64,000 bases of DNA from Penicillium oxalicum (lineage: Eukaryota > Ascomycota > Eurotiomycetes > Eurotiales > Aspergillaceae). Location: assembly GCF_001723175.1 (NCBI RefSeq), contig NC_064650.1:682001-746000 (forward strand), written 5' to 3'. A model generated the notes under the pieces. It was given only the letters and a program-made list of their open reading frames with translations. It was not told where the DNA came from and did no database searches. Every line of letters starts with the position of its first letter. Within the stretch, counting starts at the first letter, position 1. The position numbers were made by a program, and so were the translations under genes. Shown here one piece after another: positions 1 through 64,000 of this stretch.

Positions 1-1239
1 TGGCGTTGATTCCGTTCCATTGCTGAAAAGTCATGACCAAGCACTAGAACAAGAAATGTCAGTCTTTCGGTCCGATTCTCAGGGGAATGACTTGATCAGA
101 ACTTACTGCGACGGCCGATCGCTTAAACAAAGATGGGTTGGTCAAGAGTGACTTGTAGTCGTTGACGAGAATTGCAATCTTGCTTTTGGTCGTTCCATCC
201 TGATACTGGGGATACTTGGCGGCAGCGGTCTCCTTCTCAAACAAGTACATGGCCTTCACCTCCAGGAATTCGACGCGCACGCCGATATCGTCGGGTGACT
301 TATTGCGCAGCCACGCCAGGACCTCTAAACACTCCTCCTCGTGTCCTTGATTGATAAGATGACGGGGTGACTGCGGCATGAAGAGGGCCATTCCTGCACC
401 CAGGGCCAGCGCGGGAATCAACTGAATGCAGACGGGGATCAACCAGGCAGCATCGGACTGGCTCTCGCCAGTTCCGCCGATGTAGTTGCATCCATAGCCA
501 ATCCAGAAACTGATCATGATACCGAAAGTGATAGCCAATTGCTGAACGGCGACTAGAGATCCTCGAATCTCGGGCGGAGCCTGAAAGAGTTAGTCTTTCG
601 CATGCGATGGTGGTTTGCATCGTTGAAGAGGAGCGGACACGTACCAGCTCAGCATTGTACAATGGCACAATCATACTCAAACTACCCACACCCAGACCAG
701 TCACGAAACGACCGGCGAGCACGTAGCTCACCGAGGCGGTGGTCGCCTGCACAATAACACCCACAGTAAAGACACCGACAGCGACGATGCAAGTCATGCG
801 ACGACCGATGGCGTCGGCAAGATAGCCGTTTACCAATGTACCAATCCAGGCTCCAAGTTCAAGAATCGCAGTCGTAATCGCCTGTCTGGCACCTTCCTCG
901 GCAGCATACCCTTGAATCTGTGCGTTTTACTGTATTTAGAGATAGCCCCAGGGCGGACGGAGTGTTTGCGTGAACCTACCCGATTCTGAAAAGCGGTCAT
1001 GGTCAAGATAGAAGAGAACATTCCTTGATTGTCTAGATCGAGCATCAGCATTGGAATGATCCTGAATGTCCAGATCTGATCCCGGCCATCTACTCACATC
1101 CATACACAAAGCCACCCAACGAGGCAAACAGAGCAATCGCAAAGGTTCTTCCATTGCTGACTAGGCCTTTGAAGCCCGACTTGCCGGCAAATTGCCGGCG
1201 TTTGGCCGACAAGGCGTGGGCACCACCTGCAGGAGCCAT
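1..1239 (-). CDS. MFS sugar transporter, 3' part missing
   Basis: N-terminal part of a 12-helix major facilitator sugar/quinate-type transporter of the plasma membrane. It is cut off by the window edge. Exons read on the minus strand are 1239-1098, 1032-980, 917-645, 580-107 and 43-1, and all junctions keep frame. Visible family signatures are GGFVYGYNQG in helix 1, the loop motif DAIGRR after helix 2, GRFVTGLGVG in helix 4, PQSPRHL (the usual PESPR with Glu replaced by Gln) before the central loop, and QQWNGINA in helix 7. The ATG at 1239 precedes a short hydrophilic tail that leads directly into helix 1. The substrate (hexose, pentose, quinate or disaccharide) cannot be told from this half. 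Confidence 0.9.
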
Positions 1240-4200
1240 GTTGAGAGATCGGCTGGAATGTTATCTTTCGAGGCGGATAGAACTTGTAGTCCAGCAGACG
1301 GTCTCGTTCCCAGAAATTATCGATCAGAGCCAGCCAGCTCTCATATAAGGGGCAGGGCGTCTCGTGGCGCTCAGAGGCGTCCGGCTAAAGCGCCATGTGC
1401 CGTTCCGACCGAAAGCTTCAGGAACACAAGACATGACTTCCGCGGTGCTTGGTATCTTGGAAGACATTAGCCGGTTAGGTGTCTTCGGATATTTGCTGGT
1501 GGGGTAGGGTGATTCGAGATTCAAGGCAGTCGGCGTATACAGTGCCTCCGGTGCACTGCACATGCACTAATCCATGCGGCCAAGACCCAATCAGTGCTTT
1601 CAGACACAATCCTGGCCCACCGAAAGTTGGGCTCCTCTATCGTCTGTCTGTGATGGACTGATTCAAGGTCCCACCGTCTCCGCCACGGTTGATGCGGGGA
1701 AAATCCTCACCGTCCACAGCACGCCCGGTCGCGAATTCAGCCATTTGCAAGCCTGCCCAAAATGCACAGACATCTCTCAGCGCCATTCTCGAAGCAGAGG
1801 CTAAGAGAAGAATTTCTGACACAAACGAACTAGGAAATAAGAATCAGCCCGATGACTGCGTGGCGTCTGGCTGGTGCATGCCGGCAGATCCGGCGCCGTG
1901 AGATTGTGGTGGGCCTTCTGTCGCCCGTGAAGGCGAATGGATTGGGGTTGTTTGAAAACCTGGAGACCGGGGGACCTGGAAAACCGGGGAGGAAACCAGA
2001 CCCAGACGGACCATCCGTTGCATTTAGCCTAATCAAACTCAATTGACATGATCGTGCATTCTCAGATGATTCTGGAAACACAGAGCGAGAACTGCAGTCG
2101 AGAGCTGGCACGACCCTTTCCTTCGACATGCGAACACCAACGTCCGTTTTTGGTCCAGCTTTGTCCCACTCTGGCATAGTCTGTGATTCTCTTGCCGATG
2201 ACATGATGTGAATCGGACTAAGAGGGAGTGTTTGTTTTTTTTTCTTTTCCCCTTTTTGACAATGAGCTGGTCGTGCCAAGCGGGCTGGTAATAAAAGACA
2301 GGGCAAAGGCCTCGCAAAAGTGGAGGCATCGATGTTCTAGTCCAAGCGCAGTGGCTTCACCAAAGGACCCTCGGCTTGTCGCGTCCTCGTACGCAACTCC
2401 CAACACGGACCCATCCGAAGCGGCGCTGTAACCGAGGCCGTGAGATGAGCATTTATCTTGACTTGGTTCCCATGAACAGACTGGGCATCTCAGACTAGAC
2501 AGTTAACTGGTTGTTGTACGAGACTCCAACACTTGACCGAGGAATCAGGTTGACTCTGCGTAGTTTTTATCGTCATGAACAACTTGAACCAAGTTAGCAC
2601 TGCCCGTGGGCGCTCGCAGGCGTCTCGAAAAGTTGGATTAGTCGGCGATATGTACTAGTCCCAATCATCGGTGGGTGCCCGAGGTTTGTCTATGATCCTG
2701 CGGACTGGCCTTTCTCTTTACTCCCTGTACCTGTGGTATGATGCTGGTCGCCAAGAACGTTTCGATCCTTGGTCTTTGACAGTAAAAGTCAGAGGATAAT
2801 AGAGTACTTATGCACCATGGTGGGAGGATATTCCCAATCGAGGCATGATGATGTATTGCTCGCGGACCAGTACGCACGTTGTTTTTTTTTTGACGTTACT
2901 TGCCTTCGGGTCTCATCGTGTCAATATGGAGACACCCGAACCAAGGCGCCTGTTCAGGACTGATCTCGAGGACTAAGTGTGATATCAGAAGACATGCAGA
3001 AGCCTTGAACTTTGAGAATTCTTATCAACCGAGACATGAATCTGATCCTCAAATTGTAGCCCAAGAGGAACCCGACGATGCTAGTTCGGCTTCGACAAAG
3101 ATTCGGTGGGGATCGGGTCGGTCGGCTTGACATGGTCGGTGGAAGGATGAAGGCAAATGTCGGCTGTGATTAAGCGCATGTGACGCTAGACCCCTGCAAG
3201 GACAAGGGTCATGAACATGATGAGTTCTTTGCCTTTCTCCCGCAATTCTTGGCCAGTCGTGCAGAGGGAGAGTCGGCTGTGGCTGAACGGGACAATTAAG
3301 AGTGATCGTAGGATGGCTTTCCCATCCCGTCAAATCAGCCGACAACATTCAGACCCGATTCCATGTCAGACCAGGTCACGGGTCAATGGGTTAAGATGGG
3401 GGCGGTTGCTGATCGGTTGCAGCGGTGAAGCCACGACTGAATCCACCGCAGACACCTTCTCAGAGAACGACGTATCCTTCTTTTGATTGTCTAGAAACCT
3501 TCCGTATGGGCAAATTGCAAAGTATCGTGCCCTCCTCTCCGGCCATAGAGACATTGAGTTCAGTGGCCGCCGTGCGACTCTATCCAAGGGACCTGTCTTT
3601 CCTCTCAGTCGGCATATTTCTGCATGTCAGACTCAACAATATCTGAAGATGGCAATTTAGGGCCTCTCAAAAAAAAGAGATGCAGCACAAGGTGCACATG
3701 GAAAGACTATGTTGACGCGCTCGCATGCAAAGGCACCCCAAATCGATCTCGTTAGTTGTCAGTCTTTCATGCTGTCATTAAATTGTGGATCTGTCTTCCC
3801 CCAAGAAATTTCGCCAGGCCTTCACTGTCAAACGTAGTTTGACTCGATCTGTGGACTTGACCAGGTTGACAGCCACCTGCAGACATTAGTGATCAAAGAG
3901 AAACCACCATGCCATGTTCACATTTCCATGCACCAATAGATCTTTTCTCGTCGAAGTGTCAATGGAGGCCAAAAAGCACCAAGTCAAGCTAAACCTGCAA
4001 GGCTACAACGTAAATGATGTCCTGCTGCGCTGTACTGCAATTCAGCCCTTCCCTAATAAAGTGGAGCCTGGGTCATTGGTCATTCTTCATGAGGCGCTAT
4101 TATTGGTGGATGAAAAATTGCCAAGGCTTACATGAGCAAACTGACTTTCAATGTCTCTCCCCGTCCTCAGGCCCTTTGCGCATGCAAAGATTAACAGGTT

Positions 4201-4369
4201 CCATATCATCACCGCCATCAACGTCTAACTCGATTGAACGCTTTTGCGCCCTGCATTACTTTCTGCACTCTGCCCATATATTTCTCATCTAGCTGTTCTG
4301 CCAATTGTCCTGTCTGACTTTGATCTCTCGATCCCAACCTGCCCTTTCTTTCCTGATCGACTCCGCGCC
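1240..4369. other. Gene-poor region, 3.1 kb
   Basis: No reading frame here has recognisable protein features. Frames up to about 158 codons occur but are composed of low-complexity or shadow sequence. The left end must contain the promoter of the sugar transporter and the right end the promoter of the acidic protein gene. A T-rich tract lies near 2226-2252 and a T9 run near 2882-2890. Confidence 0.5.
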
Positions 4370-5335
4370 ATGTCCGACGATGATGAATACTACGAATGGG
4401 AAGAAGATTTTCCATTTGAAGACGTTGGTCCCGATGTGGTCGTGAGTCCCCCTTCCCAAATCTTCTGTATGAATGTGATTGCAACTTTTCTTTGTTTTGG
4501 CGCAGAGTAAAACTCACCCGACACGCTCACCTAGGACGAATTAGCCGCATCCGCCAACTACGAAGCCATTCTATTCGAGGACCCCAAGTTTGAGGTTGAA
4601 GACTTTCTCAGCGACTGGGAGTACTATTCAGACGATTATCACGATGACGATCCCAGTGTGAAGCATAATGCCGATCTGGTGAAACAGATCGATGCCGCCT
4701 CCACGACGCAGCGACCTCGGCGGGTGGCTCGTGTGAATCGCCTGCGATCCTCCAAAGCACCCGACCCTACTTCCTTCCAAGGCGTGATCTGGCGAACTCC
4801 TTCTATGAGTGATGATTATAATCTGATGGTTCAAAGCCACGAGCCTGGGAGCGGTGAACGCGTTGCTCTGCTCGACAACTGGCGCGAAATCTTCAAGTCT
4901 GCCCAGCCGGCGTTGGATAAAACTCGACTGCGCGAACGACGAGCCAAGGCTGTCCCCGTATCGGTTGACACGGGACTGGCAGACGATGAGCTTGCGTGTG
5001 ATGGTGATGAAGAGGATAGTTCGGATGCAATGTCGGACGTCTCATCGGTGAACAACATGATGGAAAAGGATGATGCCGGCGATGCCTCCAACACAACACC
5101 GGAGTTAGTGGATTCACCCGAGCCAAAGGATACCGCAGTACCGGTGCCTTTAAAACGGGGTCGGAAGCGAAAGGCCGAGGCGCCTGCGGTGGAAGAGCCG
5201 GACAAGACCGAGCCTGGAGGCAGTAACCCTCGATCTCGCGCCAAACGCGTGGCATCGGCGCGCGAAGGCCTTGCCCATTCACCACCCAAGACCTCCTCTG
5301 CCCCGGTCAGAAGGTCGGCCCGGCAGAAGAAATGA
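4370..5335 (+). CDS. Hypothetical acidic/basic (possibly nuclear) protein
   Basis: I do not recognise a family. Two exons, 4370-4441 and 4535-5335, give 290 residues. The intron has donor GTGAGT and acceptor CTAG. The first 60 residues are extremely acidic and aromatic (repeated D/E with Y, W and F, beginning MSDDDEYYEWEED). The middle holds a short conserved-looking stretch around SFQGVIWRTPS and LLDNWREIFKSAQPAL. A second acidic, Ser-rich stretch follows, then a basic tail with KRGRKRKAE, RSRAKR and a terminal RRSARQKK. The basic clusters resemble nuclear localisation signals, and GRKRK weakly resembles an AT-hook core. A nuclear chromatin-associated role is inference only. The ATG was chosen because it opens the acidic exon and splices in frame. 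Confidence 0.75.
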
Positions 5336-7932
5336 GATTGAAAATCCCATCCGGCAGCGGCAACGTCAGCACACTATGATCACAGACGACACCATATTTC
5401 ACACCGCCTGCCGATGGCCTCGAGCTAAAGCTCCTTTGACGACTTTGCATGTGTACTTGACGCTCTTTTTTCTTCTGCTATGTAATTAAGCTGGACTTTG
5501 CTTGTTCTTTCTGACCTGATTGCGATGCATCATGGCGAAAATGGGCCTGGTCTGTAGATTCAGACATGTCGGCGTGTCGAGAAATCACGAGATGGGCGAT
5601 GAATACGGGGGGGGGGGATCTCATCCCGATTAATATCTGAGCCTGGAAATGGCGATAAACATGGATTTCTCGACGGAGTGGACTTTTGTGGTTCTCTTAA
5701 ATCGGCGCTACTGCGGTTGAGCAAATCTCTCGGCGTGGTAGATTTCACGCGCAAGCCGATGTCACAATTTGAGTAGTCAACGAGTAGAGTCGTCGCGTTG
5801 GAAACATACACACCCGTGCGGCTTAGAGCTCAATCATAGTCAATGTCACCCTCGTCAAGTACCGGAAAATCATAGTTCAATTCGCCGTAATGGGTTATCC
5901 GGATGATTCGAGTTCCAGACCCATCACCAGAAGAAGGCCCTCATTAACTTTCCATCCGACTGAAGAAGTTGGATGAAAGAGTGCTGCTCTTCTCACCTCG
6001 TATGTGTGTGTGTCAACTCAAAGTGACCACCAATGCATCAGCCAAGACCATGCCCTCCAAAGAAAAAGCGTATATTCGAAGCAGAATGAGCGAGTCTAAA
6101 TAAGAAATGCCCCGCATGGCACCACAGTGGAGAGGCATCCATTCATAGCGACTACTTAAGCTTCAATGGATCCATCACTGCCCACGCCGTCTGCCTGATA
6201 CATTGATCTGCGGAGCTGAGACTTGGCCATGGTGGCACGCGATGGAATGAATTTTATAATTCACCGAGTCACTACGGTCCTCGGGTCTCTCCAAATCTTG
6301 GAAACCGACCTCGCTCACGGGGACATAGTAAATACCAAGAACTACTGACTATGAGTTACAACCACAAACTACAGAGCGCAGCGACGCCAGACAGGTCGGG
6401 GGAGTTTTTTTTTTTCTTTTTTTTTAAAAAAAAAAAGGAAAGAAAAAGAAAAAAGAAAAAAGAAAAAGAAGAATAATCCCGAAAATTTCGCTCCCAATCT
6501 CATTTCTCCCTCCGCGGCGTTCATTGGATCTGGAGATAGTCTCCTCGGACTGAGACTCCATCAGATGATTCGGCTTTCCAATACGCCTTCGGCCCCCTTT
6601 TCTTCACTCCCCCCGAAGCTGAAAGGACCCGTGGCCGCGCGCGCGCTCCGGGCCGCCGCCCTATGGAATGAGTCAGATTCACCATTTTCCGGCAGGGCTG
6701 TTACCGTCACATTGATGATGGAGACAGAGGTGGAATGGCTGGTTACATTAATGGAAAGACGGGAAAGTCTCTCGATATTGTATCCGCATTCATTGGATCT
6801 TGTACTGTAGCTTACAAGCCCCCTCCCCAAAAATACTATGAGCATGCTTACGGAACTTTGTCCCCCCCCCAAAAGACCTCGCTGTTGAGAGCTCAGACCT
6901 CTTGGATCTCTGCTCAAAGTACGGGGCCATCTTGCGCTCTTACCAACTCTGCATCCAACCCAACACATCACCCACGGCCACGAGGCTCGAGATCCGTATG
7001 GTCACTGATCAATGACGAATCATATCTCAATCTCGCGACCAGGTCGGTTCCAGCTCCAGGGGCAGAGGGGGGTAAAAAGTCCAGGCACCAGGCTCGGACT
7101 CATGAACCCGGGGTAATCTCCGTGTCTTGACTCTAGCCTTCTAGATTGGTGAATAAGGTAAACCCTCGTCTCCATTTCACATTGCTAAAATGACCCAGAA
7201 AGCCAGGGGCCACCGATGGTGCTCTCTCGTCCTCTTACTGGACCGCTTTCTCCATTGACAATTTCCCCCAAAACGGAATATGACTCAAATTGGCCCATTG
7301 TAGAAACTTCAAACTCACCGGGAACCTTGACGCGTTTGCAGGACGCCTGAATCGATCGTTCGAGGGTACGTAATCTTCTCATTGCGCCTGGCGCGGCTTG
7401 TGCTTTATTACGCATCGTGTCTGGAGAAAATTGGATCAAGTGGACGGGATGCAGTGAGGGAGGGGCGCTTTTTCCATACGGTGGAGTTTGTGTGGCCCCA
7501 ATGGTATGGCAAAGTCGAGTGAGATGGGATTCTCTGGAGATGATGGTATTCAGCTGGGGATGTGTGTATGATGAGCTGGGCAAAGTACAGTACTGTACTG
7601 CAAATTTCAAAGAGAGGGGGGTATTGGCTGGTTGTAAGCTCGTTTCTCTTGCATTGATCTTTTTTTATTATTTTCCCTCTTTGAACCCGGAGTCGAGAAA
7701 AGAGGGTGTTAGGGCTGGAGGGGTTCAAAGTCGATATGTGGTTATGTGTTGGGTGAAAATGGGGATTTGATTTTGTATTAACTTTTTAAAAAAAAGACAG
7801 CAAAGAGCAAGAAATTAAGAGCCGACCGATGGGGGGAAGAGACCAGATATCGAACTTTGGCTTGTGGCTCGTTTCGTTGTAAACAATAGTGCACCTAATT
7901 GCATCCGTAAATACATGTCTAAAAAGTCATAT
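5336..7932. other. Gene-poor region, 2.6 kb
   Basis: No convincing gene. It contains a G-run at about 5609-5618, the T/A tract at 6405-6472, and frames on both strands around 6560-7130 and 7185-7770 that overlap each other and lack recognisable domains. It should contain the 3' UTRs of the two convergent flanking genes. Confidence 0.5.
6405..6472. repeat. T-tract joined to an A/G-rich tract
   Basis: About 20 T residues with one C run directly into about 12 A residues. An A-rich (A)nG repeat follows to about 6472. The T-run/A-run junction is self-complementary and could form a cruciform-like hairpin. Confidence 0.8.
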
Positions 7933-9723
7933 CTACTGGGACCTTTCCTTCCCGACGTTGCCGACTCTCCGTAGCCCTATGGCACCGGCCACCAAGCTAA
8001 CGATGTTGATCGCAAACAGGAACCAGAACGACGCCCGGTATCCCACCATCAATCCCTCTGGTTCATGTCTCTCCCCCGGGCTGGCCTTGTTGTCACTGAC
8101 CACATTGGCGATCAATTCTACAAAGGTCAGACCAAAACTCTTGCCGATTTGAGAGACCGTGTTGAAGACACCACCCGCCAGACCCTGCGTCTCGGGGGGG
8201 AAGAGGTCGGCAATGAGAATGTTGGACACGGTGAAGAGAGAATCGGCCGCGATGGAATTGAGGCAGATGGCGATGAAGGCGCATCGCCAGTAGGTCCAGG
8301 AGGGGTTGACGAGAGCCATCAGCAGTGGTGAGAGGGCGGAGATGACGGTGGTAATGTTCATGATAGCATCTGCACGGAAATGATGGAGCACCATGCCCGT
8401 GACGAGGGCACTGAGGAGGCCGGTGACTGGGGTGGGGATGAACCGCAGCGAGGTCTCGATGACTGAAAGCTTTTGTACATCCTGGAAGAAGAAATTGACG
8501 ACCTGTTCAAAGGCATTGAAGGCGCCCCAGATGAAAAAGACGTTGAAACAGATGGTGGTGAAGGAAGGATTTCTCCAGAGTGAGTTGCGGATGAGCGTTG
8601 GTTTCCCACGACGTTCTTGGTAGCCTTGCCAGAGAACAAAGGTCACCAGTAGAACGACGGAGACAACAAAAGCGGCGATCGTCTGGGGTTTGCGAATGTC
8701 GTTCACGTTGCCGGATATGATGCTGCGATGGGTCAGTAACTGTGTGGGTGGTCTGGATCCACGAGTTTGATTTAGGTAATGGGGAGAGAGAGGGAGGGAG
8801 GGAGAGAGAGAATGAAAGGGAAGAGAAAGAGAGCACACGTACGCCAATGCCCAGGAAAGAAGGCCCAAGGCAACACTGATCACAATCGCACCGACCCAGT
8901 CGATGCCGAAGAATAGCATATCCCAATTGATACGAGTTTGTCTGCCTCGCGGGAGCTGCCACCAAGATAACAAAAAGGCGACCGTGTTGGCAATTGCGGC
9001 GGTATAGAAACCCCAGCGCCAGCCGATAGTGTCCGCGCAGACACCACCGATGAGGATGCCGACTCCGAATCCGACGGGCTGACCCCCTCCCATGAAGGAG
9101 AAGGCAAGGTTTCGGAGCTTGCCAGGCGGGAAATTCTCCGAGATGATGCTTACGGCGGAGGGGAGACACATGGCGGTAGCCAGGCCCGATACCGCGCGGA
9201 ATGCGATAAATTGAGTGCCATCCGCTGCGAGACCGCACGCCATGCAGAAGATGCTTTGGATAAAGCAACCGAGCAGAAAGATGAGCCTACTGCCGACCGC
9301 GTCCGACATGGCACCAAAGACGAGAAGGGTGCAGCCCGTGGCCAAGGCGTACATAGAGACAGGCCTGCTCTCATTAGCAAACGTATTCGATATCCACGTC
9401 TGGAATGGGAAGAAGATGGCTTGTGCTGCAGGGGATCAATACCATAGTTCCATGCCGGGCCCCAGGTGCAAATCTCGAGCCATCTGGGGCACGGAGACCG
9501 TGACCAGGCCGCCCAGATAGCAGCTGATGAAGGTAATGCATGAAATGCAAAAGATGACCAGAGACGCATTTTTGGGCTTGTGATCTTCATCGAGACTATT
9601 TGCGGTGCTCGCTACTGCGTCGCCCAGAGGCTCTTGAGAGATCACGACGGGGCCGTTGGAGCGGCCGTTTTTTTGAGACATAGTTCCGGACTCTAGGAGT
9701 CGACTTGTCTCTGAAACCGCCAT
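7933..9723 (-). CDS. MFS drug/metabolite exporter (DHA2-like)
   Basis: Polytopic MFS proton antiporter resembling fungal aminotriazole-resistance/ATR1-type exporters; predicted plasma-membrane efflux. Exons 9723-9443, 9364-8843 and 8722-7933 give 530 residues. After a hydrophilic head of about 50 residues come repeated hydrophobic helices. They include the motif-A-like loop GAMSDAVGSRLIFLLG, the motif-C-like GGGQPVGFGVGILIGG, and a C-terminal half with helices such as AFVVSVVLLVTFVLW and ASFWFLFAINIVSLVAGAIG. The ATG at 9723 is used; frame continues upstream only to a non-ATG codon, and an alternative ATG lies 14 codons downstream. Intron 2 (8842-8723) contains a long purine/pyrimidine tract. 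It faces the 12.8-25.9 kb enzyme group across a 3 kb gap and could export its product (inference). Confidence 0.92.
8781..8833. repeat. GA-rich tract inside an MFS intron
   Basis: Nearly pure purine on the plus strand (GGGA/GA repeats), so pyrimidine on the transcribed sense strand, within intron 2 of the exporter. It is probably simple-sequence expansion; it could also act as a polypyrimidine stretch for splicing. Confidence 0.75.
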
Positions 9724-12700
9724 TCTTCGGGCACGGGGGGGGGAAGTCAATTATGTAGGAGCCGAGCCACAAAAATGATTACAAACCGAGCAGGGATGGT
9801 GTAAGAGCCGCGTGAGATTTTATGAGGATGACCAAAGAATGGACAGAGCGGGCACTGTCAGTCACTGGGTGACCAAAGGAAACATTCTTGCCACAGGGCA
9901 GCTTGATCAGTATTAATACTACTGCTGTGTTGCACTTGCTCTCATGGACAATTAACTGCTCATGTCGATCTCGGTGGATGTCTGGGTTTTGTGCTGAGTT
10001 CGGCTTTGAGCCGGGAGGGCAACCTCCCTTGCATTCCACGGGCGTAGCCAGTATGGTCGATTCCCTCGGACAGTAGCAACCTGATAGTCTCAATCTCTAC
10101 GGGGGCTTTTGTTACGTATCATCGAAATTCTACCACCTGAAAATTGATCTACCGTTCGGTTCCAGCCTACCGGAGAAGAGGACGCAATCGAGACATCCAT
10201 AATCATATCACAGCGATCATGGGTGCTATAGATGACGCAGGTGAAGTCCATCCAGTCGGTTCCTCACGTCCTCCCCACCCCCTTTGGCAAGTGAGTGAGT
10301 AGGATCAGCATCAGCGGACTTGGTTTTGCTTTTGCCCTGCTTTAACTTTATCACTTGGTTCTGTTCTTTATTCGCCCCGAGATCAATGCCCGGCCATCCT
10401 TCGGATCGATCGCAGATTGCCGTGACTCTCTGATGAAATTGTGATCATAGTGTATTTGTCTACTCAGCAGAATTCTTGGCTGAACGTCCATCAGGATCTC
10501 TCCTCTCGTGTCATTGAACCTTTGGTCCGCAGCCCGAGTCGAGATGGTCGAGAAGTGAACGCCTGGTAGCCGTGAGTCATCCAATGGTTGCCATGGGTCT
10601 CGTCACCGACTGCCTCGCCGGTGACGAACCATGAAACCCTCGGGTCGGCCGTCCAGGGTTCCTTTGGTCGAAATGATGTGTCTCGTCGCCGTCCTTGCCG
10701 TCGTATGATCCCCCTATCTCTGCTTCTTTTTCTTTTTCTCTGATCCGTACGGGCTGGCTGGAAGTGAGCTGTTCCCGGGTATAAATGAATACGTGCGTGG
10801 ACTATTGAGTGGCCGAGTCTGTCGCAATGCGGCTTGAACCACCTGCATGAACCATCCATTCTACTACCTCAGCTGGTTTCGCTGCTGAGCGGCTCCCATT
10901 GGGCGTCAAGGGGCTCGTACATGAACACACCACTAGTATATGTAGGTCCAATCAAATTCGCTCCCTTCCCAGCTGGAGTTGTTCCAGTCAAAGTGAGACC
11001 CCTTGGGAACGACTGGATACACTGTGGCAGTGTGCACTGCCAAGTCCAAGTCACAGCAATCAATTTTATCATTATGATTATGATTATTATGATAATCCCC
11101 CATCACTATGACCATCACCACTGTCTGTTGGTTTCTGGTTCCGTAGATCATGGTTCAATGGTGAAATTGGGGTTACATCCGACTCGCCGCTACGGGTCCT
11201 CACCCATGAATGTGAATTACTCGTGGACATTATGACTATTGTATGTACTTCAGACATCCTTTGTGGACATTCAGCGTACTACAAGTGTTCTTGAACTAGG
11301 GTTCGGCGATGTACAGACCTGCTAGAGTACAGAGGCCATTCCCTCTGTTGTCCAGTTGGGAGAGGGTCCGCCAGTCTACTGTACGAAAATCAGGCTCCTG
11401 CAAGCGGAAGATCATCGGGAAGCCTCTTATAGTAGTACTGTACATGAGTAGTGTACAGGACCATCTTGATTCGTATGCATTCGACAGTGTCTTTCTCTGG
11501 TCCTCCACTTAGTCCCGCCAGACCCGACTTCAATCCTCCAACCGCGGCCAGCCAGTCTCTGCCCGTCCCCTGTTGGTTCCTCGTCATGCGTCGTGTCACC
11601 GAGGTGAGCCGACGGACAAGCTGAAAAATGCGCGCCCACTGCCACAGGAAAACCCGCTTCTCCTCTCGCGGCCCGTCAGATCATCCGAGGTTTTCAGCTG
11701 GCGTGGTCTCCACTCTTCCTTTCGCCTCACCCTGAAGCCTCGATACCCATAATGAGGAGTAAATGATCATTTGGAATCCGGCTCTTTGATTTTGCCCCAC
11801 CACAAAATCACAAGGGGCGAGAGAGAGAGAGCGACAGACGGGACCCCTGTGAGGCATAATAAATTCCAGAGACGTCCCCGTCGCCCGGCTGATCCAGCGC
11901 GACATTTTAGGGAAATTCGGTGTTCGAGATGATGATCTACGGTAGCGGAGTAAGACAGTGTCTCGTCTGGCTCGTCTGCATGGAAGCAGTTGACCACATT
12001 TCTGTTCTTGACAGACATGAACGACCCGAGAACATCGATAGTACGGTCCATTTCTTCGTCGAGGTTGACTCTCCAAGGGGAGAATAGTATGTAGTAGGTG
12101 GCCTCTTACTTGCCTGGATGCTAACAGACGAATCCTAGTGTCTACTCTTAGAAATACCCAAGGCTACGGTACTGTAGGTCCGACAGGGCGATATCGCAGT
12201 TGCAAGTGTCATCCTAATGATAAGTGTACATAAGAAGAGTGTACCATCTCCCACTGCGCCTTAGACGCCCGTCGCGTCGAGTTCTGCTGCTCGATCGTGT
12301 TCGATATGCGGCCTGGTCTCCAGATCCACCCATGCGAGCTGAGTGCAGCCTCGATCGGCCACGGAGGAACACGTCTCAGCAGCGCCAAGCACCAAGGCGC
12401 CCGGGATTGCGCCACAGTTACACAACGTGCTGATCGCGCAGGCGGCCCGACCGGTCGGCATGGATCTCGATGCATTGGGTGCTCTTGATTGATCACGTCG
12501 AGAAAGAGAGGATGACCCGCAGTCCGCCATTCGCGGCCTGCAACCCGTAGCCCACAACCCATAACCTGCAACCTGCATCCTGCAATCTGCAACCCGCAAC
12601 CGCCATGCCGAATCACGAGATGTCCAGTGCGAATTAGACCTGTTCGACAAAATTATGAGTGTTGAATTGGAAGGTGGGGGGCTTTTTTCCAAAACCCCTC

Positions 12701-12803
12701 CATGATACATATGTATCACTCTAGGGCCCTCTCGATTGCCGCGACTGCTGCCTGAAGATTACTTTCCCAACTCGGTGTCCAGACCACATTCCATGCCCGG
12801 AAG
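9724..12803. other. Gene-poor divergent intergenic region, 3.1 kb
   Basis: It lies between the divergent exporter and flavocytochrome b2-like genes, so it should hold both promoters. A G9 run lies at 9735-9743, next to the exporter start codon. An AT-rich TTATGATTATTATGATAAT-like stretch lies near 11066-11095, and a 7-nt minisatellite at 12538-12600. No frame here shows recognisable protein features. Confidence 0.5.
12538..12600 (+). repeat. Imperfect 7-nt minisatellite
   Basis: Nine consecutive heptamers related to CTGCAAC. The successive units read CTGCAAC, CCGTAGC, CCACAAC, CCATAAC, CTGCAAC, CTGCATC, CTGCAAT, CTGCAAC and CCGCAAC. It lies about 200 nt upstream of the flavocytochrome b2-like start codon. 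Confidence 0.85.
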
Positions 12804-14617
12804 ATGGCTCCCCGCCGAGTTTCAACGGACGAAGTCGCTCGCCACTGTACCATCGATGACTGCTGGCTGGTCGTCGACAACCAAGTCTGGGATGTCTCCG
12901 CCTTTGCCCCAAACCACCCCGGTGGTGCGGAGAGTATGTGCCACTCATAGATCCACTTCCCGTTCCGAAACTATCCCGCCAAGCTACCAGCTACCATGCC
13001 ACCCCAGAAGATGTCAAATACAGAATGTTATGGCGATTCCAATTCAGCTACACCAAAGCCGCAACTGACGTGAGGGCCTAGTCATTCTCCAGTATGCGGG
13101 TCGCGATGCCACGGTCGCCTACAATGAAGTTCACAGCCCGGCCACCATCGGCAGAGCTCTGCCGCCCACCCAACTGATCGGCCAGCTGGACCCGTCTTCA
13201 ATCGACGAAACGTGGAGCCAGGACCTTAGGCCGCAGTCCAAACCTCACACGACCGAACGGCCTCTGAGCGCGATTCTCAGCAGCTATGACTTTGAGGATG
13301 CAGCCCATGATGCTTTCTCGAAGAAAGCCTGGGCGTTTTATTCGAGCGCCGCGACTGATTTGATCTCCTTCAATGGCAACCAATCTTTTTACCGGCGCAT
13401 CTGGATGCGGCCGCGACTTCTTCGCAACGTGGCAGCCGTCAGCACGCAAGCTACCGTCCTGGGGGCATCGTTTTCGCTACCTGTGGTTGCAGCGCCCGTT
13501 GCACTCGCCCGACTGGCAAATCCCTGTGGCGAGATGGGAATTGCGGGTGCAGTGGCGAAGAAGAGGGTCGGATACTGCGTATGGGCCTCTTTTCTGATGC
13601 TACAAGCTCGAGTGACCATCACTAATTACAAACCAACAGATTCCCATCACTGCGTCTTTTTCCGCGGAAGAGATCATCGCGTCTGCGCCCGCAGAGTATC
13701 CGTTTTTCTTCCAGCTGTACGTCAACAAGAGCCGCCCTTCATCAGAGGCCATACTTCGCCGAGTCTGGGATCTTGGCATTCGTACACTCTTCGTGACGAT
13801 TGATACACCAACGCCGGGGAAGCGAGAGGCGGATGAACGCGTGCGATCAGAGGAGTCAATCTCAATGCCTATGACGGGTACCTCTGCCAGTCAGGATATG
13901 AAGGGGAGTGGAATCACTCGAACCACGGGCTCTTTCTTGGACGATACCTTGTCCTGGAGTGATCTCGCTTGGTTGCGTTCACAATGGCGAGGAAAGCTGG
14001 TGCTCAAAGGAATCCAGTCGGTTGAAGACGCGCTGATGGCAGTAGAGGCGCAGGTGGACGGGATCGTATTGAGGTGAGCATTTCTTCCTTCTCGACAACA
14101 ACCTCTTTCGCCATCTTGACAAGACACTCATGGTCTCAGCAACCACGGCGGGCGAAACCTAGATACGTCCCCTCCGGCAGTCCTGACTCTTCTTGAGCTG
14201 CGCCGACACTGTCCTCACGTTCTCCTCCAGACGGAGGTTCTGGTCGATGGCGGCATCCGGCGGGGAACTGACATTCTGAAAGTCATGTGTCTGGGAGCCC
14301 GGGCGGTGCTGATCGGCAGGCCGATGATCTACGCCCTCGGTTATGGGCAAGAGGGTGTGGAGCATTTGATTGATCGTAAGTTCTTCGTCTCCCCCTCGGT
14401 CTGTGTGTGCGTGTACTTTACACGTTGCAACGGTCACTCAAGGGACACAGCTAATTGGGTGCCAGTCTTGACGTCGGAGCTTCAAGCGGCAATGAAGCTG
14501 GTAGGCATCACTGATCTCTCTCAGGCGCACGGTGGCTTGCTCAATACACAGGATCTAGAGCACCTGGTAGTCCGAGAGCTGAGTGACTGCAAAGGTGCGC
14601 CACGGGCAAAAATCTAA
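12804..14617 (+). CDS. Flavocytochrome b2-like 2-hydroxy-acid dehydrogenase
   Basis: Cytochrome b5 domain fused to an FMN-dependent 2-hydroxy-acid dehydrogenase, the architecture of L-lactate:cytochrome c oxidoreductase (CYB2). Exons 12804-12933, 13082-13578, 13640-14073, 14140-14375 and 14466-14617 give 482 residues. The heme ligands are present: His38 in NHPGG and His61 in NEVHSP. FMN-domain catalytic residues are present as Tyr236 (QLYVN), Lys332 (LVLKGIQ), His356 and Arg359 (SNHGGR). The family's first active-site tyrosine (Tyr143 of yeast CYB2, in AWAYYSSGA) is Phe129 here (AWAFYSSAA). The protein starts at the b5 domain with no mitochondrial presequence, so it may be cytosolic. Substrate could be lactate, mandelate or aryl-lactate. 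The neighbouring aromatic 2-oxo-acid genes favour an aryl-hydroxy acid (inference). Confidence 0.93.
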
Positions 14618-15961
14618 GAGCCGAGGACGAGGATGGCTCTTTGCCACACTTGAATATCCTCGCCTCCACGAATCATTACGGTTGAACGAAGATCTTCTTG
14701 AAACGACCACGGGCCCTGTCAGTAGCAGATAGTCCGTCGGTCAATGGCATCTGGGTCCATTCGGGATCGGTCATGTTCGAAGAGTTGTAGCGAACAGCGT
14801 TTACAGGAGATCTAGAAGAAACCCGTTCAGAAAAAGCATACTCCTTTTCAAATCTCCTAAATTTCCATGGCTTTGCAATAGAAGCTCAGTTGAATCAGGC
14901 TCTATTTAAGCGCCGGAGCTAGGGGACTTGCAGTGTCAAATCGAATCGTTTGAGAAAGATCGGCTCCCGGGAGTGAATTTGGAGTGCCTTACGGATACCT
15001 CTTCCGGCACCTTTTTGTTCGCTCAGAGGTCTGGCTCTCATACTACCTGGGGAGCATCTGGGTGGATCTCGCTGGGAGTTCCTAGACGATGTGTAAAGTT
15101 GTTTAAATATCTGGATAGTTTCAATATTACAATCCATTTGCGAATCTTTTTTTCAAGGTGACAAGTGGTGTCAATGTAAGGTGTACGGTCGCAGCCTCAA
15201 AAGAACTGCGCCTAATATATCACTACTACACGCTTCCCCCCGCCAAATCGGGTCCACGGAAATATTAGCCGCCATGCTTGGGGACAGGGATTCTATCTTT
15301 TTGCAAGTTCAGGTGAAGTCTCAGTGAAGGGAAAGCCGAAGATTGGTTGAAATTTCGAGATGTTGGACATGTGAATATTTTTCGGCCTCACCTCTGCACA
15401 TCTATATACACTCAGCTTCTTGTGAAGTCAAGCCACCAACATGAGAGCTGCAAGATGTGAAGAATTAGGGCGAGTACCTATATTTGAATCGTATACCCCA
15501 AATGTCGCGAAGGAAAGTTTCTTATGATATTCGAATTCGATGAATTAGGGGTGGAGGAAATCCGGGTTCATGGATTCCCTACCTGAGTCGAACACGGTTG
15601 AAAGGTAAGTGGATTCATTACATCGAAAGTGTTTGAGAGACACGACTGACACCCACATGATTTGAGGTTAATCTCATCCTATAGATTCTAGCTGAGGTCC
15701 ATCCATCAAGGATTGAAATAGAGGTTTATTTATTAGATCAGTAGGTTTTTATTCTTTGATTTGCAAACACCCAGGGAAAGTGACAAAGCAATCAAGGTTA
15801 GCGATGGCAGACAACTGGATTTCACCGTGCATGCAATCATCAGACATGCTCTGGCCACTATCGCTAGACACGCACTAAATACATGAAAGCCACCAAACTT
15901 GTTTCGAGTCTTGCCCCCTACTCAATAGGTTCAAAGTCTCCGAACAGCCCCTTTTAAACTA
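14618..15961. other. Convergent intergenic region, 1.3 kb
   Basis: It lies between the 3' ends of the flavocytochrome-like and HPPD genes. It is AT-rich in its right half (15100-15960). No gene, RNA or repeat was recognised. Confidence 0.5.
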
Positions 15962-17274
<1,313 letters not shown>

Positions 17275-17425
17275 GATGAATAACCTTTGAGTGTCAAAAC
17301 ACAAGGGACAAGATTGAACGGCCCGTTTGGCTTGTAAGAGGGATGGAGAGATGAAGAAGGGAAGACTGCCTTTATTCTTGAAGTTCAAGACCTCGAGCTG
17401 ATATCTGATTGTTCATTTGGATCTG

Positions 17426-17434
17426 AATATATAG
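17426..17434 (-). promoter_or_regulatory. Putative TATA box of hppD
   Basis: Minus-strand CTATATATT, about 150 nt upstream of the HPPD start codon. It is the only TATA-like element in the immediate upstream sequence. Position-based inference. Confidence 0.35.
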
Positions 17435-18596
17435 GCATACCTAGGGAGGGGGGCCTGATAGAGACCTACTGAAGTTTCGGTATAGCAAAGGCCAGGGATA
17501 GTCACGGCTATTCCTCCTGGAGGTACTCAAGAGCTTGCTAAGCAGGCAAAAAAAAAAAGAAAAATAAAAAAGGTACAAGCTAGGCACCTAGTAGCCATAT
17601 CCCTTGTAGCTTGTGTCACCAGAAACTCCGAATTCGTCAACCTTTGCATGACGAGAGCCTCTTGCAGACAGACGTGACGCCTTCCGCTGCGTTAAGCGGG
17701 AGGACCATCTGCACCATCCATGTAGCCAGCTCAATTCATCTTCTACCCAGAGTGCCCAGTAGGATTCATGAAGGCGCCTGTACTTGGACCATCTTGTCTG
17801 CATCAAACTTCACGAAAACCGGATCAGTCACCGTGCTGCTAGGCATCTATTGGAAACGTCGATCCGTCAGCCACGCCACATTCCATGTAGTGGACCACTC
17901 ATCTTTCTACATGAAAATATATTGATGGAGTTCGCGGGTCGAGCTGAGCTGATGTCTGCATAGCGCATCGCTATTTCTCAACCACTCCAAGTAAATGTGG
18001 GCCCTCCCATGCTGCATTAGCGGCTGCAACAGCGATCTCGGACTACCGCGTTACAGTATGGCCTGCTGGTATATGGGGATTCTGCACGAATCAAGATCAT
18101 CACGGTGATGCTCGGGCTGAAGAGTTGATCGAGGCCCTCTCATGCCGGGGGTTTCAGGTGGTTATGTTGACTAATGACTGTCTCGTCACATCTGTAGAGG
18201 AGCTCTCAAACGCCGGTGTACTTGAATTTGAAAATGACCGTATCGGCTTTACATCAAGTTTTTTCAATACACGTTCATACATTGGCGCAAATGAAATGAC
18301 CATTCATCACGATTTTTCCATCTTTGATTTTTGTTCAGATGGTATTTAATTTTTTTTTTGTAATACATCCGACCCTTTGCTATATTTCCATAAGATATAG
18401 AACTTATAGAGCGCAATCTACTGACATGTGTGATCAGGCCCCTTGCATTTTTGTCATCCGGAGTCGCACGACTGGGCGGGGGTAAAATCCGAGCGTGAAC
18501 CGCGGCCAGCGCGAGACAGCATGGCTGCAGTGGCGGGCACAGCGTGCCCGGAGATGTCTGTGAACAAAGTCCAATCGCTATCAGATCGACTGAGTG

Positions 18597-18604
18597 CATA
18601 AAAA
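18597..18604 (+). promoter_or_regulatory. Putative TATA-like element of the DODA-family gene
   Basis: CATAAAAA about 95 nt upstream of the start codon at 18698, followed by a T-run. Weak consensus. Confidence 0.3.
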
Positions 18605-18697
18605 TTTTTTGTCTCGTCTTCCTTCCATCCAGCTAAGTCCAACCCACAAGAGCAAACCACTTCAAGACATCAAAGTCAAAATCCAGTACTCGCACAA

Positions 18698-19532
18698 ATG
18701 GGCAGCATCTCTCCCTACAACCTTGATCCCGCGCAGTACACGTTCCCCTCTCCTTTGAAGGGCTGGGAAAACCACGAGCCTCTGTCTGAGTAATACAACC
18801 CCCCTGGGCCATCATGCCAGACTGCATAGACGTTAATTGTGACCGCATCACAGATCCAAATCACAAGACGGACATAGTTACGACAGTCCTGAAAAGACTG
18901 TCCTCAGCGATGCCTATGAGCACTTTGTAACGCCGGTCTCGAATGGTGGCCGTCATGATTCTCAGCTACCTGGATTCGATGTCCATGTTTATTTCAAACC
19001 TGTACTTCTCACCTGATCACTCTAATCTCCAGTCCCTATTCACTTACCGAGAGAGATGACAGAACGATGAGTCCCAAGTGGGCTACGCAAAGGAGTTATG
19101 GACTCGCATTCGACTCGAATGTACGTCATGTGAATCTCTGCTGTTTTGATCTCACTACCGAACATGCTGATGGAAGCGATACTAGTTCCGGAATTAAGAG
19201 TATATCCTCTGCACACAACTCCGCAGGGCCCCCATGCACCGGGCATGTTCGAAGTGGCACTCTTTACGCCGCACCAGTTTGGAGCTTTTGTGAGCTGGTT
19301 GGTTGTGCATCGTGGACCGCTCAGCGCACTTGTGCACCCTAACACGGACGATGAGCTCCGTGATCACTTACATATGACCATGTGGCTGGGACCTGAAGTT
19401 CCGTTGGACATGGGACGGTTTAGATTGAGGCCGGTGTGTGAGACGATGGATAAGCGTGCTGGAACTGTGACCAAGATTATTGATACGGGGATCGATGGGA
19501 AAACCGTGAAAGAGGTTCGACGCATCGAGTAG
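18698..19532 (+). CDS. DOPA 4,5-dioxygenase-family protein
   Basis: Small extradiol-type dioxygenase of the fungal DOPA-4,5-dioxygenase family, known for metal-dependent ring cleavage of catechols such as L-DOPA. Exons 18698-18789, 18854-19001, 19063-19120 and 19186-19532 give 214 residues. The conserved core is in order: GFDVHVYF near the middle, QVGYAKELW, FPELRVYPLH, PQGPHAPGMFEVAL, and the family block VHPNTDDELRDHLHMTMWLG, with the His/Glu ligands expected of the family. The third exon is only 58 nt. Exon junctions were fixed by restoring this core. The gene diverges from HPPD and converges with the aminotransferase. In context it could open a catechol made by the flavin monooxygenase at 23.9 kb (inference). 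Many fungal members have no known substrate. Confidence 0.9.
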
Positions 19533-20028
19533 ATTACCTGATTGTTGATTTAATGGGGATCGTGGTACACAGAATAGTTTACCTAAAATTTTGCCCAGCA
19601 CACAACTGATGGTTGAAAATGAAGTGGTTTATCACGGAGCTTTTGAACTCTTGAAATACCAGTATAAGTCATTTTTGGCCTGTAGGGTTTGAGATGAACC
19701 TACTGTTGCCCGAGTCGGGTACTGCCTGGCCAGAGAAAACTCCACTTTTAGAAACACTGTGACCGAGTTAGGCGCTGCTCGAGCCATTTCGATGCGTGCC
19801 TCAAAGAAACTTGGTCGCACCCCAGCACAGATTTATCTTCCAATGAAACATTGTGAAGCCTTATGTGCTCAACGCTGGGTGCCAACGATATTTATGGAGG
19901 TGAGACCAGAAGAAGATACGAGGTGAAGATGATTAGATTTTTGGGAAGCTCGTCCCTGCCGACTTTCTATGTGACCTCTGCAAGGATCAAGTAACCCACA
20001 ATGGCAAACAGAAAGAGCCTCAATTCTA
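19533..20028. other. Convergent 3' intergenic region
   Basis: It lies between the ends of the DODA-family and aminotransferase genes. Nothing recognisable beyond expected 3' UTRs. Confidence 0.5.
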
Positions 20029-21852
20029 TCACAATCGTGACTCTACAACTTCGCCCGCATTGTCTAGCTTGAAAACCACACGCAGCGCTGTTCCCAGTCG
20101 CTGAACCGCTTCCCTCATGTCTCCTACAGAGGCTGCCGCATAGGTCATACGGAAAAATACCCCTTCCATTCCTCCTCTGCCCTCATCCGGCAAGAACCAG
20201 CTTCCTGGCACAACCAGTGCCCCGCGCTCGATGGCCGCATCGTAGATTTCCTTCTCAATCTGCAACTTGGTTTGACTGCTTGCTTGGGGATGTTGCATCC
20301 AGTCGATAGTGATCCAAGCCTATCAATTCTTTTTTTAGCACTGTAGCTGAAATGGCGGGCAAATCTGGGAGATGCAAAAACACGAATCAATCTGTCCGGG
20401 TAGACAGGAAGAAGACTTACGAAGAACCCGCCGGTGGGGGGTACCCAGCGAACAATTTCACGTGGGAGGAAAACATCACAGGCCTCGAGAAGACTGTTTC
20501 GCCGCTTTGTATACTCTCCTCGCAAATGCGCCAGCCATCTGACGAATCCCAGATGACCCCAACTATCGTGTAGCAGCTTGAATATGGCAATCTGCGAGAA
20601 TCCGCTTGGATTTTGTACGGAAACCTCGTGTGCGCGAATCATACGCTCGATGACTTGCTCCGAGGCTGTTACCCAGCCCATGCGGGCGCCTGGTGCGACG
20701 ATCTTGGAGAAAGAGTCCATACGCAGGACGCGCCCGTCGGTGTCAAGGCGGAGGTAGCTGGGGATCAGAGTCTCGATGTACTTCTCTACTGATGTGACGG
20801 AGGCGGTGGTCGCTGTGGCACTCTCCCCGGGTCGGTACACCGGTAGCTGGATGAAGTAGTAGGGGTCATCTTCAATGATGAACAGCTCGTGTTTCTGGGC
20901 AATACGATAAATCTCCCGTCGACGAGACAAAGGCTGCGTGATGCCTGTGGGATTTTGGCCAGTCGGTATGGTGTACAGCAGACGCGGTTTCTTACCGCCG
21001 CGGTCGGACTCGTCCCAAGTTGAGAGAACAAGATCCAGGTCATCTGGAAGAAGACCGTCTTTATCCATGAGCACTTGGGCAAATTTGAAGCCCAGCGGGA
21101 GACCAGTCTCAAAAACCGTTGTGTAGGTATGTTGCTCAACCAGCAGGTACTCTCCAGTCTGACCGAGCATACGAAGAATGATTTCAAAGGCGGAAGTATT
21201 GCCAGCACTGAGTATTGTTTGCCAATTGCGATATGGTGGGTTGTGAACGAGCTAGATTTGTCAGCTTTGCGTGACAAAGGAGAGAATCTGCGCTCAGACG
21301 CACCTGGACATGTTCCGTCAAAAACTTGACCAGCTGCTTCGAACCCGTGCCTAGTCCATATTGCAGTCCGATGGCCAGGTCATAGATGCTGGTTCCGGCA
21401 ATACTGTCGTGCTTGCCGGCGTGGATGGAAGTGGTCGTGTCGGGGATCTTCTTATCCACGGTTTCGAATGCGTCTGTCGAGCCGACCTCAAAGTCGATAC
21501 TGTAGAAAGGAAAGTACTCCGTGGACGGCGCACCAGGGCCCAGGGACCGTATGCCTTTACTAAGGTTAGATAATTTTCTCTAACATGAGATGGAGAAGCA
21601 AACCTGGTTGGGCCAAAATTCCATGCATTGCTTGCATCACTGATGACTGGGGGGCTACTGTCAGCGAGGGTCTCAAGAAGAAAACGCAGAGGCAGCAATA
21701 GCAATACCTTTCTTGACGCACTCTCCGCACTGAACAGGTCTGTCGTCGGTTAGATTCATGGTGCAACTCGACAGATTCATCTACTTGCCAGACCAGTCGC
21801 GTGCATTCTTGACCGGCAAGTCACTGCCTCCGAGACTATCTTGGTGTCCCAT
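20029..21852 (-). CDS. Aro8-type aromatic/2-aminoadipate aminotransferase
   Basis: PLP-dependent class I aminotransferase of the fungal Aro8 group, which interconverts aromatic amino acids (or 2-aminoadipate/kynurenine) and their 2-oxo acids. Exons 21852-21785, 21739-21708, 21646-21604, 21559-21304, 21251-20421 and 20319-20029 give 506 residues. The introns are short, two of them only 44-45 nt. Landmarks are SLGPGAPSTEYFPF near the N-terminus, ILSAGNTSAFEIILRMLG at the cofactor-phosphate site, YTIPTGQNPTG, EDDPYYFIQLP, and the Schiff-base lysine Lys316 in MDSFSKIVAPGARMGW. It could supply or consume the arylpyruvate substrate of the nearby HPPD. A role in lysine or general aromatic amino acid metabolism is an equally valid family-level reading. 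Confidence 0.93.
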
Positions 21853-23892
21853 CCTGAATTTCAAACAGTCAACGAAGAAGCGAGGGGATCGGTCATTGAC
21901 ATCCAAAGGTATAGAACGTTGATCTTGTGCACTGGTCAGACCAAGATGAGAGACAGATAGAAAGAGCTTGAAGTGGGAAGAATTCAGAAACAGTAGTCAC
22001 AAAAAATCATGAATACAATTAGATTTGCCTCTTCGAATCTGCAATAGCGTATGAGAGGACGAGGTCTCGAGAAGCTCACTCAACAGTACGGAGAACCCAT
22101 GTGGACCCCATAGTGGCAACCACCCGTGAATCATCAGCCAGACAAAATGAGTTTTATTGTCGCATATTTTTGACTCGCCGGACTCGACTGAGCGTGCATA
22201 TTCAAAACCGCGAAAAAGACGCTGATCTCCAGCCCATGAAGTCGGTCAGATCTGCAGGCTTCGTGTCCGCAGCAGCAAAAGTTGGAAGCCGTGTAACCTG
22301 ACACACCGAGAGCCGCATGGATGTACCCGACTTCCGGGTCCGCCCCACCCCGAGCCAATTGAATATTCGCCGATCCGGCCCCTCGAAGATGCGCCGCCAG
22401 CAGCTCCACGGCTGTACTCGCGTATACAGCATGGGGGTTTCGCTTGGAGAGGAGAGATCAGGCCACCCAAGGAAAAAAGTTTATTATGAGACTAAATCTC
22501 ACAGTGCATGATCACATTACAAAATATCTCGTATTTTCTTGAACTACCACATACACATTGTAATATACACAGTACTAAATACGCTGTATTAAATGACATG
22601 GGTATCGCTCCGGCCTGGTGATGTTTGTAGCGCGGGCGGTGGACGATTCTCTCAGGAATTTTGATACGAGACGCCATAGAGAGTACCAACGTGCGAAGTA
22701 TTTTGGCCGGGCATACAAGATCACTCTCTAACCTGGCAGCACCGTAAGGTTCATGAAATATGCTGCAAATATGCAGTCGTCCAGTTGATAAATGGGTAGG
22801 CGAATACTCAACTCTATTGTACATATATCCATATACACTCGTGTCATTGAGGTATGTACCTGCATATTGCAAACTTACCGTACACATGTATTAGCCGCCA
22901 GCCATATTTGCGTATCGTATACTACCATGTCAATCGCTACAGTACATCAAGCGTAATGATGCATGGCAGAATCTCATTCTTCAACTCGAATTGATGCAGC
23001 ACACGGACATGCTTACCTTCCATCTCGCATTACTCCAAACAGGAAATTACGCATCCTCGCCCTCCGTCACATAATTCTTTTTCTCCATTCCGTTCAGCCC
23101 ATGCACGGAAGAATGCACCTCGACAGACACGGTCAGAGGCCCGAAACGTGTTGATATGTGGCGCCAGTATGGGATGGCGAGGATGGTGAATATGCAGCCT
23201 AAAGCTACTAATGACGTGTTGCCTGTACCTGTGCGACCGGAAATCGTGATTCGCCGACTCCTCTCCACAAGCCCACGGGAGGAGTTTCATCATTTCATGC
23301 ATCGATGTGCTTCATCACGGCAACAACAGTCTGTGTGGGGATCGACATGATTCGATCGTGACCGCCGAAATAGTGGCGGCGAGAGACATAGCTGAGATTC
23401 GAGGATCTCAATCGGACCCTGCTAGCGGAAAATTTCGGCGTTCTCCAGTTTTATGCGTGCCCACGCATTGAATCGAAGCCGTCGACTTTTCTTGGTTCGG
23501 TTCGAGGGACCACCGTACGTTGATTTGCGGACTAGATGTCTCCCTTCCCAGGGTGGATGCCATCGGTTGAAATTGGAGCCAAATTTGGTGGTGTAGGGCA
23601 CATCCACGGGCAGAGGGATTGGTGCAATTGGCTGATACATGAGGCTGCCTAGAATGAAACCCGTCGATTAAATCCAGAAATGGGTTGCGCGGCTATGGCC
23701 ATACAGAATTGTTCTTAGATCAGTCGAGGCTCGAATTTACTTGTGATCAGCTGGTTTTGTCACAATTTGGAACGCCTTACATATTTCTCGTCCAACAACT
23801 TTTCTCCCCCCTATTCCTCCTGTCTAGGTCCTTTCACCCTCAAATTCCCATTCCAGGCACCACAAGGTACCACTGCCAAAGGGCGATCAATC
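21853..23892. other. Divergent intergenic region, 2.0 kb
   Basis: It lies between the aminotransferase and flavin monooxygenase starts. It is AT-rich around 22500-22950. No frame shows protein features and no element was recognised beyond the two presumed promoters. Confidence 0.5.
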
Positions 23893-25871
23893 ATGATGCC
23901 AGAGGAATATGACGTTGTCATAGTCGGTGCTGGTCCCGTGGGCCTCATGTTCTCTGCCTGTCTCGCTCGGCTTGGTTCCTACAAGATCAAGCATGTGGAC
24001 AATCGCGCGGAGCCAACGGCGATCGGCCGCGCTGACGGTATCCAGGCTCGAACTCTGGACGTGCTGAATAGCATGGGATTAAAGAGACCCATCTGGGCCT
24101 ATAAGCCTGGGCTAATCTACGAGGTTGCTTTCTGGGCAGCAAGCCAGGATAAGACTGGCATTGAGCGGACTGGAACCACCAAGAGCTATCCAGATCACAT
24201 TGACACACGCTATCCGTTCACGACCATCCTTCACCAAGGTCGCATTGAAAGCATCTTTCTCGATGACTTGCGATCCCGCGGGATTGAGGTACAGCGGCCG
24301 TGGACAGTCCAAACAGCCACATATCGCGGGTCTGGGTCTGAATACCCCCTCGACGTGGAGCTTGTCAGTATCGACGGTCTCGCAAAGGAGACAATCAAGG
24401 CGAAGTACTTGTTTGGCGCGGACGGCGCGCGCAGTTGTGTGCGGGAGCTGTTGAAGATCCCGATGATTTACAAAGATCCGACGGTGCACGTGTGGAGTGT
24501 AATTGACGGAGTAGTCAAGACGGATTTTCCGGATATGCAGGTACAGTGTTCGACCCAGTCTTCTAGATTACCCTGTGTGCGAAGAAGACTGAACGTTCTC
24601 GCCTAGCTTAAATGTAACATCCGTTCGCCACAAGGCTCTTGCATGATCATCCCTCAAGGAAACAATCGCGTGCGCATATACGTTCAGATCTCGAACGGGG
24701 ATGGTCAAGATCCGTCTGTGGAGACCTCGCAGATGAAGATTCAGCACATGGCCAACAAAATTCTCAGCCCCTACAAAGTCGAATGGGAGTCTGTTGATTG
24801 GCACTCTGCTTACCGTATCGGTCAGGGTATCTCGCAGCGGTACTCGTTGGCAAACCGCATCTTCATCGGCGGCGACGCCTGTCACACACACAGTGTGAGT
24901 CTTTCGCATCTGCCATGCTCTTTCACGGTTCCAAAGCTGACCTATAGCAGCCCAAAGCCGGCCAGGGTATGAATTATGGTATTTTAGACTCCCACAATCT
25001 GGCCTGGAAGCTTCACTTGGTGGAATCCGGCCTGATGCGCCCCGAGTTGCTGGACACATATGAGGAGGAACGCCGCGCCGTAGCCTCACGCTTAATTGAA
25101 TTCGACGCTGCATACGCTGGCCTATTCAGCTCACACAACCCCTCACAGCAGACAAATGACGAATTTATCCGCATCTTCAGGGAAAACTCCCTCTTGACCA
25201 GCGGCTATGGTGTGGAATACCCACCCAATATCCTCACCCATCTCACCGACGCCGCGGACTCCACTTCCCCATTGCCAAACGCCCTCCAGCCTGGTCGCAG
25301 CTTCCCCTTGCTCAACGTGACACGTGTGATTGATGCGTGTGAGATTCCGCTGGAGCGCGAAGTACCCTTCAACGGTAGCTTTCACGTGTACCTGTTTGCC
25401 GGTGAGCAGCGGCAACATCGACCACGCGTGCTAGAGGACCTAGCAGCACATCTCTCACGCGAAGAATCTGTGTTCTCACGGGTTGTGGACAAAGCGTCCG
25501 ATCCGGAGTTGTCTTACGAGGCCCGGCATAATCCGCACTCTGCGTTGTACACATTCTCCATCATCTTTAATGCGACGCGCGCGTCCATCGATATCCAGGC
25601 CTTGCCGTCGTTCTTTAAGCCATACCGCTATCATATCTACTCGGACGATGCGAGAAGCCGAAAGTCACACGCTGGGTTTTCGGGTGCAGCCCATGCAAAG
25701 TTGGGATTCGATCCACAGGAAGGGGGTGTGGTCGTTGTGCGTCCTGATGGTTACGTCGGATGTGTGCTTGAGTTGGCGGAAGGCAGAGCGACAGCGGGTG
25801 GACTGGAAAAATACTTTTCCAACATCGTGCCTGTCAGTCAGACCAATGAGACGATCTTGAGTATGTTGTAA
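23893..25871 (+). CDS. Phenol-hydroxylase-type FAD monooxygenase
   Basis: Group A flavoprotein monooxygenase that hydroxylates phenolic rings using NADPH and O2, like phenol 2-monooxygenase and 3-hydroxybenzoate 4-hydroxylase. Exons 23893-24540, 24607-24894 and 24951-25871 give 618 residues. It shows the FAD-binding GxGxxG in VIVGAGPVGLMFSACLA, the DG fingerprint in LFGADGARSCVRELL, and the GD motif in [20 protein letters not shown]. A long C-terminal thioredoxin-like dimerisation domain begins around residue 420. The ATG at 23893 (or the adjacent ATG at 23896) precedes the FAD motif by about 10 residues. An upstream in-frame ATG at 23743 would add 50 residues without homology character. In context it could form a catechol for the DODA-family enzyme (inference). 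Confidence 0.94.
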
Positions 25872-26844
25872 GAAGCTCTGGCAAAGAAAAATTCAAAAGA
25901 AGAAGATGGTTCTTACAAGATGTAAATATTGCGCTGAGTCGACTGGAAGTCGCGAACTTGAAACGTATTGAGACTGAGAGGGTTGAATGATCTGGTAGCG
26001 GCCAAGACGCATAAATACAGATAGAAACCAAGTGAATTATGAAGAAATTTTCCAGACGAGATATTCTTATCGTCTAAGATTCGTATAATCAAGTTATATG
26101 TATTGGGGTACTAGTAGACAGAGCGACACATGTTATGACTCCCTCGCTCGGTAATCCCTAGCTAATACACTTTTTTCAAAAAATAATATTTGTGTTTGAA
26201 CCACATCCGGAGTTGAATACGCCAAATTGGATACGAACCGAGTAGATGGGATCAGGAAATAGAATTTGATTACGACACAAGGACTAGGAGTCCACTCGCA
26301 TAGATATCTACATCAATTGTAGATACCATCTGAGTTTGATTTGGACTAGGAACCTTCGGAAGTGCGAATGTGACTGACTCACGGCTTTTGCCAAGAGGGA
26401 CAGAATTCGTGTGCTAGATGTTAAACCCTATAGCCTTGGACATTTGCACTCATGCACAGTGGAGTGAGCGGCCTCTATTTTGTCAAAAATATTCATCGTA
26501 TGCAGCTTCTGGACTCGACGCCGAGGTATCCATCCTTTCGACCCTCCGACATATCCTCCAGAGTAGATCCGGTCCCATCCGGGCACATTCCCTCCTAGAG
26601 TATCTGCGCAGGATGCACTGCTTTCGCCCGTGAATACAAGCAGTCTTTACTTTCCACTGAAAAGAGCGTCGGGTTCTTCCCAGTACGGCTTGGCCATAAT
26701 TTCTTACAAAAGAGCCGCCACCAGATCGGTCAACCCTCTTTCTCCTCAATTTCTAGGGATTCTGGGTGGGAATAGATTGTCTAACTAGGTAAATTGTGGC
26801 AGATATGTGCATGTAGGGTTGAGTTGAAAGCAGTCTATCCAGAC
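25872..26844. other. Convergent intergenic region, about 1 kb
   Basis: It lies between the 3' ends of the monooxygenase and isovaleryl-CoA dehydrogenase genes. AT-rich; no gene recognised. It marks the boundary between the aromatic-enzyme group and the leucine-catabolic pair. Confidence 0.5.
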
Positions 26845-28487
26845 CTAGGAAGCATATTCCTTGTTGAACGCACGACCAATGACCATCCGGCGAATTTCAC
26901 TCGTGCCAGCTCCAATTTCGTATAGCTTGGCATCGCGAAGCAGTCGACCAGCAGCAATCTCGTTGATGTATCCGTTTCCGCCCATCAACTGAATGGCATC
27001 CAGTGAACACTCAGTGGCACGCTCAGCGGCATACAGGATTGCGCCCGCACAGTCCTGAGTCCGAATGGTCATCGGATTCGGGGAGACTGCGCCGTTATCA
27101 ATCTCCCGAGCTGTGGCATATGTGTATGCCCGTGAGGCGGCAAGCTTGGTGTACATGTCGGCCAATTTACCCTGAATCAACTGGTTGTGGGCAATGGGTG
27201 TCCCAAACTGCTTCCGCATGTGAGTGTAGGGAAGGGCCAAGTCGAGACAGGCTTGCATGATGCTATGGTGAAGATTAGTTTAAGATCCCTTGAAACGCCA
27301 AGTTTCGACAAGACAAGAGGCTTACCCGAGTGGACCGGCACTCAGAACAAGCCGCTCGAGGTCTAGACCCTCCATGAGAACTCTGACGCCCTTGTTCACC
27401 TCACCAAGTAGATTCTCGCGTGGGACAAAAACATCTTCAAACACAAGCTCTCCAGTGTTTGAACCACGCATACCGAGTTTGTCCAGCTTGCGAGCACACG
27501 AGAAGCCTTTGAAGGACTTTTCAACGACAAAAGCGGTAATGCCCTTGGATGCCTTCTCAGGCTCAGTCTTGGCGTACACGACAATGTAGTCCGCGTCAGG
27601 TCCCTGGAGCAGGAATAGATATCAGTCATACAAGTTCGCATGCCAATCAAATATAGCCGAGACAGAGTCATCTTACGTTGGTGATCCACATCTTCGTTCC
27701 GTTCAGCACCCAGCCACCATCAACTTCCTTGGCGGTAGTTTTCATGCTGACCACATCAGAGCCCGCTGAGTGTTCAGACATGGCGAGCGCACCAATCTTC
27801 TCGCCAGATAGAAGTCCAGGCAAAAAGCGCTCTTTTTGTTCAGCGGATCCATTCAAGGACAGCTGGTTCACACAGAGTTGAGAGTGTGCGGCATACGAAA
27901 GGCCAATGCTTCCTGCTCGGGGAGTCCTTCATTAGCCCCCAAAGCTAGTATAGCCATCTGGTAGCGGCACATGACGAATCAATTCCTACCTGATGCACGG
28001 CTGATCTCCTCCATTACAACACAGTGGGCCTGGTAGCCCATGCCAAGACCACCGTATTCCTCGTTGGCTGTGATTCCCAGAAACCTGTAAACAGAGGTGA
28101 TTAATATATCGACGACCACTGCAGAACACCCGAAAAAAGATCATTGTATTACAACATACCCAGCATCGCCCATTTTCTTCCACATATCGGCAGGGAACTC
28201 ATTCATTTGATCCGTTTGCGCGGCAACTTCGGGAGTAATCTCTCGGCCTGCTCGAAGCATTAGAATCGGGAGTTAAGAAGAATCGACATAGCGATATACT
28301 CACGGGTGAATTCCTGCACGCGTTCTCGAAGCTCCAGGAGGTCCTCCTCCGTTGGAGGCTCGAAGCCGGCAGGATGCTTGGTCGACAGGAATCGCGAAAA
28401 CCTTGGGGTAATTGCGGGGAGAGCAGCACGCGGTCGAACCGACCGCACTGATGTGCGTAGGAGAGAGGGAAATGTGATGGAAGCCAT
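26845..28487 (-). CDS. ivdA: Isovaleryl-CoA dehydrogenase
   Basis: Mitochondrial FAD enzyme oxidising isovaleryl-CoA to 3-methylcrotonyl-CoA in leucine degradation. Exons 28487-28304, 28247-28160, 28084-27990, 27912-27677, 27603-27326 and 27262-26845 give 432 residues. The first 40 residues are Arg/Ser-rich without acids, a typical mitochondrial presequence. Acyl-CoA dehydrogenase signatures include [23 protein letters not shown] and RKQFGTPI. The catalytic base is at the isovaleryl-specific position Glu284 ([15 protein letters not shown]). Correspondingly, the C-terminal loop reads [12 protein letters not shown] rather than the YEGTSE of most relatives. It is transcribed divergently from the methylcrotonoyl-CoA carboxylase beta gene, the next enzyme of the pathway, across 654 nt. 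Confidence 0.97.
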
Positions 28488-29141
28488 TGTTGAACAAAGG
28501 TGAGACTACCGAGGATAGCTGCGCATAAGGAGACGGAGAGTTGGGAAGATAAATCGCAGGAATGTTTTTTAAACCGTCACGGTGGCGGTCGTGGAAATCG
28601 AATGGGGAGATGTGAGAGGCGGAGCGCGGCATGCCTCGGCGTTGGGGTGAGTCCGCCTGCAGCGACGGATCGGATACACCGCGGGACAAGCACGCCAACA
28701 AGATCGGATTTTAGTAGAGCTGATTACTTTGCCTCGCACGATCAGAATTGAGTCCAGAGAGTTGCTGACTCTCTCATGATTTTTTTGCTTCAAGTCTAAC
28801 ACTTGCAGAAATATCCCCTCTCATATGAGTGCCCTTAAACCCGAAGACGAATCTTCCGTCCACAAGCTTCAAGCGCTGGTCGAGCTACCTCGGGTAGACG
28901 CGGCAAAGCGCGCATCTCCGCCTCCGCATAATCTGGGGAAACCTCTCTTGGACGAAACTCCAGACTTTCCTCCTTCACCACTTCAGCTTCAATTCTGCAC
29001 ATTGCTTGCCAGACACCACCCGCCTTCTAGGGGAATTCAATTTGGAAAGACCCCCATATGAGCACATAGCGATCAATTATTATCACTCCAACGGAACAAC
29101 TTACAAACACCGTCATTGCATCTGTTTCGCTATTCCCCGCA
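28488..29141. promoter_or_regulatory. Bidirectional promoter region of ivdA and mccB
   Basis: A 654-nt space between divergent start codons of consecutive leucine-degradation enzymes. It must carry both promoters and is a natural place for shared regulation. I cannot name a specific binding site with confidence. Confidence 0.6.
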
Positions 29142-30964
29142 ATGCGCGCCTCGTCCCCGCTCATCCTTCGGGGCTTGGGCTTGCGCACTGGTCCGCGCAA
29201 CTGCCGTCCCTCAATCGTACAGCTTTCCAAAACCACTTTGAGAATCTCCTCGCGGACAGTCGCCAGCTATACCCATCCCCATCATGCATCAGCGCTTTCC
29301 ATTCTCCCCACAGCCGTGGACACATCGTCCCCCGAATTCCAGGAAAACAGCCAGCAAATGCAAGAGCTCCTCGATCGGATGAGCAGCCTTCACGCCAAAA
29401 TTGCTCAGGGTGGGCCGCAAAAGGCCCGGGATAAGCATGTTGCTCGTGGTAAGATGCTGCCTCGCGACCGGGTCTCTGCCTTGATTGACCCGGGCACCTC
29501 TTTCTTGGAGCTGTCACCGCTGGCTGGACATGAGGTGTACGAAGGGGAGGATGTCCCCGCTGGTGGGATTATCACAGGAATTGGTACCGTGGAGGGCGTG
29601 AACTGTATGATTGTCGCCAATGATAGCACAGTCAAGGGAGGCACGTACTATCCGATTACTGTTAAGAAGCACCTTCGGGCGCAGGCCATTGCCCAGGAGA
29701 ACCGACTTCCGTGCATCTATCTTGTGGACTCTGGCGGTGCCAACCTCCCCCACCAGGCAGATGTCTTCCCTGATCGTGACCACTTTGGTCGTATCTTCTT
29801 CAACCAGGCGCGGATGAGCTCCCTGGGCATCCCGCAACTGTCGGTTGTGATGGGCCCTTGCACTGCGGGTGGTGCCTACGTACCGGCTATGAGCGACGAG
29901 ACGATTATCGTTGAGAACCAGGGCACTATCTTCCTGGCGGGTCCACCCTTGGTGAAGGCTGCCACTGGTGAGGTAGTCTCTGCCGAAGATCTTGGTGGTG
30001 GTCAATTACACTCCACCATTTCTGGTGTGACGGACTATCTGGCCGTGGATGATGCACATGCTCTGACACTAGCCCGCCGCTCAGTAGCCAATCTGAACTA
30101 CCCCATCACAAAAATGCCGCAACAACTCGAGGACGCCGTGATCAAGGAGCCGCTTTACGACCCTGCAGAGCTGAATGGTATTGTAGGAGTCAACCTCCGC
30201 CGGCAGATCCCTGCCCACGAGGTGATTGCGCGCATCGTTGACGGAAGCGAGTTTGCTGAGTTCAAGCGTGACTACGGGACCACCCTGGTGACTGGCTTTG
30301 CCAAGATCCACGGCCACAAAGTCGGCATCGTCGCCAATAATGGTATTCTGTTCTCCGAATCTTCGCTCAAGGGCGCTCATTTCATCGAGCTGTGCGCCCA
30401 GCGTCGCATTCCTCTTGTCTTCTTGCAGAACATCTCGGGCTTCATGGTCGGTGCTGATGCCGAGAAGGGCGGAATTGCCAAGAACGGTGCCAAATTGGTG
30501 ACGGCCGTCGCCTGCGCCGATGTACCCAAGTTCACCGTGGTCTTTGGTTCCAGTGCCGGTGCTGGCAACTATGGAATGTGGTAAGTATACGTTTTCGCCT
30601 CCTCCTCCCTTCGTTGCTTCCAGCAAGCACTTGGCAATAAAGCTTTCACTAACGCCGAGATCAATCTAGTGGCCGCGCCTACTCCCCCCGGCTGATGTTC
30701 ATGTGGCCCAACTCCAAGATCGGCGTCATGGGTTCTGAACAGCTCTCCTCGGTGATGGAAGCCGTCGGGAAGACCGCCGATCCTGCCCTCAAGGCACGCA
30801 TCGACCGCGAGTCAGAAGCGATCTTTGCTTCTGCTCGTCTCTGGGATGACGGTGTCATTCCTCCCGCACAGACGCGAAAGATGCTTGGCTTGGGATTGGC
30901 AGCCGCAGTGGGTGGTAAGGGAGAGCCAGATATTCAGACCCGCTTCGGTGTATTCCGTATGTAG
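29142..30964 (+). CDS. mccB: Methylcrotonoyl-CoA carboxylase beta subunit
   Basis: Carboxyltransferase subunit of the mitochondrial biotin enzyme that converts 3-methylcrotonyl-CoA to 3-methylglutaconyl-CoA, one step after isovaleryl-CoA dehydrogenase. Exons 29142-30580 and 30670-30964 give 577 residues. An Arg/Ser-rich presequence precedes the body. Family blocks are [105 protein letters not shown] and a C-terminal [15 protein letters not shown]. The single intron splits the Cys codon of GMCGRAY. The biotin-carrying alpha subunit, often clustered with these two genes in aspergilli, is not in this window. Confidence 0.97.
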
Positions 30965-32264
30965 ACGCAAAGGAGGCGGGAGCAGACGGAAAACAATATA
31001 GCGGTATAGATGATTTTCATGGCAGATGCAATTGTATTAATTGAATGGAGCATGTTTTTTTTTTCTTCACTTTTTTTTTTCAGTCTTTCCAGGGTTGGGT
31101 ATTGAAAATACGGTCTTTCGCCACAACCATCCTATGTAGGTAGTAGCCCTGCGCCTGCTCTCCCTCATCCTCCAACTCTCCAGTCCCAATGGACCAACCT
31201 CGATTTCCCATCACCGGTTCTGCAAATAAATTTCCTAAAACCAGCGCACGACAAACGCCCAACTTTGCAGCACCGGGACGTCCGCGATTCAAAGCTCATC
31301 TACTCCCCAGCCTGAGTCGGATGCATCGCATGCCCGGTACTTTGATACTCCCCGTCCTCCGGATATGATGCAGGAATGTAATCAACCATCAATGTGAAAC
31401 TACAGGCCTAGGTGGAAGGAGGGTCTGAGAGTGGAGGCATCACAGTGCAGTGCAGCTTAGTTTTCTCTCACGACAAACATCCCATGCCTTTTGTCTACGT
31501 ACTGGTTTGAACTACAACCTAAGCATGTGTATGTACGTTCCCTGAAACAGCCCAGCGCAGCCCGGTCAGTGTTGCCCCGGTGTCTCAGGGTCTACCGGTG
31601 AAAGCTACTGAAGTATTTGGCTTCTTTTGTCTTCATGATTCGCCAGATCAAAGTACTAACAAATTGGAGAAAGAAGAAAAGAAAAAGCAAATCAAGTGAC
31701 AAAATTAAAAGATCTGGAAGACATTCAATGCCAAAACTTTTAGAGTAAAACACTTGCATGTTGTTTGTTCTCATCCGTATGAGACGGACTCTGCCTGCGA
31801 GTTTCAAGACTGAAAAAGGAAGAAAATCTCCAAGAGAGACCAAAGAATACTGTCGTCTTCTGAATGAGGCGGTGGGAAGAAGAGGCAGGCGCAATTAAGA
31901 CGTTTTGCAGCTCAGTTAAAAAAAGGGAGAAAAGAAGGGGGAGAGGGAAGAACGACCATGGAAGGAATTGTAACAATGGAGGTATAATGTACGTGATGAG
32001 GGCAGGCGGCGACACGTCTTTCTATCAAGAGGTACCGGAGGATGTAAGATGCAGATGAGAGCACGCGGCGAGAAAGATCATGGGACACGTCGAGGAGGCG
32101 TTGAAGCGGAGACAGGCGTGGCTGGGCGTGAGTCCAAACATTTGGAAATAGAGAAAAGAGAAAGAAGAGAGAAAAAAAAGTGGCAGAGATCCCGGACATG
32201 AAGAAGTTCCGAATCCCACTCAGAAAAAAAAGAGCAAGTAATTGGTGAGAGGAGGCCATTCGCG
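30965..32264. other. Convergent intergenic region, 1.3 kb
   Basis: It lies between the ends of mccB and RSR1. It has a T-run at 31054-31080 and purine-rich sequence at 31890-31960 and 32140-32240. No frame has recognisable protein features. Confidence 0.5.
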
Positions 32265-33367
32265 TCACAGAATGACGCATGGGGATCGCCGACGGCCACT
32301 GGATCCCTTTTCTCTCTTGCGTTCTGCCCTGCTGGGCCCGTCGCGCTTGCGACTTGGGTCAACGTTTCCGGTAGGCCCCTGAAGATCTTTGCGGATGATC
32401 TGCCGACATAGGTCGACAAAAACCTCGTTCACATTGGCGCGGCGCCGAGCAGAAGTCTCGTAGTAGGGGGCATTGCCCCAGGTCTGGGACAGACCAAAGG
32501 CGCGCGCACGAGGCACCGCACGATCTTCTTCGAGGTCCGATTTGTTTCCAACGATCACGATGGGGACCTTTTCGTCATCCTTGATGCGAATGATCTGCTC
32601 CCGAAGTTCGGACAGTTCGTTCAAGGAGGACATGCTGGTGATGGAAAAGACCAGCAGGAAGCCCTGGCCTTGTTTCATGTACAATTCTCTGTGGAGAGGA
32701 ACGTCAAGCATTAGCCAGCGATGTCAGGTTCGGGGGCGTTCGTCTGCAATGTCGCATTACCTCATCGCCGCTGGAAGAGAGGAAGCAAGATGTTAGCTGG
32801 CGAAGCAAAGGGATCAGCCACACAAGGTTCAACTCACTGAATTGCTCTGTCCCGGCGGTGTCCAGACTGTACAAGGTATCCATTGTCGTTAGTCAATCAG
32901 TGCGATAGTGATATCAAGCCGGGGAACTGGTCGCCTACATTTCCAGTATGCATTGTCGACCCTATGGGAGAAGCTCGTTAGCATCACACTCAGCGGTTGT
33001 CTCCCCGATCTAGAACGGCCCGGGCACTTACGTCGACTTCGATCTGCTTGCGATATGAGTCCTCGATGGTCGGGTCGTAACTCTCGATCCACACGTTTTG
33101 AACGAATTGCGCTAAAGGTTCGATCAGTCGGATTTCTTCAATGTATCCCGACAGAGTTCCCCGCCCACAGGACCGTCCCTGTCGCGGCAAGCCAACCCCG
33201 GACGTAACGCACCAGTCAAGCAACTTTTACCCACACCCCCCGCTCCCAACACCACGATATGGTATTCCCGTCTAAGGTAACCCATGTCATTAGAGGCTGA
33301 TTCGCACCCACAGAGCAGGCCTCGAGAAAAAAAAACAAGGGTCGAAGCCCACTTACTGTGGCCGCAT
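32265..33367 (-). CDS. RSR1: Ras-family GTPase RSR1/BUD1 (Rap-like)
   Basis: Rap-type small GTPase that in yeasts marks the polarity site upstream of Cdc42; membrane-bound through prenylation. Seven exons: 33367-33357 (11 nt), 33271-33213, 33111-33032, 32961-32939 (23 nt), 32866-32838 (29 nt), 32770-32761 (10 nt) and 32688-32265, giving 211 residues. Visible motifs are the P-loop GAGGVGKS at 13-20, effector loop YDPTIEDSY, switch [14 protein letters not shown] with the Thr typical of Rap/Rsr1 in place of Ras Gln61, NKSD, the ETSA-like YYETSARRR, a Lys/Arg-rich tail and the CaaX box CVIL. The very small exons were deduced by restoring the invariant switch II sequence; all have GT/AG borders and compatible phases. 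Confidence 0.95.
32761..32770 (-). other. RSR1: 10-nt micro-exon of RSR1
   Basis: The ten bases CGGCGATGAG (sense) sit between an acceptor CTTCCAG and a donor GTAATG. Together with the flanking exons they encode the Thr-Ala-Met-Arg of switch II. Skipping it would break frame inside the GTPase core. Confidence 0.85.
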
Positions 33368-36300
33368 TTTGAAGAAATTCTACTTCTCCCAATTCCTCCG
33401 AATCTCTCGAGGATTCAACACTGGCGACCAAAAACCAGATCGGGTGCCAAAATGATTCTGGGTTCTGGGTGTCTAATCGGCGGGGGTATTCGACCAGTTC
33501 GTTGGCGACAGGAGGGCAGCGGATGTTGGGTGATGACGGCGTAGAGACGCAGGTGGAGAAGACGGAGTGGTTTTGATGCGGTCAAAGTGTTGAGGCTCAC
33601 GTTTGATTTCTCGCCGGGCTCGAGTTTGCCTGGGTGATTGATTCAGTGGACAGCGCGGTCGGTATCTCTGCTATCTCTGGGAATCGGCCTGTCGCTGGTT
33701 GCTGAAAGCGTGTTCGTGCAGCTTGTGCGAGAGTGTGATGAGAGTGAAGTGAGGCGGCAAGAAGGTTGGACCGGTCACATCGATTGACGGAGTTGGTCGT
33801 GGTCTCGTGGCGATGGGACGGTCCCTTTGGCCGCACGGACGTCGCAAACACTCCGGCTTCGATCGTCAGGTTCACAGGGCCGAGTCCTCCAGCTGGACAC
33901 CGGGTCCGAAGGAGCAACAGCTTCAGGAACTGGTTCTACAGGGGGAGGCCGCACGAGATTAGGTCGCAGACACGCCGATGGACGGTTGGCGAAGAGGATT
34001 GTAATGGGTGGGAGAAAAAAAGGCGCGAGTGGGGGGGTGGATGAGGATCAAAAAAGAATCGAGGACAAGAACCGAAAGTTTGGGATTGTGCCTTTTTGGT
34101 GGTGCTTCCCAGTGGCTTGGGATGAGATGGATTGGGTTTGGGCGGTTTGGGTTTGGAATCGGATTGGGCCGTGGTGCGGGACCTCGGTGCTGTCCCTTGA
34201 AGTCGTCCTCAATTTCGGGCTCTGGAGATCGTGGCGGAGTCTGAAGGCTGAAGGGGAAATTGAGACCAAATCGACTCGAGGAGCAGAGCTCGACGAGGAG
34301 GTCCAACAAGATATATCAAGAAAAGCCAAAAAGAGAAAAGAAGAAAAAGAAAAAGGTACGTCCGCCGAAGAGGTGCGCCGATGAGAAGGAGATGCCCACC
34401 ACGAAGAAACGAGTGCCGGACTGAAGTTCTGCGTCATGCCCGTTCGAGTTCCACGGGGCCTGGAACGTGACCCCTGGTCCCGTGGTCCCGTTGCCGTCGC
34501 CCTGAAAACCACGAGATTCCTCCAATTTCCGAGCATCCTCTCACCAGTCGTTCGGGAGAGACCATGTTCCAGGCCAACTGATCAAACTAAGAGTTGCGTT
34601 GAGTCTCTCGAGAACCAGACAGGTCAAGTGTAAACAGGACTGTGCTGCCATGAGCACACCACGTGGAGGACGGATGGAGGTAGTAGACGCTTCATTACCA
34701 TGGTACAACGGTGACCCTACGAACTCTCGAGGCTGTACTCTCACTGCTTGACTGCACAAAGGGTACCGGGTGGCAGCACTCAGGCTCTGTGACCACGGAT
34801 ATGCCCCATAATTTGCACGAGGAGATCGTTTCAAATGTCAAGCGCAAACGGGCCTGTCAATCACGAGGATAATCCCACGGACCCGAAGGCCCCAGGGGCC
34901 AGTGCCGAGGAAACGAGACCTGTCGCGTTTGACCTATCGGTAGCAGATATTATGATCGCTCACGGTAGGTGTTCATTCAAGAAGTCCGTGTCTAATGAGG
35001 GACTCCGTGCATCCCAGGGGTCCAAAAAGGCGGGCAATAATGCTGTGGCTCGAAAAGAATCAACCACTTGAGGCAAGAGAGATGGTCAGGGCTGCCGGGC
35101 TGCATATCTCACGAGACTGGCAACTACCGAACCCAATCCCCCGACAGATCTGCTGGCGACGTTGGAGCATGGGGGTCACTGCCTCGAGGCTCGAATCAAT
35201 CACCATGAGATTTTCCCCATTAATTGGACAGCAATAGGAGCAATTTTAAACTTCATCATCATGATAAAAGGTCTATTGAAGTCGACGTGGGGCGAAGCAT
35301 GGCGCCATGGCTATTTAGCTTTCCCGCAATTCGTTCACGGGAAGCAAACAGCAGGGCAAGGAGTCGACGGGACACTCCATCCAGCTCGGAACAATACATT
35401 CCATGGCGTCCGAGCCTGCCAGTTGACATGGACATAGTTCACCATTGGAGAGCATTCAGTCGTTCACGTTCAACCGACTACAATCACTTGTTACCCACTG
35501 TAAGTGTCGACCATAGGCCCTGAATGTGCAGAAGGCCATTTTTCCAAGGTCAAGACACAACTCTGCCCCGAGAAAGAGTCTGAAAACAAGGTACCAGAGC
35601 CGGAGGAATCAATCCAGGTACCTTTCCCTTAGGGTCTCTGGCTCTATTATCTATATGACCGCACCGGTGGAACCCAAGACGTTGATCTGGAACGTGAATT
35701 CTAGCTAGCATAGATCGGCGACGATCAGCATGTCTTCATATTGTGGCCCCGGAGCTCGAGCTCGGTGCACAGCCCTGTACGTCATGCATACGACCACAGG
35801 TAGACATCCACGGAGATACCTAGGTCTCTTGTAGCTACCGAAGGAAACTTCAAGCCGATGTGAAATTTTGATGAGAAACTCGCAGACTAATGTGTCGAGG
35901 ACTAAATCTAAAATGTCTGAGCCTGAGAAGCCTCCCATTTGCAACACATAGGTAGGACAATCTGCGTCGGGAGGATCCTTGATTGAGAATCGGTTACTTA
36001 GATAGCTCATATCAGCTGATTGTCAAACATCAGGTAATGGATTGAAAAGATATAGATCCAAGAGATAATGTTTTTCCTATTCACTAGAGGACTAAAGCGC
36101 ATTCACCTTGGGCGCATAACAGGTTGGTTCATTTCAACGGGTGCACCTAACAGGGCTGTTGGGTAAAGAAGGGTGCTCCAAACATCAAGCGCTCACACCA
36201 CAATTTTTGTTATCACTACAATTGGATTGGGAGATACGGTGGCATTGGCCACCCCACCCAGCCACAGTAAACTCGGAACCCTCTTGACCCTACGAATCAG

Positions 36301-36571
36301 GTTATGTCCATCCAGCCAGGACAAGAAAGATGACACCTGCCTGGCCCTCTTTCACATGGCACCCGCCCCAATTCACCTCTGCGCAAGCGCCGGGTGGACG
36401 TCATGGTATCACGTGATTATGCACGGACGTCGGCCAGAAGCCGCCCGCTCGTCTGATTACGTTCTCGTCATCCCTCGTTCCCGTCTTCAACTGCTATCTG
36501 CAACTCTCCAACTTCCGAAAAAAAAAAGAAACCGTCGCACGAGACTTCTCATTTACCTTTCACTCACCACA
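33368..36571. other. Gene-poor divergent intergenic region, 3.2 kb
   Basis: It lies between the RSR1 and YOP1 start codons. A GA-rich block at 34314-34357 is pyrimidine-rich on the RSR1 strand and may be a long 5' leader. Frames such as 33827-34384 (+) and 35705-36010 (-) show no recognisable domain and overlap opposite frames. No RNA gene recognised. Confidence 0.5.
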
Positions 36572-37679
36572 ATGGCTTCTTTCCAGGATCGTGCTCAGCA
36601 CGCTGTCTCCCAGCTTGACAAGGAGGTATGTGGACGGTGATTCTGTGACGAAGCTTTGTGCGTAATATGCGTTTGTGTGTGCGTCGGGATCGGTCGCTGG
36701 CGTCACCGAGCTTCAGCCCCTCGGCCCCGTTTTGTGCGCGGCGATGTCTACGAACCCGCCTCACAAGAGACGTGGAGGAGGAGCATTGCTGTCAGTGACC
36801 GATCTGGTCGCCCGCGTGGTCGCATATTGGCAGCGCAATAAAGCTCTTTACCATTCTACTGGACTAATCCTGGGATTTGTGCGATAGCTCTCCAAGTACC
36901 CGGTTCTGAACAACCTCGAGCGTCAGACCAGTGTTCCCAAGGTCTATGTGATCCTGGGTCTGGTTGGTGTTTACACCTTCCTGGTCTTCTTCAACATTGC
37001 CGGCGAGTTCCTCGTCAACTTTGCCGGTTTCCTCCTCCCCGGCTACTACTCCCTCCAGGCCCTCTTCACTTCGGGTACCGCGGATGACACCCAGGTATGT
37101 CTCAGATGCTCTATTATTCATGCCCGATCGCCTCAGAATTCTTGCTAACTTGATTGATTCCAGTGGCTCACCGTAAGTTTTGCCCTGTGCATTTAGAGTG
37201 GATTGCTCTTCGGGCAACTGTGGCATACCATGACCCTCGAAGAAGCTTACCAGCTGCCACGTGACCCCTCGAATGATTTGAGTATCAACTGACAATGTGT
37301 TGAATGTGATTTAGTACTGGGTTGTGTTCGCTTTCCTGACTGTTGTGGAGAGCGCCATCAACGCCGCCTACTGGTTCCGTACGTATCTTTCACATCCTTT
37401 TCCCCCCTCTCACGGACACCATGACTAATGAAGACTTTCAGCCTTCTACTACATCTTCAAGTTCGTCCTGATCCTCTGGATGGCTCTTCCCCAGACCAGG
37501 TAAGATGGGAGATCCTTTCGCCCAGACCAAAGCCGTTACTGACCACAAATAGCGGTGCCCAAGTTGTCTTCCACTCTTTCCTCCAGCCTCTGGTTGGCCG
37601 CTTCTTCACCCAGAGCGGAACTTCCTCCAACCTCCGTGCTCAGGCCGAGGCTGCTGCCAACAAGGCTCACTCCTCTTGA
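36572..37679 (+). CDS. yop1: YOP1/REEP-DP1 ER membrane-shaping protein
   Basis: Reticulon-like hairpin protein of the TB2/DP1/HVA22 family that curves ER tubules. Exons 36572-36625, 36888-37094, 37164-37172 (9 nt), 37315-37378, 37442-37499 and 37553-37679 give 172 residues. After a short soluble head, hydrophobic hairpins run through YVILGLVGVYTFLVFF, LVNFAGFLLPGYYSLQAL and YWVVFAFLTVVESAI to FYYIFKFVLILWMAL. The family landmark P-x-Y-S is present as LPGYYSLQAL, followed by DDTQWLTYWVVFAF. The tail ends with Ala-rich sequence NLRAQAEAAANKAHSS. The 9-nt exon encodes Trp-Leu-Thr of the family-invariant QWLTYW. The first intron is long for this window (262 nt). Confidence 0.96.
37164..37172 (+). 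other. yop1: 9-nt micro-exon of yop1
   Basis: TGGCTCACC between acceptor TTCCAG and donor GTAAGT encodes Trp-Leu-Thr. Skipping keeps frame but would delete part of the conserved QWLTYW block. Confidence 0.85.
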
Positions 37680-38641
37680 AGAGCTCTAGGCCACGACCAG
37701 TTGTAACCGAGAGTCCGTCCTGCTTAGGCGCTCGAGAACCGCCGCCTCTCGCCTGGCGAGGTCACCTACAAGGTCCTCCTGGACTCCTCATCACCTTTGC
37801 AGGCACTCTGTCACGAAGCGTTTGAGCGGGTTGAAATTACTGTTATGAGTCTTTCCAATAGCCTTTCGGCTATATGAATTGTTGATAGGAAGGAGAAGAA
37901 GAAGAAGGAAATGGGGGAGGAGGGGAACCGAAGTTAAAGATGGGGGCGTGGACAATTTGCTACGATGGGACAAAGTATAATATTTTTCTACATTGTCTCA
38001 TAGTGTGTCTCTTTGCATTTTGTACGGAGCCAAGAAAGCGGCTCTTTTCCGGGTCGAAAAGGTTCCACGCGCTAGAGGTGATTGACCCCGTGCAGAGGTA
38101 GTATGCACGAATGGAGAAAAAAAATATGATTTTAGTTGATTTTGATCTTCAAAAGCGATCACCACTCATGCGCCACTAAGCATAGTCCGCAGGGCATGCC
38201 ACCTGGGCTGTCGTGGAAAAGGAATCCGCTCTCGAAGGTCCGATGATTCATGATTCGAGTAGAATTGGAACCCGAGAATTCTCACACTTTGTTCATGATT
38301 ACCTTCCGGCTCCCCGTGCAGTAAGACTCCTTATGGAGATATAGTTTTTTTGGGGTTTTCAAAGTCCGTAGTCCACAGCGTCTCTGAAAAACTACATACA
38401 TGAATTGCATCCCTGCCGACTGAGACAAGACCTCATTGGGGTCTGGTGACAAGGAAACCTCCACAGACTAAGGAGGCAAAATGAAATGAAGTAAACCACG
38501 AAGAACTCCGGGCGCAGATTCTAGATAGTCATGATAGTACAAAAGAAATTCGTCAGCTTACGAAGACGGGGGCCGGGAGGTCGGTGAGAAGGGTATTTGC
38601 GTGAAGACCACACTCAAGCCCAGCCCCAGCGTGGTGATTTG
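37680..38641. other. Convergent intergenic region
   Basis: It lies between the ends of yop1 and atg101; expected 3' UTRs only. A GAAGAAGAAG stretch lies near 37890-37915. Nothing else recognised. Confidence 0.5.
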
Positions 38642-39590
38642 CTAGTAAAGTCCCCAGCCGTCAGTGCGAGGGTTGACCACAATTCGATAGGGAAACGGGT
38701 TTGAATCGCTTGTCGTGATGGGTGGGATATGGTCTTTGTCTCGGTTTACCACGGTCAAGATCTTCAGGGCGGCTTTTTGCAGCATGTTGCCCATTGCCTT
38801 GCGCACTTTGGCTCGTTCTGTAGGCGTCGAGTGTTAGAAGCAGTGCGTCGAGTCCAGGAGACTGACAGGGGAAGCCGTGGCTCTTTCCAAAGGGAGATAG
38901 ATGGGAGATCGAGATCTTCGATGCAATGTCCGAGACGCATCCTCGCGCGCCCAAACTTGCGTTGTAGACCCAACCCTGTCCATTCCGAAGAAAGTGTAAA
39001 AAAAGAAAAAAGATCAATGAAAGAAAACAAAATCACATACCAGATTCTGTGCGTGGAGTGGCAATCGTCACGTCTAAAGTCCACACCTCCCAACAGACCT
39101 CTTCTTCGCCCTTCCCAGCAAGACCACCAAACCATAACCCCGAGCGGCGCCTTTTCTTCTCATAGAATTCAACGGCGATCCGTCCGCGCACACCTCCACC
39201 GCCCCCACCTAACGCGCCGTCTTGATTCCCCGACGTCGGAGATAGATGCTGACGAACGAGCGCATTCACGCGCGACTCGATCAAAGTCTCCAGATCGGCA
39301 TCATTGATAGCGGGGAGGGTCAGGTCGAGGACATCAAAAGTGACGGGTCGGATGGAGGGAAAATAGCGGTGGAAAAAGATTAAATTTAGGACGCCTGCAC
39401 CGGTAGATGAGGTGTTAATAATATTTATGGATAGAGATGATACTCCAGTTATCATGGCGGTTGAAGCAATTTTGCAAAAATAGATCCGGATCCATTCATG
39501 ATCTTTCTCACCTTTCAGAACATCGCGCACTGTGGTCGTATCGGCGAAGATCTCCAGAAAGTATTCTGGAGGGGTCTTGCGGGGCTCCAT
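38642..39590 (-). CDS. atg101: Autophagy-related protein 101 (HORMA fold)
   Basis: Component of the Atg1/ULK autophagy-initiation complex that pairs with the Atg13 HORMA domain; cytosolic and at the phagophore assembly site. Exons 39590-39512, 39394-39041 and 38817-38642 give 202 residues. Family features are the early FFHRYFPSIRP and TFDVLDLTLP, an insertion with a Gly run, VEFYEKK, a WF-finger-like LWFGG, CWEVWTLDV, and the conserved C-terminus HIPPIT with NPFPYRI. The ATG at 39590 gives the usual short start. Frame continues upstream to 39734, but that extension is low-complexity Ser/Pro and is probably leader. Intron 2 is 223 nt. Confidence 0.93.
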
Positions 39591-40673
39591 CCCCGCCTGC
39601 AGATGGATCGGCTCAGCGCGCGGTGGGCCGGAGTGAAGGAAAGAGGAGGGAGGCGAGGTGGAAAGGACAGGTAGCAGATCAGAGCCGAGAAAGGAGGAAG
39701 AAATCACAAAGAGGTATTTACAGGAGCAAAGCACCTGCTTGTGATGGGTGGGCCCAATTTAACGGTCTCATGGGGTCAGGTTGTCCAGGTGCAAGAGGTT
39801 GAGAGAGAGAAAGAGATGCCAGGGTTGAACAGGATGATGGAATGATGCTGCGCTGGTCGGCGCGGTTGCTATCGGCCATCGGACAAGGCCGAGGGGACGC
39901 TTATCGGGTTATCATTGGCCGGCGATCGGCAGAGAATTCCTTGACTGACAATGGACGAAAAGTATGGAACGACAATAAAGCGAATGTTCCGATTGCGGAC
40001 AGAACCGTAGAACCACGAAGAGAGTATCCCGGATTCGCTGCTGTAATGTGCACTACTGTCATGTATACTGGTCGAGGAGGGTACCTTTGTCAGTAGAGGA
40101 GGCGGCAGCGCTGCGGCCACTCAGTCTTCAAGCATCCCAAAAGTATCTAGACTAGCTGCTTCATTGTAAGCTGAGGTCAAGTCACCAGTTGACCAGTTGG
40201 CGATCGTTTGCTTAGTGATTCCGCGGTATGGCCGCTCCGAATCCGGGAAGAGTCAATGATATGCAGGTTTACCCAAAGAACGGTGGAATTCGAGCGGACT
40301 TCAAATCGACTTCAAAGCTCAGATATGGCCAAGTGCGCTTGGAGTTTCCAGTGAGTGAAGCTGGGAAGACTTGCGTCTGTACTTTTTCTATACCCGGAAA
40401 GTATTTTGATGATAAAAGAAGAGAGAGTCTTATACTACTCTCTCCCCGCAAGGTACTCGGCATGGTCCCGTGACTCGTCACCTCTCAATGAACCAACAGC
40501 CGAGGCCGCTGAAAGTCTGGGGTTGCTTCCCGCCCGAGGTTGGCAGGTTGGCTTTCATCTCCAGATTCTCTTTTTTTCGCCCATCTCAACCTGCATACAA
40601 GGGCGCCGACCATGAACTTTGAGAATTGATTATTTTGACCCTTTTGAACAGTGAACCCTCACTACCCTCCAGT
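39591..40673. other. Divergent intergenic region of atg101 and pex3
   Basis: About 1.1 kb holding both promoters. A plus-strand frame of 81 codons (40228-40473) just upstream of pex3 has no recognisable family and is probably chance. Confidence 0.5.
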
Positions 40674-42696
40674 ATGATCGGTGCCGCAAGGCGCTGGTTC
40701 CGACGCAATCGCAAAGGTCTGGCCATCGGCGCGGGCGTGCTAGGAGCTGGCTATCTAGCTGGGCAGTATGTGCTCTCCAAGATTGTTGAGGCGCGAGAGC
40801 GCATGAGTAGTGATCGAATTGCTCGTGAAAAGTAAGTGGTCCTCACTTGCTGCCCAGCATCCCCCGCCTTTGCCGGCAGCGAAGGTCTCCCTCCATGTGG
40901 GCTTGTGAAAGGCCAGAAAACATCGGTATCAGCTAGCCCATCATCTGCAAAAGCTGACAAGACATTGGCCAGTCTACGCCGACGATTCGAACAGAATCAA
41001 ACAGATTGCACGTATACCGTTCTAGCCTTGCTACCCACGGCGACCGAAAACGTGATCGAGGCACTGCCCGTGGAGGAGCTTACCAAAGAGCTTCAGAAGA
41101 AGCGCGCCGAACGACTGGCACGGTTGAATGCCGGCGAAACAGCAGGCTCGGACATGACTTCAGTGGCAACTAGCGTTCACGAAGATGATCAAAGGAGCCT
41201 GGCAAGTCTTCAGAGCGAAGCATACCTCCACACAAGCCAACTCGGCGAATCTATGAACGCGGAGGGCAAGACCTCGCCAAAACGGAACAAGACCCAGCTG
41301 TGGAATGAGGTCAAGGTGACCTGTATGTTTTGACCCCGGTTTTTTTCAACGAACTCCAAGCTCTACGGTCTTGCTCTTGCTAATTTCTTGCAGCGATCAC
41401 CCGATCATTCACTCTCATCTATACTCTATCCCTGCTCACTATCTTCACTCGCATCCAGCTGAACCTTCTTGGCCGTCGGAATTACCTCTCCAGCGTCATT
41501 TCGCTTGCAAACCCGCCCACAGACTCGACAATCAGCCTGGAAGACCATGATGACGAGCTCACTCAAACGCTTGGCGACGACTTTGAGACCAACAGGCGAT
41601 ATCTAGCCTTTAGCTGGTGGCTTCTGCATCGTGGCTGGAAGGAGTTGGTCGCTCGAGTTCAACCAGCTGTAGAAGATGCTTTCGGACCCCTCAATCCCCG
41701 TGAAGATATCACACTCGCCAAATTGTCGGAATTGACCATGCAGATCCGACGAAAGGTGGAAGGAAACACCGAAGAGGAGCGACGGTGAGATTGAACTCCC
41801 CTCTTCCCTCTGGCCGACTATCAGATGTAAACGCCCGTCTGTTTGGTCATGCAGATTGGATCGGGCTGGACATAAGCTGGGGCTCGCTAACGATGGTCTG
41901 TTTATCATTTAGATCGAAGAAATGGCTTTCTTGTTTGCTCCCACCAACAGAAGAAGAAGAGCACGTGCTACGTGAATCGGGCGTCGAGGGAGTTGCCGAC
42001 CCTTCATCCTCCCAGACCGCCTCGAAGCTGCGCCACCTGCTCGACGAGACTGCCGACCTTGTCGACTCTCCATCATTCTCACTTGTCCTCACTCTGCTCA
42101 ACAACGAAGGGTTCTCGACTCTCATTGATTCCAAATGTGCCGTGGAAGCTTTCCAGACATCCGAATCTGCCGCGATGACCGTGCCCCAGTCCTATGACTC
42201 CATGGCTACAGTCGTACCCGCACCTTCTGAACGCAAGGCTAAGCTGGCCAACCTTCTCGCTGTAATGGCCCGACAGGCCCATGTCATCGGAAATGGCACG
42301 CATCCCCCCAATGAGTATCTGGTCGCAATGGACCAAAACGTCCGTGAATTGGAAGCTTTTTCTGCTGTCATCTACAGCTCCAACTTTGAACTTGAACTGT
42401 TGGGAGCCGCGAACAATGCCGCAGCCAGTGCCGACGAGACGACGGAATTTGAACCTGTCTCCTCATCTTTGGCTGATATCCTGGTTGAGAAGAGCACCGG
42501 TCATTCAACAGGCGAGAATGTCTCATCCGAAGAAACAATGCATGACAGCAAAGACGGACAGGGGTCTAGCAATGGGGATTCTATCACCCACCCAGCTGCT
42601 GAGCTGATTTCGGACTCTACCTTTGAAACGGCCTGGGGCAAGGCTGTTGATGACGGCAAGGATGCTTCGGAAACGGGGCATGTCGCCAATTATTGA
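40674..42696 (+). CDS. pex3: Peroxin 3 (peroxisome biogenesis)
   Basis: Peroxisomal membrane protein that recruits Pex19 with its membrane-protein cargo. Exons 40674-40831, 40973-41322, 41394-41784 and 41913-42696 give 560 residues. The N-terminus has a basic head (RRWFRRNRKG) followed by the membrane anchor LAIGAGVLGAGYLAGQYVL. Next comes the Pex3 hallmark NLRRRFEQNQTDCTYTVLALLP, split by intron 1 within the Asn codon. Further family blocks are NEVKVTSITRSFTLIY and YLAFSWWLLHRGW. The C-terminal part after about residue 470 is Ser/Glu-rich and less conserved. It is transcribed divergently from atg101. Confidence 0.95.
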
Positions 42697-43504
42697 GCCC
42701 TCACCCTCATATGACCATCTCCCCTGCTTCACGTGATCACGTTTAACTACTCTGGAATGCCGTAACGTCTAGACTAGATGCTCAAAACTCATCGTGTATA
42801 CGTGAATCCGACACCTAGTGGTAAATGGCATCTTTTCTGATCCCCTTGGCTTTTACAATTGGAATACCCGACGGAGCTTGTGAGAACCTCGCCAGCCGTC
42901 AGATTAAAGTATATTGCGATATAAGGTTAGCGATGCTCTGCGCCATCTCTACGGCCATGTAATTGTGCAGGCAGACATAAGGGTTGATAGTGTACTCTGT
43001 GATAATCAGTGTTTGGCGATTCTTTGCGACTTCAGCGTTACCTTACTAGCTTGAGCTATCGAAGCCTCCCACCTACTGCCAGTAATTGCCGAGGCGTCGC
43101 TGATTTCGTCTGAGGCATCCGACATGTTTCCACTAGCTTCGCTTACGATTTATCTGGAACACGGATCCAAGCCTAAACTGTTGCCTATGAGCAGGATAAT
43201 CAGGGCTTGAAGACGGGCTTTACGGATGCATTTTCCTATCTTGCTTTCTACCGTCGGTATCAGCGGCCATGTGATCAGGTGCATGTTCAGGCGTTGAATT
43301 GGGGCCTGAGGCTGACGCAGCATGTCTTTGAAGCTCTGGTGGGGCACAAGTCACATGCCGAGGATGCCGTCCAGCGGAATGACGCAGGTTGTGCGTCCGC
43401 CGGGACCGAGTGAGGCAAGTCTACATATTTCACGAATCATTTTCAGTGCTACCCTACAGCTCCACCGTCTAGAAACCCGGCATTTCAGACATTTCCCCAT
43501 AAAT
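42697..43504. other. Intergenic region between pex3 and fmp52
   Basis: 808 nt between tandem plus-strand genes: pex3 3' UTR and fmp52 promoter. No further gene recognised. Confidence 0.5.
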
Positions 43505-44282
43505 ATGACAACTGCCGCAGTGTTTGGCTCCACCGGAGCTGTGGGCTCTCAGATCCTCGCAACTCTGCTGGCCTCGGAGTCGTTCCCCTTTGTGAAGACG
43601 GTCTCGCGGAGGGTTCCCGACGTCCAGTCTCCCAAGCTGGAAGCCGTGCAGGAAAGTGATACTTCCAAATGGGGTGACATGATCAATACCCTGTCTCCCA
43701 AGCCGTCAGTGGTCTTCAATGCTGTTGGCACCACCCGGGTTGCGGCGGGTGGTATTCAGAATCAATGGAAGATCGACCACGACCTGTGCATCGAGAATGC
43801 GCGCGCGGCCAAAGCAGCGGGTGTGAAGACCTATGTCTTCATTTCTAGTGCTGGCACCCGCAGCTTTTTCTCCAGTCGTGTCCCGTACTCGCAGATGAAG
43901 ATCGGAGTCGAAGATGCTATTCAGGAATTGGGCTTCGAGCACGCGATCATCTTGAGACCGGGTATGATTTTGGGGAGAGACGTTCCCAAGGCTGCCTTCT
44001 TCGAGAGCATCGTGGGGAATATTAATAAGCTCGGGCAGGGTATTCAGGACCGACTCGGTAAGTCTCCCGTTGGTTTTTTTTCCCCCTTTTTGGACGGCAT
44101 ACTCCAGTGTCACAGAAGAGTGTTTCTGATAGCTCAATCGTGCAGGTCAAGATCAGACTGTCATTGGCAGAGCTGCGGTGGCAGCGGCCCGGCAGGCCGA
44201 GGAGGGCAAAGCCCCGTCGGCTTTTTGGATCCTTGAACAGGCTGACGTTGTCAGAATGGGTCGGGATGAGTGGCAGGAGTAA
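43505..44282 (+). CDS. fmp52: FMP52-like mitochondrial outer membrane protein
   Basis: Atypical short-chain-dehydrogenase-like NAD(P)-binding protein of the FMP52 family, located on the mitochondrial outer membrane in yeast; its reaction is unknown. Exons 43505-44057 and 44146-44282 give 229 residues. It shows the N-terminal dinucleotide fingerprint AVFGSTGAVGSQI, VFNAVGTTRVAAGG, KTYVFISSAGTRS with the family serines, PYSQMKIGVEDAI (a Tyr-x-x-x-Lys), RPGMILGRD, and a C-terminus with IGRAAVAAARQ. The ATG at 43505 gives the expected start at the nucleotide-binding strand. Frame remains open further upstream without conserved character. Confidence 0.93.
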
Positions 44283-44690
44283 GCTGACACTCGTGGATTT
44301 AATGCGGTTGAGACGGAACAGGATTTGAAGATTGAGATTGCACAATGTCCAACCGGATTGGAACGGTGGTTCGCAAGTACAAAATTTCTCTAAGATCGAC
44401 CATTGTGATTTACATGATACAGATTGAACATATTCATTGAGATGTCTCGCAGTCATATTGCAAAGTACGTGGCCATGGAGATTCCTGAATTTACAGATTT
44501 GAGGCTTGAGACGCCATTTTCCTTTTTCCAAAGATTCGCCATGTGTCGGCCGTCTCTTTCCTGTGATAGCAGAGTTGACATTTCAAAAATGCTCTGTGCC
44601 CAGCTGATCTCAACCCTTTTTGTCAATGTTTTCGAATCTCGGCGCGAAACTTTCATTCATCCGGACGATCAATCAGAGCGACAAATGTGA
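44283..44690. other. Convergent intergenic region
   Basis: About 400 nt between the 3' ends of fmp52 and the first PARP-like gene. Nothing recognised. Confidence 0.5.
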
Positions 44691-47042
44691 TTAGTTCAGT
44701 TTGATATGGAAGACATATCGCAGACGAATCTGCGCCGGGTCGTAGACAATGTATTCTAGAGCCGGAAGCCGAGATGAAACGACCCACTGATCCATGTCCG
44801 ACTTCTGTGGTAATGGGACCTCGACTCCTGCCAGATCAGGTCGTACACAAGAGGCATCTACCCACTTGGAATGGGTCGCGCCGTGTGGTTGACGCCGGGA
44901 GGATATCAAAACGCCTGGACGCCCAGTGCTCACATGGGATGATTCATCCCGGCCAAGCTCGACTTCGCAAAGCAATATGAATACCTCATGGCCCGAACCC
45001 ATACGGCAATAGGCCACTGATTTTCCCGACATATCGGCGAAGAAGATGCCTGCAGATGGGCCTATCCTCAACCCATTCCGAAGAATACTCGCGAAGTTTT
45101 GCTCATGAGAGCCATGCCACAGAAGCCGACGATGGCTCATGGACTCGCTGGCAGCTGCTCTGCATTTAGTGAACCTTTCGACTTCACCACGGCGTTCCAC
45201 ATGGAAGATGTTCAAGACCTGCATAGTGCCCGCACAATCAGAAACAAATAATTTGAAATGGGTGGTCTAGCGGATGTAAGTCTCATTCTTACCTTCGATG
45301 TGACATGAGAGTGGCGGTAGCTCTGGTTGTAATATCTGACCAGAGTGCCGTATTCCTTGCTTTTTGTTGGCACTAGGTATAGTTAGCATTGCAAGCTGTG
45401 GCAAGGAGTTTGACTATTTTGAACTCACCCAGCTCCATTGATTCTAACCGCAAAAAGCGAAGTACATTACTTCCAAACGTTGAAACTTTTGACTGGGATG
45501 CCTTTGGACTAGTGCACGAAGGCATCGCGGCTTTGATAGCCCGGAAACTCATCATATCCTCAATCCTTTCCTTCGTTTTTCTGACCGAGCTCGAATCCAT
45601 AGAGATCGGAGAGATCTCATCCCCGAAGAGCTCAATGAAGCATTTCCGAAGCCCTGCAATATCGATCTGGGTAGATTCCATAACTTCGGTCGACTTGCGA
45701 GAGATATGAGATATCATGTCAGCCAGGTCAATCCCGGTTGCCATGGAGTGCTTTGCAGTCAGCTTGTCACCCATCAGCTGGTTCTGATAGCTCTCCATCA
45801 AAGTTGCCAGATTTAGCACAGTAGCGGCTTTTGCGACTTGAGCCAGAAAATTCGCTGAAGCATCCGAAAGCGTCTTCGAACCACTGTCTTCCTGAGTAGG
45901 GACGAAAATAAACTTTTTCTTTTGTACGGGTTCAAAACGAGATTTCCAATTCAGACCAGTCAACTTCTCAAAAATGGTCCAGAATTCCGAGATTGCAGAG
46001 GGTAATAGTCCATCACCCTTGCAAGAAACCGTCGTGCCAATCTTGGTGGGCTTTAGGTAGTTCTCGATTTTGTTGCGCGTCATCTTCGTTTCCCGAATCC
46101 ATGTGTTGTATTTGTTCGCCTTGACATCAACGGTCAACTGGACACGGATGATCCTCGCGATAATCGATTCAGTCTTCCCCGTATCATCCAGAGCTGACGA
46201 AGCCGACACCAGTGTAGCATCGTAGATGTTATCGTCTTCGTCTAGCCACACAAGGAGATTCTTTTTCCCTACACAGCTTGGTGAGATATTTGGCAGATCA
46301 TTTCATAGGATGATCAGTCTCATCTTTGGTTCAATGTATGACAAGTACCTTTGCTTGGGTGACTCGCATCGTCAATTAACCCACGAAGTTCTTCCCGATT
46401 AGCTCGCAATCGGTCTTTTGCAAACTTTGCCTGCCGTCCAGAAGCTTCATTCACATTCAAGCCATGCTTGCGTTTCCGAACGTTGGTGATGGTAACTTTG
46501 GAGTTTCCTGTACTCTGAACGGGGCGCTTTGAGCCCAGCGATTTGACCAGGAATCCTTTCGCATCTAGTGGCTTCATCCTCCCGACGGATTGCAGAAGCC
46601 AGTCCATCGTGACAACGCTGCAGTTGGGATTTGTTTGGGCCGCGAGAACTGTCAGGGAATGATGATTTTTCAGTCATATAGAAAATTTTCATTTGAATCT
46701 TTTTTCCATTACTGACTCTTCGCCGGTGTATGAGTACTCTGATAGCACTGGACAGTCGTGATCAAATGAGTACATTCACTGATCTTCATCTTCTCGAATT
46801 TGGCGCCACACGCCTCCACCATGGCCTGGATCTCATCTGAGAGTAAAAACTTTGTCAGCTCACACTTTTCGAGGAGCTTGTGTTCAGCGTTGGTACTTGG
46901 GCTCGGCCTTACTATGCTTGTAGTCGGGAATATGCCCGCTTGTGGCAATAACGACCCCCTCGAATTTGTTCTTCCTACCGGAAGAGTTTGATTTTGTGGG
47001 ATTCTTTGCAGAGTTGCTGACTGGAACATCTGCAGAGCCCAT
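44691..47042 (-). CDS. BRCT-PARP-like protein, copy A (H-F-E triad)
   Basis: ADP-ribosyltransferase-like nuclear protein, probably DNA-damage related by family. Exons 47042-46913, 46836-46717, 46648-46349, 46268-45429, 45372-45293 and 45218-44691 give 665 residues. Domains: BRCT at about 13-110 (FEGVVIATSGHIP, CGAKFEKMKI, VTMDWLLQSV); a WGR-like region at about 185-290, recognisable by VWLDEDDNIYDATL and FEKLTGLNWKSRF but without the WGRVG signature (it reads YNTWIRETK); helical regulatory region to about 460; catalytic ART domain 470-665. Triad positions are His525 (LLWHGS), Phe549 instead of Tyr (AGIFFADMSGKS) and Glu645 (LEYIVYDPAQ). The loop before AGIFFAD is about 9 residues shorter than in copy B. 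It may be catalytically weak, mono-ADP-ribosylating or inactive (inference). Confidence 0.92.
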
Positions 47043-48879
47043 GATGCTTGATGACGCGCGGTAACCCTCTCGATCAGGAAAAAGATATTTGTGGTTTTAG
47101 TAAGATTAGGTTAAGAACGATCCGGAATCGGATGAGCGGAGAAGTTGAAATATAGGTGGAAGCTGAATGTATGTAGAAGTTGAACCTGAACATGCCGGAC
47201 AAATTGAGGAGGTTTCCAATTTACGGGTTCAAATGGTACATGAAAATAAAGCTTAAGCTCAAGAATCACCGCGTCAAAGGGGAAGAAGGTCCCAGATCTT
47301 TCGGGCATTGTCATGATTTGAAACCTCCACCTGAAATAGCAAGTACTTGAAGGCGATGGAGCTCATATAATGTCTGTAGTGAGATGTGTGAAACTCTATC
47401 CAGCTATTCCTCTTGCGCTTCCTTCGAAGACTCGAGTATCTCTGGTCTTGTGAGCCTATAGGTCTCACTGGATCTATGGCCTGAGGCTTCTGAGCCTGAG
47501 TCATCCTATACAGAAATACAGCCACTAACGTTAAGCGGGCAGATCCTAAAAGATCAGATCATCCATCTTTGGTCACATACCTAATAGTCTGTTTCAATTC
47601 AATTTGAATCATTCTGATCCAGACCTAGGGATCGAAGGATCCAAGCTTGAATGCCTAAAACTTTGTCTTTGACTATTGGCACATGGTGCAATTTGATCAT
47701 TACGGAGACAATGGTATTTTTGACAATGCCTAATGGATGAAAATACAATCTTACAACTGGATCCATATGTCAATATATAAAGTGAAACTTGATATCATTT
47801 GAATGTGTAATATGTGAAATCCGAAGACTTGATCGCTTTGGAGTATCACAAAGAATGGAACGATGAGTAGACGTCAATCATGCCGGATATAAATCTTCAA
47901 CCTTGAGGATTTCAACCGTGGATATCTGACAGAGAGATGGATGGTGTCAATATACCTGCCGATGTAATATGGATAGCCCCTGACTAATAGCACTTTAATG
48001 CGACCTTTCAATGGCTGAGCACATAGGATGCCACCACACTTCACTTGTTCTACGGGGCCTAAGAAAAGCAATTTTACTCAATCCTCGCAAATTATGGGTA
48101 GATGCACCACCTACCTACTTAGTCACCCTCTTATATGGGCGATAATGAATATAGAGCCGTATTTGTGCTTTGAGGGTAATGATTATTGCCTGGATCATAC
48201 AAAAACAAGCAAAGAGGGTTGCGCATCTCTTTTCTTCGGACAGTATGGCACAATAATGAAATTACTTACTAGCGAGAACCCTGCAGTGACGCTATGATTC
48301 ATCCGCGATCCGCACGGTTCATCCTTTGGCCCGAGTGAGAGGGTGGTATGTCTGTCACTGTCAAATGGACGATCAGCTTGACTTTCGCTCTGAGAGACAG
48401 AACAATCGAGTTGTAGAGTTGTAGAAGATGACAGTCTTGAGGACAGTATTTTACGACCAGGGTGAGGTCTCGACTTTCTTTCCCGAGAGCCTGGTCAGTC
48501 AGATGCAGAAAACTCGATATCTGGGAAACGCTTGCTGCGCGGGCCCAACTGCCTGTACTTGCAATAACCTCACCTACGGTACTGTGGAAGAGCAGATTCA
48601 TTAATCGCCCAGCTTCTCAAACTAGGTAAGCCCAAGATGGAATCAGCAAACACTCTTCAGTCTTTCAATCATATCGCAGACTAGCATGGCTTTCAAATGT
48701 CTATTTTAATTCTGACATTACGTATGTGTTGAATGAGGGTGGGGAAGGAAGCAGAAGCTATATACTTGACTGGAAATGTATGTGTCATTCGTATTTGACT
48801 TATAATATTGTAAGCCCATAAAAAGTCCTCCCCGCTCTAGTTTCCGTGCAGTGACCACTATCGCCAGACGATGTCCACT
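47043..48879. other. Spacer between the tandem PARP-like genes, 1.8 kb
   Basis: AT-richer than the flanking genes. It holds the promoter of copy A and the 3' end of copy B. Frames at 47274-47525 (-) and 48299-48601 (-) have no recognisable domain. I saw no clear third PARP fragment by eye. Confidence 0.5.
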
Positions 48880-51216
48880 CTATCTGGAGACTTTAAAGAC
48901 TAAATGAAATAGGTACCGTTGTCGAACCTGGGCGGGGTCATAGACCACGTACTCGTTGTACGCCAGGGTTGGAGCATTGTGATTCATGACTCTCCCCTTT
49001 GATGTGTCTGGCATTAAAATGCCATTCAAGCTTTGTCGAACCACTCTAGCATCCATCCAGGCTTTATGACCCACACGCCCTTGGGCGAAGACGCCGACTT
49101 TGTGCTCAGCACGCATCACAGCAGATGCCTTTTGATTGCAGTTCACCAGGCAGAGGGGATCTTTTCCAACTTCAACCTCGCAAAGGAGCAATAAACCCTG
49201 GCTGAAAGAGCTGGCAGAATACTGGGCAGATTTGCCGGACATGTCAGCAAAATATATACCCCCGCCAAACATACCCTTGTTTGATTTCTCAAAGATTCCA
49301 GTTCGAAGCCCCTGACTGAGAATGCCAATGAACTTTTCACTTGTCGAGCCATGCCAGAGCAAAAGCCGTTGACTGAGCTTGTCACGATTCTTTGTTCTCC
49401 ATACATTGTATCTTTGTTCTTCACCGCGGCGTGAAATGCGGAAGATGTCCACTGAATTCTAAAAGTAAAAGTTAGAACTTCTCCCATGATGAAAGAGTCG
49501 CACACTTTCCATAAGGCGAGAAAGCTCACCTCATAGTCTGTCGGGTGATGAGCACCTATGGAATTTTTCAGATACTGCAGGAGGTGAGTGTATTCGCGAG
49601 TGGTCTTGTTCACTAGATTGTAAAAGTCAACCTTTTTGACCGCAAAGGCTCAGTATGGGTACACACCACGTTTGATCTCTTCAAACTCAAGTGTACGGAA
49701 TGCCTTGAGCGCAATCTCTTTGGGTAAATGCCCATCTCTTTGTTTCTGCTCTACACAAAGTCGAAGCTTTAGTAGCAGCTCAATGTTCCGAAGCTCTTGC
49801 CGGGCCCATTCAAGATTAGTCGCTTCCGGCGTTGAGACCGAACGCCTGGCGATCCGAAGGAGACCGAAATACATCTCCTTCATGAATCTCGCCTTCTGCA
49901 TGTGCAGCCTCTCAGACGACCGGCTTTGAGCTTCTGAACATGCTAAGGGCTTCTCCAGGCAATTCACCAACTTAGTCAGGAGATCGACGGCAATGCGTAG
50001 AGTCAAACCGTCAAGGTTGAGGCTATAACATGACCTGATCTCATTCTTGAGAATGTGCCGGTAGAAAGATGAAGCATGGTCTCCAGGTCCGGGCCCAAAT
50101 AGGAGCTTGATCAGCTCAGACACCTCGCGTGGCAAACGTTCAATCACGTCGTCTTGCTCGGGCAAGGAATTTCCGGCCCTGTACTCGTCCTCATGCTTTG
50201 GCTGGAAAAAGATGTACCGCTCCGTACTAGGGTTCCATTCCAGAGTGTCTTGGGAAAGCATGCAGTGATCCTTCCAGGATTCGCCAGTGACCTCCTCGAA
50301 ACGATGTTCAAAGTCCCGCCTCGCGATCTCCAAATCATCATTGTCAGAGAGCTCACTCATTTCGACTTGATTGACCACTTCACGGTACCAGATACGGTAC
50401 GTTCGGAATTCGAAATTGTAAAGCAGCTGGATGCGATAGGTAGACACTTGGTGATTGGGAAAGTTGATGTCGGGATTCAGGGTAAGTTTCCTCTTTAGCC
50501 CGCTGATCAAGAAGGCATCCCACCGAACGCCTTGCTCATCCATCCAAACAGCAACCGTAGCACCTGTGCAATTTATGATCTCCATCAGCCGTCACTCTCG
50601 TGTTAGAGGGGGGCGGGAATATTTGTACTTCTGACTCACCCTTTGCATTAAATCGGTCATCTACCAGGTCAATCAACCTTTCATGGTAGATTTGAAGGTT
50701 TGTTCTGGGAACTACGGGAAGCTGAGGAGTGTCTGAGCGATTCTCTGAAAACACGCTTGTGTTTTCTGCCGCCACAAGCAGATAGTCGACTGCGTTCAGA
50801 GGCCGGTTTTCTAGCACCGACTCTACTAGCCAATCGACGCTGACGATTTGGCAGTTGGGAAGGGTTCGAGCGACACGGACTTGAAAAATTGGCGCATCAG
50901 TATAAGCTTTTTTGATATAATGTGAGAAAGAGGAAGCTAACATTACCTTTGAGAGAGCTGCCGCCTGGTTCCTCGACGTATCTATGCGAGGTAATCATGT
51001 GCGTGCAGATAGCGATGTCACGCTCTTCAAACGCCGCACCACATGTCACAATCAAGCGCTTGATTTCGTCTGTCATTTAGTTAATGGCGTTCAGTTGAAG
51101 TTAGTAGTGGTCTTTCATTAGAAAATCAGGGCTCACAAACCGTGTGTGATTCCGGGGATATTCCCGCCGACCATGACAACCACCCCAGCGAAGGCGCAGG
51201 CGCTAACAGCCATCAT
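48880..51216 (-). CDS. BRCT-PARP-like protein, copy B (H-Y-E triad)
   Basis: Poly(ADP-ribose) polymerase-like protein with a complete catalytic triad. Exons 51216-51141, 51069-50947, 50879-50640, 50563-49667, 49612-49530 and 49458-48880 give 665 residues. The N-terminus enters the BRCT domain almost at once (FAGVVVMVGGNIP, CGAAFEERDI, VSVDWLVESV). A WGR-like region follows (VAVWMDEQGVRWDAFL, FEEVTGESWKDH), but the signature is YRIWYREV rather than WGRVG. The helical regulatory region contains LPREVSELIKLLFG and LNLDGLTLRIAVDLL. The catalytic domain shows His509 (LLLWHGS), Tyr542 (GGGIYFADMSGKS) and Glu642 (YNEYVVYDPAQV). Intron positions and phases match copy A, so the two arose by tandem duplication. 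The start could be the ATG at 51216 or the adjacent one at 51213. Confidence 0.93.
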
Positions 51217-51347
51217 GAGTTTGGTTGATGATACTCAAGGACTGTGCGAAAGCTGTTAGAAAGAAGAAGTTGTGAAGCAGATGGTTGATGGAAAGATGAC
51301 TCTTCAAGGTGTCAGGTCAATATCCAGTAGCTGAGTGTGAGTGGCCA

Positions 51348-51357
51348 GATTTATAAT
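51348..51357 (-). promoter_or_regulatory. Putative TATA box of PARP-like copy B
   Basis: Minus-strand TTATAAATC within 51348-51357, about 135 nt upstream of the start codon. Position-based inference only. Confidence 0.35.
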
Positions 51358-51754
51358 AAGTGAAATTGGACCCGATGAAGTGAATGTGGATGAGAGATGT
51401 AGAAGAGAGATCATTTATAAGCTGTAGTTGAAAGATGAGAGACAGTGGGAGAGAATGAAAGCTTCTTTTCTGGTAGAGCAGCGTTTTCAAGGTGATGTAC
51501 AGTACGTAATCCTCATTCTCATGTCTGCCGTATCAGTAGTGAGGCCCAGAGGACGAAAAACCCATTTCATCCGTATGATCTCAGAATCAAGACAATATTC
51601 ATATAGCCTGGTATGCACTAAGATGATCAACTCTCGTATGTTTCAAGGCGAAAGATATCTCTGCAGCCTCGAGATGCGACTCACCACCACTAACAATCTA
51701 TGCGTGTACTTTGAATCGAGAAGAATCATCGGTCTATCAACAGGTTTTAACAAA

Positions 51755-51880
51755 GATGACTCAGAGGTGAGGACAGAGGGAGAAATAGACTATGATAAAA
51801 CTCACTCAGAACTAAGGTCAGAGAGAGGCATACACTGTGACAAAGCTTACTGAAAAGTGAGGTCAAAAAGAGAGCATGAT
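51755..51880 (+). repeat. Degenerate tandem repeat, period about 45 nt
   Basis: Three diverged units, each starting with ACTCAG or ACTGA and continuing with an AGGTGAGG-like purine block. Unit starts lie near 51761, 51806 and 51849. Identified by eye; unit boundaries approximate. Confidence 0.5.
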
Positions 51881-52933
51881 CAACGAGTATCATTTCTCAA
51901 ACGTTGTTGAGTGAGAAATTTCAAAGTCTAAGTGACATCTATTCAAGTAATTAAGGACATAGCAAGGTGAAGACTGGCTGGGAGTACATCAGTATCAAAG
52001 TCCTAGCTCGCCTTTAAATAGATGACAGGCCGTAAAATGAGGCTGAAGTTTACTGTCTTTGAGGTTTGAAGTTGTCATGCGTGAGATAATATGTAAACCT
52101 GGTTCAGTAAGCCATGAGAGAGGCGCTTGGTATCAAATCAGCTTTGAGTTTGTAGGCTCTCTAAACAGAAAGAAGACCTACGCAATATCTGACAGAAACA
52201 AGTACTCCCGAATTGTTGGACCACACAGCGAAAGATTCCGGTGATAAATATACAAATGATGAAAACAGTGCGTTCGAACTTTCTAAACTGTCGACTAGGT
52301 GCGCTTTCTGGAATGGACGCCAGGCAATGGCAAAAAGCCTTGGAGGTGACGACTCGGCATCTGTGATGAGCAGCGCTAAGCGGTTACCAGGTTGAGGCAT
52401 TTGTGACATAGAAGACGCAATTTTTTTCCCTATGCAGATAATGCCCAGCTCTGTTGAGAACTAGGTGGAGCTGTGGTCGATATCAAGTCTTGGTATTTAG
52501 AGACTCCGGGCGTGATCTTCGGAAGGCATTCTTACAAGGTCGTGCCTGCACTACTGTGTACAACACCTTGAGTCAAGCAGAGATTGTTGTCAGTGCGGTG
52601 TTTCTAGAAGTTTCACGGAATGTATACAGAGTATAGTTATAAGATATTTTGTTGTATGAAACCTTGTTTGAAGGTAGGGTAATATCGTCGGACATTAAAA
52701 GAAATACCAAGCAACGTGCAGAGCAATTTTGAGCAGTCAAGTTGTTCTCCTCAACTCTCGATATTCTCAGAACAATGATATTGATGGATTCGATTTTTCA
52801 ATATTTCATCAAGGTCTGTTGAGGTAAACACAAAAATAAAACTCTCCTACATCTCACCTCTCTCGGCGTTTTTCACATAGCTTCAGATCTCCACAAATTC
52901 AAGCCTTGGCAGCTGATTTCATAGGGATTCCCT

Positions 52934-54816
52934 TCACTCGCTAACCAGGCCCTTAACAAGCACACGGAGACTGTAGTTTCCCTCGTCGGGATAAGGTGTG
53001 CCAAAGTCGCGAGCGAATTCGATATTCTTCTTGGTGGTCTCGAACAGTTCCAGCTCAAATCGACGAATTAAAGTCGCGATCGTGAGATAGATCTCAGCAT
53101 AGGCCAGGCTGTGAGGATTTTCAAGGTCAGAGGGAGGCAGTTCTCAGCTAAATGATCAGGGTCGTGAGGATACGCACTTCATTCCAAGACAAATACGGCT
53201 TCCTTTGGAGAAGTTGACGAGGTACCGGTCCAACCGTTCACCCTTTGCGGCAGCCCGTGTCCATCTCTCCGGATCAAATGCCTCTGGGTCGGGGAAAATG
53301 GATGGGTCCATAAGCACGAAATAATTGGTCTGGCTGACCAAATGCTATTTAAAGAGTCACCAGAATGTGTCAGCACATGCCAATATTGGGAGAGAAGTAT
53401 ATGATCATGAGTTTGCAGAGTAGCAAATCAATCAGGTTCGCTTACACCGGGAGGAATGGTGTAATCCTTGTACACTAAAGATTCCGAGGGCGCAACACGC
53501 GGCGATCGGGATGCGATTCCTGTGGAGAGCCGGAGAGTTTCCAGAACGACTCCCGCCTACAAATTGTGAAATGAGATGGTCAGTTGGGGTAAGCCTTTTA
53601 CCTTGGGAGAGATTTGCAACCGCTCCTCAATAGGTATCACCCACCAGGTATGGCAACTGCTCCAGCTGATTCCAAGTCGGCTTCGTCGTCGGTGTCGGCA
53701 TGACAGCCCGCAATTCCTCGCGCAACTTCTGAACGTGGCGGGGCTCGCTCAGAAGATAAAACATTCCCACCGAGAGCGATCGGGCCGTGGTCTCGGTGCC
53801 TCCAATCACCAATGCAAAGCCCTCGTCGGACAGGTTACGCGCGCTCTTGAAGTGATCGGGCAGGCCGGGGCTGGTCAGTTTCTCCATCACAGATCCGGAC
53901 TGGCCCGTAGATTGGCCGTTCTGAATGTTGACCACTTGTTCGTGAATGAATTGTTTCTGGTCCATCAAGGCAAAGGCATAGGGACTGAGTTTCTCAACCA
54001 GGAAGCGAGGCATACTGTTCATCGTCGGCTGGAGCCAGGGGATGAAGCGTGCCAGGTGACCCAATCTGAAGAGCCCGTTCACTCCATCTCGGATGTGCTC
54101 GTTGAAATCCTCCTGATCAAGATTGCCCGTATGAATGCCAAAGACGTATTCGTGGATGATGTCCGAAGTCAATGCGGCGAAGCCCGCGTCCAAGGTCAGC
54201 ACTTTGTGAGTCTTTTGGGCCTGTTCCACGTGGGCCACCAGCTTGTCGAGATATTTCTGGAGATTTTGTTCCATGCGCGTGATAGCGCCCTTGGAAAAGA
54301 ACTTCTCGACTGGGGATCGACGCATACGATGGACTTCGGGGCTAATGCTTGAGAATGAAGAGCCTGCAATATCAAATTGGGCCACTGTCGCGGCATCCTT
54401 CTCGCGTCTCCGTCCACTGGAAGCATAAATGGTATCATAGTATTCAGAATCCTTGATGTGCACCTCCCGGGGGCCGACACGGATAATGGGACCTATTTAC
54501 ATGGTTATTCTTGGAGATCAATTTTGGTGGCCACAGCCTTTCTTTCTTTATTTTTTGTTTTGTTTTTTTTTTGTGAGTTCAGTAGGGAAAAAAAGAGGGA
54601 AGACCAATACGAACCATAGATTTCGTGCAACTTCTCCAGGTGCCAGATAAAAGTTCCTTGCTTGATGATTTCATAGTAGAACTGATAGGCTGTGGTCATC
54701 GCAGCCAGTTTTGGTCCGGGGATCTTTCTGAGCGGATGGAAGTAGAGTCGGTACACTGAGATAGCCAAGCGGTAGGCTAGAAGCCCCCCGACCACCCACA
54801 CCAACAAACTCGCCAT
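52934..54816 (-). CDS. Cytochrome P450 monooxygenase
   Basis: Microsomal heme-thiolate monooxygenase, of the type related to trichodiene-oxygenase-like fungal P450s. Exons 54816-54615, 54492-53645, 53556-53446, 53344-53178 and 53108-52934 give 500 residues. An N-terminal membrane helix (LLVWVVGGLLAYRLAI) is followed by the hinge FHPLRKIPGPKLAA. The oxygen-binding I-helix motif is GGTETTA, the K-helix ExxR is Glu356-Thr-Leu-Arg359, the PERF-like segment is FDPERW, and the heme loop is FSKGSRICLGM with Cys439. A start at 54816 fits the helix; frame continues upstream without conserved character. Clustering with an FAD oxidase and two dehydrogenases suggests a tailoring role in secondary metabolism (inference). 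Substrate unknown. Confidence 0.95.
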
Positions 54817-54902
54817 GATGCCGAGGCGAATATCAGGAAGAGAGGGGTTGATTGGTACAATACAGAGCAATCTCTGGATTTCTTCGGCGTGGGCATGGAC
54901 TC

Positions 54903-54912
54903 TTTATTTAAA
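54903..54912 (-). promoter_or_regulatory. Putative TATA-like element of the P450 gene
   Basis: Minus-strand TTTAAATAAA about 90 nt upstream of the start codon. Position and composition fit a core promoter. Confidence 0.35.
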
Positions 54913-55547
54913 GTGTGCATGCCTCTCTCGCTAAGAGTGCCCGTGTCTAAGAATTAGCACATTCACACATGCTCATCCGCAAGGGGAGCGAGTCCGCCTC
55001 CCCATCAGTGGATCACATACAGACTCTCTTCTTGCGCAGCATTAGCTGATTGGTAGCATCTTCACCTTTTGGCGCCTTTAGCGTGGAGGAAATCCCCGTG
55101 GTGGTGGGGTTTCTTTTCTTTTCTTTTTCCTCGACTTTATTTATACCGGCTCCGGCTATAATCTTCAGCTGGGCCACGTTTGACAGTGCCACCAACCCCC
55201 GCTGCCAAGATACAGTGGAACCTGGTGGATGAAGGTGAGGATCTACAGCGACAGCCACTGATCCGACAATTGGCTCGACCAGGGGAACCCACAGGGACGG
55301 GATGTTGCATCTCCACTGCAGTGAAGCATCCAACGGACCAGGCTGGTTGAGGACAGACGGTCTTCGCACCCAATCTAGCCAGTGGCGCCCGCTATTGGCC
55401 CGTTTTTGAACGAGGAGATTAGGCGGACGACACTGTCCATTCGGCGCAGGTGACATAAGCGCATCTGATTGGACAGCCCACCTCGGCCCCAAGTCTCGAC
55501 TAATTCATGAGATAAGCATGTCCTTACTTTTAGTTAGGACCTCATGA

Positions 55548-55613
55548 CTCATGTATGTTGTGCATTGCCATGATGCACATCTCATGTATGTTGTGCATTG
55601 CCATGATGCACAT
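55548..55613 (+). repeat. 33-nt direct tandem repeat with internal hairpin
   Basis: Two identical 33-nt units (55548-55580 and 55581-55613) followed by a partial third. Each unit contains an inverted repeat, TGTGCAT and ATGCACA, separated by a 7-nt loop, so the array could form consecutive hairpins in RNA or single-stranded DNA. Confidence 0.85.
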
Positions 55614-55860
55614 CTCATGCATTTGATGTACTATATATGTAACCATGCAATTCCCAACCCGTTTGACTGGCGATGTTTCTGTCTGTCTGCCTGTCTGCCC
55701 AAGCGAAAGACACTGCTGGACGATTGGGCCGTCGCCACGTTACAGCGCCGGCGATCATCATGCATGTCACTAACAACTCGCCTACGTGATGACGATGTGC
55801 GGTTCTCCCCCCGTTCGTAGTGCAAATAGCTCATGCGCTACTTGGTTTTCCTTTCTTCTC

Positions 55861-55890
55861 CTTTCTTTCTTTCTTTCTTTCTTTTTTTTT
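55861..55890 (+). repeat. CTTT microsatellite
   Basis: Five full CTTT units followed by CTTTTTTTTT. Confidence 0.9.
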
Positions 55891-57037
55891 GCTTCCATAA
55901 AAATTCTGCATCTCAAAACTACTTCAGTCTGGTCTAAGGCATGCGAGTCGACCGTGGAGGCATGTCGGACAGTGGACCGCAAGAAGCCCCTCAGAGGCAT
56001 AGTCATTCCTTGTGAGAATCAATTTCCAAAATAGAAAAAGCTATACTTTTCACAAGAGGTAGGATATCATACTTCACACTTCTGTTTGTACTCTCTTTGG
56101 TCATTTTCAGAATAGGCTCATACAGTACGTAGGAATAAATGTGACTAATCATCGACACGACTCATGTGTTCGAGCGACCACCAAGCGAGCTGCCCCACCT
56201 TCACCCAAAACGGTCGCTCGCAGCGTCGAATCTCGATGCACATGCAAATTTGACAAGGGTGTTTCCACCTTCATGCATCTAGTCCCTCTCAAGCATAAAA
56301 AAATCCCAATCAAGGTCAAGATGCGTTCTTTTTTCTTTCCTCTGTAGCAATATTTGAAATGATCCTGCATTTATCTTGCCTGCAGCCACGGAATCCTTCC
56401 AAGCGGCGGCGATGGTACCCCACAGGTGGTGCTGTAAGAGGTTGAGTCCAAGAATTCATCAACCACCATTTTCATTCCAAGCCTCTCGCTTTCCAGTCGA
56501 TTCTTTTCTTTCATGCCGTTTTACCAAGGCGGTTGAATATATTTATCCCACTGTATGACTACAATAACCTAGGTGCGATTCTATTTTGTGGGCATACCAA
56601 ATTTTACACCGTATCCTGAAGTTCACAAGTGTTAACTAGCCTGTCTTGGCAAAAGGTTCACGCACGGAGGCTCATTAAGGCACCCCCCGAGGGAGCCGCC
56701 ATAATTTTCGAGGCGTGGCCGAATAGAGGTCGACTCTTCTTTTAAAAAATCTACAATCAGTACAAGGCTTGCTTGAGTAGCTGCTGACGTAGTCAATTCT
56801 GCAGGTATCGGAATGCTGTCCACGGGTAAACATGGTCTTTGCCCCCGGTTTTGCTTGGCTCTCAAAGCGTAACGTCAAGGGCTCTGAAGACATGATTTGG
56901 ACATGTGAAGGAATCTCCAATCAGATAAGGCTTTGTAGCCTCACTGAAATAGTGGCTCTACCTGGTTTCGGATTGCACACTAAGGCTTCCAGGATTCGAT
57001 CATCTAGTCAACTCTCATCGTCGTTTGGTCTGAGGAC

Positions 57038-58735
57038 CTAGGTCCATTTCTTGAGATCAGATGGGACGGCATGGTACCCATCAAAGAAGCCATGTGGATC
57101 ATAAGCATTCTTCAACTTGGTCAAACGCGCATGACGCCAGGACTGATACCCATAAAGAGCCGACAGTGGTTCATCGTCGTGCGCATAGTTCTGATAGACA
57201 TGGAGTTTGTCATACCCTGAGGTAGCCGCGAATTGGTCTCGCCATGAGCGAAGAAAATCGTCGACAGGCTTTGCAACACTATCATCCGTGTACGATCCGA
57301 TGACTTCGATGATGTTGTGAAAGTACTTGCGGTGTGGGAAGGCGGAATACGTGTCGGGCAGCGCCTCGATACCCTGCACCGGGAATGTCTCGATCATCAT
57401 GGCGGATCCGTTGGCTGCGGGATACTTTTGCAGGAATTTTTCGAACTCGTTGCCGAATTTGACCCATGTTGGTGGATCGAGTGTTCTGGCGTATAGGTTG
57501 TAGCGTGGGCCGGATGCGCAGGAATAAGGGATGAGGCCGAGAACGGACTTGGTGGGCAGCTCCTCCCATTTGAGCATGTGCTCCTGGAGGCTGAGACTGT
57601 AAGGCGAGAAGAGCTTGGTGTATTTTTGTCCTTCTGCCTCAGGGCCAGAGTAGACGATGTTGACAACCATGTTGAGCTAAGTGCAATAGTAAGCAATGTG
57701 CCATGAGAAATGGAGTAAAGCACGTCGGCGACTTCGTGGCTTACCTCGGGCGTCGTGGCATTTGATGAAAAGAAGATAATAAGAGCCAGCTTATTATCCA
57801 ACCCCGGGGCTGTCAGGTGGTTGGCAACCTTCATGACTTTCTCAATTGAACTCTTGGCAAATATCATATCTGCACTATAATGAACGCCTCCATGAGTCGC
57901 AGGCCAGGTCTGGTACGTGGACTCGAAAATGATGCCATAGTTTTGACCAGAACCCCTGATGCCCCAGAACAAATCCTGATTTTGTTGGTCGGAGGCTTCG
58001 ACAATGGTGCCATTCCACAGCGCCAGGCGCACTTTGCGGAGGGCGTCACTGGTCAGGCCATGCAGACCTTGCAGGCGACCTAGGCCTCCCCCGAGCATGG
58101 CACCCGTGGCGCCGATGCAGGGGCATGAGCCCACGGCTGTGCGAGATTGTAAGCAATGATTATTGAAATAGCGCAAGAGTGCAGTAACCATACTCAACTC
58201 TCTTCCGGCAGCGCCCACGGTATTGATCAAGTCGCTGAAATAGGCGCCAGTGCCAACAACGACTGTGCCGTCGGGCTGGACCTGAACATGGTTGAAGTTT
58301 TCCAGGTTGATTAAGACCGCATCTTGGATGGACTGGAGAGTCGGTGAATATCCATGACCTCCCGACCTGGCCAGCCATTGAAGGTTGTTGGTGGACATGT
58401 ATTGGAGCTAGTAGATCACACTGGTTAATTATCAAGCACTCCTGGGGAACCGATCAAAGCTAACTCACACCCAAGGAGAGATCATGTTCGTTTGCTGGAA
58501 GAAACACCTCGTCAAACGTCGGCGCCCTGTATGTCGACCATCGCTCTGTCTTAGTCGCAAAGTCGGGCCAGGATTTACCGTGAATCAAATCACTCAATGT
58601 CAAAGGCCACACTGAGGTGTTAGATGGAGGGGTACCCCGAGAATCAAGGTGCTCAAGGAGCAACGGCGTGCCTGTCGCAGTCTGGAAGACAGCTAGAAGC
58701 GCCGAGAAGGCCTGCAGACTTGCGAAAAATACCAT
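57038..58735 (-). CDS. Secreted FAD-linked oxidase (berberine-bridge type)
   Basis: BBE-like flavoprotein oxidase of the FAD-binding PCMH family, which oxidises alcohols, amines or sugars with O2. Exons 58735-58469, 58407-58194, 58136-57745 and 57676-57038 give 503 residues. The first 22 residues form a secretion signal (MVFFASLQAFSALLAVF), and several N-glycosylation sequons follow (NTSV, NGT, NAT, NGS). Both residues for bicovalent FAD attachment are visible: His107 in ARSGGHGYS and Cys165 in VGSCPCIGATG, followed by the GGGLGRLQG loop. The BBE C-terminal segment is present (HVYQNYAHDDEPL, RLTKLKNAYDPHGFF). It lies between the P450 and the SDR genes. Secretory-pathway BBE enzymes are common in fungal secondary metabolism. 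Substrate unknown. Confidence 0.95.
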
Positions 58736-59413
58736 TTCCGTGGACTGGAACTAGATTCAAGATAGAATGGCGTACCCAGTTCTGACAAGTTCTGGGGGTT
58801 GTATGGATAAATCACCTGCAAATATAGGACAGTCTCCCCTTCTTATATGAAATTTGTCGGGCTGTGAGCAGCACTTTTGGCCAACTGAGGGTCTTCAAGA
58901 AAAAAAAAGCATTCATCTCGAGCCTCATCACGACGAGAATTCAGCCTGTGACTGCTGAGGCGGTTGCTCAGCTCAGCCGCAAGTGGAGCAAAGACCTCTA
59001 GCAAGTTACCATCTCTAAGAGGCCCCTGCATGAGAGAACCCAGACCTGCATATGGCACGTGGGAAGGGGGAAATTTGGAGAAGTCAGTTCAATTGGCTAG
59101 AAGATTGGTGTCCGCGAAAGCTTGTGTCGAGAGGGCGCGGTGACTCGGGTCCGGTGATGGTGGCGTGAACTCGGGTCTACAATGGGGGCTGAGAACTTGA
59201 TGAAAGCGTAAGGCATAGAGAGAGGAGAGGCTCAGATAATGAAATGAATTTCAAATTCCGTGAAACCGTCAGCACAAATTGGTTTGTCAAATAGAAAACT
59301 TAGACGAAGGCCATCCCATAATTGCCTCGAGCGCTTTAATAACACCGCAGTCGATCTTCAGGTTCCGCTCTCGGTTCTATCTTTATCTCAAACGGTGAGA
59401 AGAGAACAGCAAG
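58736..59413. other. Bidirectional promoter of the FAD oxidase and SDR genes
   Basis: 678 nt between divergent start codons. It could co-regulate both genes. No transcription factor site assigned. Confidence 0.5.
58843..58848 (-). promoter_or_regulatory. Putative TATA box of the FAD oxidase gene
   Basis: Minus-strand TATAAG (in CATATAAG) about 108 nt upstream of the start codon. Confidence 0.4.
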
Positions 59414-60349
59414 ATGAGATCTAGCAAAATGTCAGCATTATGCACCGGTAAAACAGTCGTCGTCACGGGAGCTGCTGGATGCCTGGGCCAGGCCGTCGCT
59501 GTTGCCTTTGCCGCAGCGGGAGCCGAGCGAATCGCAATGGTAGACAACTTCAATGCTTCGGATACTTTTGAAAAGATTTTAAAAGCCGCGCAAGACACTG
59601 GGAGACCAGCTCCAGAGCTGCTATCATTGCATCTCGAAATCGGTGATGCTACGAGTGTTGACACTGGGGTTGCTGAAATCCACTCGAGGTGGGGACATGT
59701 CGATATTCTTATCAACACAACAAGTCACATGCCTCCGTGTGGTCTACAGCGACCTGTTCTAGAAAACAGCGACATTAATGTGTGGTGGGAGACTTGGGAG
59801 GTCAGCGTCAAAGATGCGTTCATTGTCGCTCGTGCTTTGCTGCCGCTCCTGCTCAAGGGATCTGACAGGACGGTTGTCAATGTCCTTTCAGCCAGCCCTT
59901 CTTTACCCACATTTACATCGGGAGCGCAGGATTTGTCCGCTTTGGCCATGATGCGTCTCTCAGAAGGTTTGATGCTCGACTACAGGAAAATAGGGCTGTT
60001 GGCATACTCGCTGCAGTTGGGACACTTTGAGGCAGAAGCTTTGGGAGATTCAACGGATTTCAGTAAGTCACAATCATATTCGGAACAATGAGATCAAAAC
60101 TGACTGTCGCAAGTCACTTGGCTCAACGATTTACAAGAGCTTGCAAGTGAAGCCCTGGTTTTACTGGCAAGCGAACGACGCGAGTGGCTCGGCGGCGGAC
60201 ATATTTACTGCGGGAAGAGTATTTGCGATGCTATCTCTCGCAATGACAAAAATATGCACAATGAGTTGCTGAAACTAAGCACATCTGTCGATAAAATTCC
60301 GGTTGCCGCTGGAAGGAGAAGAGGGCGCGTGCCGAGGTCCAGCTATTAA
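59414..60349 (+). CDS. Atypical short-chain dehydrogenase lacking YxxxK
   Basis: Rossmann-fold short-chain dehydrogenase/reductase-like protein. Exons 59414-60062 and 60114-60349 give 294 residues; a start at the ATG of 59429 would be 5 residues shorter. The nucleotide-binding motif TGAAGCLG is intact and the central strand reads HVDILINTTSH. Past the catalytic-serine region (NVLSASPSLP), where Tyr-x-x-x-Lys is expected, the sequence reads DLSALAMMRLSEG with no Tyr or Lys. It may therefore be inactive, use other residues, or act as a binding/isomerising protein. The C-terminal extension after about residue 215 is unusual, ending in a basic stretch AAGRRRGRVPRSSY. It is divergent from the FAD oxidase. 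Confidence 0.85.
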
Positions 60350-62146
60350 TGATGTTTCGTGGAGGTGTACGGCCGATGTTTATGATGTCTGCGACGCCGT
60401 GTCATTTCTACACAATTTGGATCTTTGATGAATGCTTGCAAATTAGCAAAATTGAGTTGTTAAGTTAGAGCTCTGCGTATCTTGAGCTTACAAGAATCTT
60501 CGACTGAACACTCAACCGGCAGAAAACGTGTATTATTACATACTACGTAGTTTGTTTGGACCTATATGGTCTATTGGGCCAGGCTCCGTTGGACCGAACG
60601 GATTTGTATGGTGCTCCCAGGATTCTCGCTGAATTCATTTTATGCTGTCAAAGCACGAGTAGAATCTTTATTAACATATCTGCTCAGCAAAATGGATTGA
60701 GTTATCTGCGTCGAGAGGAGAAGAAAAAGAAGATACCCAATAACTACTGATTCTTCAGGGTCTTCGCGGAGACCCCCCACGTGAATCTGTTCAACGTCGA
60801 CTCCATTCAATTTCACTACCTTTTTAGCGATGACTCAGAGTGAGACATGAAAGTCAGGATACGCTCAAAATAGAGTTATTGAACATGGACGGCTTTTTTG
60901 AAAGAGAGAGCAGCGGAGAAGACTCACACAGCGTTAGACTGGAGGTCTGAGAGCCACCACGGACATGTGACATAAAAAAACCCCTTCCCCCTCTTCCGTT
61001 GTCGCTGATCGTCATGCGGAAAGGCTGTGCCTCCAATACGGCTTTGAAGATGGGTCTGGGTGGAGCAGCTTCAGAAAAAAAAAACAACAGCCTCATATAG
61101 TCACTGAATCGTTGTCTGTGACGAGGTTTTTTTTTCTTTCCCATTCCCCTATGATCACCACATATTACATCGGCAGATAGCGGCGAGAGTATTGCGACCA
61201 TCTTTTAGTCTAGCGCCGGTTGCCTACAAAATCTCTCGTGAGAATGGGGAGATGGGTGGCTAGTGGTTAAATATTCAGCTAAATTGGTCGTTTCCTGAAT
61301 CGAATCCGCTTTTGGCGAGCTGGGCCCAGCCGACCGGGTCGGGGCGAGTGACCCGCTCGATCCCCGACCACAGGCCCCAAACTGAGATCTCTTGGCCTTT
61401 CCCTGTATCTTCTCGCGTGTTATGGTTGGGTCCCTCGATCGATGTCTTGCCGAGGCGAGTTGGTAGATCACTGGATGCTAATTATTCATTTCCCTTTATT
61501 TCATTTTTGTTTCTTTCACTCATGTGTCAAGAAATCATTACTATCATTCTGCCTGGCCAACCATAGTCTGGTCTGGACTTTGGGAAAACTAAATCGCCGT
61601 AGCGTGGGATGGAAGGGTTGAGACTTACAGGGGCTTGAGGCCCAACAAGATCTGTCAAGATCATCACCGTTGCTTCTGCTAATTATCGGAACGAAATGCC
61701 ACGGGGCCCGAGTCGTGGCACCAAGATACGACGACGGGCTGGCGTGGAGGCTGATAATCTGCATGGATATGTGGTCGCATTGACTGCCCAAAAAGGCAAC
61801 CAATATCAGATTGGCCAGACGTGTGATAGTGGGGCCGGCGAGTGGATCTAGCCGAGCCAAAACACCAGCACAGGCGTTCATTGGCTCATGGCCCCACTGA
61901 TCGGGATCACCACGGTGCTTGTGGGCCAGCCTGGATATGGTGAGAAAGAGCCAGCGTGCACCGGTACGTACAAAAGAGAAACAAAGAGACCATCCCTTGA
62001 GAAAAAGAATTTTCCCTTCTGTCGTCCGATCGTCTCATCAAGAAATCACGTATATAAACCCTCATCGGCTCTCTCATTCGAAGACCACACTAATACCACA
62101 CACACACCACAATTCATTGGCAGGAGCACACGTCAGTCGATTCAAA
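60350..62146. other. Intergenic region between SDR genes, 1.8 kb
   Basis: It holds the 3' end of the atypical SDR gene and the promoter of the downstream SDR gene. A-rich/T-rich patches lie near 61073-61085 and 61125-61140. No frame shows a recognisable protein. Confidence 0.5.
62051..62058 (+). promoter_or_regulatory. TATA box of the downstream SDR gene
   Basis: Perfect TATATAAA about 96 nt upstream of the ATG at 62147. Confidence 0.6.
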
Positions 62147-63260
62147 ATGGTAATGCTACGATTGACCGCTGAGCAATATCGAAAGCTGCCGATTCTGGTG
62201 GACGATAAGACATGCATTGGCAAGACCTACATCATCACAGGGGGCAACTCGGGTCTGGGTCTCGAGACGGCGCGACACCTTGTCGCGGCGTCGGCTACGT
62301 GTGTTGTGCTGGCCGTGCGGAATCTTAAGGCAGGAGAAACGGCCAAAAATGACATTGAGAAAACAACTGGCCGCAAGGGAGTGGTCCAGGTATGTCTGCT
62401 TCCAGATTTCAAGGGTCTGTCACGGAGATTGACCTCGACTTCAAGGTGCGACATATCGACATGTCAACCTACGCGTCAGTCCAGAGCTTCGTCAAGAAGG
62501 TCACAGAGGAGCTCGACCGAATCGACGGCTTTGTCTGCAATGCAGGACTCATGATTGATGCATGGTCGCAGTCTGAGGGCATGGAGACGAGCATGTTTGT
62601 GAACGTTATCAACACCGTTTTCCTCGGTGCCCTCATGATGCCGAAACTCAAGGAGTGTGCCACCAAATTCAATATCAAGCCCACACTTGTCTTTATCGTC
62701 AGCGTCCTTGGGTACACCGTCAAGAGCGAGATGGACAAGAGCCGAAACGGCGTCATATTTGATGGGCTCAACGACCAACAGCGGGCTAACATGGACTCGA
62801 GGTTAGATTTACACTCCTATCTAATCCTATCTTCTGGCATAATAGCTAATTTGATGCACCAAGATACGCACTCACCAAGCTTGTGGAAGAGTGCGCCGTC
62901 CGCCAGTTCGCCGCCCTCTGTCCTGTCGAGCGTACAGGCGTGGTTATCACCATGGTTGCGCCTGGTCTGTGTACGACCGGCCTCGGCCGTGACGCCCGGA
63001 CCTTCACCAAGATTATGCACGAGGCGGTCCGGGCCCGGATGGCGCGAACCGCAGAGGAAGGCAGCCGCACCATTCTACACGGGCTGGTGGTGGGCGAGGA
63101 GGGCCATGGCAAGCTGTTGTCCGGTTGTAAGATCAAGGAATTTTGGGTGCCTACGTGGCTCACTGACGAGGAAGGTCAGAAATTGCAGAAGGGTATCTGG
63201 AACGAGCTTGTTGCCAGGCTGGAGGCTCAGCAGCCCGGCTGTATCTCGCAGCTCAAGTAG
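62147..63260 (+). CDS. Short-chain dehydrogenase/reductase (classical)
   Basis: NAD(P)-dependent SDR resembling fungal retinol-dehydrogenase-like enzymes found in secondary-metabolite clusters. Exons 62147-62389, 62446-62801 and 62864-63260 give 331 residues. Nucleotide-binding motif TGGNSGLG, the NAG of GFVCNAGLM, the serine strand FIVSVLGY, and the catalytic YALTK (Tyr and Lys present, split by intron 2) are all visible. Intron 1 was placed at 62390-62445, giving VVQVRHIDMSTYASVQSF; a nearer acceptor would leave only a 38-nt intron and an extra IDLDFK. A strong TATA box lies upstream. Substrate unknown. Confidence 0.93.
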
Positions 63261-64000
63261 AGCTTTCATTGTGTCAATTTTCTGAGATCAACGTAACATT
63301 CAGAGTCGCAGCTTCCACGACTTCATCACATCCCTCGATTTAGTCTAGCTTTGTTTTTCCGATTTTTAATACCATCTTGTTCAATAAACTCTAAGCACTT
63401 CTATTAGATTACCACAGTCTAGCTCAGATGAAACAAGAAAAATGTACCGGTCCTTGTCATGAGAGTGTCTGTAAGATTGCTGTGTGTTGTATGAGGCCCC
63501 CAGTGCCTCGCGGAGGGGACATCGCAACGCTCCTTCTCAAGAATATACCACTTTCCCAAGTTGGCGAGATCCGAGGCGCGTAAGACGCCTGCATCACCTG
63601 CATACCGTCCCCTACTGTAGATTGCCTGCTCTCGCACCCCACCATTCCTCACGCAATTAAGTTCGAAGATAGCGCACACCTAGCGGCACTGCCTCCGCAC
63701 CCCGCAGCTTTAGCCCGTTTCAGTCTAGGACTAGCAGGTCTACCTGAGGGCTGAAAGTCCGTGTAAAGTCGAGCGGGCAGTGGCACACACTGCAGTGTGC
63801 ACAGACTCTGACATGAGAGTTTGTTTGCGAGGGCTGTACCCACTCCGAACCCGGTGAGAGGCTGACAATGAAAGGGAACAGTTTGCCGACCACTGTGTCC
63901 TGTACATTACCTATTAGGCCCTCCGACCCCGGTGAAACTATACGATGCGCCCGATACCTTTGAACCAACCGCATGAGAGAAAGCGCGGTAGGCCCCGTGG
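63261..64000. other. Right-edge intergenic sequence
   Basis: It contains the 3' UTR of the SDR gene (AATAAA within CAATAAACTC near 63383). Beyond that, only short overlapping frames without recognisable features. Confidence 0.5.

What the first reader, a model, noticed from the sequence alone, without database searches (positions are those of the whole stretch)
44691..51216. Tandem pair of diverged BRCT-PARP-like genes
Two same-strand genes separated by 1.8 kb share the domain order BRCT, WGR-like, regulatory helices, ART. They share six-exon structures with matching intron positions and phases and the same final length (665 residues), yet their sequences have diverged widely. Many ascomycetes are known to carry a single PARP of this type. 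A tandem pair in which one copy keeps and one loses the catalytic triad suggests a catalytic/regulatory couple, or a lineage-specific response system such as DNA damage, genome defence or self/non-self.
Basis: partly seen in the sequence, partly recalled or inferred. Interest (0 to 1): 0.78.

Follow-up and report, generated by a model that had tools for sequence, protein, structure and literature searches.

The report
Fast-evolving tandem PARP paralogs in Penicillium
Two neighbouring genes in the mould Penicillium oxalicum encode old, very fast-changing cousins of the DNA-repair enzyme PARP that seem to have lost its DNA-break sensor but kept its catalytic engine; this is a real but modest novelty and not the enzyme-plus-dead-partner couple first proposed.

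Summary
Two minus-strand six-exon genes, A (47042-44691, 665 aa) and B (51216-48880, 665 aa), encode BRCT-[cryptic WGR]-[cryptic helical domain]-ART proteins in Penicillium oxalicum. The first interpretation mostly fails. The genome also has a canonical BRCT-WGR-PRD-ART PARP on another contig with the same five introns and phases, so the shared introns are ancestral. A and B are not species-specific sisters (p-AU 8e-8): A groups with a P. ucsense protein and B with P. brasilianum, P. rolfsii and P. canariense proteins, inside a 14-protein Penicillium clade (100/100) apart from canonical PARPs. A has not lost the triad: H and E stay, Tyr became Phe, and its P. ucsense relative has H-Y-E. Across the clade H and E are 14/14, the W-G-R signature is 0/14 and the PARP1 D-loop is 0/14. 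Constraint is inverted: BRCT is kept, the helical domain diverges. Within series Oxalica, A-type identity is only 45%, like canonical PARP between ascomycete orders or classes. Best reading: break-independent, probably mono- or short-chain ADP-ribosyltransferases, working like vault PARP4. Expression, activity, dN/dS and conservation of the pair are untested.

The parts
44691..47042 (-). Gene A (= POX_a00246): 6 exons 47042-46913, 46836-46717, 46648-46349, 46268-45429, 45372-45293, 45218-44691; 665 aa; BRCT, cryptic WGR and helical domain, ART with H-F-E
   Evidence: splice model; identical public protein; Pfam; fold
48880..51216 (-). Gene B (PDE_09749 of strain 114-2): 6 exons 51216(51213)-51141, 51069-50947, 50879-50640, 50563-49667, 49612-49530, 49458-48880; 665/664 aa; BRCT, cryptic WGR and helical domain, ART with H-Y-E
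   Evidence: splice model; strain 114-2 protein; Pfam; fold of the P. brasilianum orthologue
47043..48879 (.). Intergenic stretch between the two genes; no further PARP remnant found by tblastn
   Evidence: 135 hits (E up to 0.01) of the 23 PARP queries, none outside the two genes

Best explanation
A and B are two old members of a Penicillium family of derived clade-1E (PrpA-type) PARPs. Supported by sequence: the genes share their introns with the canonical BRCT-WGR-PRD-ART gene and so descend from such a gene by DNA duplication; in the gene tree they separated before P. oxalicum split from its relatives; the family lost the W-G-R signature and the canonical D-loop; it kept the catalytic His and Glu throughout and an aromatic residue at the Tyr position; its constraint moved from WGR/helical domain to BRCT and ART. 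Inferred: without the break-reading WGR surface and the conserved helical autoinhibitor, the enzymes are not switched on by DNA ends. The BRCT domain brings them to a protein or nucleic-acid partner, and the ART puts mono- or short-chain ADP-ribose on that target, as vault PARP4 does with the same domain string and a W-G-R-less WGR. A, with its D-loop cut short and Phe for Tyr, is probably a weaker or mono-ADP-ribosylating enzyme rather than a dead one. The canonical PARP on contig C8 would still do DNA repair.
Against: No activity, expression or localisation data. K903 of the PARP1 acceptor site, which matters for polymer growth, is kept in 13 of 14, and M890 in B, its three orthologues and P. 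riverlandense, so polymer synthesis is not excluded for B. Some helical-domain homology remains (PARP_reg in 3 of 9 members scanned, E 1.4e-6 at best). Helical domain against ART is significant only in the B-clade (p 0.017; 0.11, 0.87 and 0.15 in the others). W-G-R is judged at aligned columns of one alignment; five of the 14 rows have gaps there. Models are of middling confidence (pLDDT 73.6 and 78.5), with domain arrangement unreliable (Foldseek TM 0.27). A predicted WGR fold could still bind nucleic acid by other residues.
Confidence: 0.5

Rival explanations
1. Duplicates of PrpA that still act as DNA-break-activated PARPs, with diverged sequence but the old job.
For: Same domain string and introns as canonical PARP; H and E kept 14/14 and K903 13/14; fold matches DNA-bound PARP1 over WGR-HD-ART.
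Against: W-G-R 0/14, D-loop 0/14, helical domain the least conserved part in the A, B and canescens/italicum groups, WGR in the manginii/hetheringtonii group; a canonical PARP is present in the same genome.
Confidence: 0.18
2. One reading: B is the enzyme and A a catalytically dead partner that regulates it, the two kept as a couple.
For: Tandem arrangement; A is H-F-E with a shortened D-loop.
Against: Glu and His kept in A; A-type P. ucsense protein is H-Y-E; Tyr-to-Phe also in P. italicum; A and B are not sister copies; no species other than P. oxalicum was seen with both (weak, because the searches are insensitive).
Confidence: 0.12
3. Decaying duplicates under relaxed selection with no kept function; the fast change is drift.
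For: Very high divergence; the genome holds a broken BRCT-WGR PARP fragment on contig C2; one listed derived protein per species would fit gene turnover.
Against: Open frames in both genes; the deposited strain 114-2 protein for B shows 5 amino-acid differences outside the differently modelled stretch; His and Glu invariant over 14 proteins; BRCT and ART stay conserved while other parts change.
Confidence: 0.12

Closest known systems
Canonical fungal clade-1E PARP (Aspergillus nidulans PrpA type; here contig C8, L001/L004)
   Same: Domain order BRCT-WGR-helical-ART; same five introns and phases; catalytic His and Glu
   Different: A and B are 26% and 29% identical to it, lack W-G-R and GYMFGKG, and belong to groups with a weakly conserved helical domain
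Vault PARP4, BRCT-WGR-CAT region (works like, not a member)
   Same: Same domain string; W-G-R residues lost; H-Y-E in B as in PARP4 (PMC10711553)
   Different: No VIT or vWA match in A or B (665 aa in all; Pfam); PARP4 homologues are reported absent from fungi (PMC4245714, passage)
PARP3
   Same: Catalytic Glu kept with the D-loop missing, as in gene A (PMC8150716, passages)
   Different: PARP3 has WGR and no BRCT; A has BRCT and no W-G-R
Extra PARPs of Fusarium oxysporum f. sp. lycopersici 4287
   Same: Additional, lineage-patchy ascomycete PARP-domain proteins beside the main PARP (PMC11569842, abstract and passages)
   Different: Those are reported without BRCT and WGR and without H-Y-E; these keep BRCT and H-[Y/F]-E

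Membership tests
PARP/ARTD superfamily (ART fold, H-Y-E type) | PF00644 match above curated cut-off | tested here: met
   A 112 bits, B 135 bits, cut-off 26.7
PARP/ARTD superfamily (ART fold, H-Y-E type) | H-Y-E triad | tested here: inconclusive
   B H-Y-E (met); A H-F-E (Tyr position not met)
[quoted passage not shown]
   BRCT and ART by Pfam (B's BRCT below cut-off); WGR and PRD not by Pfam, but by profile-profile alignment and fold
Clade 1E canonical fungal PARP (PrpA type) | W-G-R signature | tested here: not met
   0 of 14 derived proteins keep any of the three letters at the aligned columns, five of them by gaps
Clade 1E canonical fungal PARP (PrpA type) | Groups with canonical PARPs in a tree | tested here: not met
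   Separate clade 100/100; holding A, B and the genome's canonical PARP together is rejected, p-AU 0.003. If animals are taken as outside rows the clade falls beside the P. oxalicum canonical gene, support 54/11 only
DNA-break-activated PARP | Stimulation of activity by DNA ends | not testable with these tools
   needs purified protein
Clade 5 PARP4 | VIT and vWA domains after the PARP1-homology region | tested here: not met
   No such Pfam match at E up to 1; both proteins end with ART
Pseudoenzyme PARP | Loss of catalytic Glu or His | tested here: not met
   Both kept in A, B and the other 12 family members aligned

The most novel reading that the evidence does not exclude
The Penicillium family is a fungal conflict PARP: nuclear or cytoplasmic ADP-ribosyltransferases freed from DNA-break control and driven to change quickly by a genetic adversary (mycovirus, mobile element or self/non-self system), parallel to the rapidly evolving PARP4/9/13/14/15 of primates.
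Probability: 0.12. Interest if true: 0.75.

Novelty: new variant of a known kind. Interest (0 to 1): 0.42.

Why it matters
If right, a eukaryotic repair enzyme was copied and, within one mould genus, stripped of its DNA-break switch while the catalytic core stayed intact. That gives a natural series of 14 sequences so far for asking what WGR and helical-domain control is needed for. It would also be a possible fungal counterpart to the fast-evolving mammalian PARPs linked to host-virus conflict (PMC4038475, abstract and passages), testable by gene deletion in an easily grown industrial fungus (industrial use recalled).

Tried and rejected
Whole-length protein searches with A and B gave three proteins in all; candidates there are screened by short words from the first 500 residues. 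A search with B's ART region gave 200 hits among 805 candidates, 120 listed, and with them most of the family. The collections open to me hold no eukaryote genome other than the window's own (genome contigs is prokaryote, the metagenome cap is 0; neither these nor viral contigs were scanned), so synteny, dN/dS and the pair's presence in relatives could not be tested.

Considered and rejected: repeat-induced mutation as the cause of divergence (dinucleotide indices 0.5/1.42 in A and 0.6/1.33 in B against 0.58/1.3 for the window); extra PARP remnants in the window (none); the strain 114-2 B protein as evidence of a broken gene (its odd stretch is an alternative-frame reading of the DNA seen here, so an annotation choice is likelier, though a frameshift in that strain is not excluded); a 'catalytically dead A' (see rivals). 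HPF1 search gave nothing, but the control gave nothing either, so it is uninformative. NCBIfam gave no match for four members. Paper searches for the locus tags (0 papers), for P. oxalicum with ADP-ribose polymerase (3 papers, unrelated by title, not read), for PARP with Aspergillus, Penicillium, BRCT and WGR (9 listed, 3 opened) and for fungal PARP with positive selection (0, all five terms required) showed no description of this family in the open-licence library; one further search was listed only and not used.

Rows dropped: of 120 proteins listed I fetched 21 plus P0001 and P0002, and used 19 in the tree, with P0003 and the three P. oxalicum models (23 rows). P0021 and P0028 were fetched and left out; P0001 (B, modelled differently) and P0002 (identical to A) were left out. 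P0011 is a 372-aa fragment and counts as truncated.

Full report
Source. Gene A's protein is identical over 665 aa to POX_a00246 of Penicillium oxalicum; the genome held here has 30.77 Mb in 17 contigs and the window is C1:682001-746000, on a contig of 5.87 Mb.

A third PARP. A PF00644 search of the own genome finds three places: A, B and C8:1315710-1316282. The C8 gene is a canonical BRCT-WGR-PRD-ART PARP of 715 aa with intact W-G-R, H-Y-E and GYMFGKG. It has six exons and phases 1,1,1,1,0, and its introns fall at the same aligned positions as those of A and B (introns 1, 2 and 4 in the same column, 5 within one column, 3 within four columns in a poorly aligned linker). The matching introns are therefore inherited from the ancestral gene and say nothing special about A and B. 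They do argue against retroposition.

Relatives and tree. Region search with B's residues 440-665 and whole search with A gave derived relatives from 12 other named Penicillium species, one listed protein each. A 23-row tree puts 14 Penicillium proteins in a clade of their own (100/100), A with P. ucsense (100/100) and B with P. canariense, P. brasilianum and P. rolfsii (100/100). Forcing A and B together costs 178.7 log units (p-AU 8e-8). Forcing the whole A-clade and B-clade together is not rejected (p 0.19). So in the gene tree the two lineages are older than the species; whether they arose by one tandem duplication is open. If animals are taken as outside rows, the derived clade sits beside the P. 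oxalicum canonical gene, but with support of 54/11 only. Branches in the clade are long and attraction between them cannot be excluded; the shared loss of W-G-R is separate support for one origin.

Rate. A and its P. ucsense relative are 45% identical and B and its P. brasilianum relative 44%, while the canonical P. oxalicum PARP is 43-49% identical to canonical PARPs of two Ascosphaera species and Hypoxylon, which belong to another order and another class (taxonomy recalled). P. oxalicum and the ucsense strains 2HH and S1M29 are both placed in series Oxalica of section Lanata-Divaricata (PMC10559472, table passages; as I read its columns, the paper re-identifies those ucsense genomes as P. 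hepuense). Hidden paralogy could inflate the divergence, and no canonical PARP of P. ucsense was available as a direct yardstick.

What is kept and what is lost. Across the 14 derived proteins the catalytic His and Glu are 14/14; the Tyr position is Y in 12 and F in two (A and P. italicum); W-G-R is kept by none at the aligned columns; the PARP1 D-loop GYMFGKG by none; K903 by 13. A and its P. ucsense relative share a D-loop deletion. The P. ucsense relative keeps Tyr. In PARP1 the Tyr stacks on nicotinamide, His binds the adenine ribose and Glu polarises NAD (PMC8150716, passages), so Phe keeps the stacking ring; that A is still active is inference.

Constraint by domain. In five canonical ascomycete-type proteins (one of them, P0008, without an organism name) mean column identity is BRCT 0.35, WGR 0.48, HD 0.44, ART 0.56. 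In the B-clade it is 0.49, 0.41, 0.36, 0.60; in the A-clade 0.59, 0.45, 0.29, 0.50; in the manginii/hetheringtonii group 0.77, 0.59, 0.64, 0.67; in canescens+italicum 0.60, 0.35, 0.32, 0.56 (two of the 14, P. hispanicum and P. riverlandense, are in no group). The relative loss in HD against BRCT is significant by column permutation in all four groups (p 7e-4 to 5e-5); HD against ART only in the B-clade (p 0.017; 0.11, 0.87 and 0.15 in the others). Columns are treated as independent. Plain decay would not be expected to spare BRCT and the catalytic residues.

How it probably works. Vault PARP4 offers a worked precedent: BRCT-WGR-CAT, W-G-R replaced, WGR probably not binding nucleic acid, helical domain not fully inhibitory, mono-ADP-ribosylation despite H-Y-E (PMC10711553; abstract, sections 18 and 22 and passages read). 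PARP3 lacks the D-loop and mono-ADP-ribosylates. By analogy A and B are break-independent transferases guided by BRCT, A likely mono-ADP-ribosylating; B, with K903 and M890 kept, may make short polymer. Possible erasers exist in the genome: one PARG-type match and one macrodomain match.

Conflict reading. Nearly one third of primate PARPs, including PARP4, show positive selection that the authors link to viruses (PMC4038475, abstract). The speed and patchiness here fit, but no adversary, no dN/dS and no expression were seen. I give this 0.12.

Literature. Fungi are described with clade 1 and clade 6 PARPs, most fungal clade-1 members being BRCT-WGR-PRD-PARP (PMC2964712, passages and section 13). 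PrpA of A. [quoted passage not shown] Extra PARP-domain proteins are known in one F. oxysporum strain, without BRCT, WGR or H-Y-E (PMC11569842, abstract and passages). I found no paper on this Penicillium family in the searches named; subscription journals are mostly not covered.

Verdict.

Noticed in passing
contig C2:378980-379189 of the own genome (L005): A broken PARP piece: a BRCT-to-WGR stretch about 49% identical to the canonical protein in one tblastn alignment (which runs through introns), with in-frame stops; the whole-genome ART search found no ART on C2. Probably a further, decayed duplicate of the canonical PARP.
   Followed up: partly
window 49143-49458 region, P0001: The public strain 114-2 protein for B (PDE_09749) reads the start of the last exon in another frame and skips the H and Y motifs; probably a gene-model error, which would make database users think B lacks its active site.
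   Followed up: partly
window 39036-44108 and 53630-63282: Neighbours by Pfam: ATG101, PEX3 and an NAD(P)-binding protein (FMP52-like, name recalled) on one side; cytochrome P450, FAD-linked oxidase and two short-chain dehydrogenases on the other, which may be a small metabolic cluster.
   Followed up: no
tree: B of P. oxalicum sits on a branch two to three times longer (0.94) than those of its three orthologues (0.30-0.41), so it seems to have sped up in the species that also carries A.
   Followed up: no
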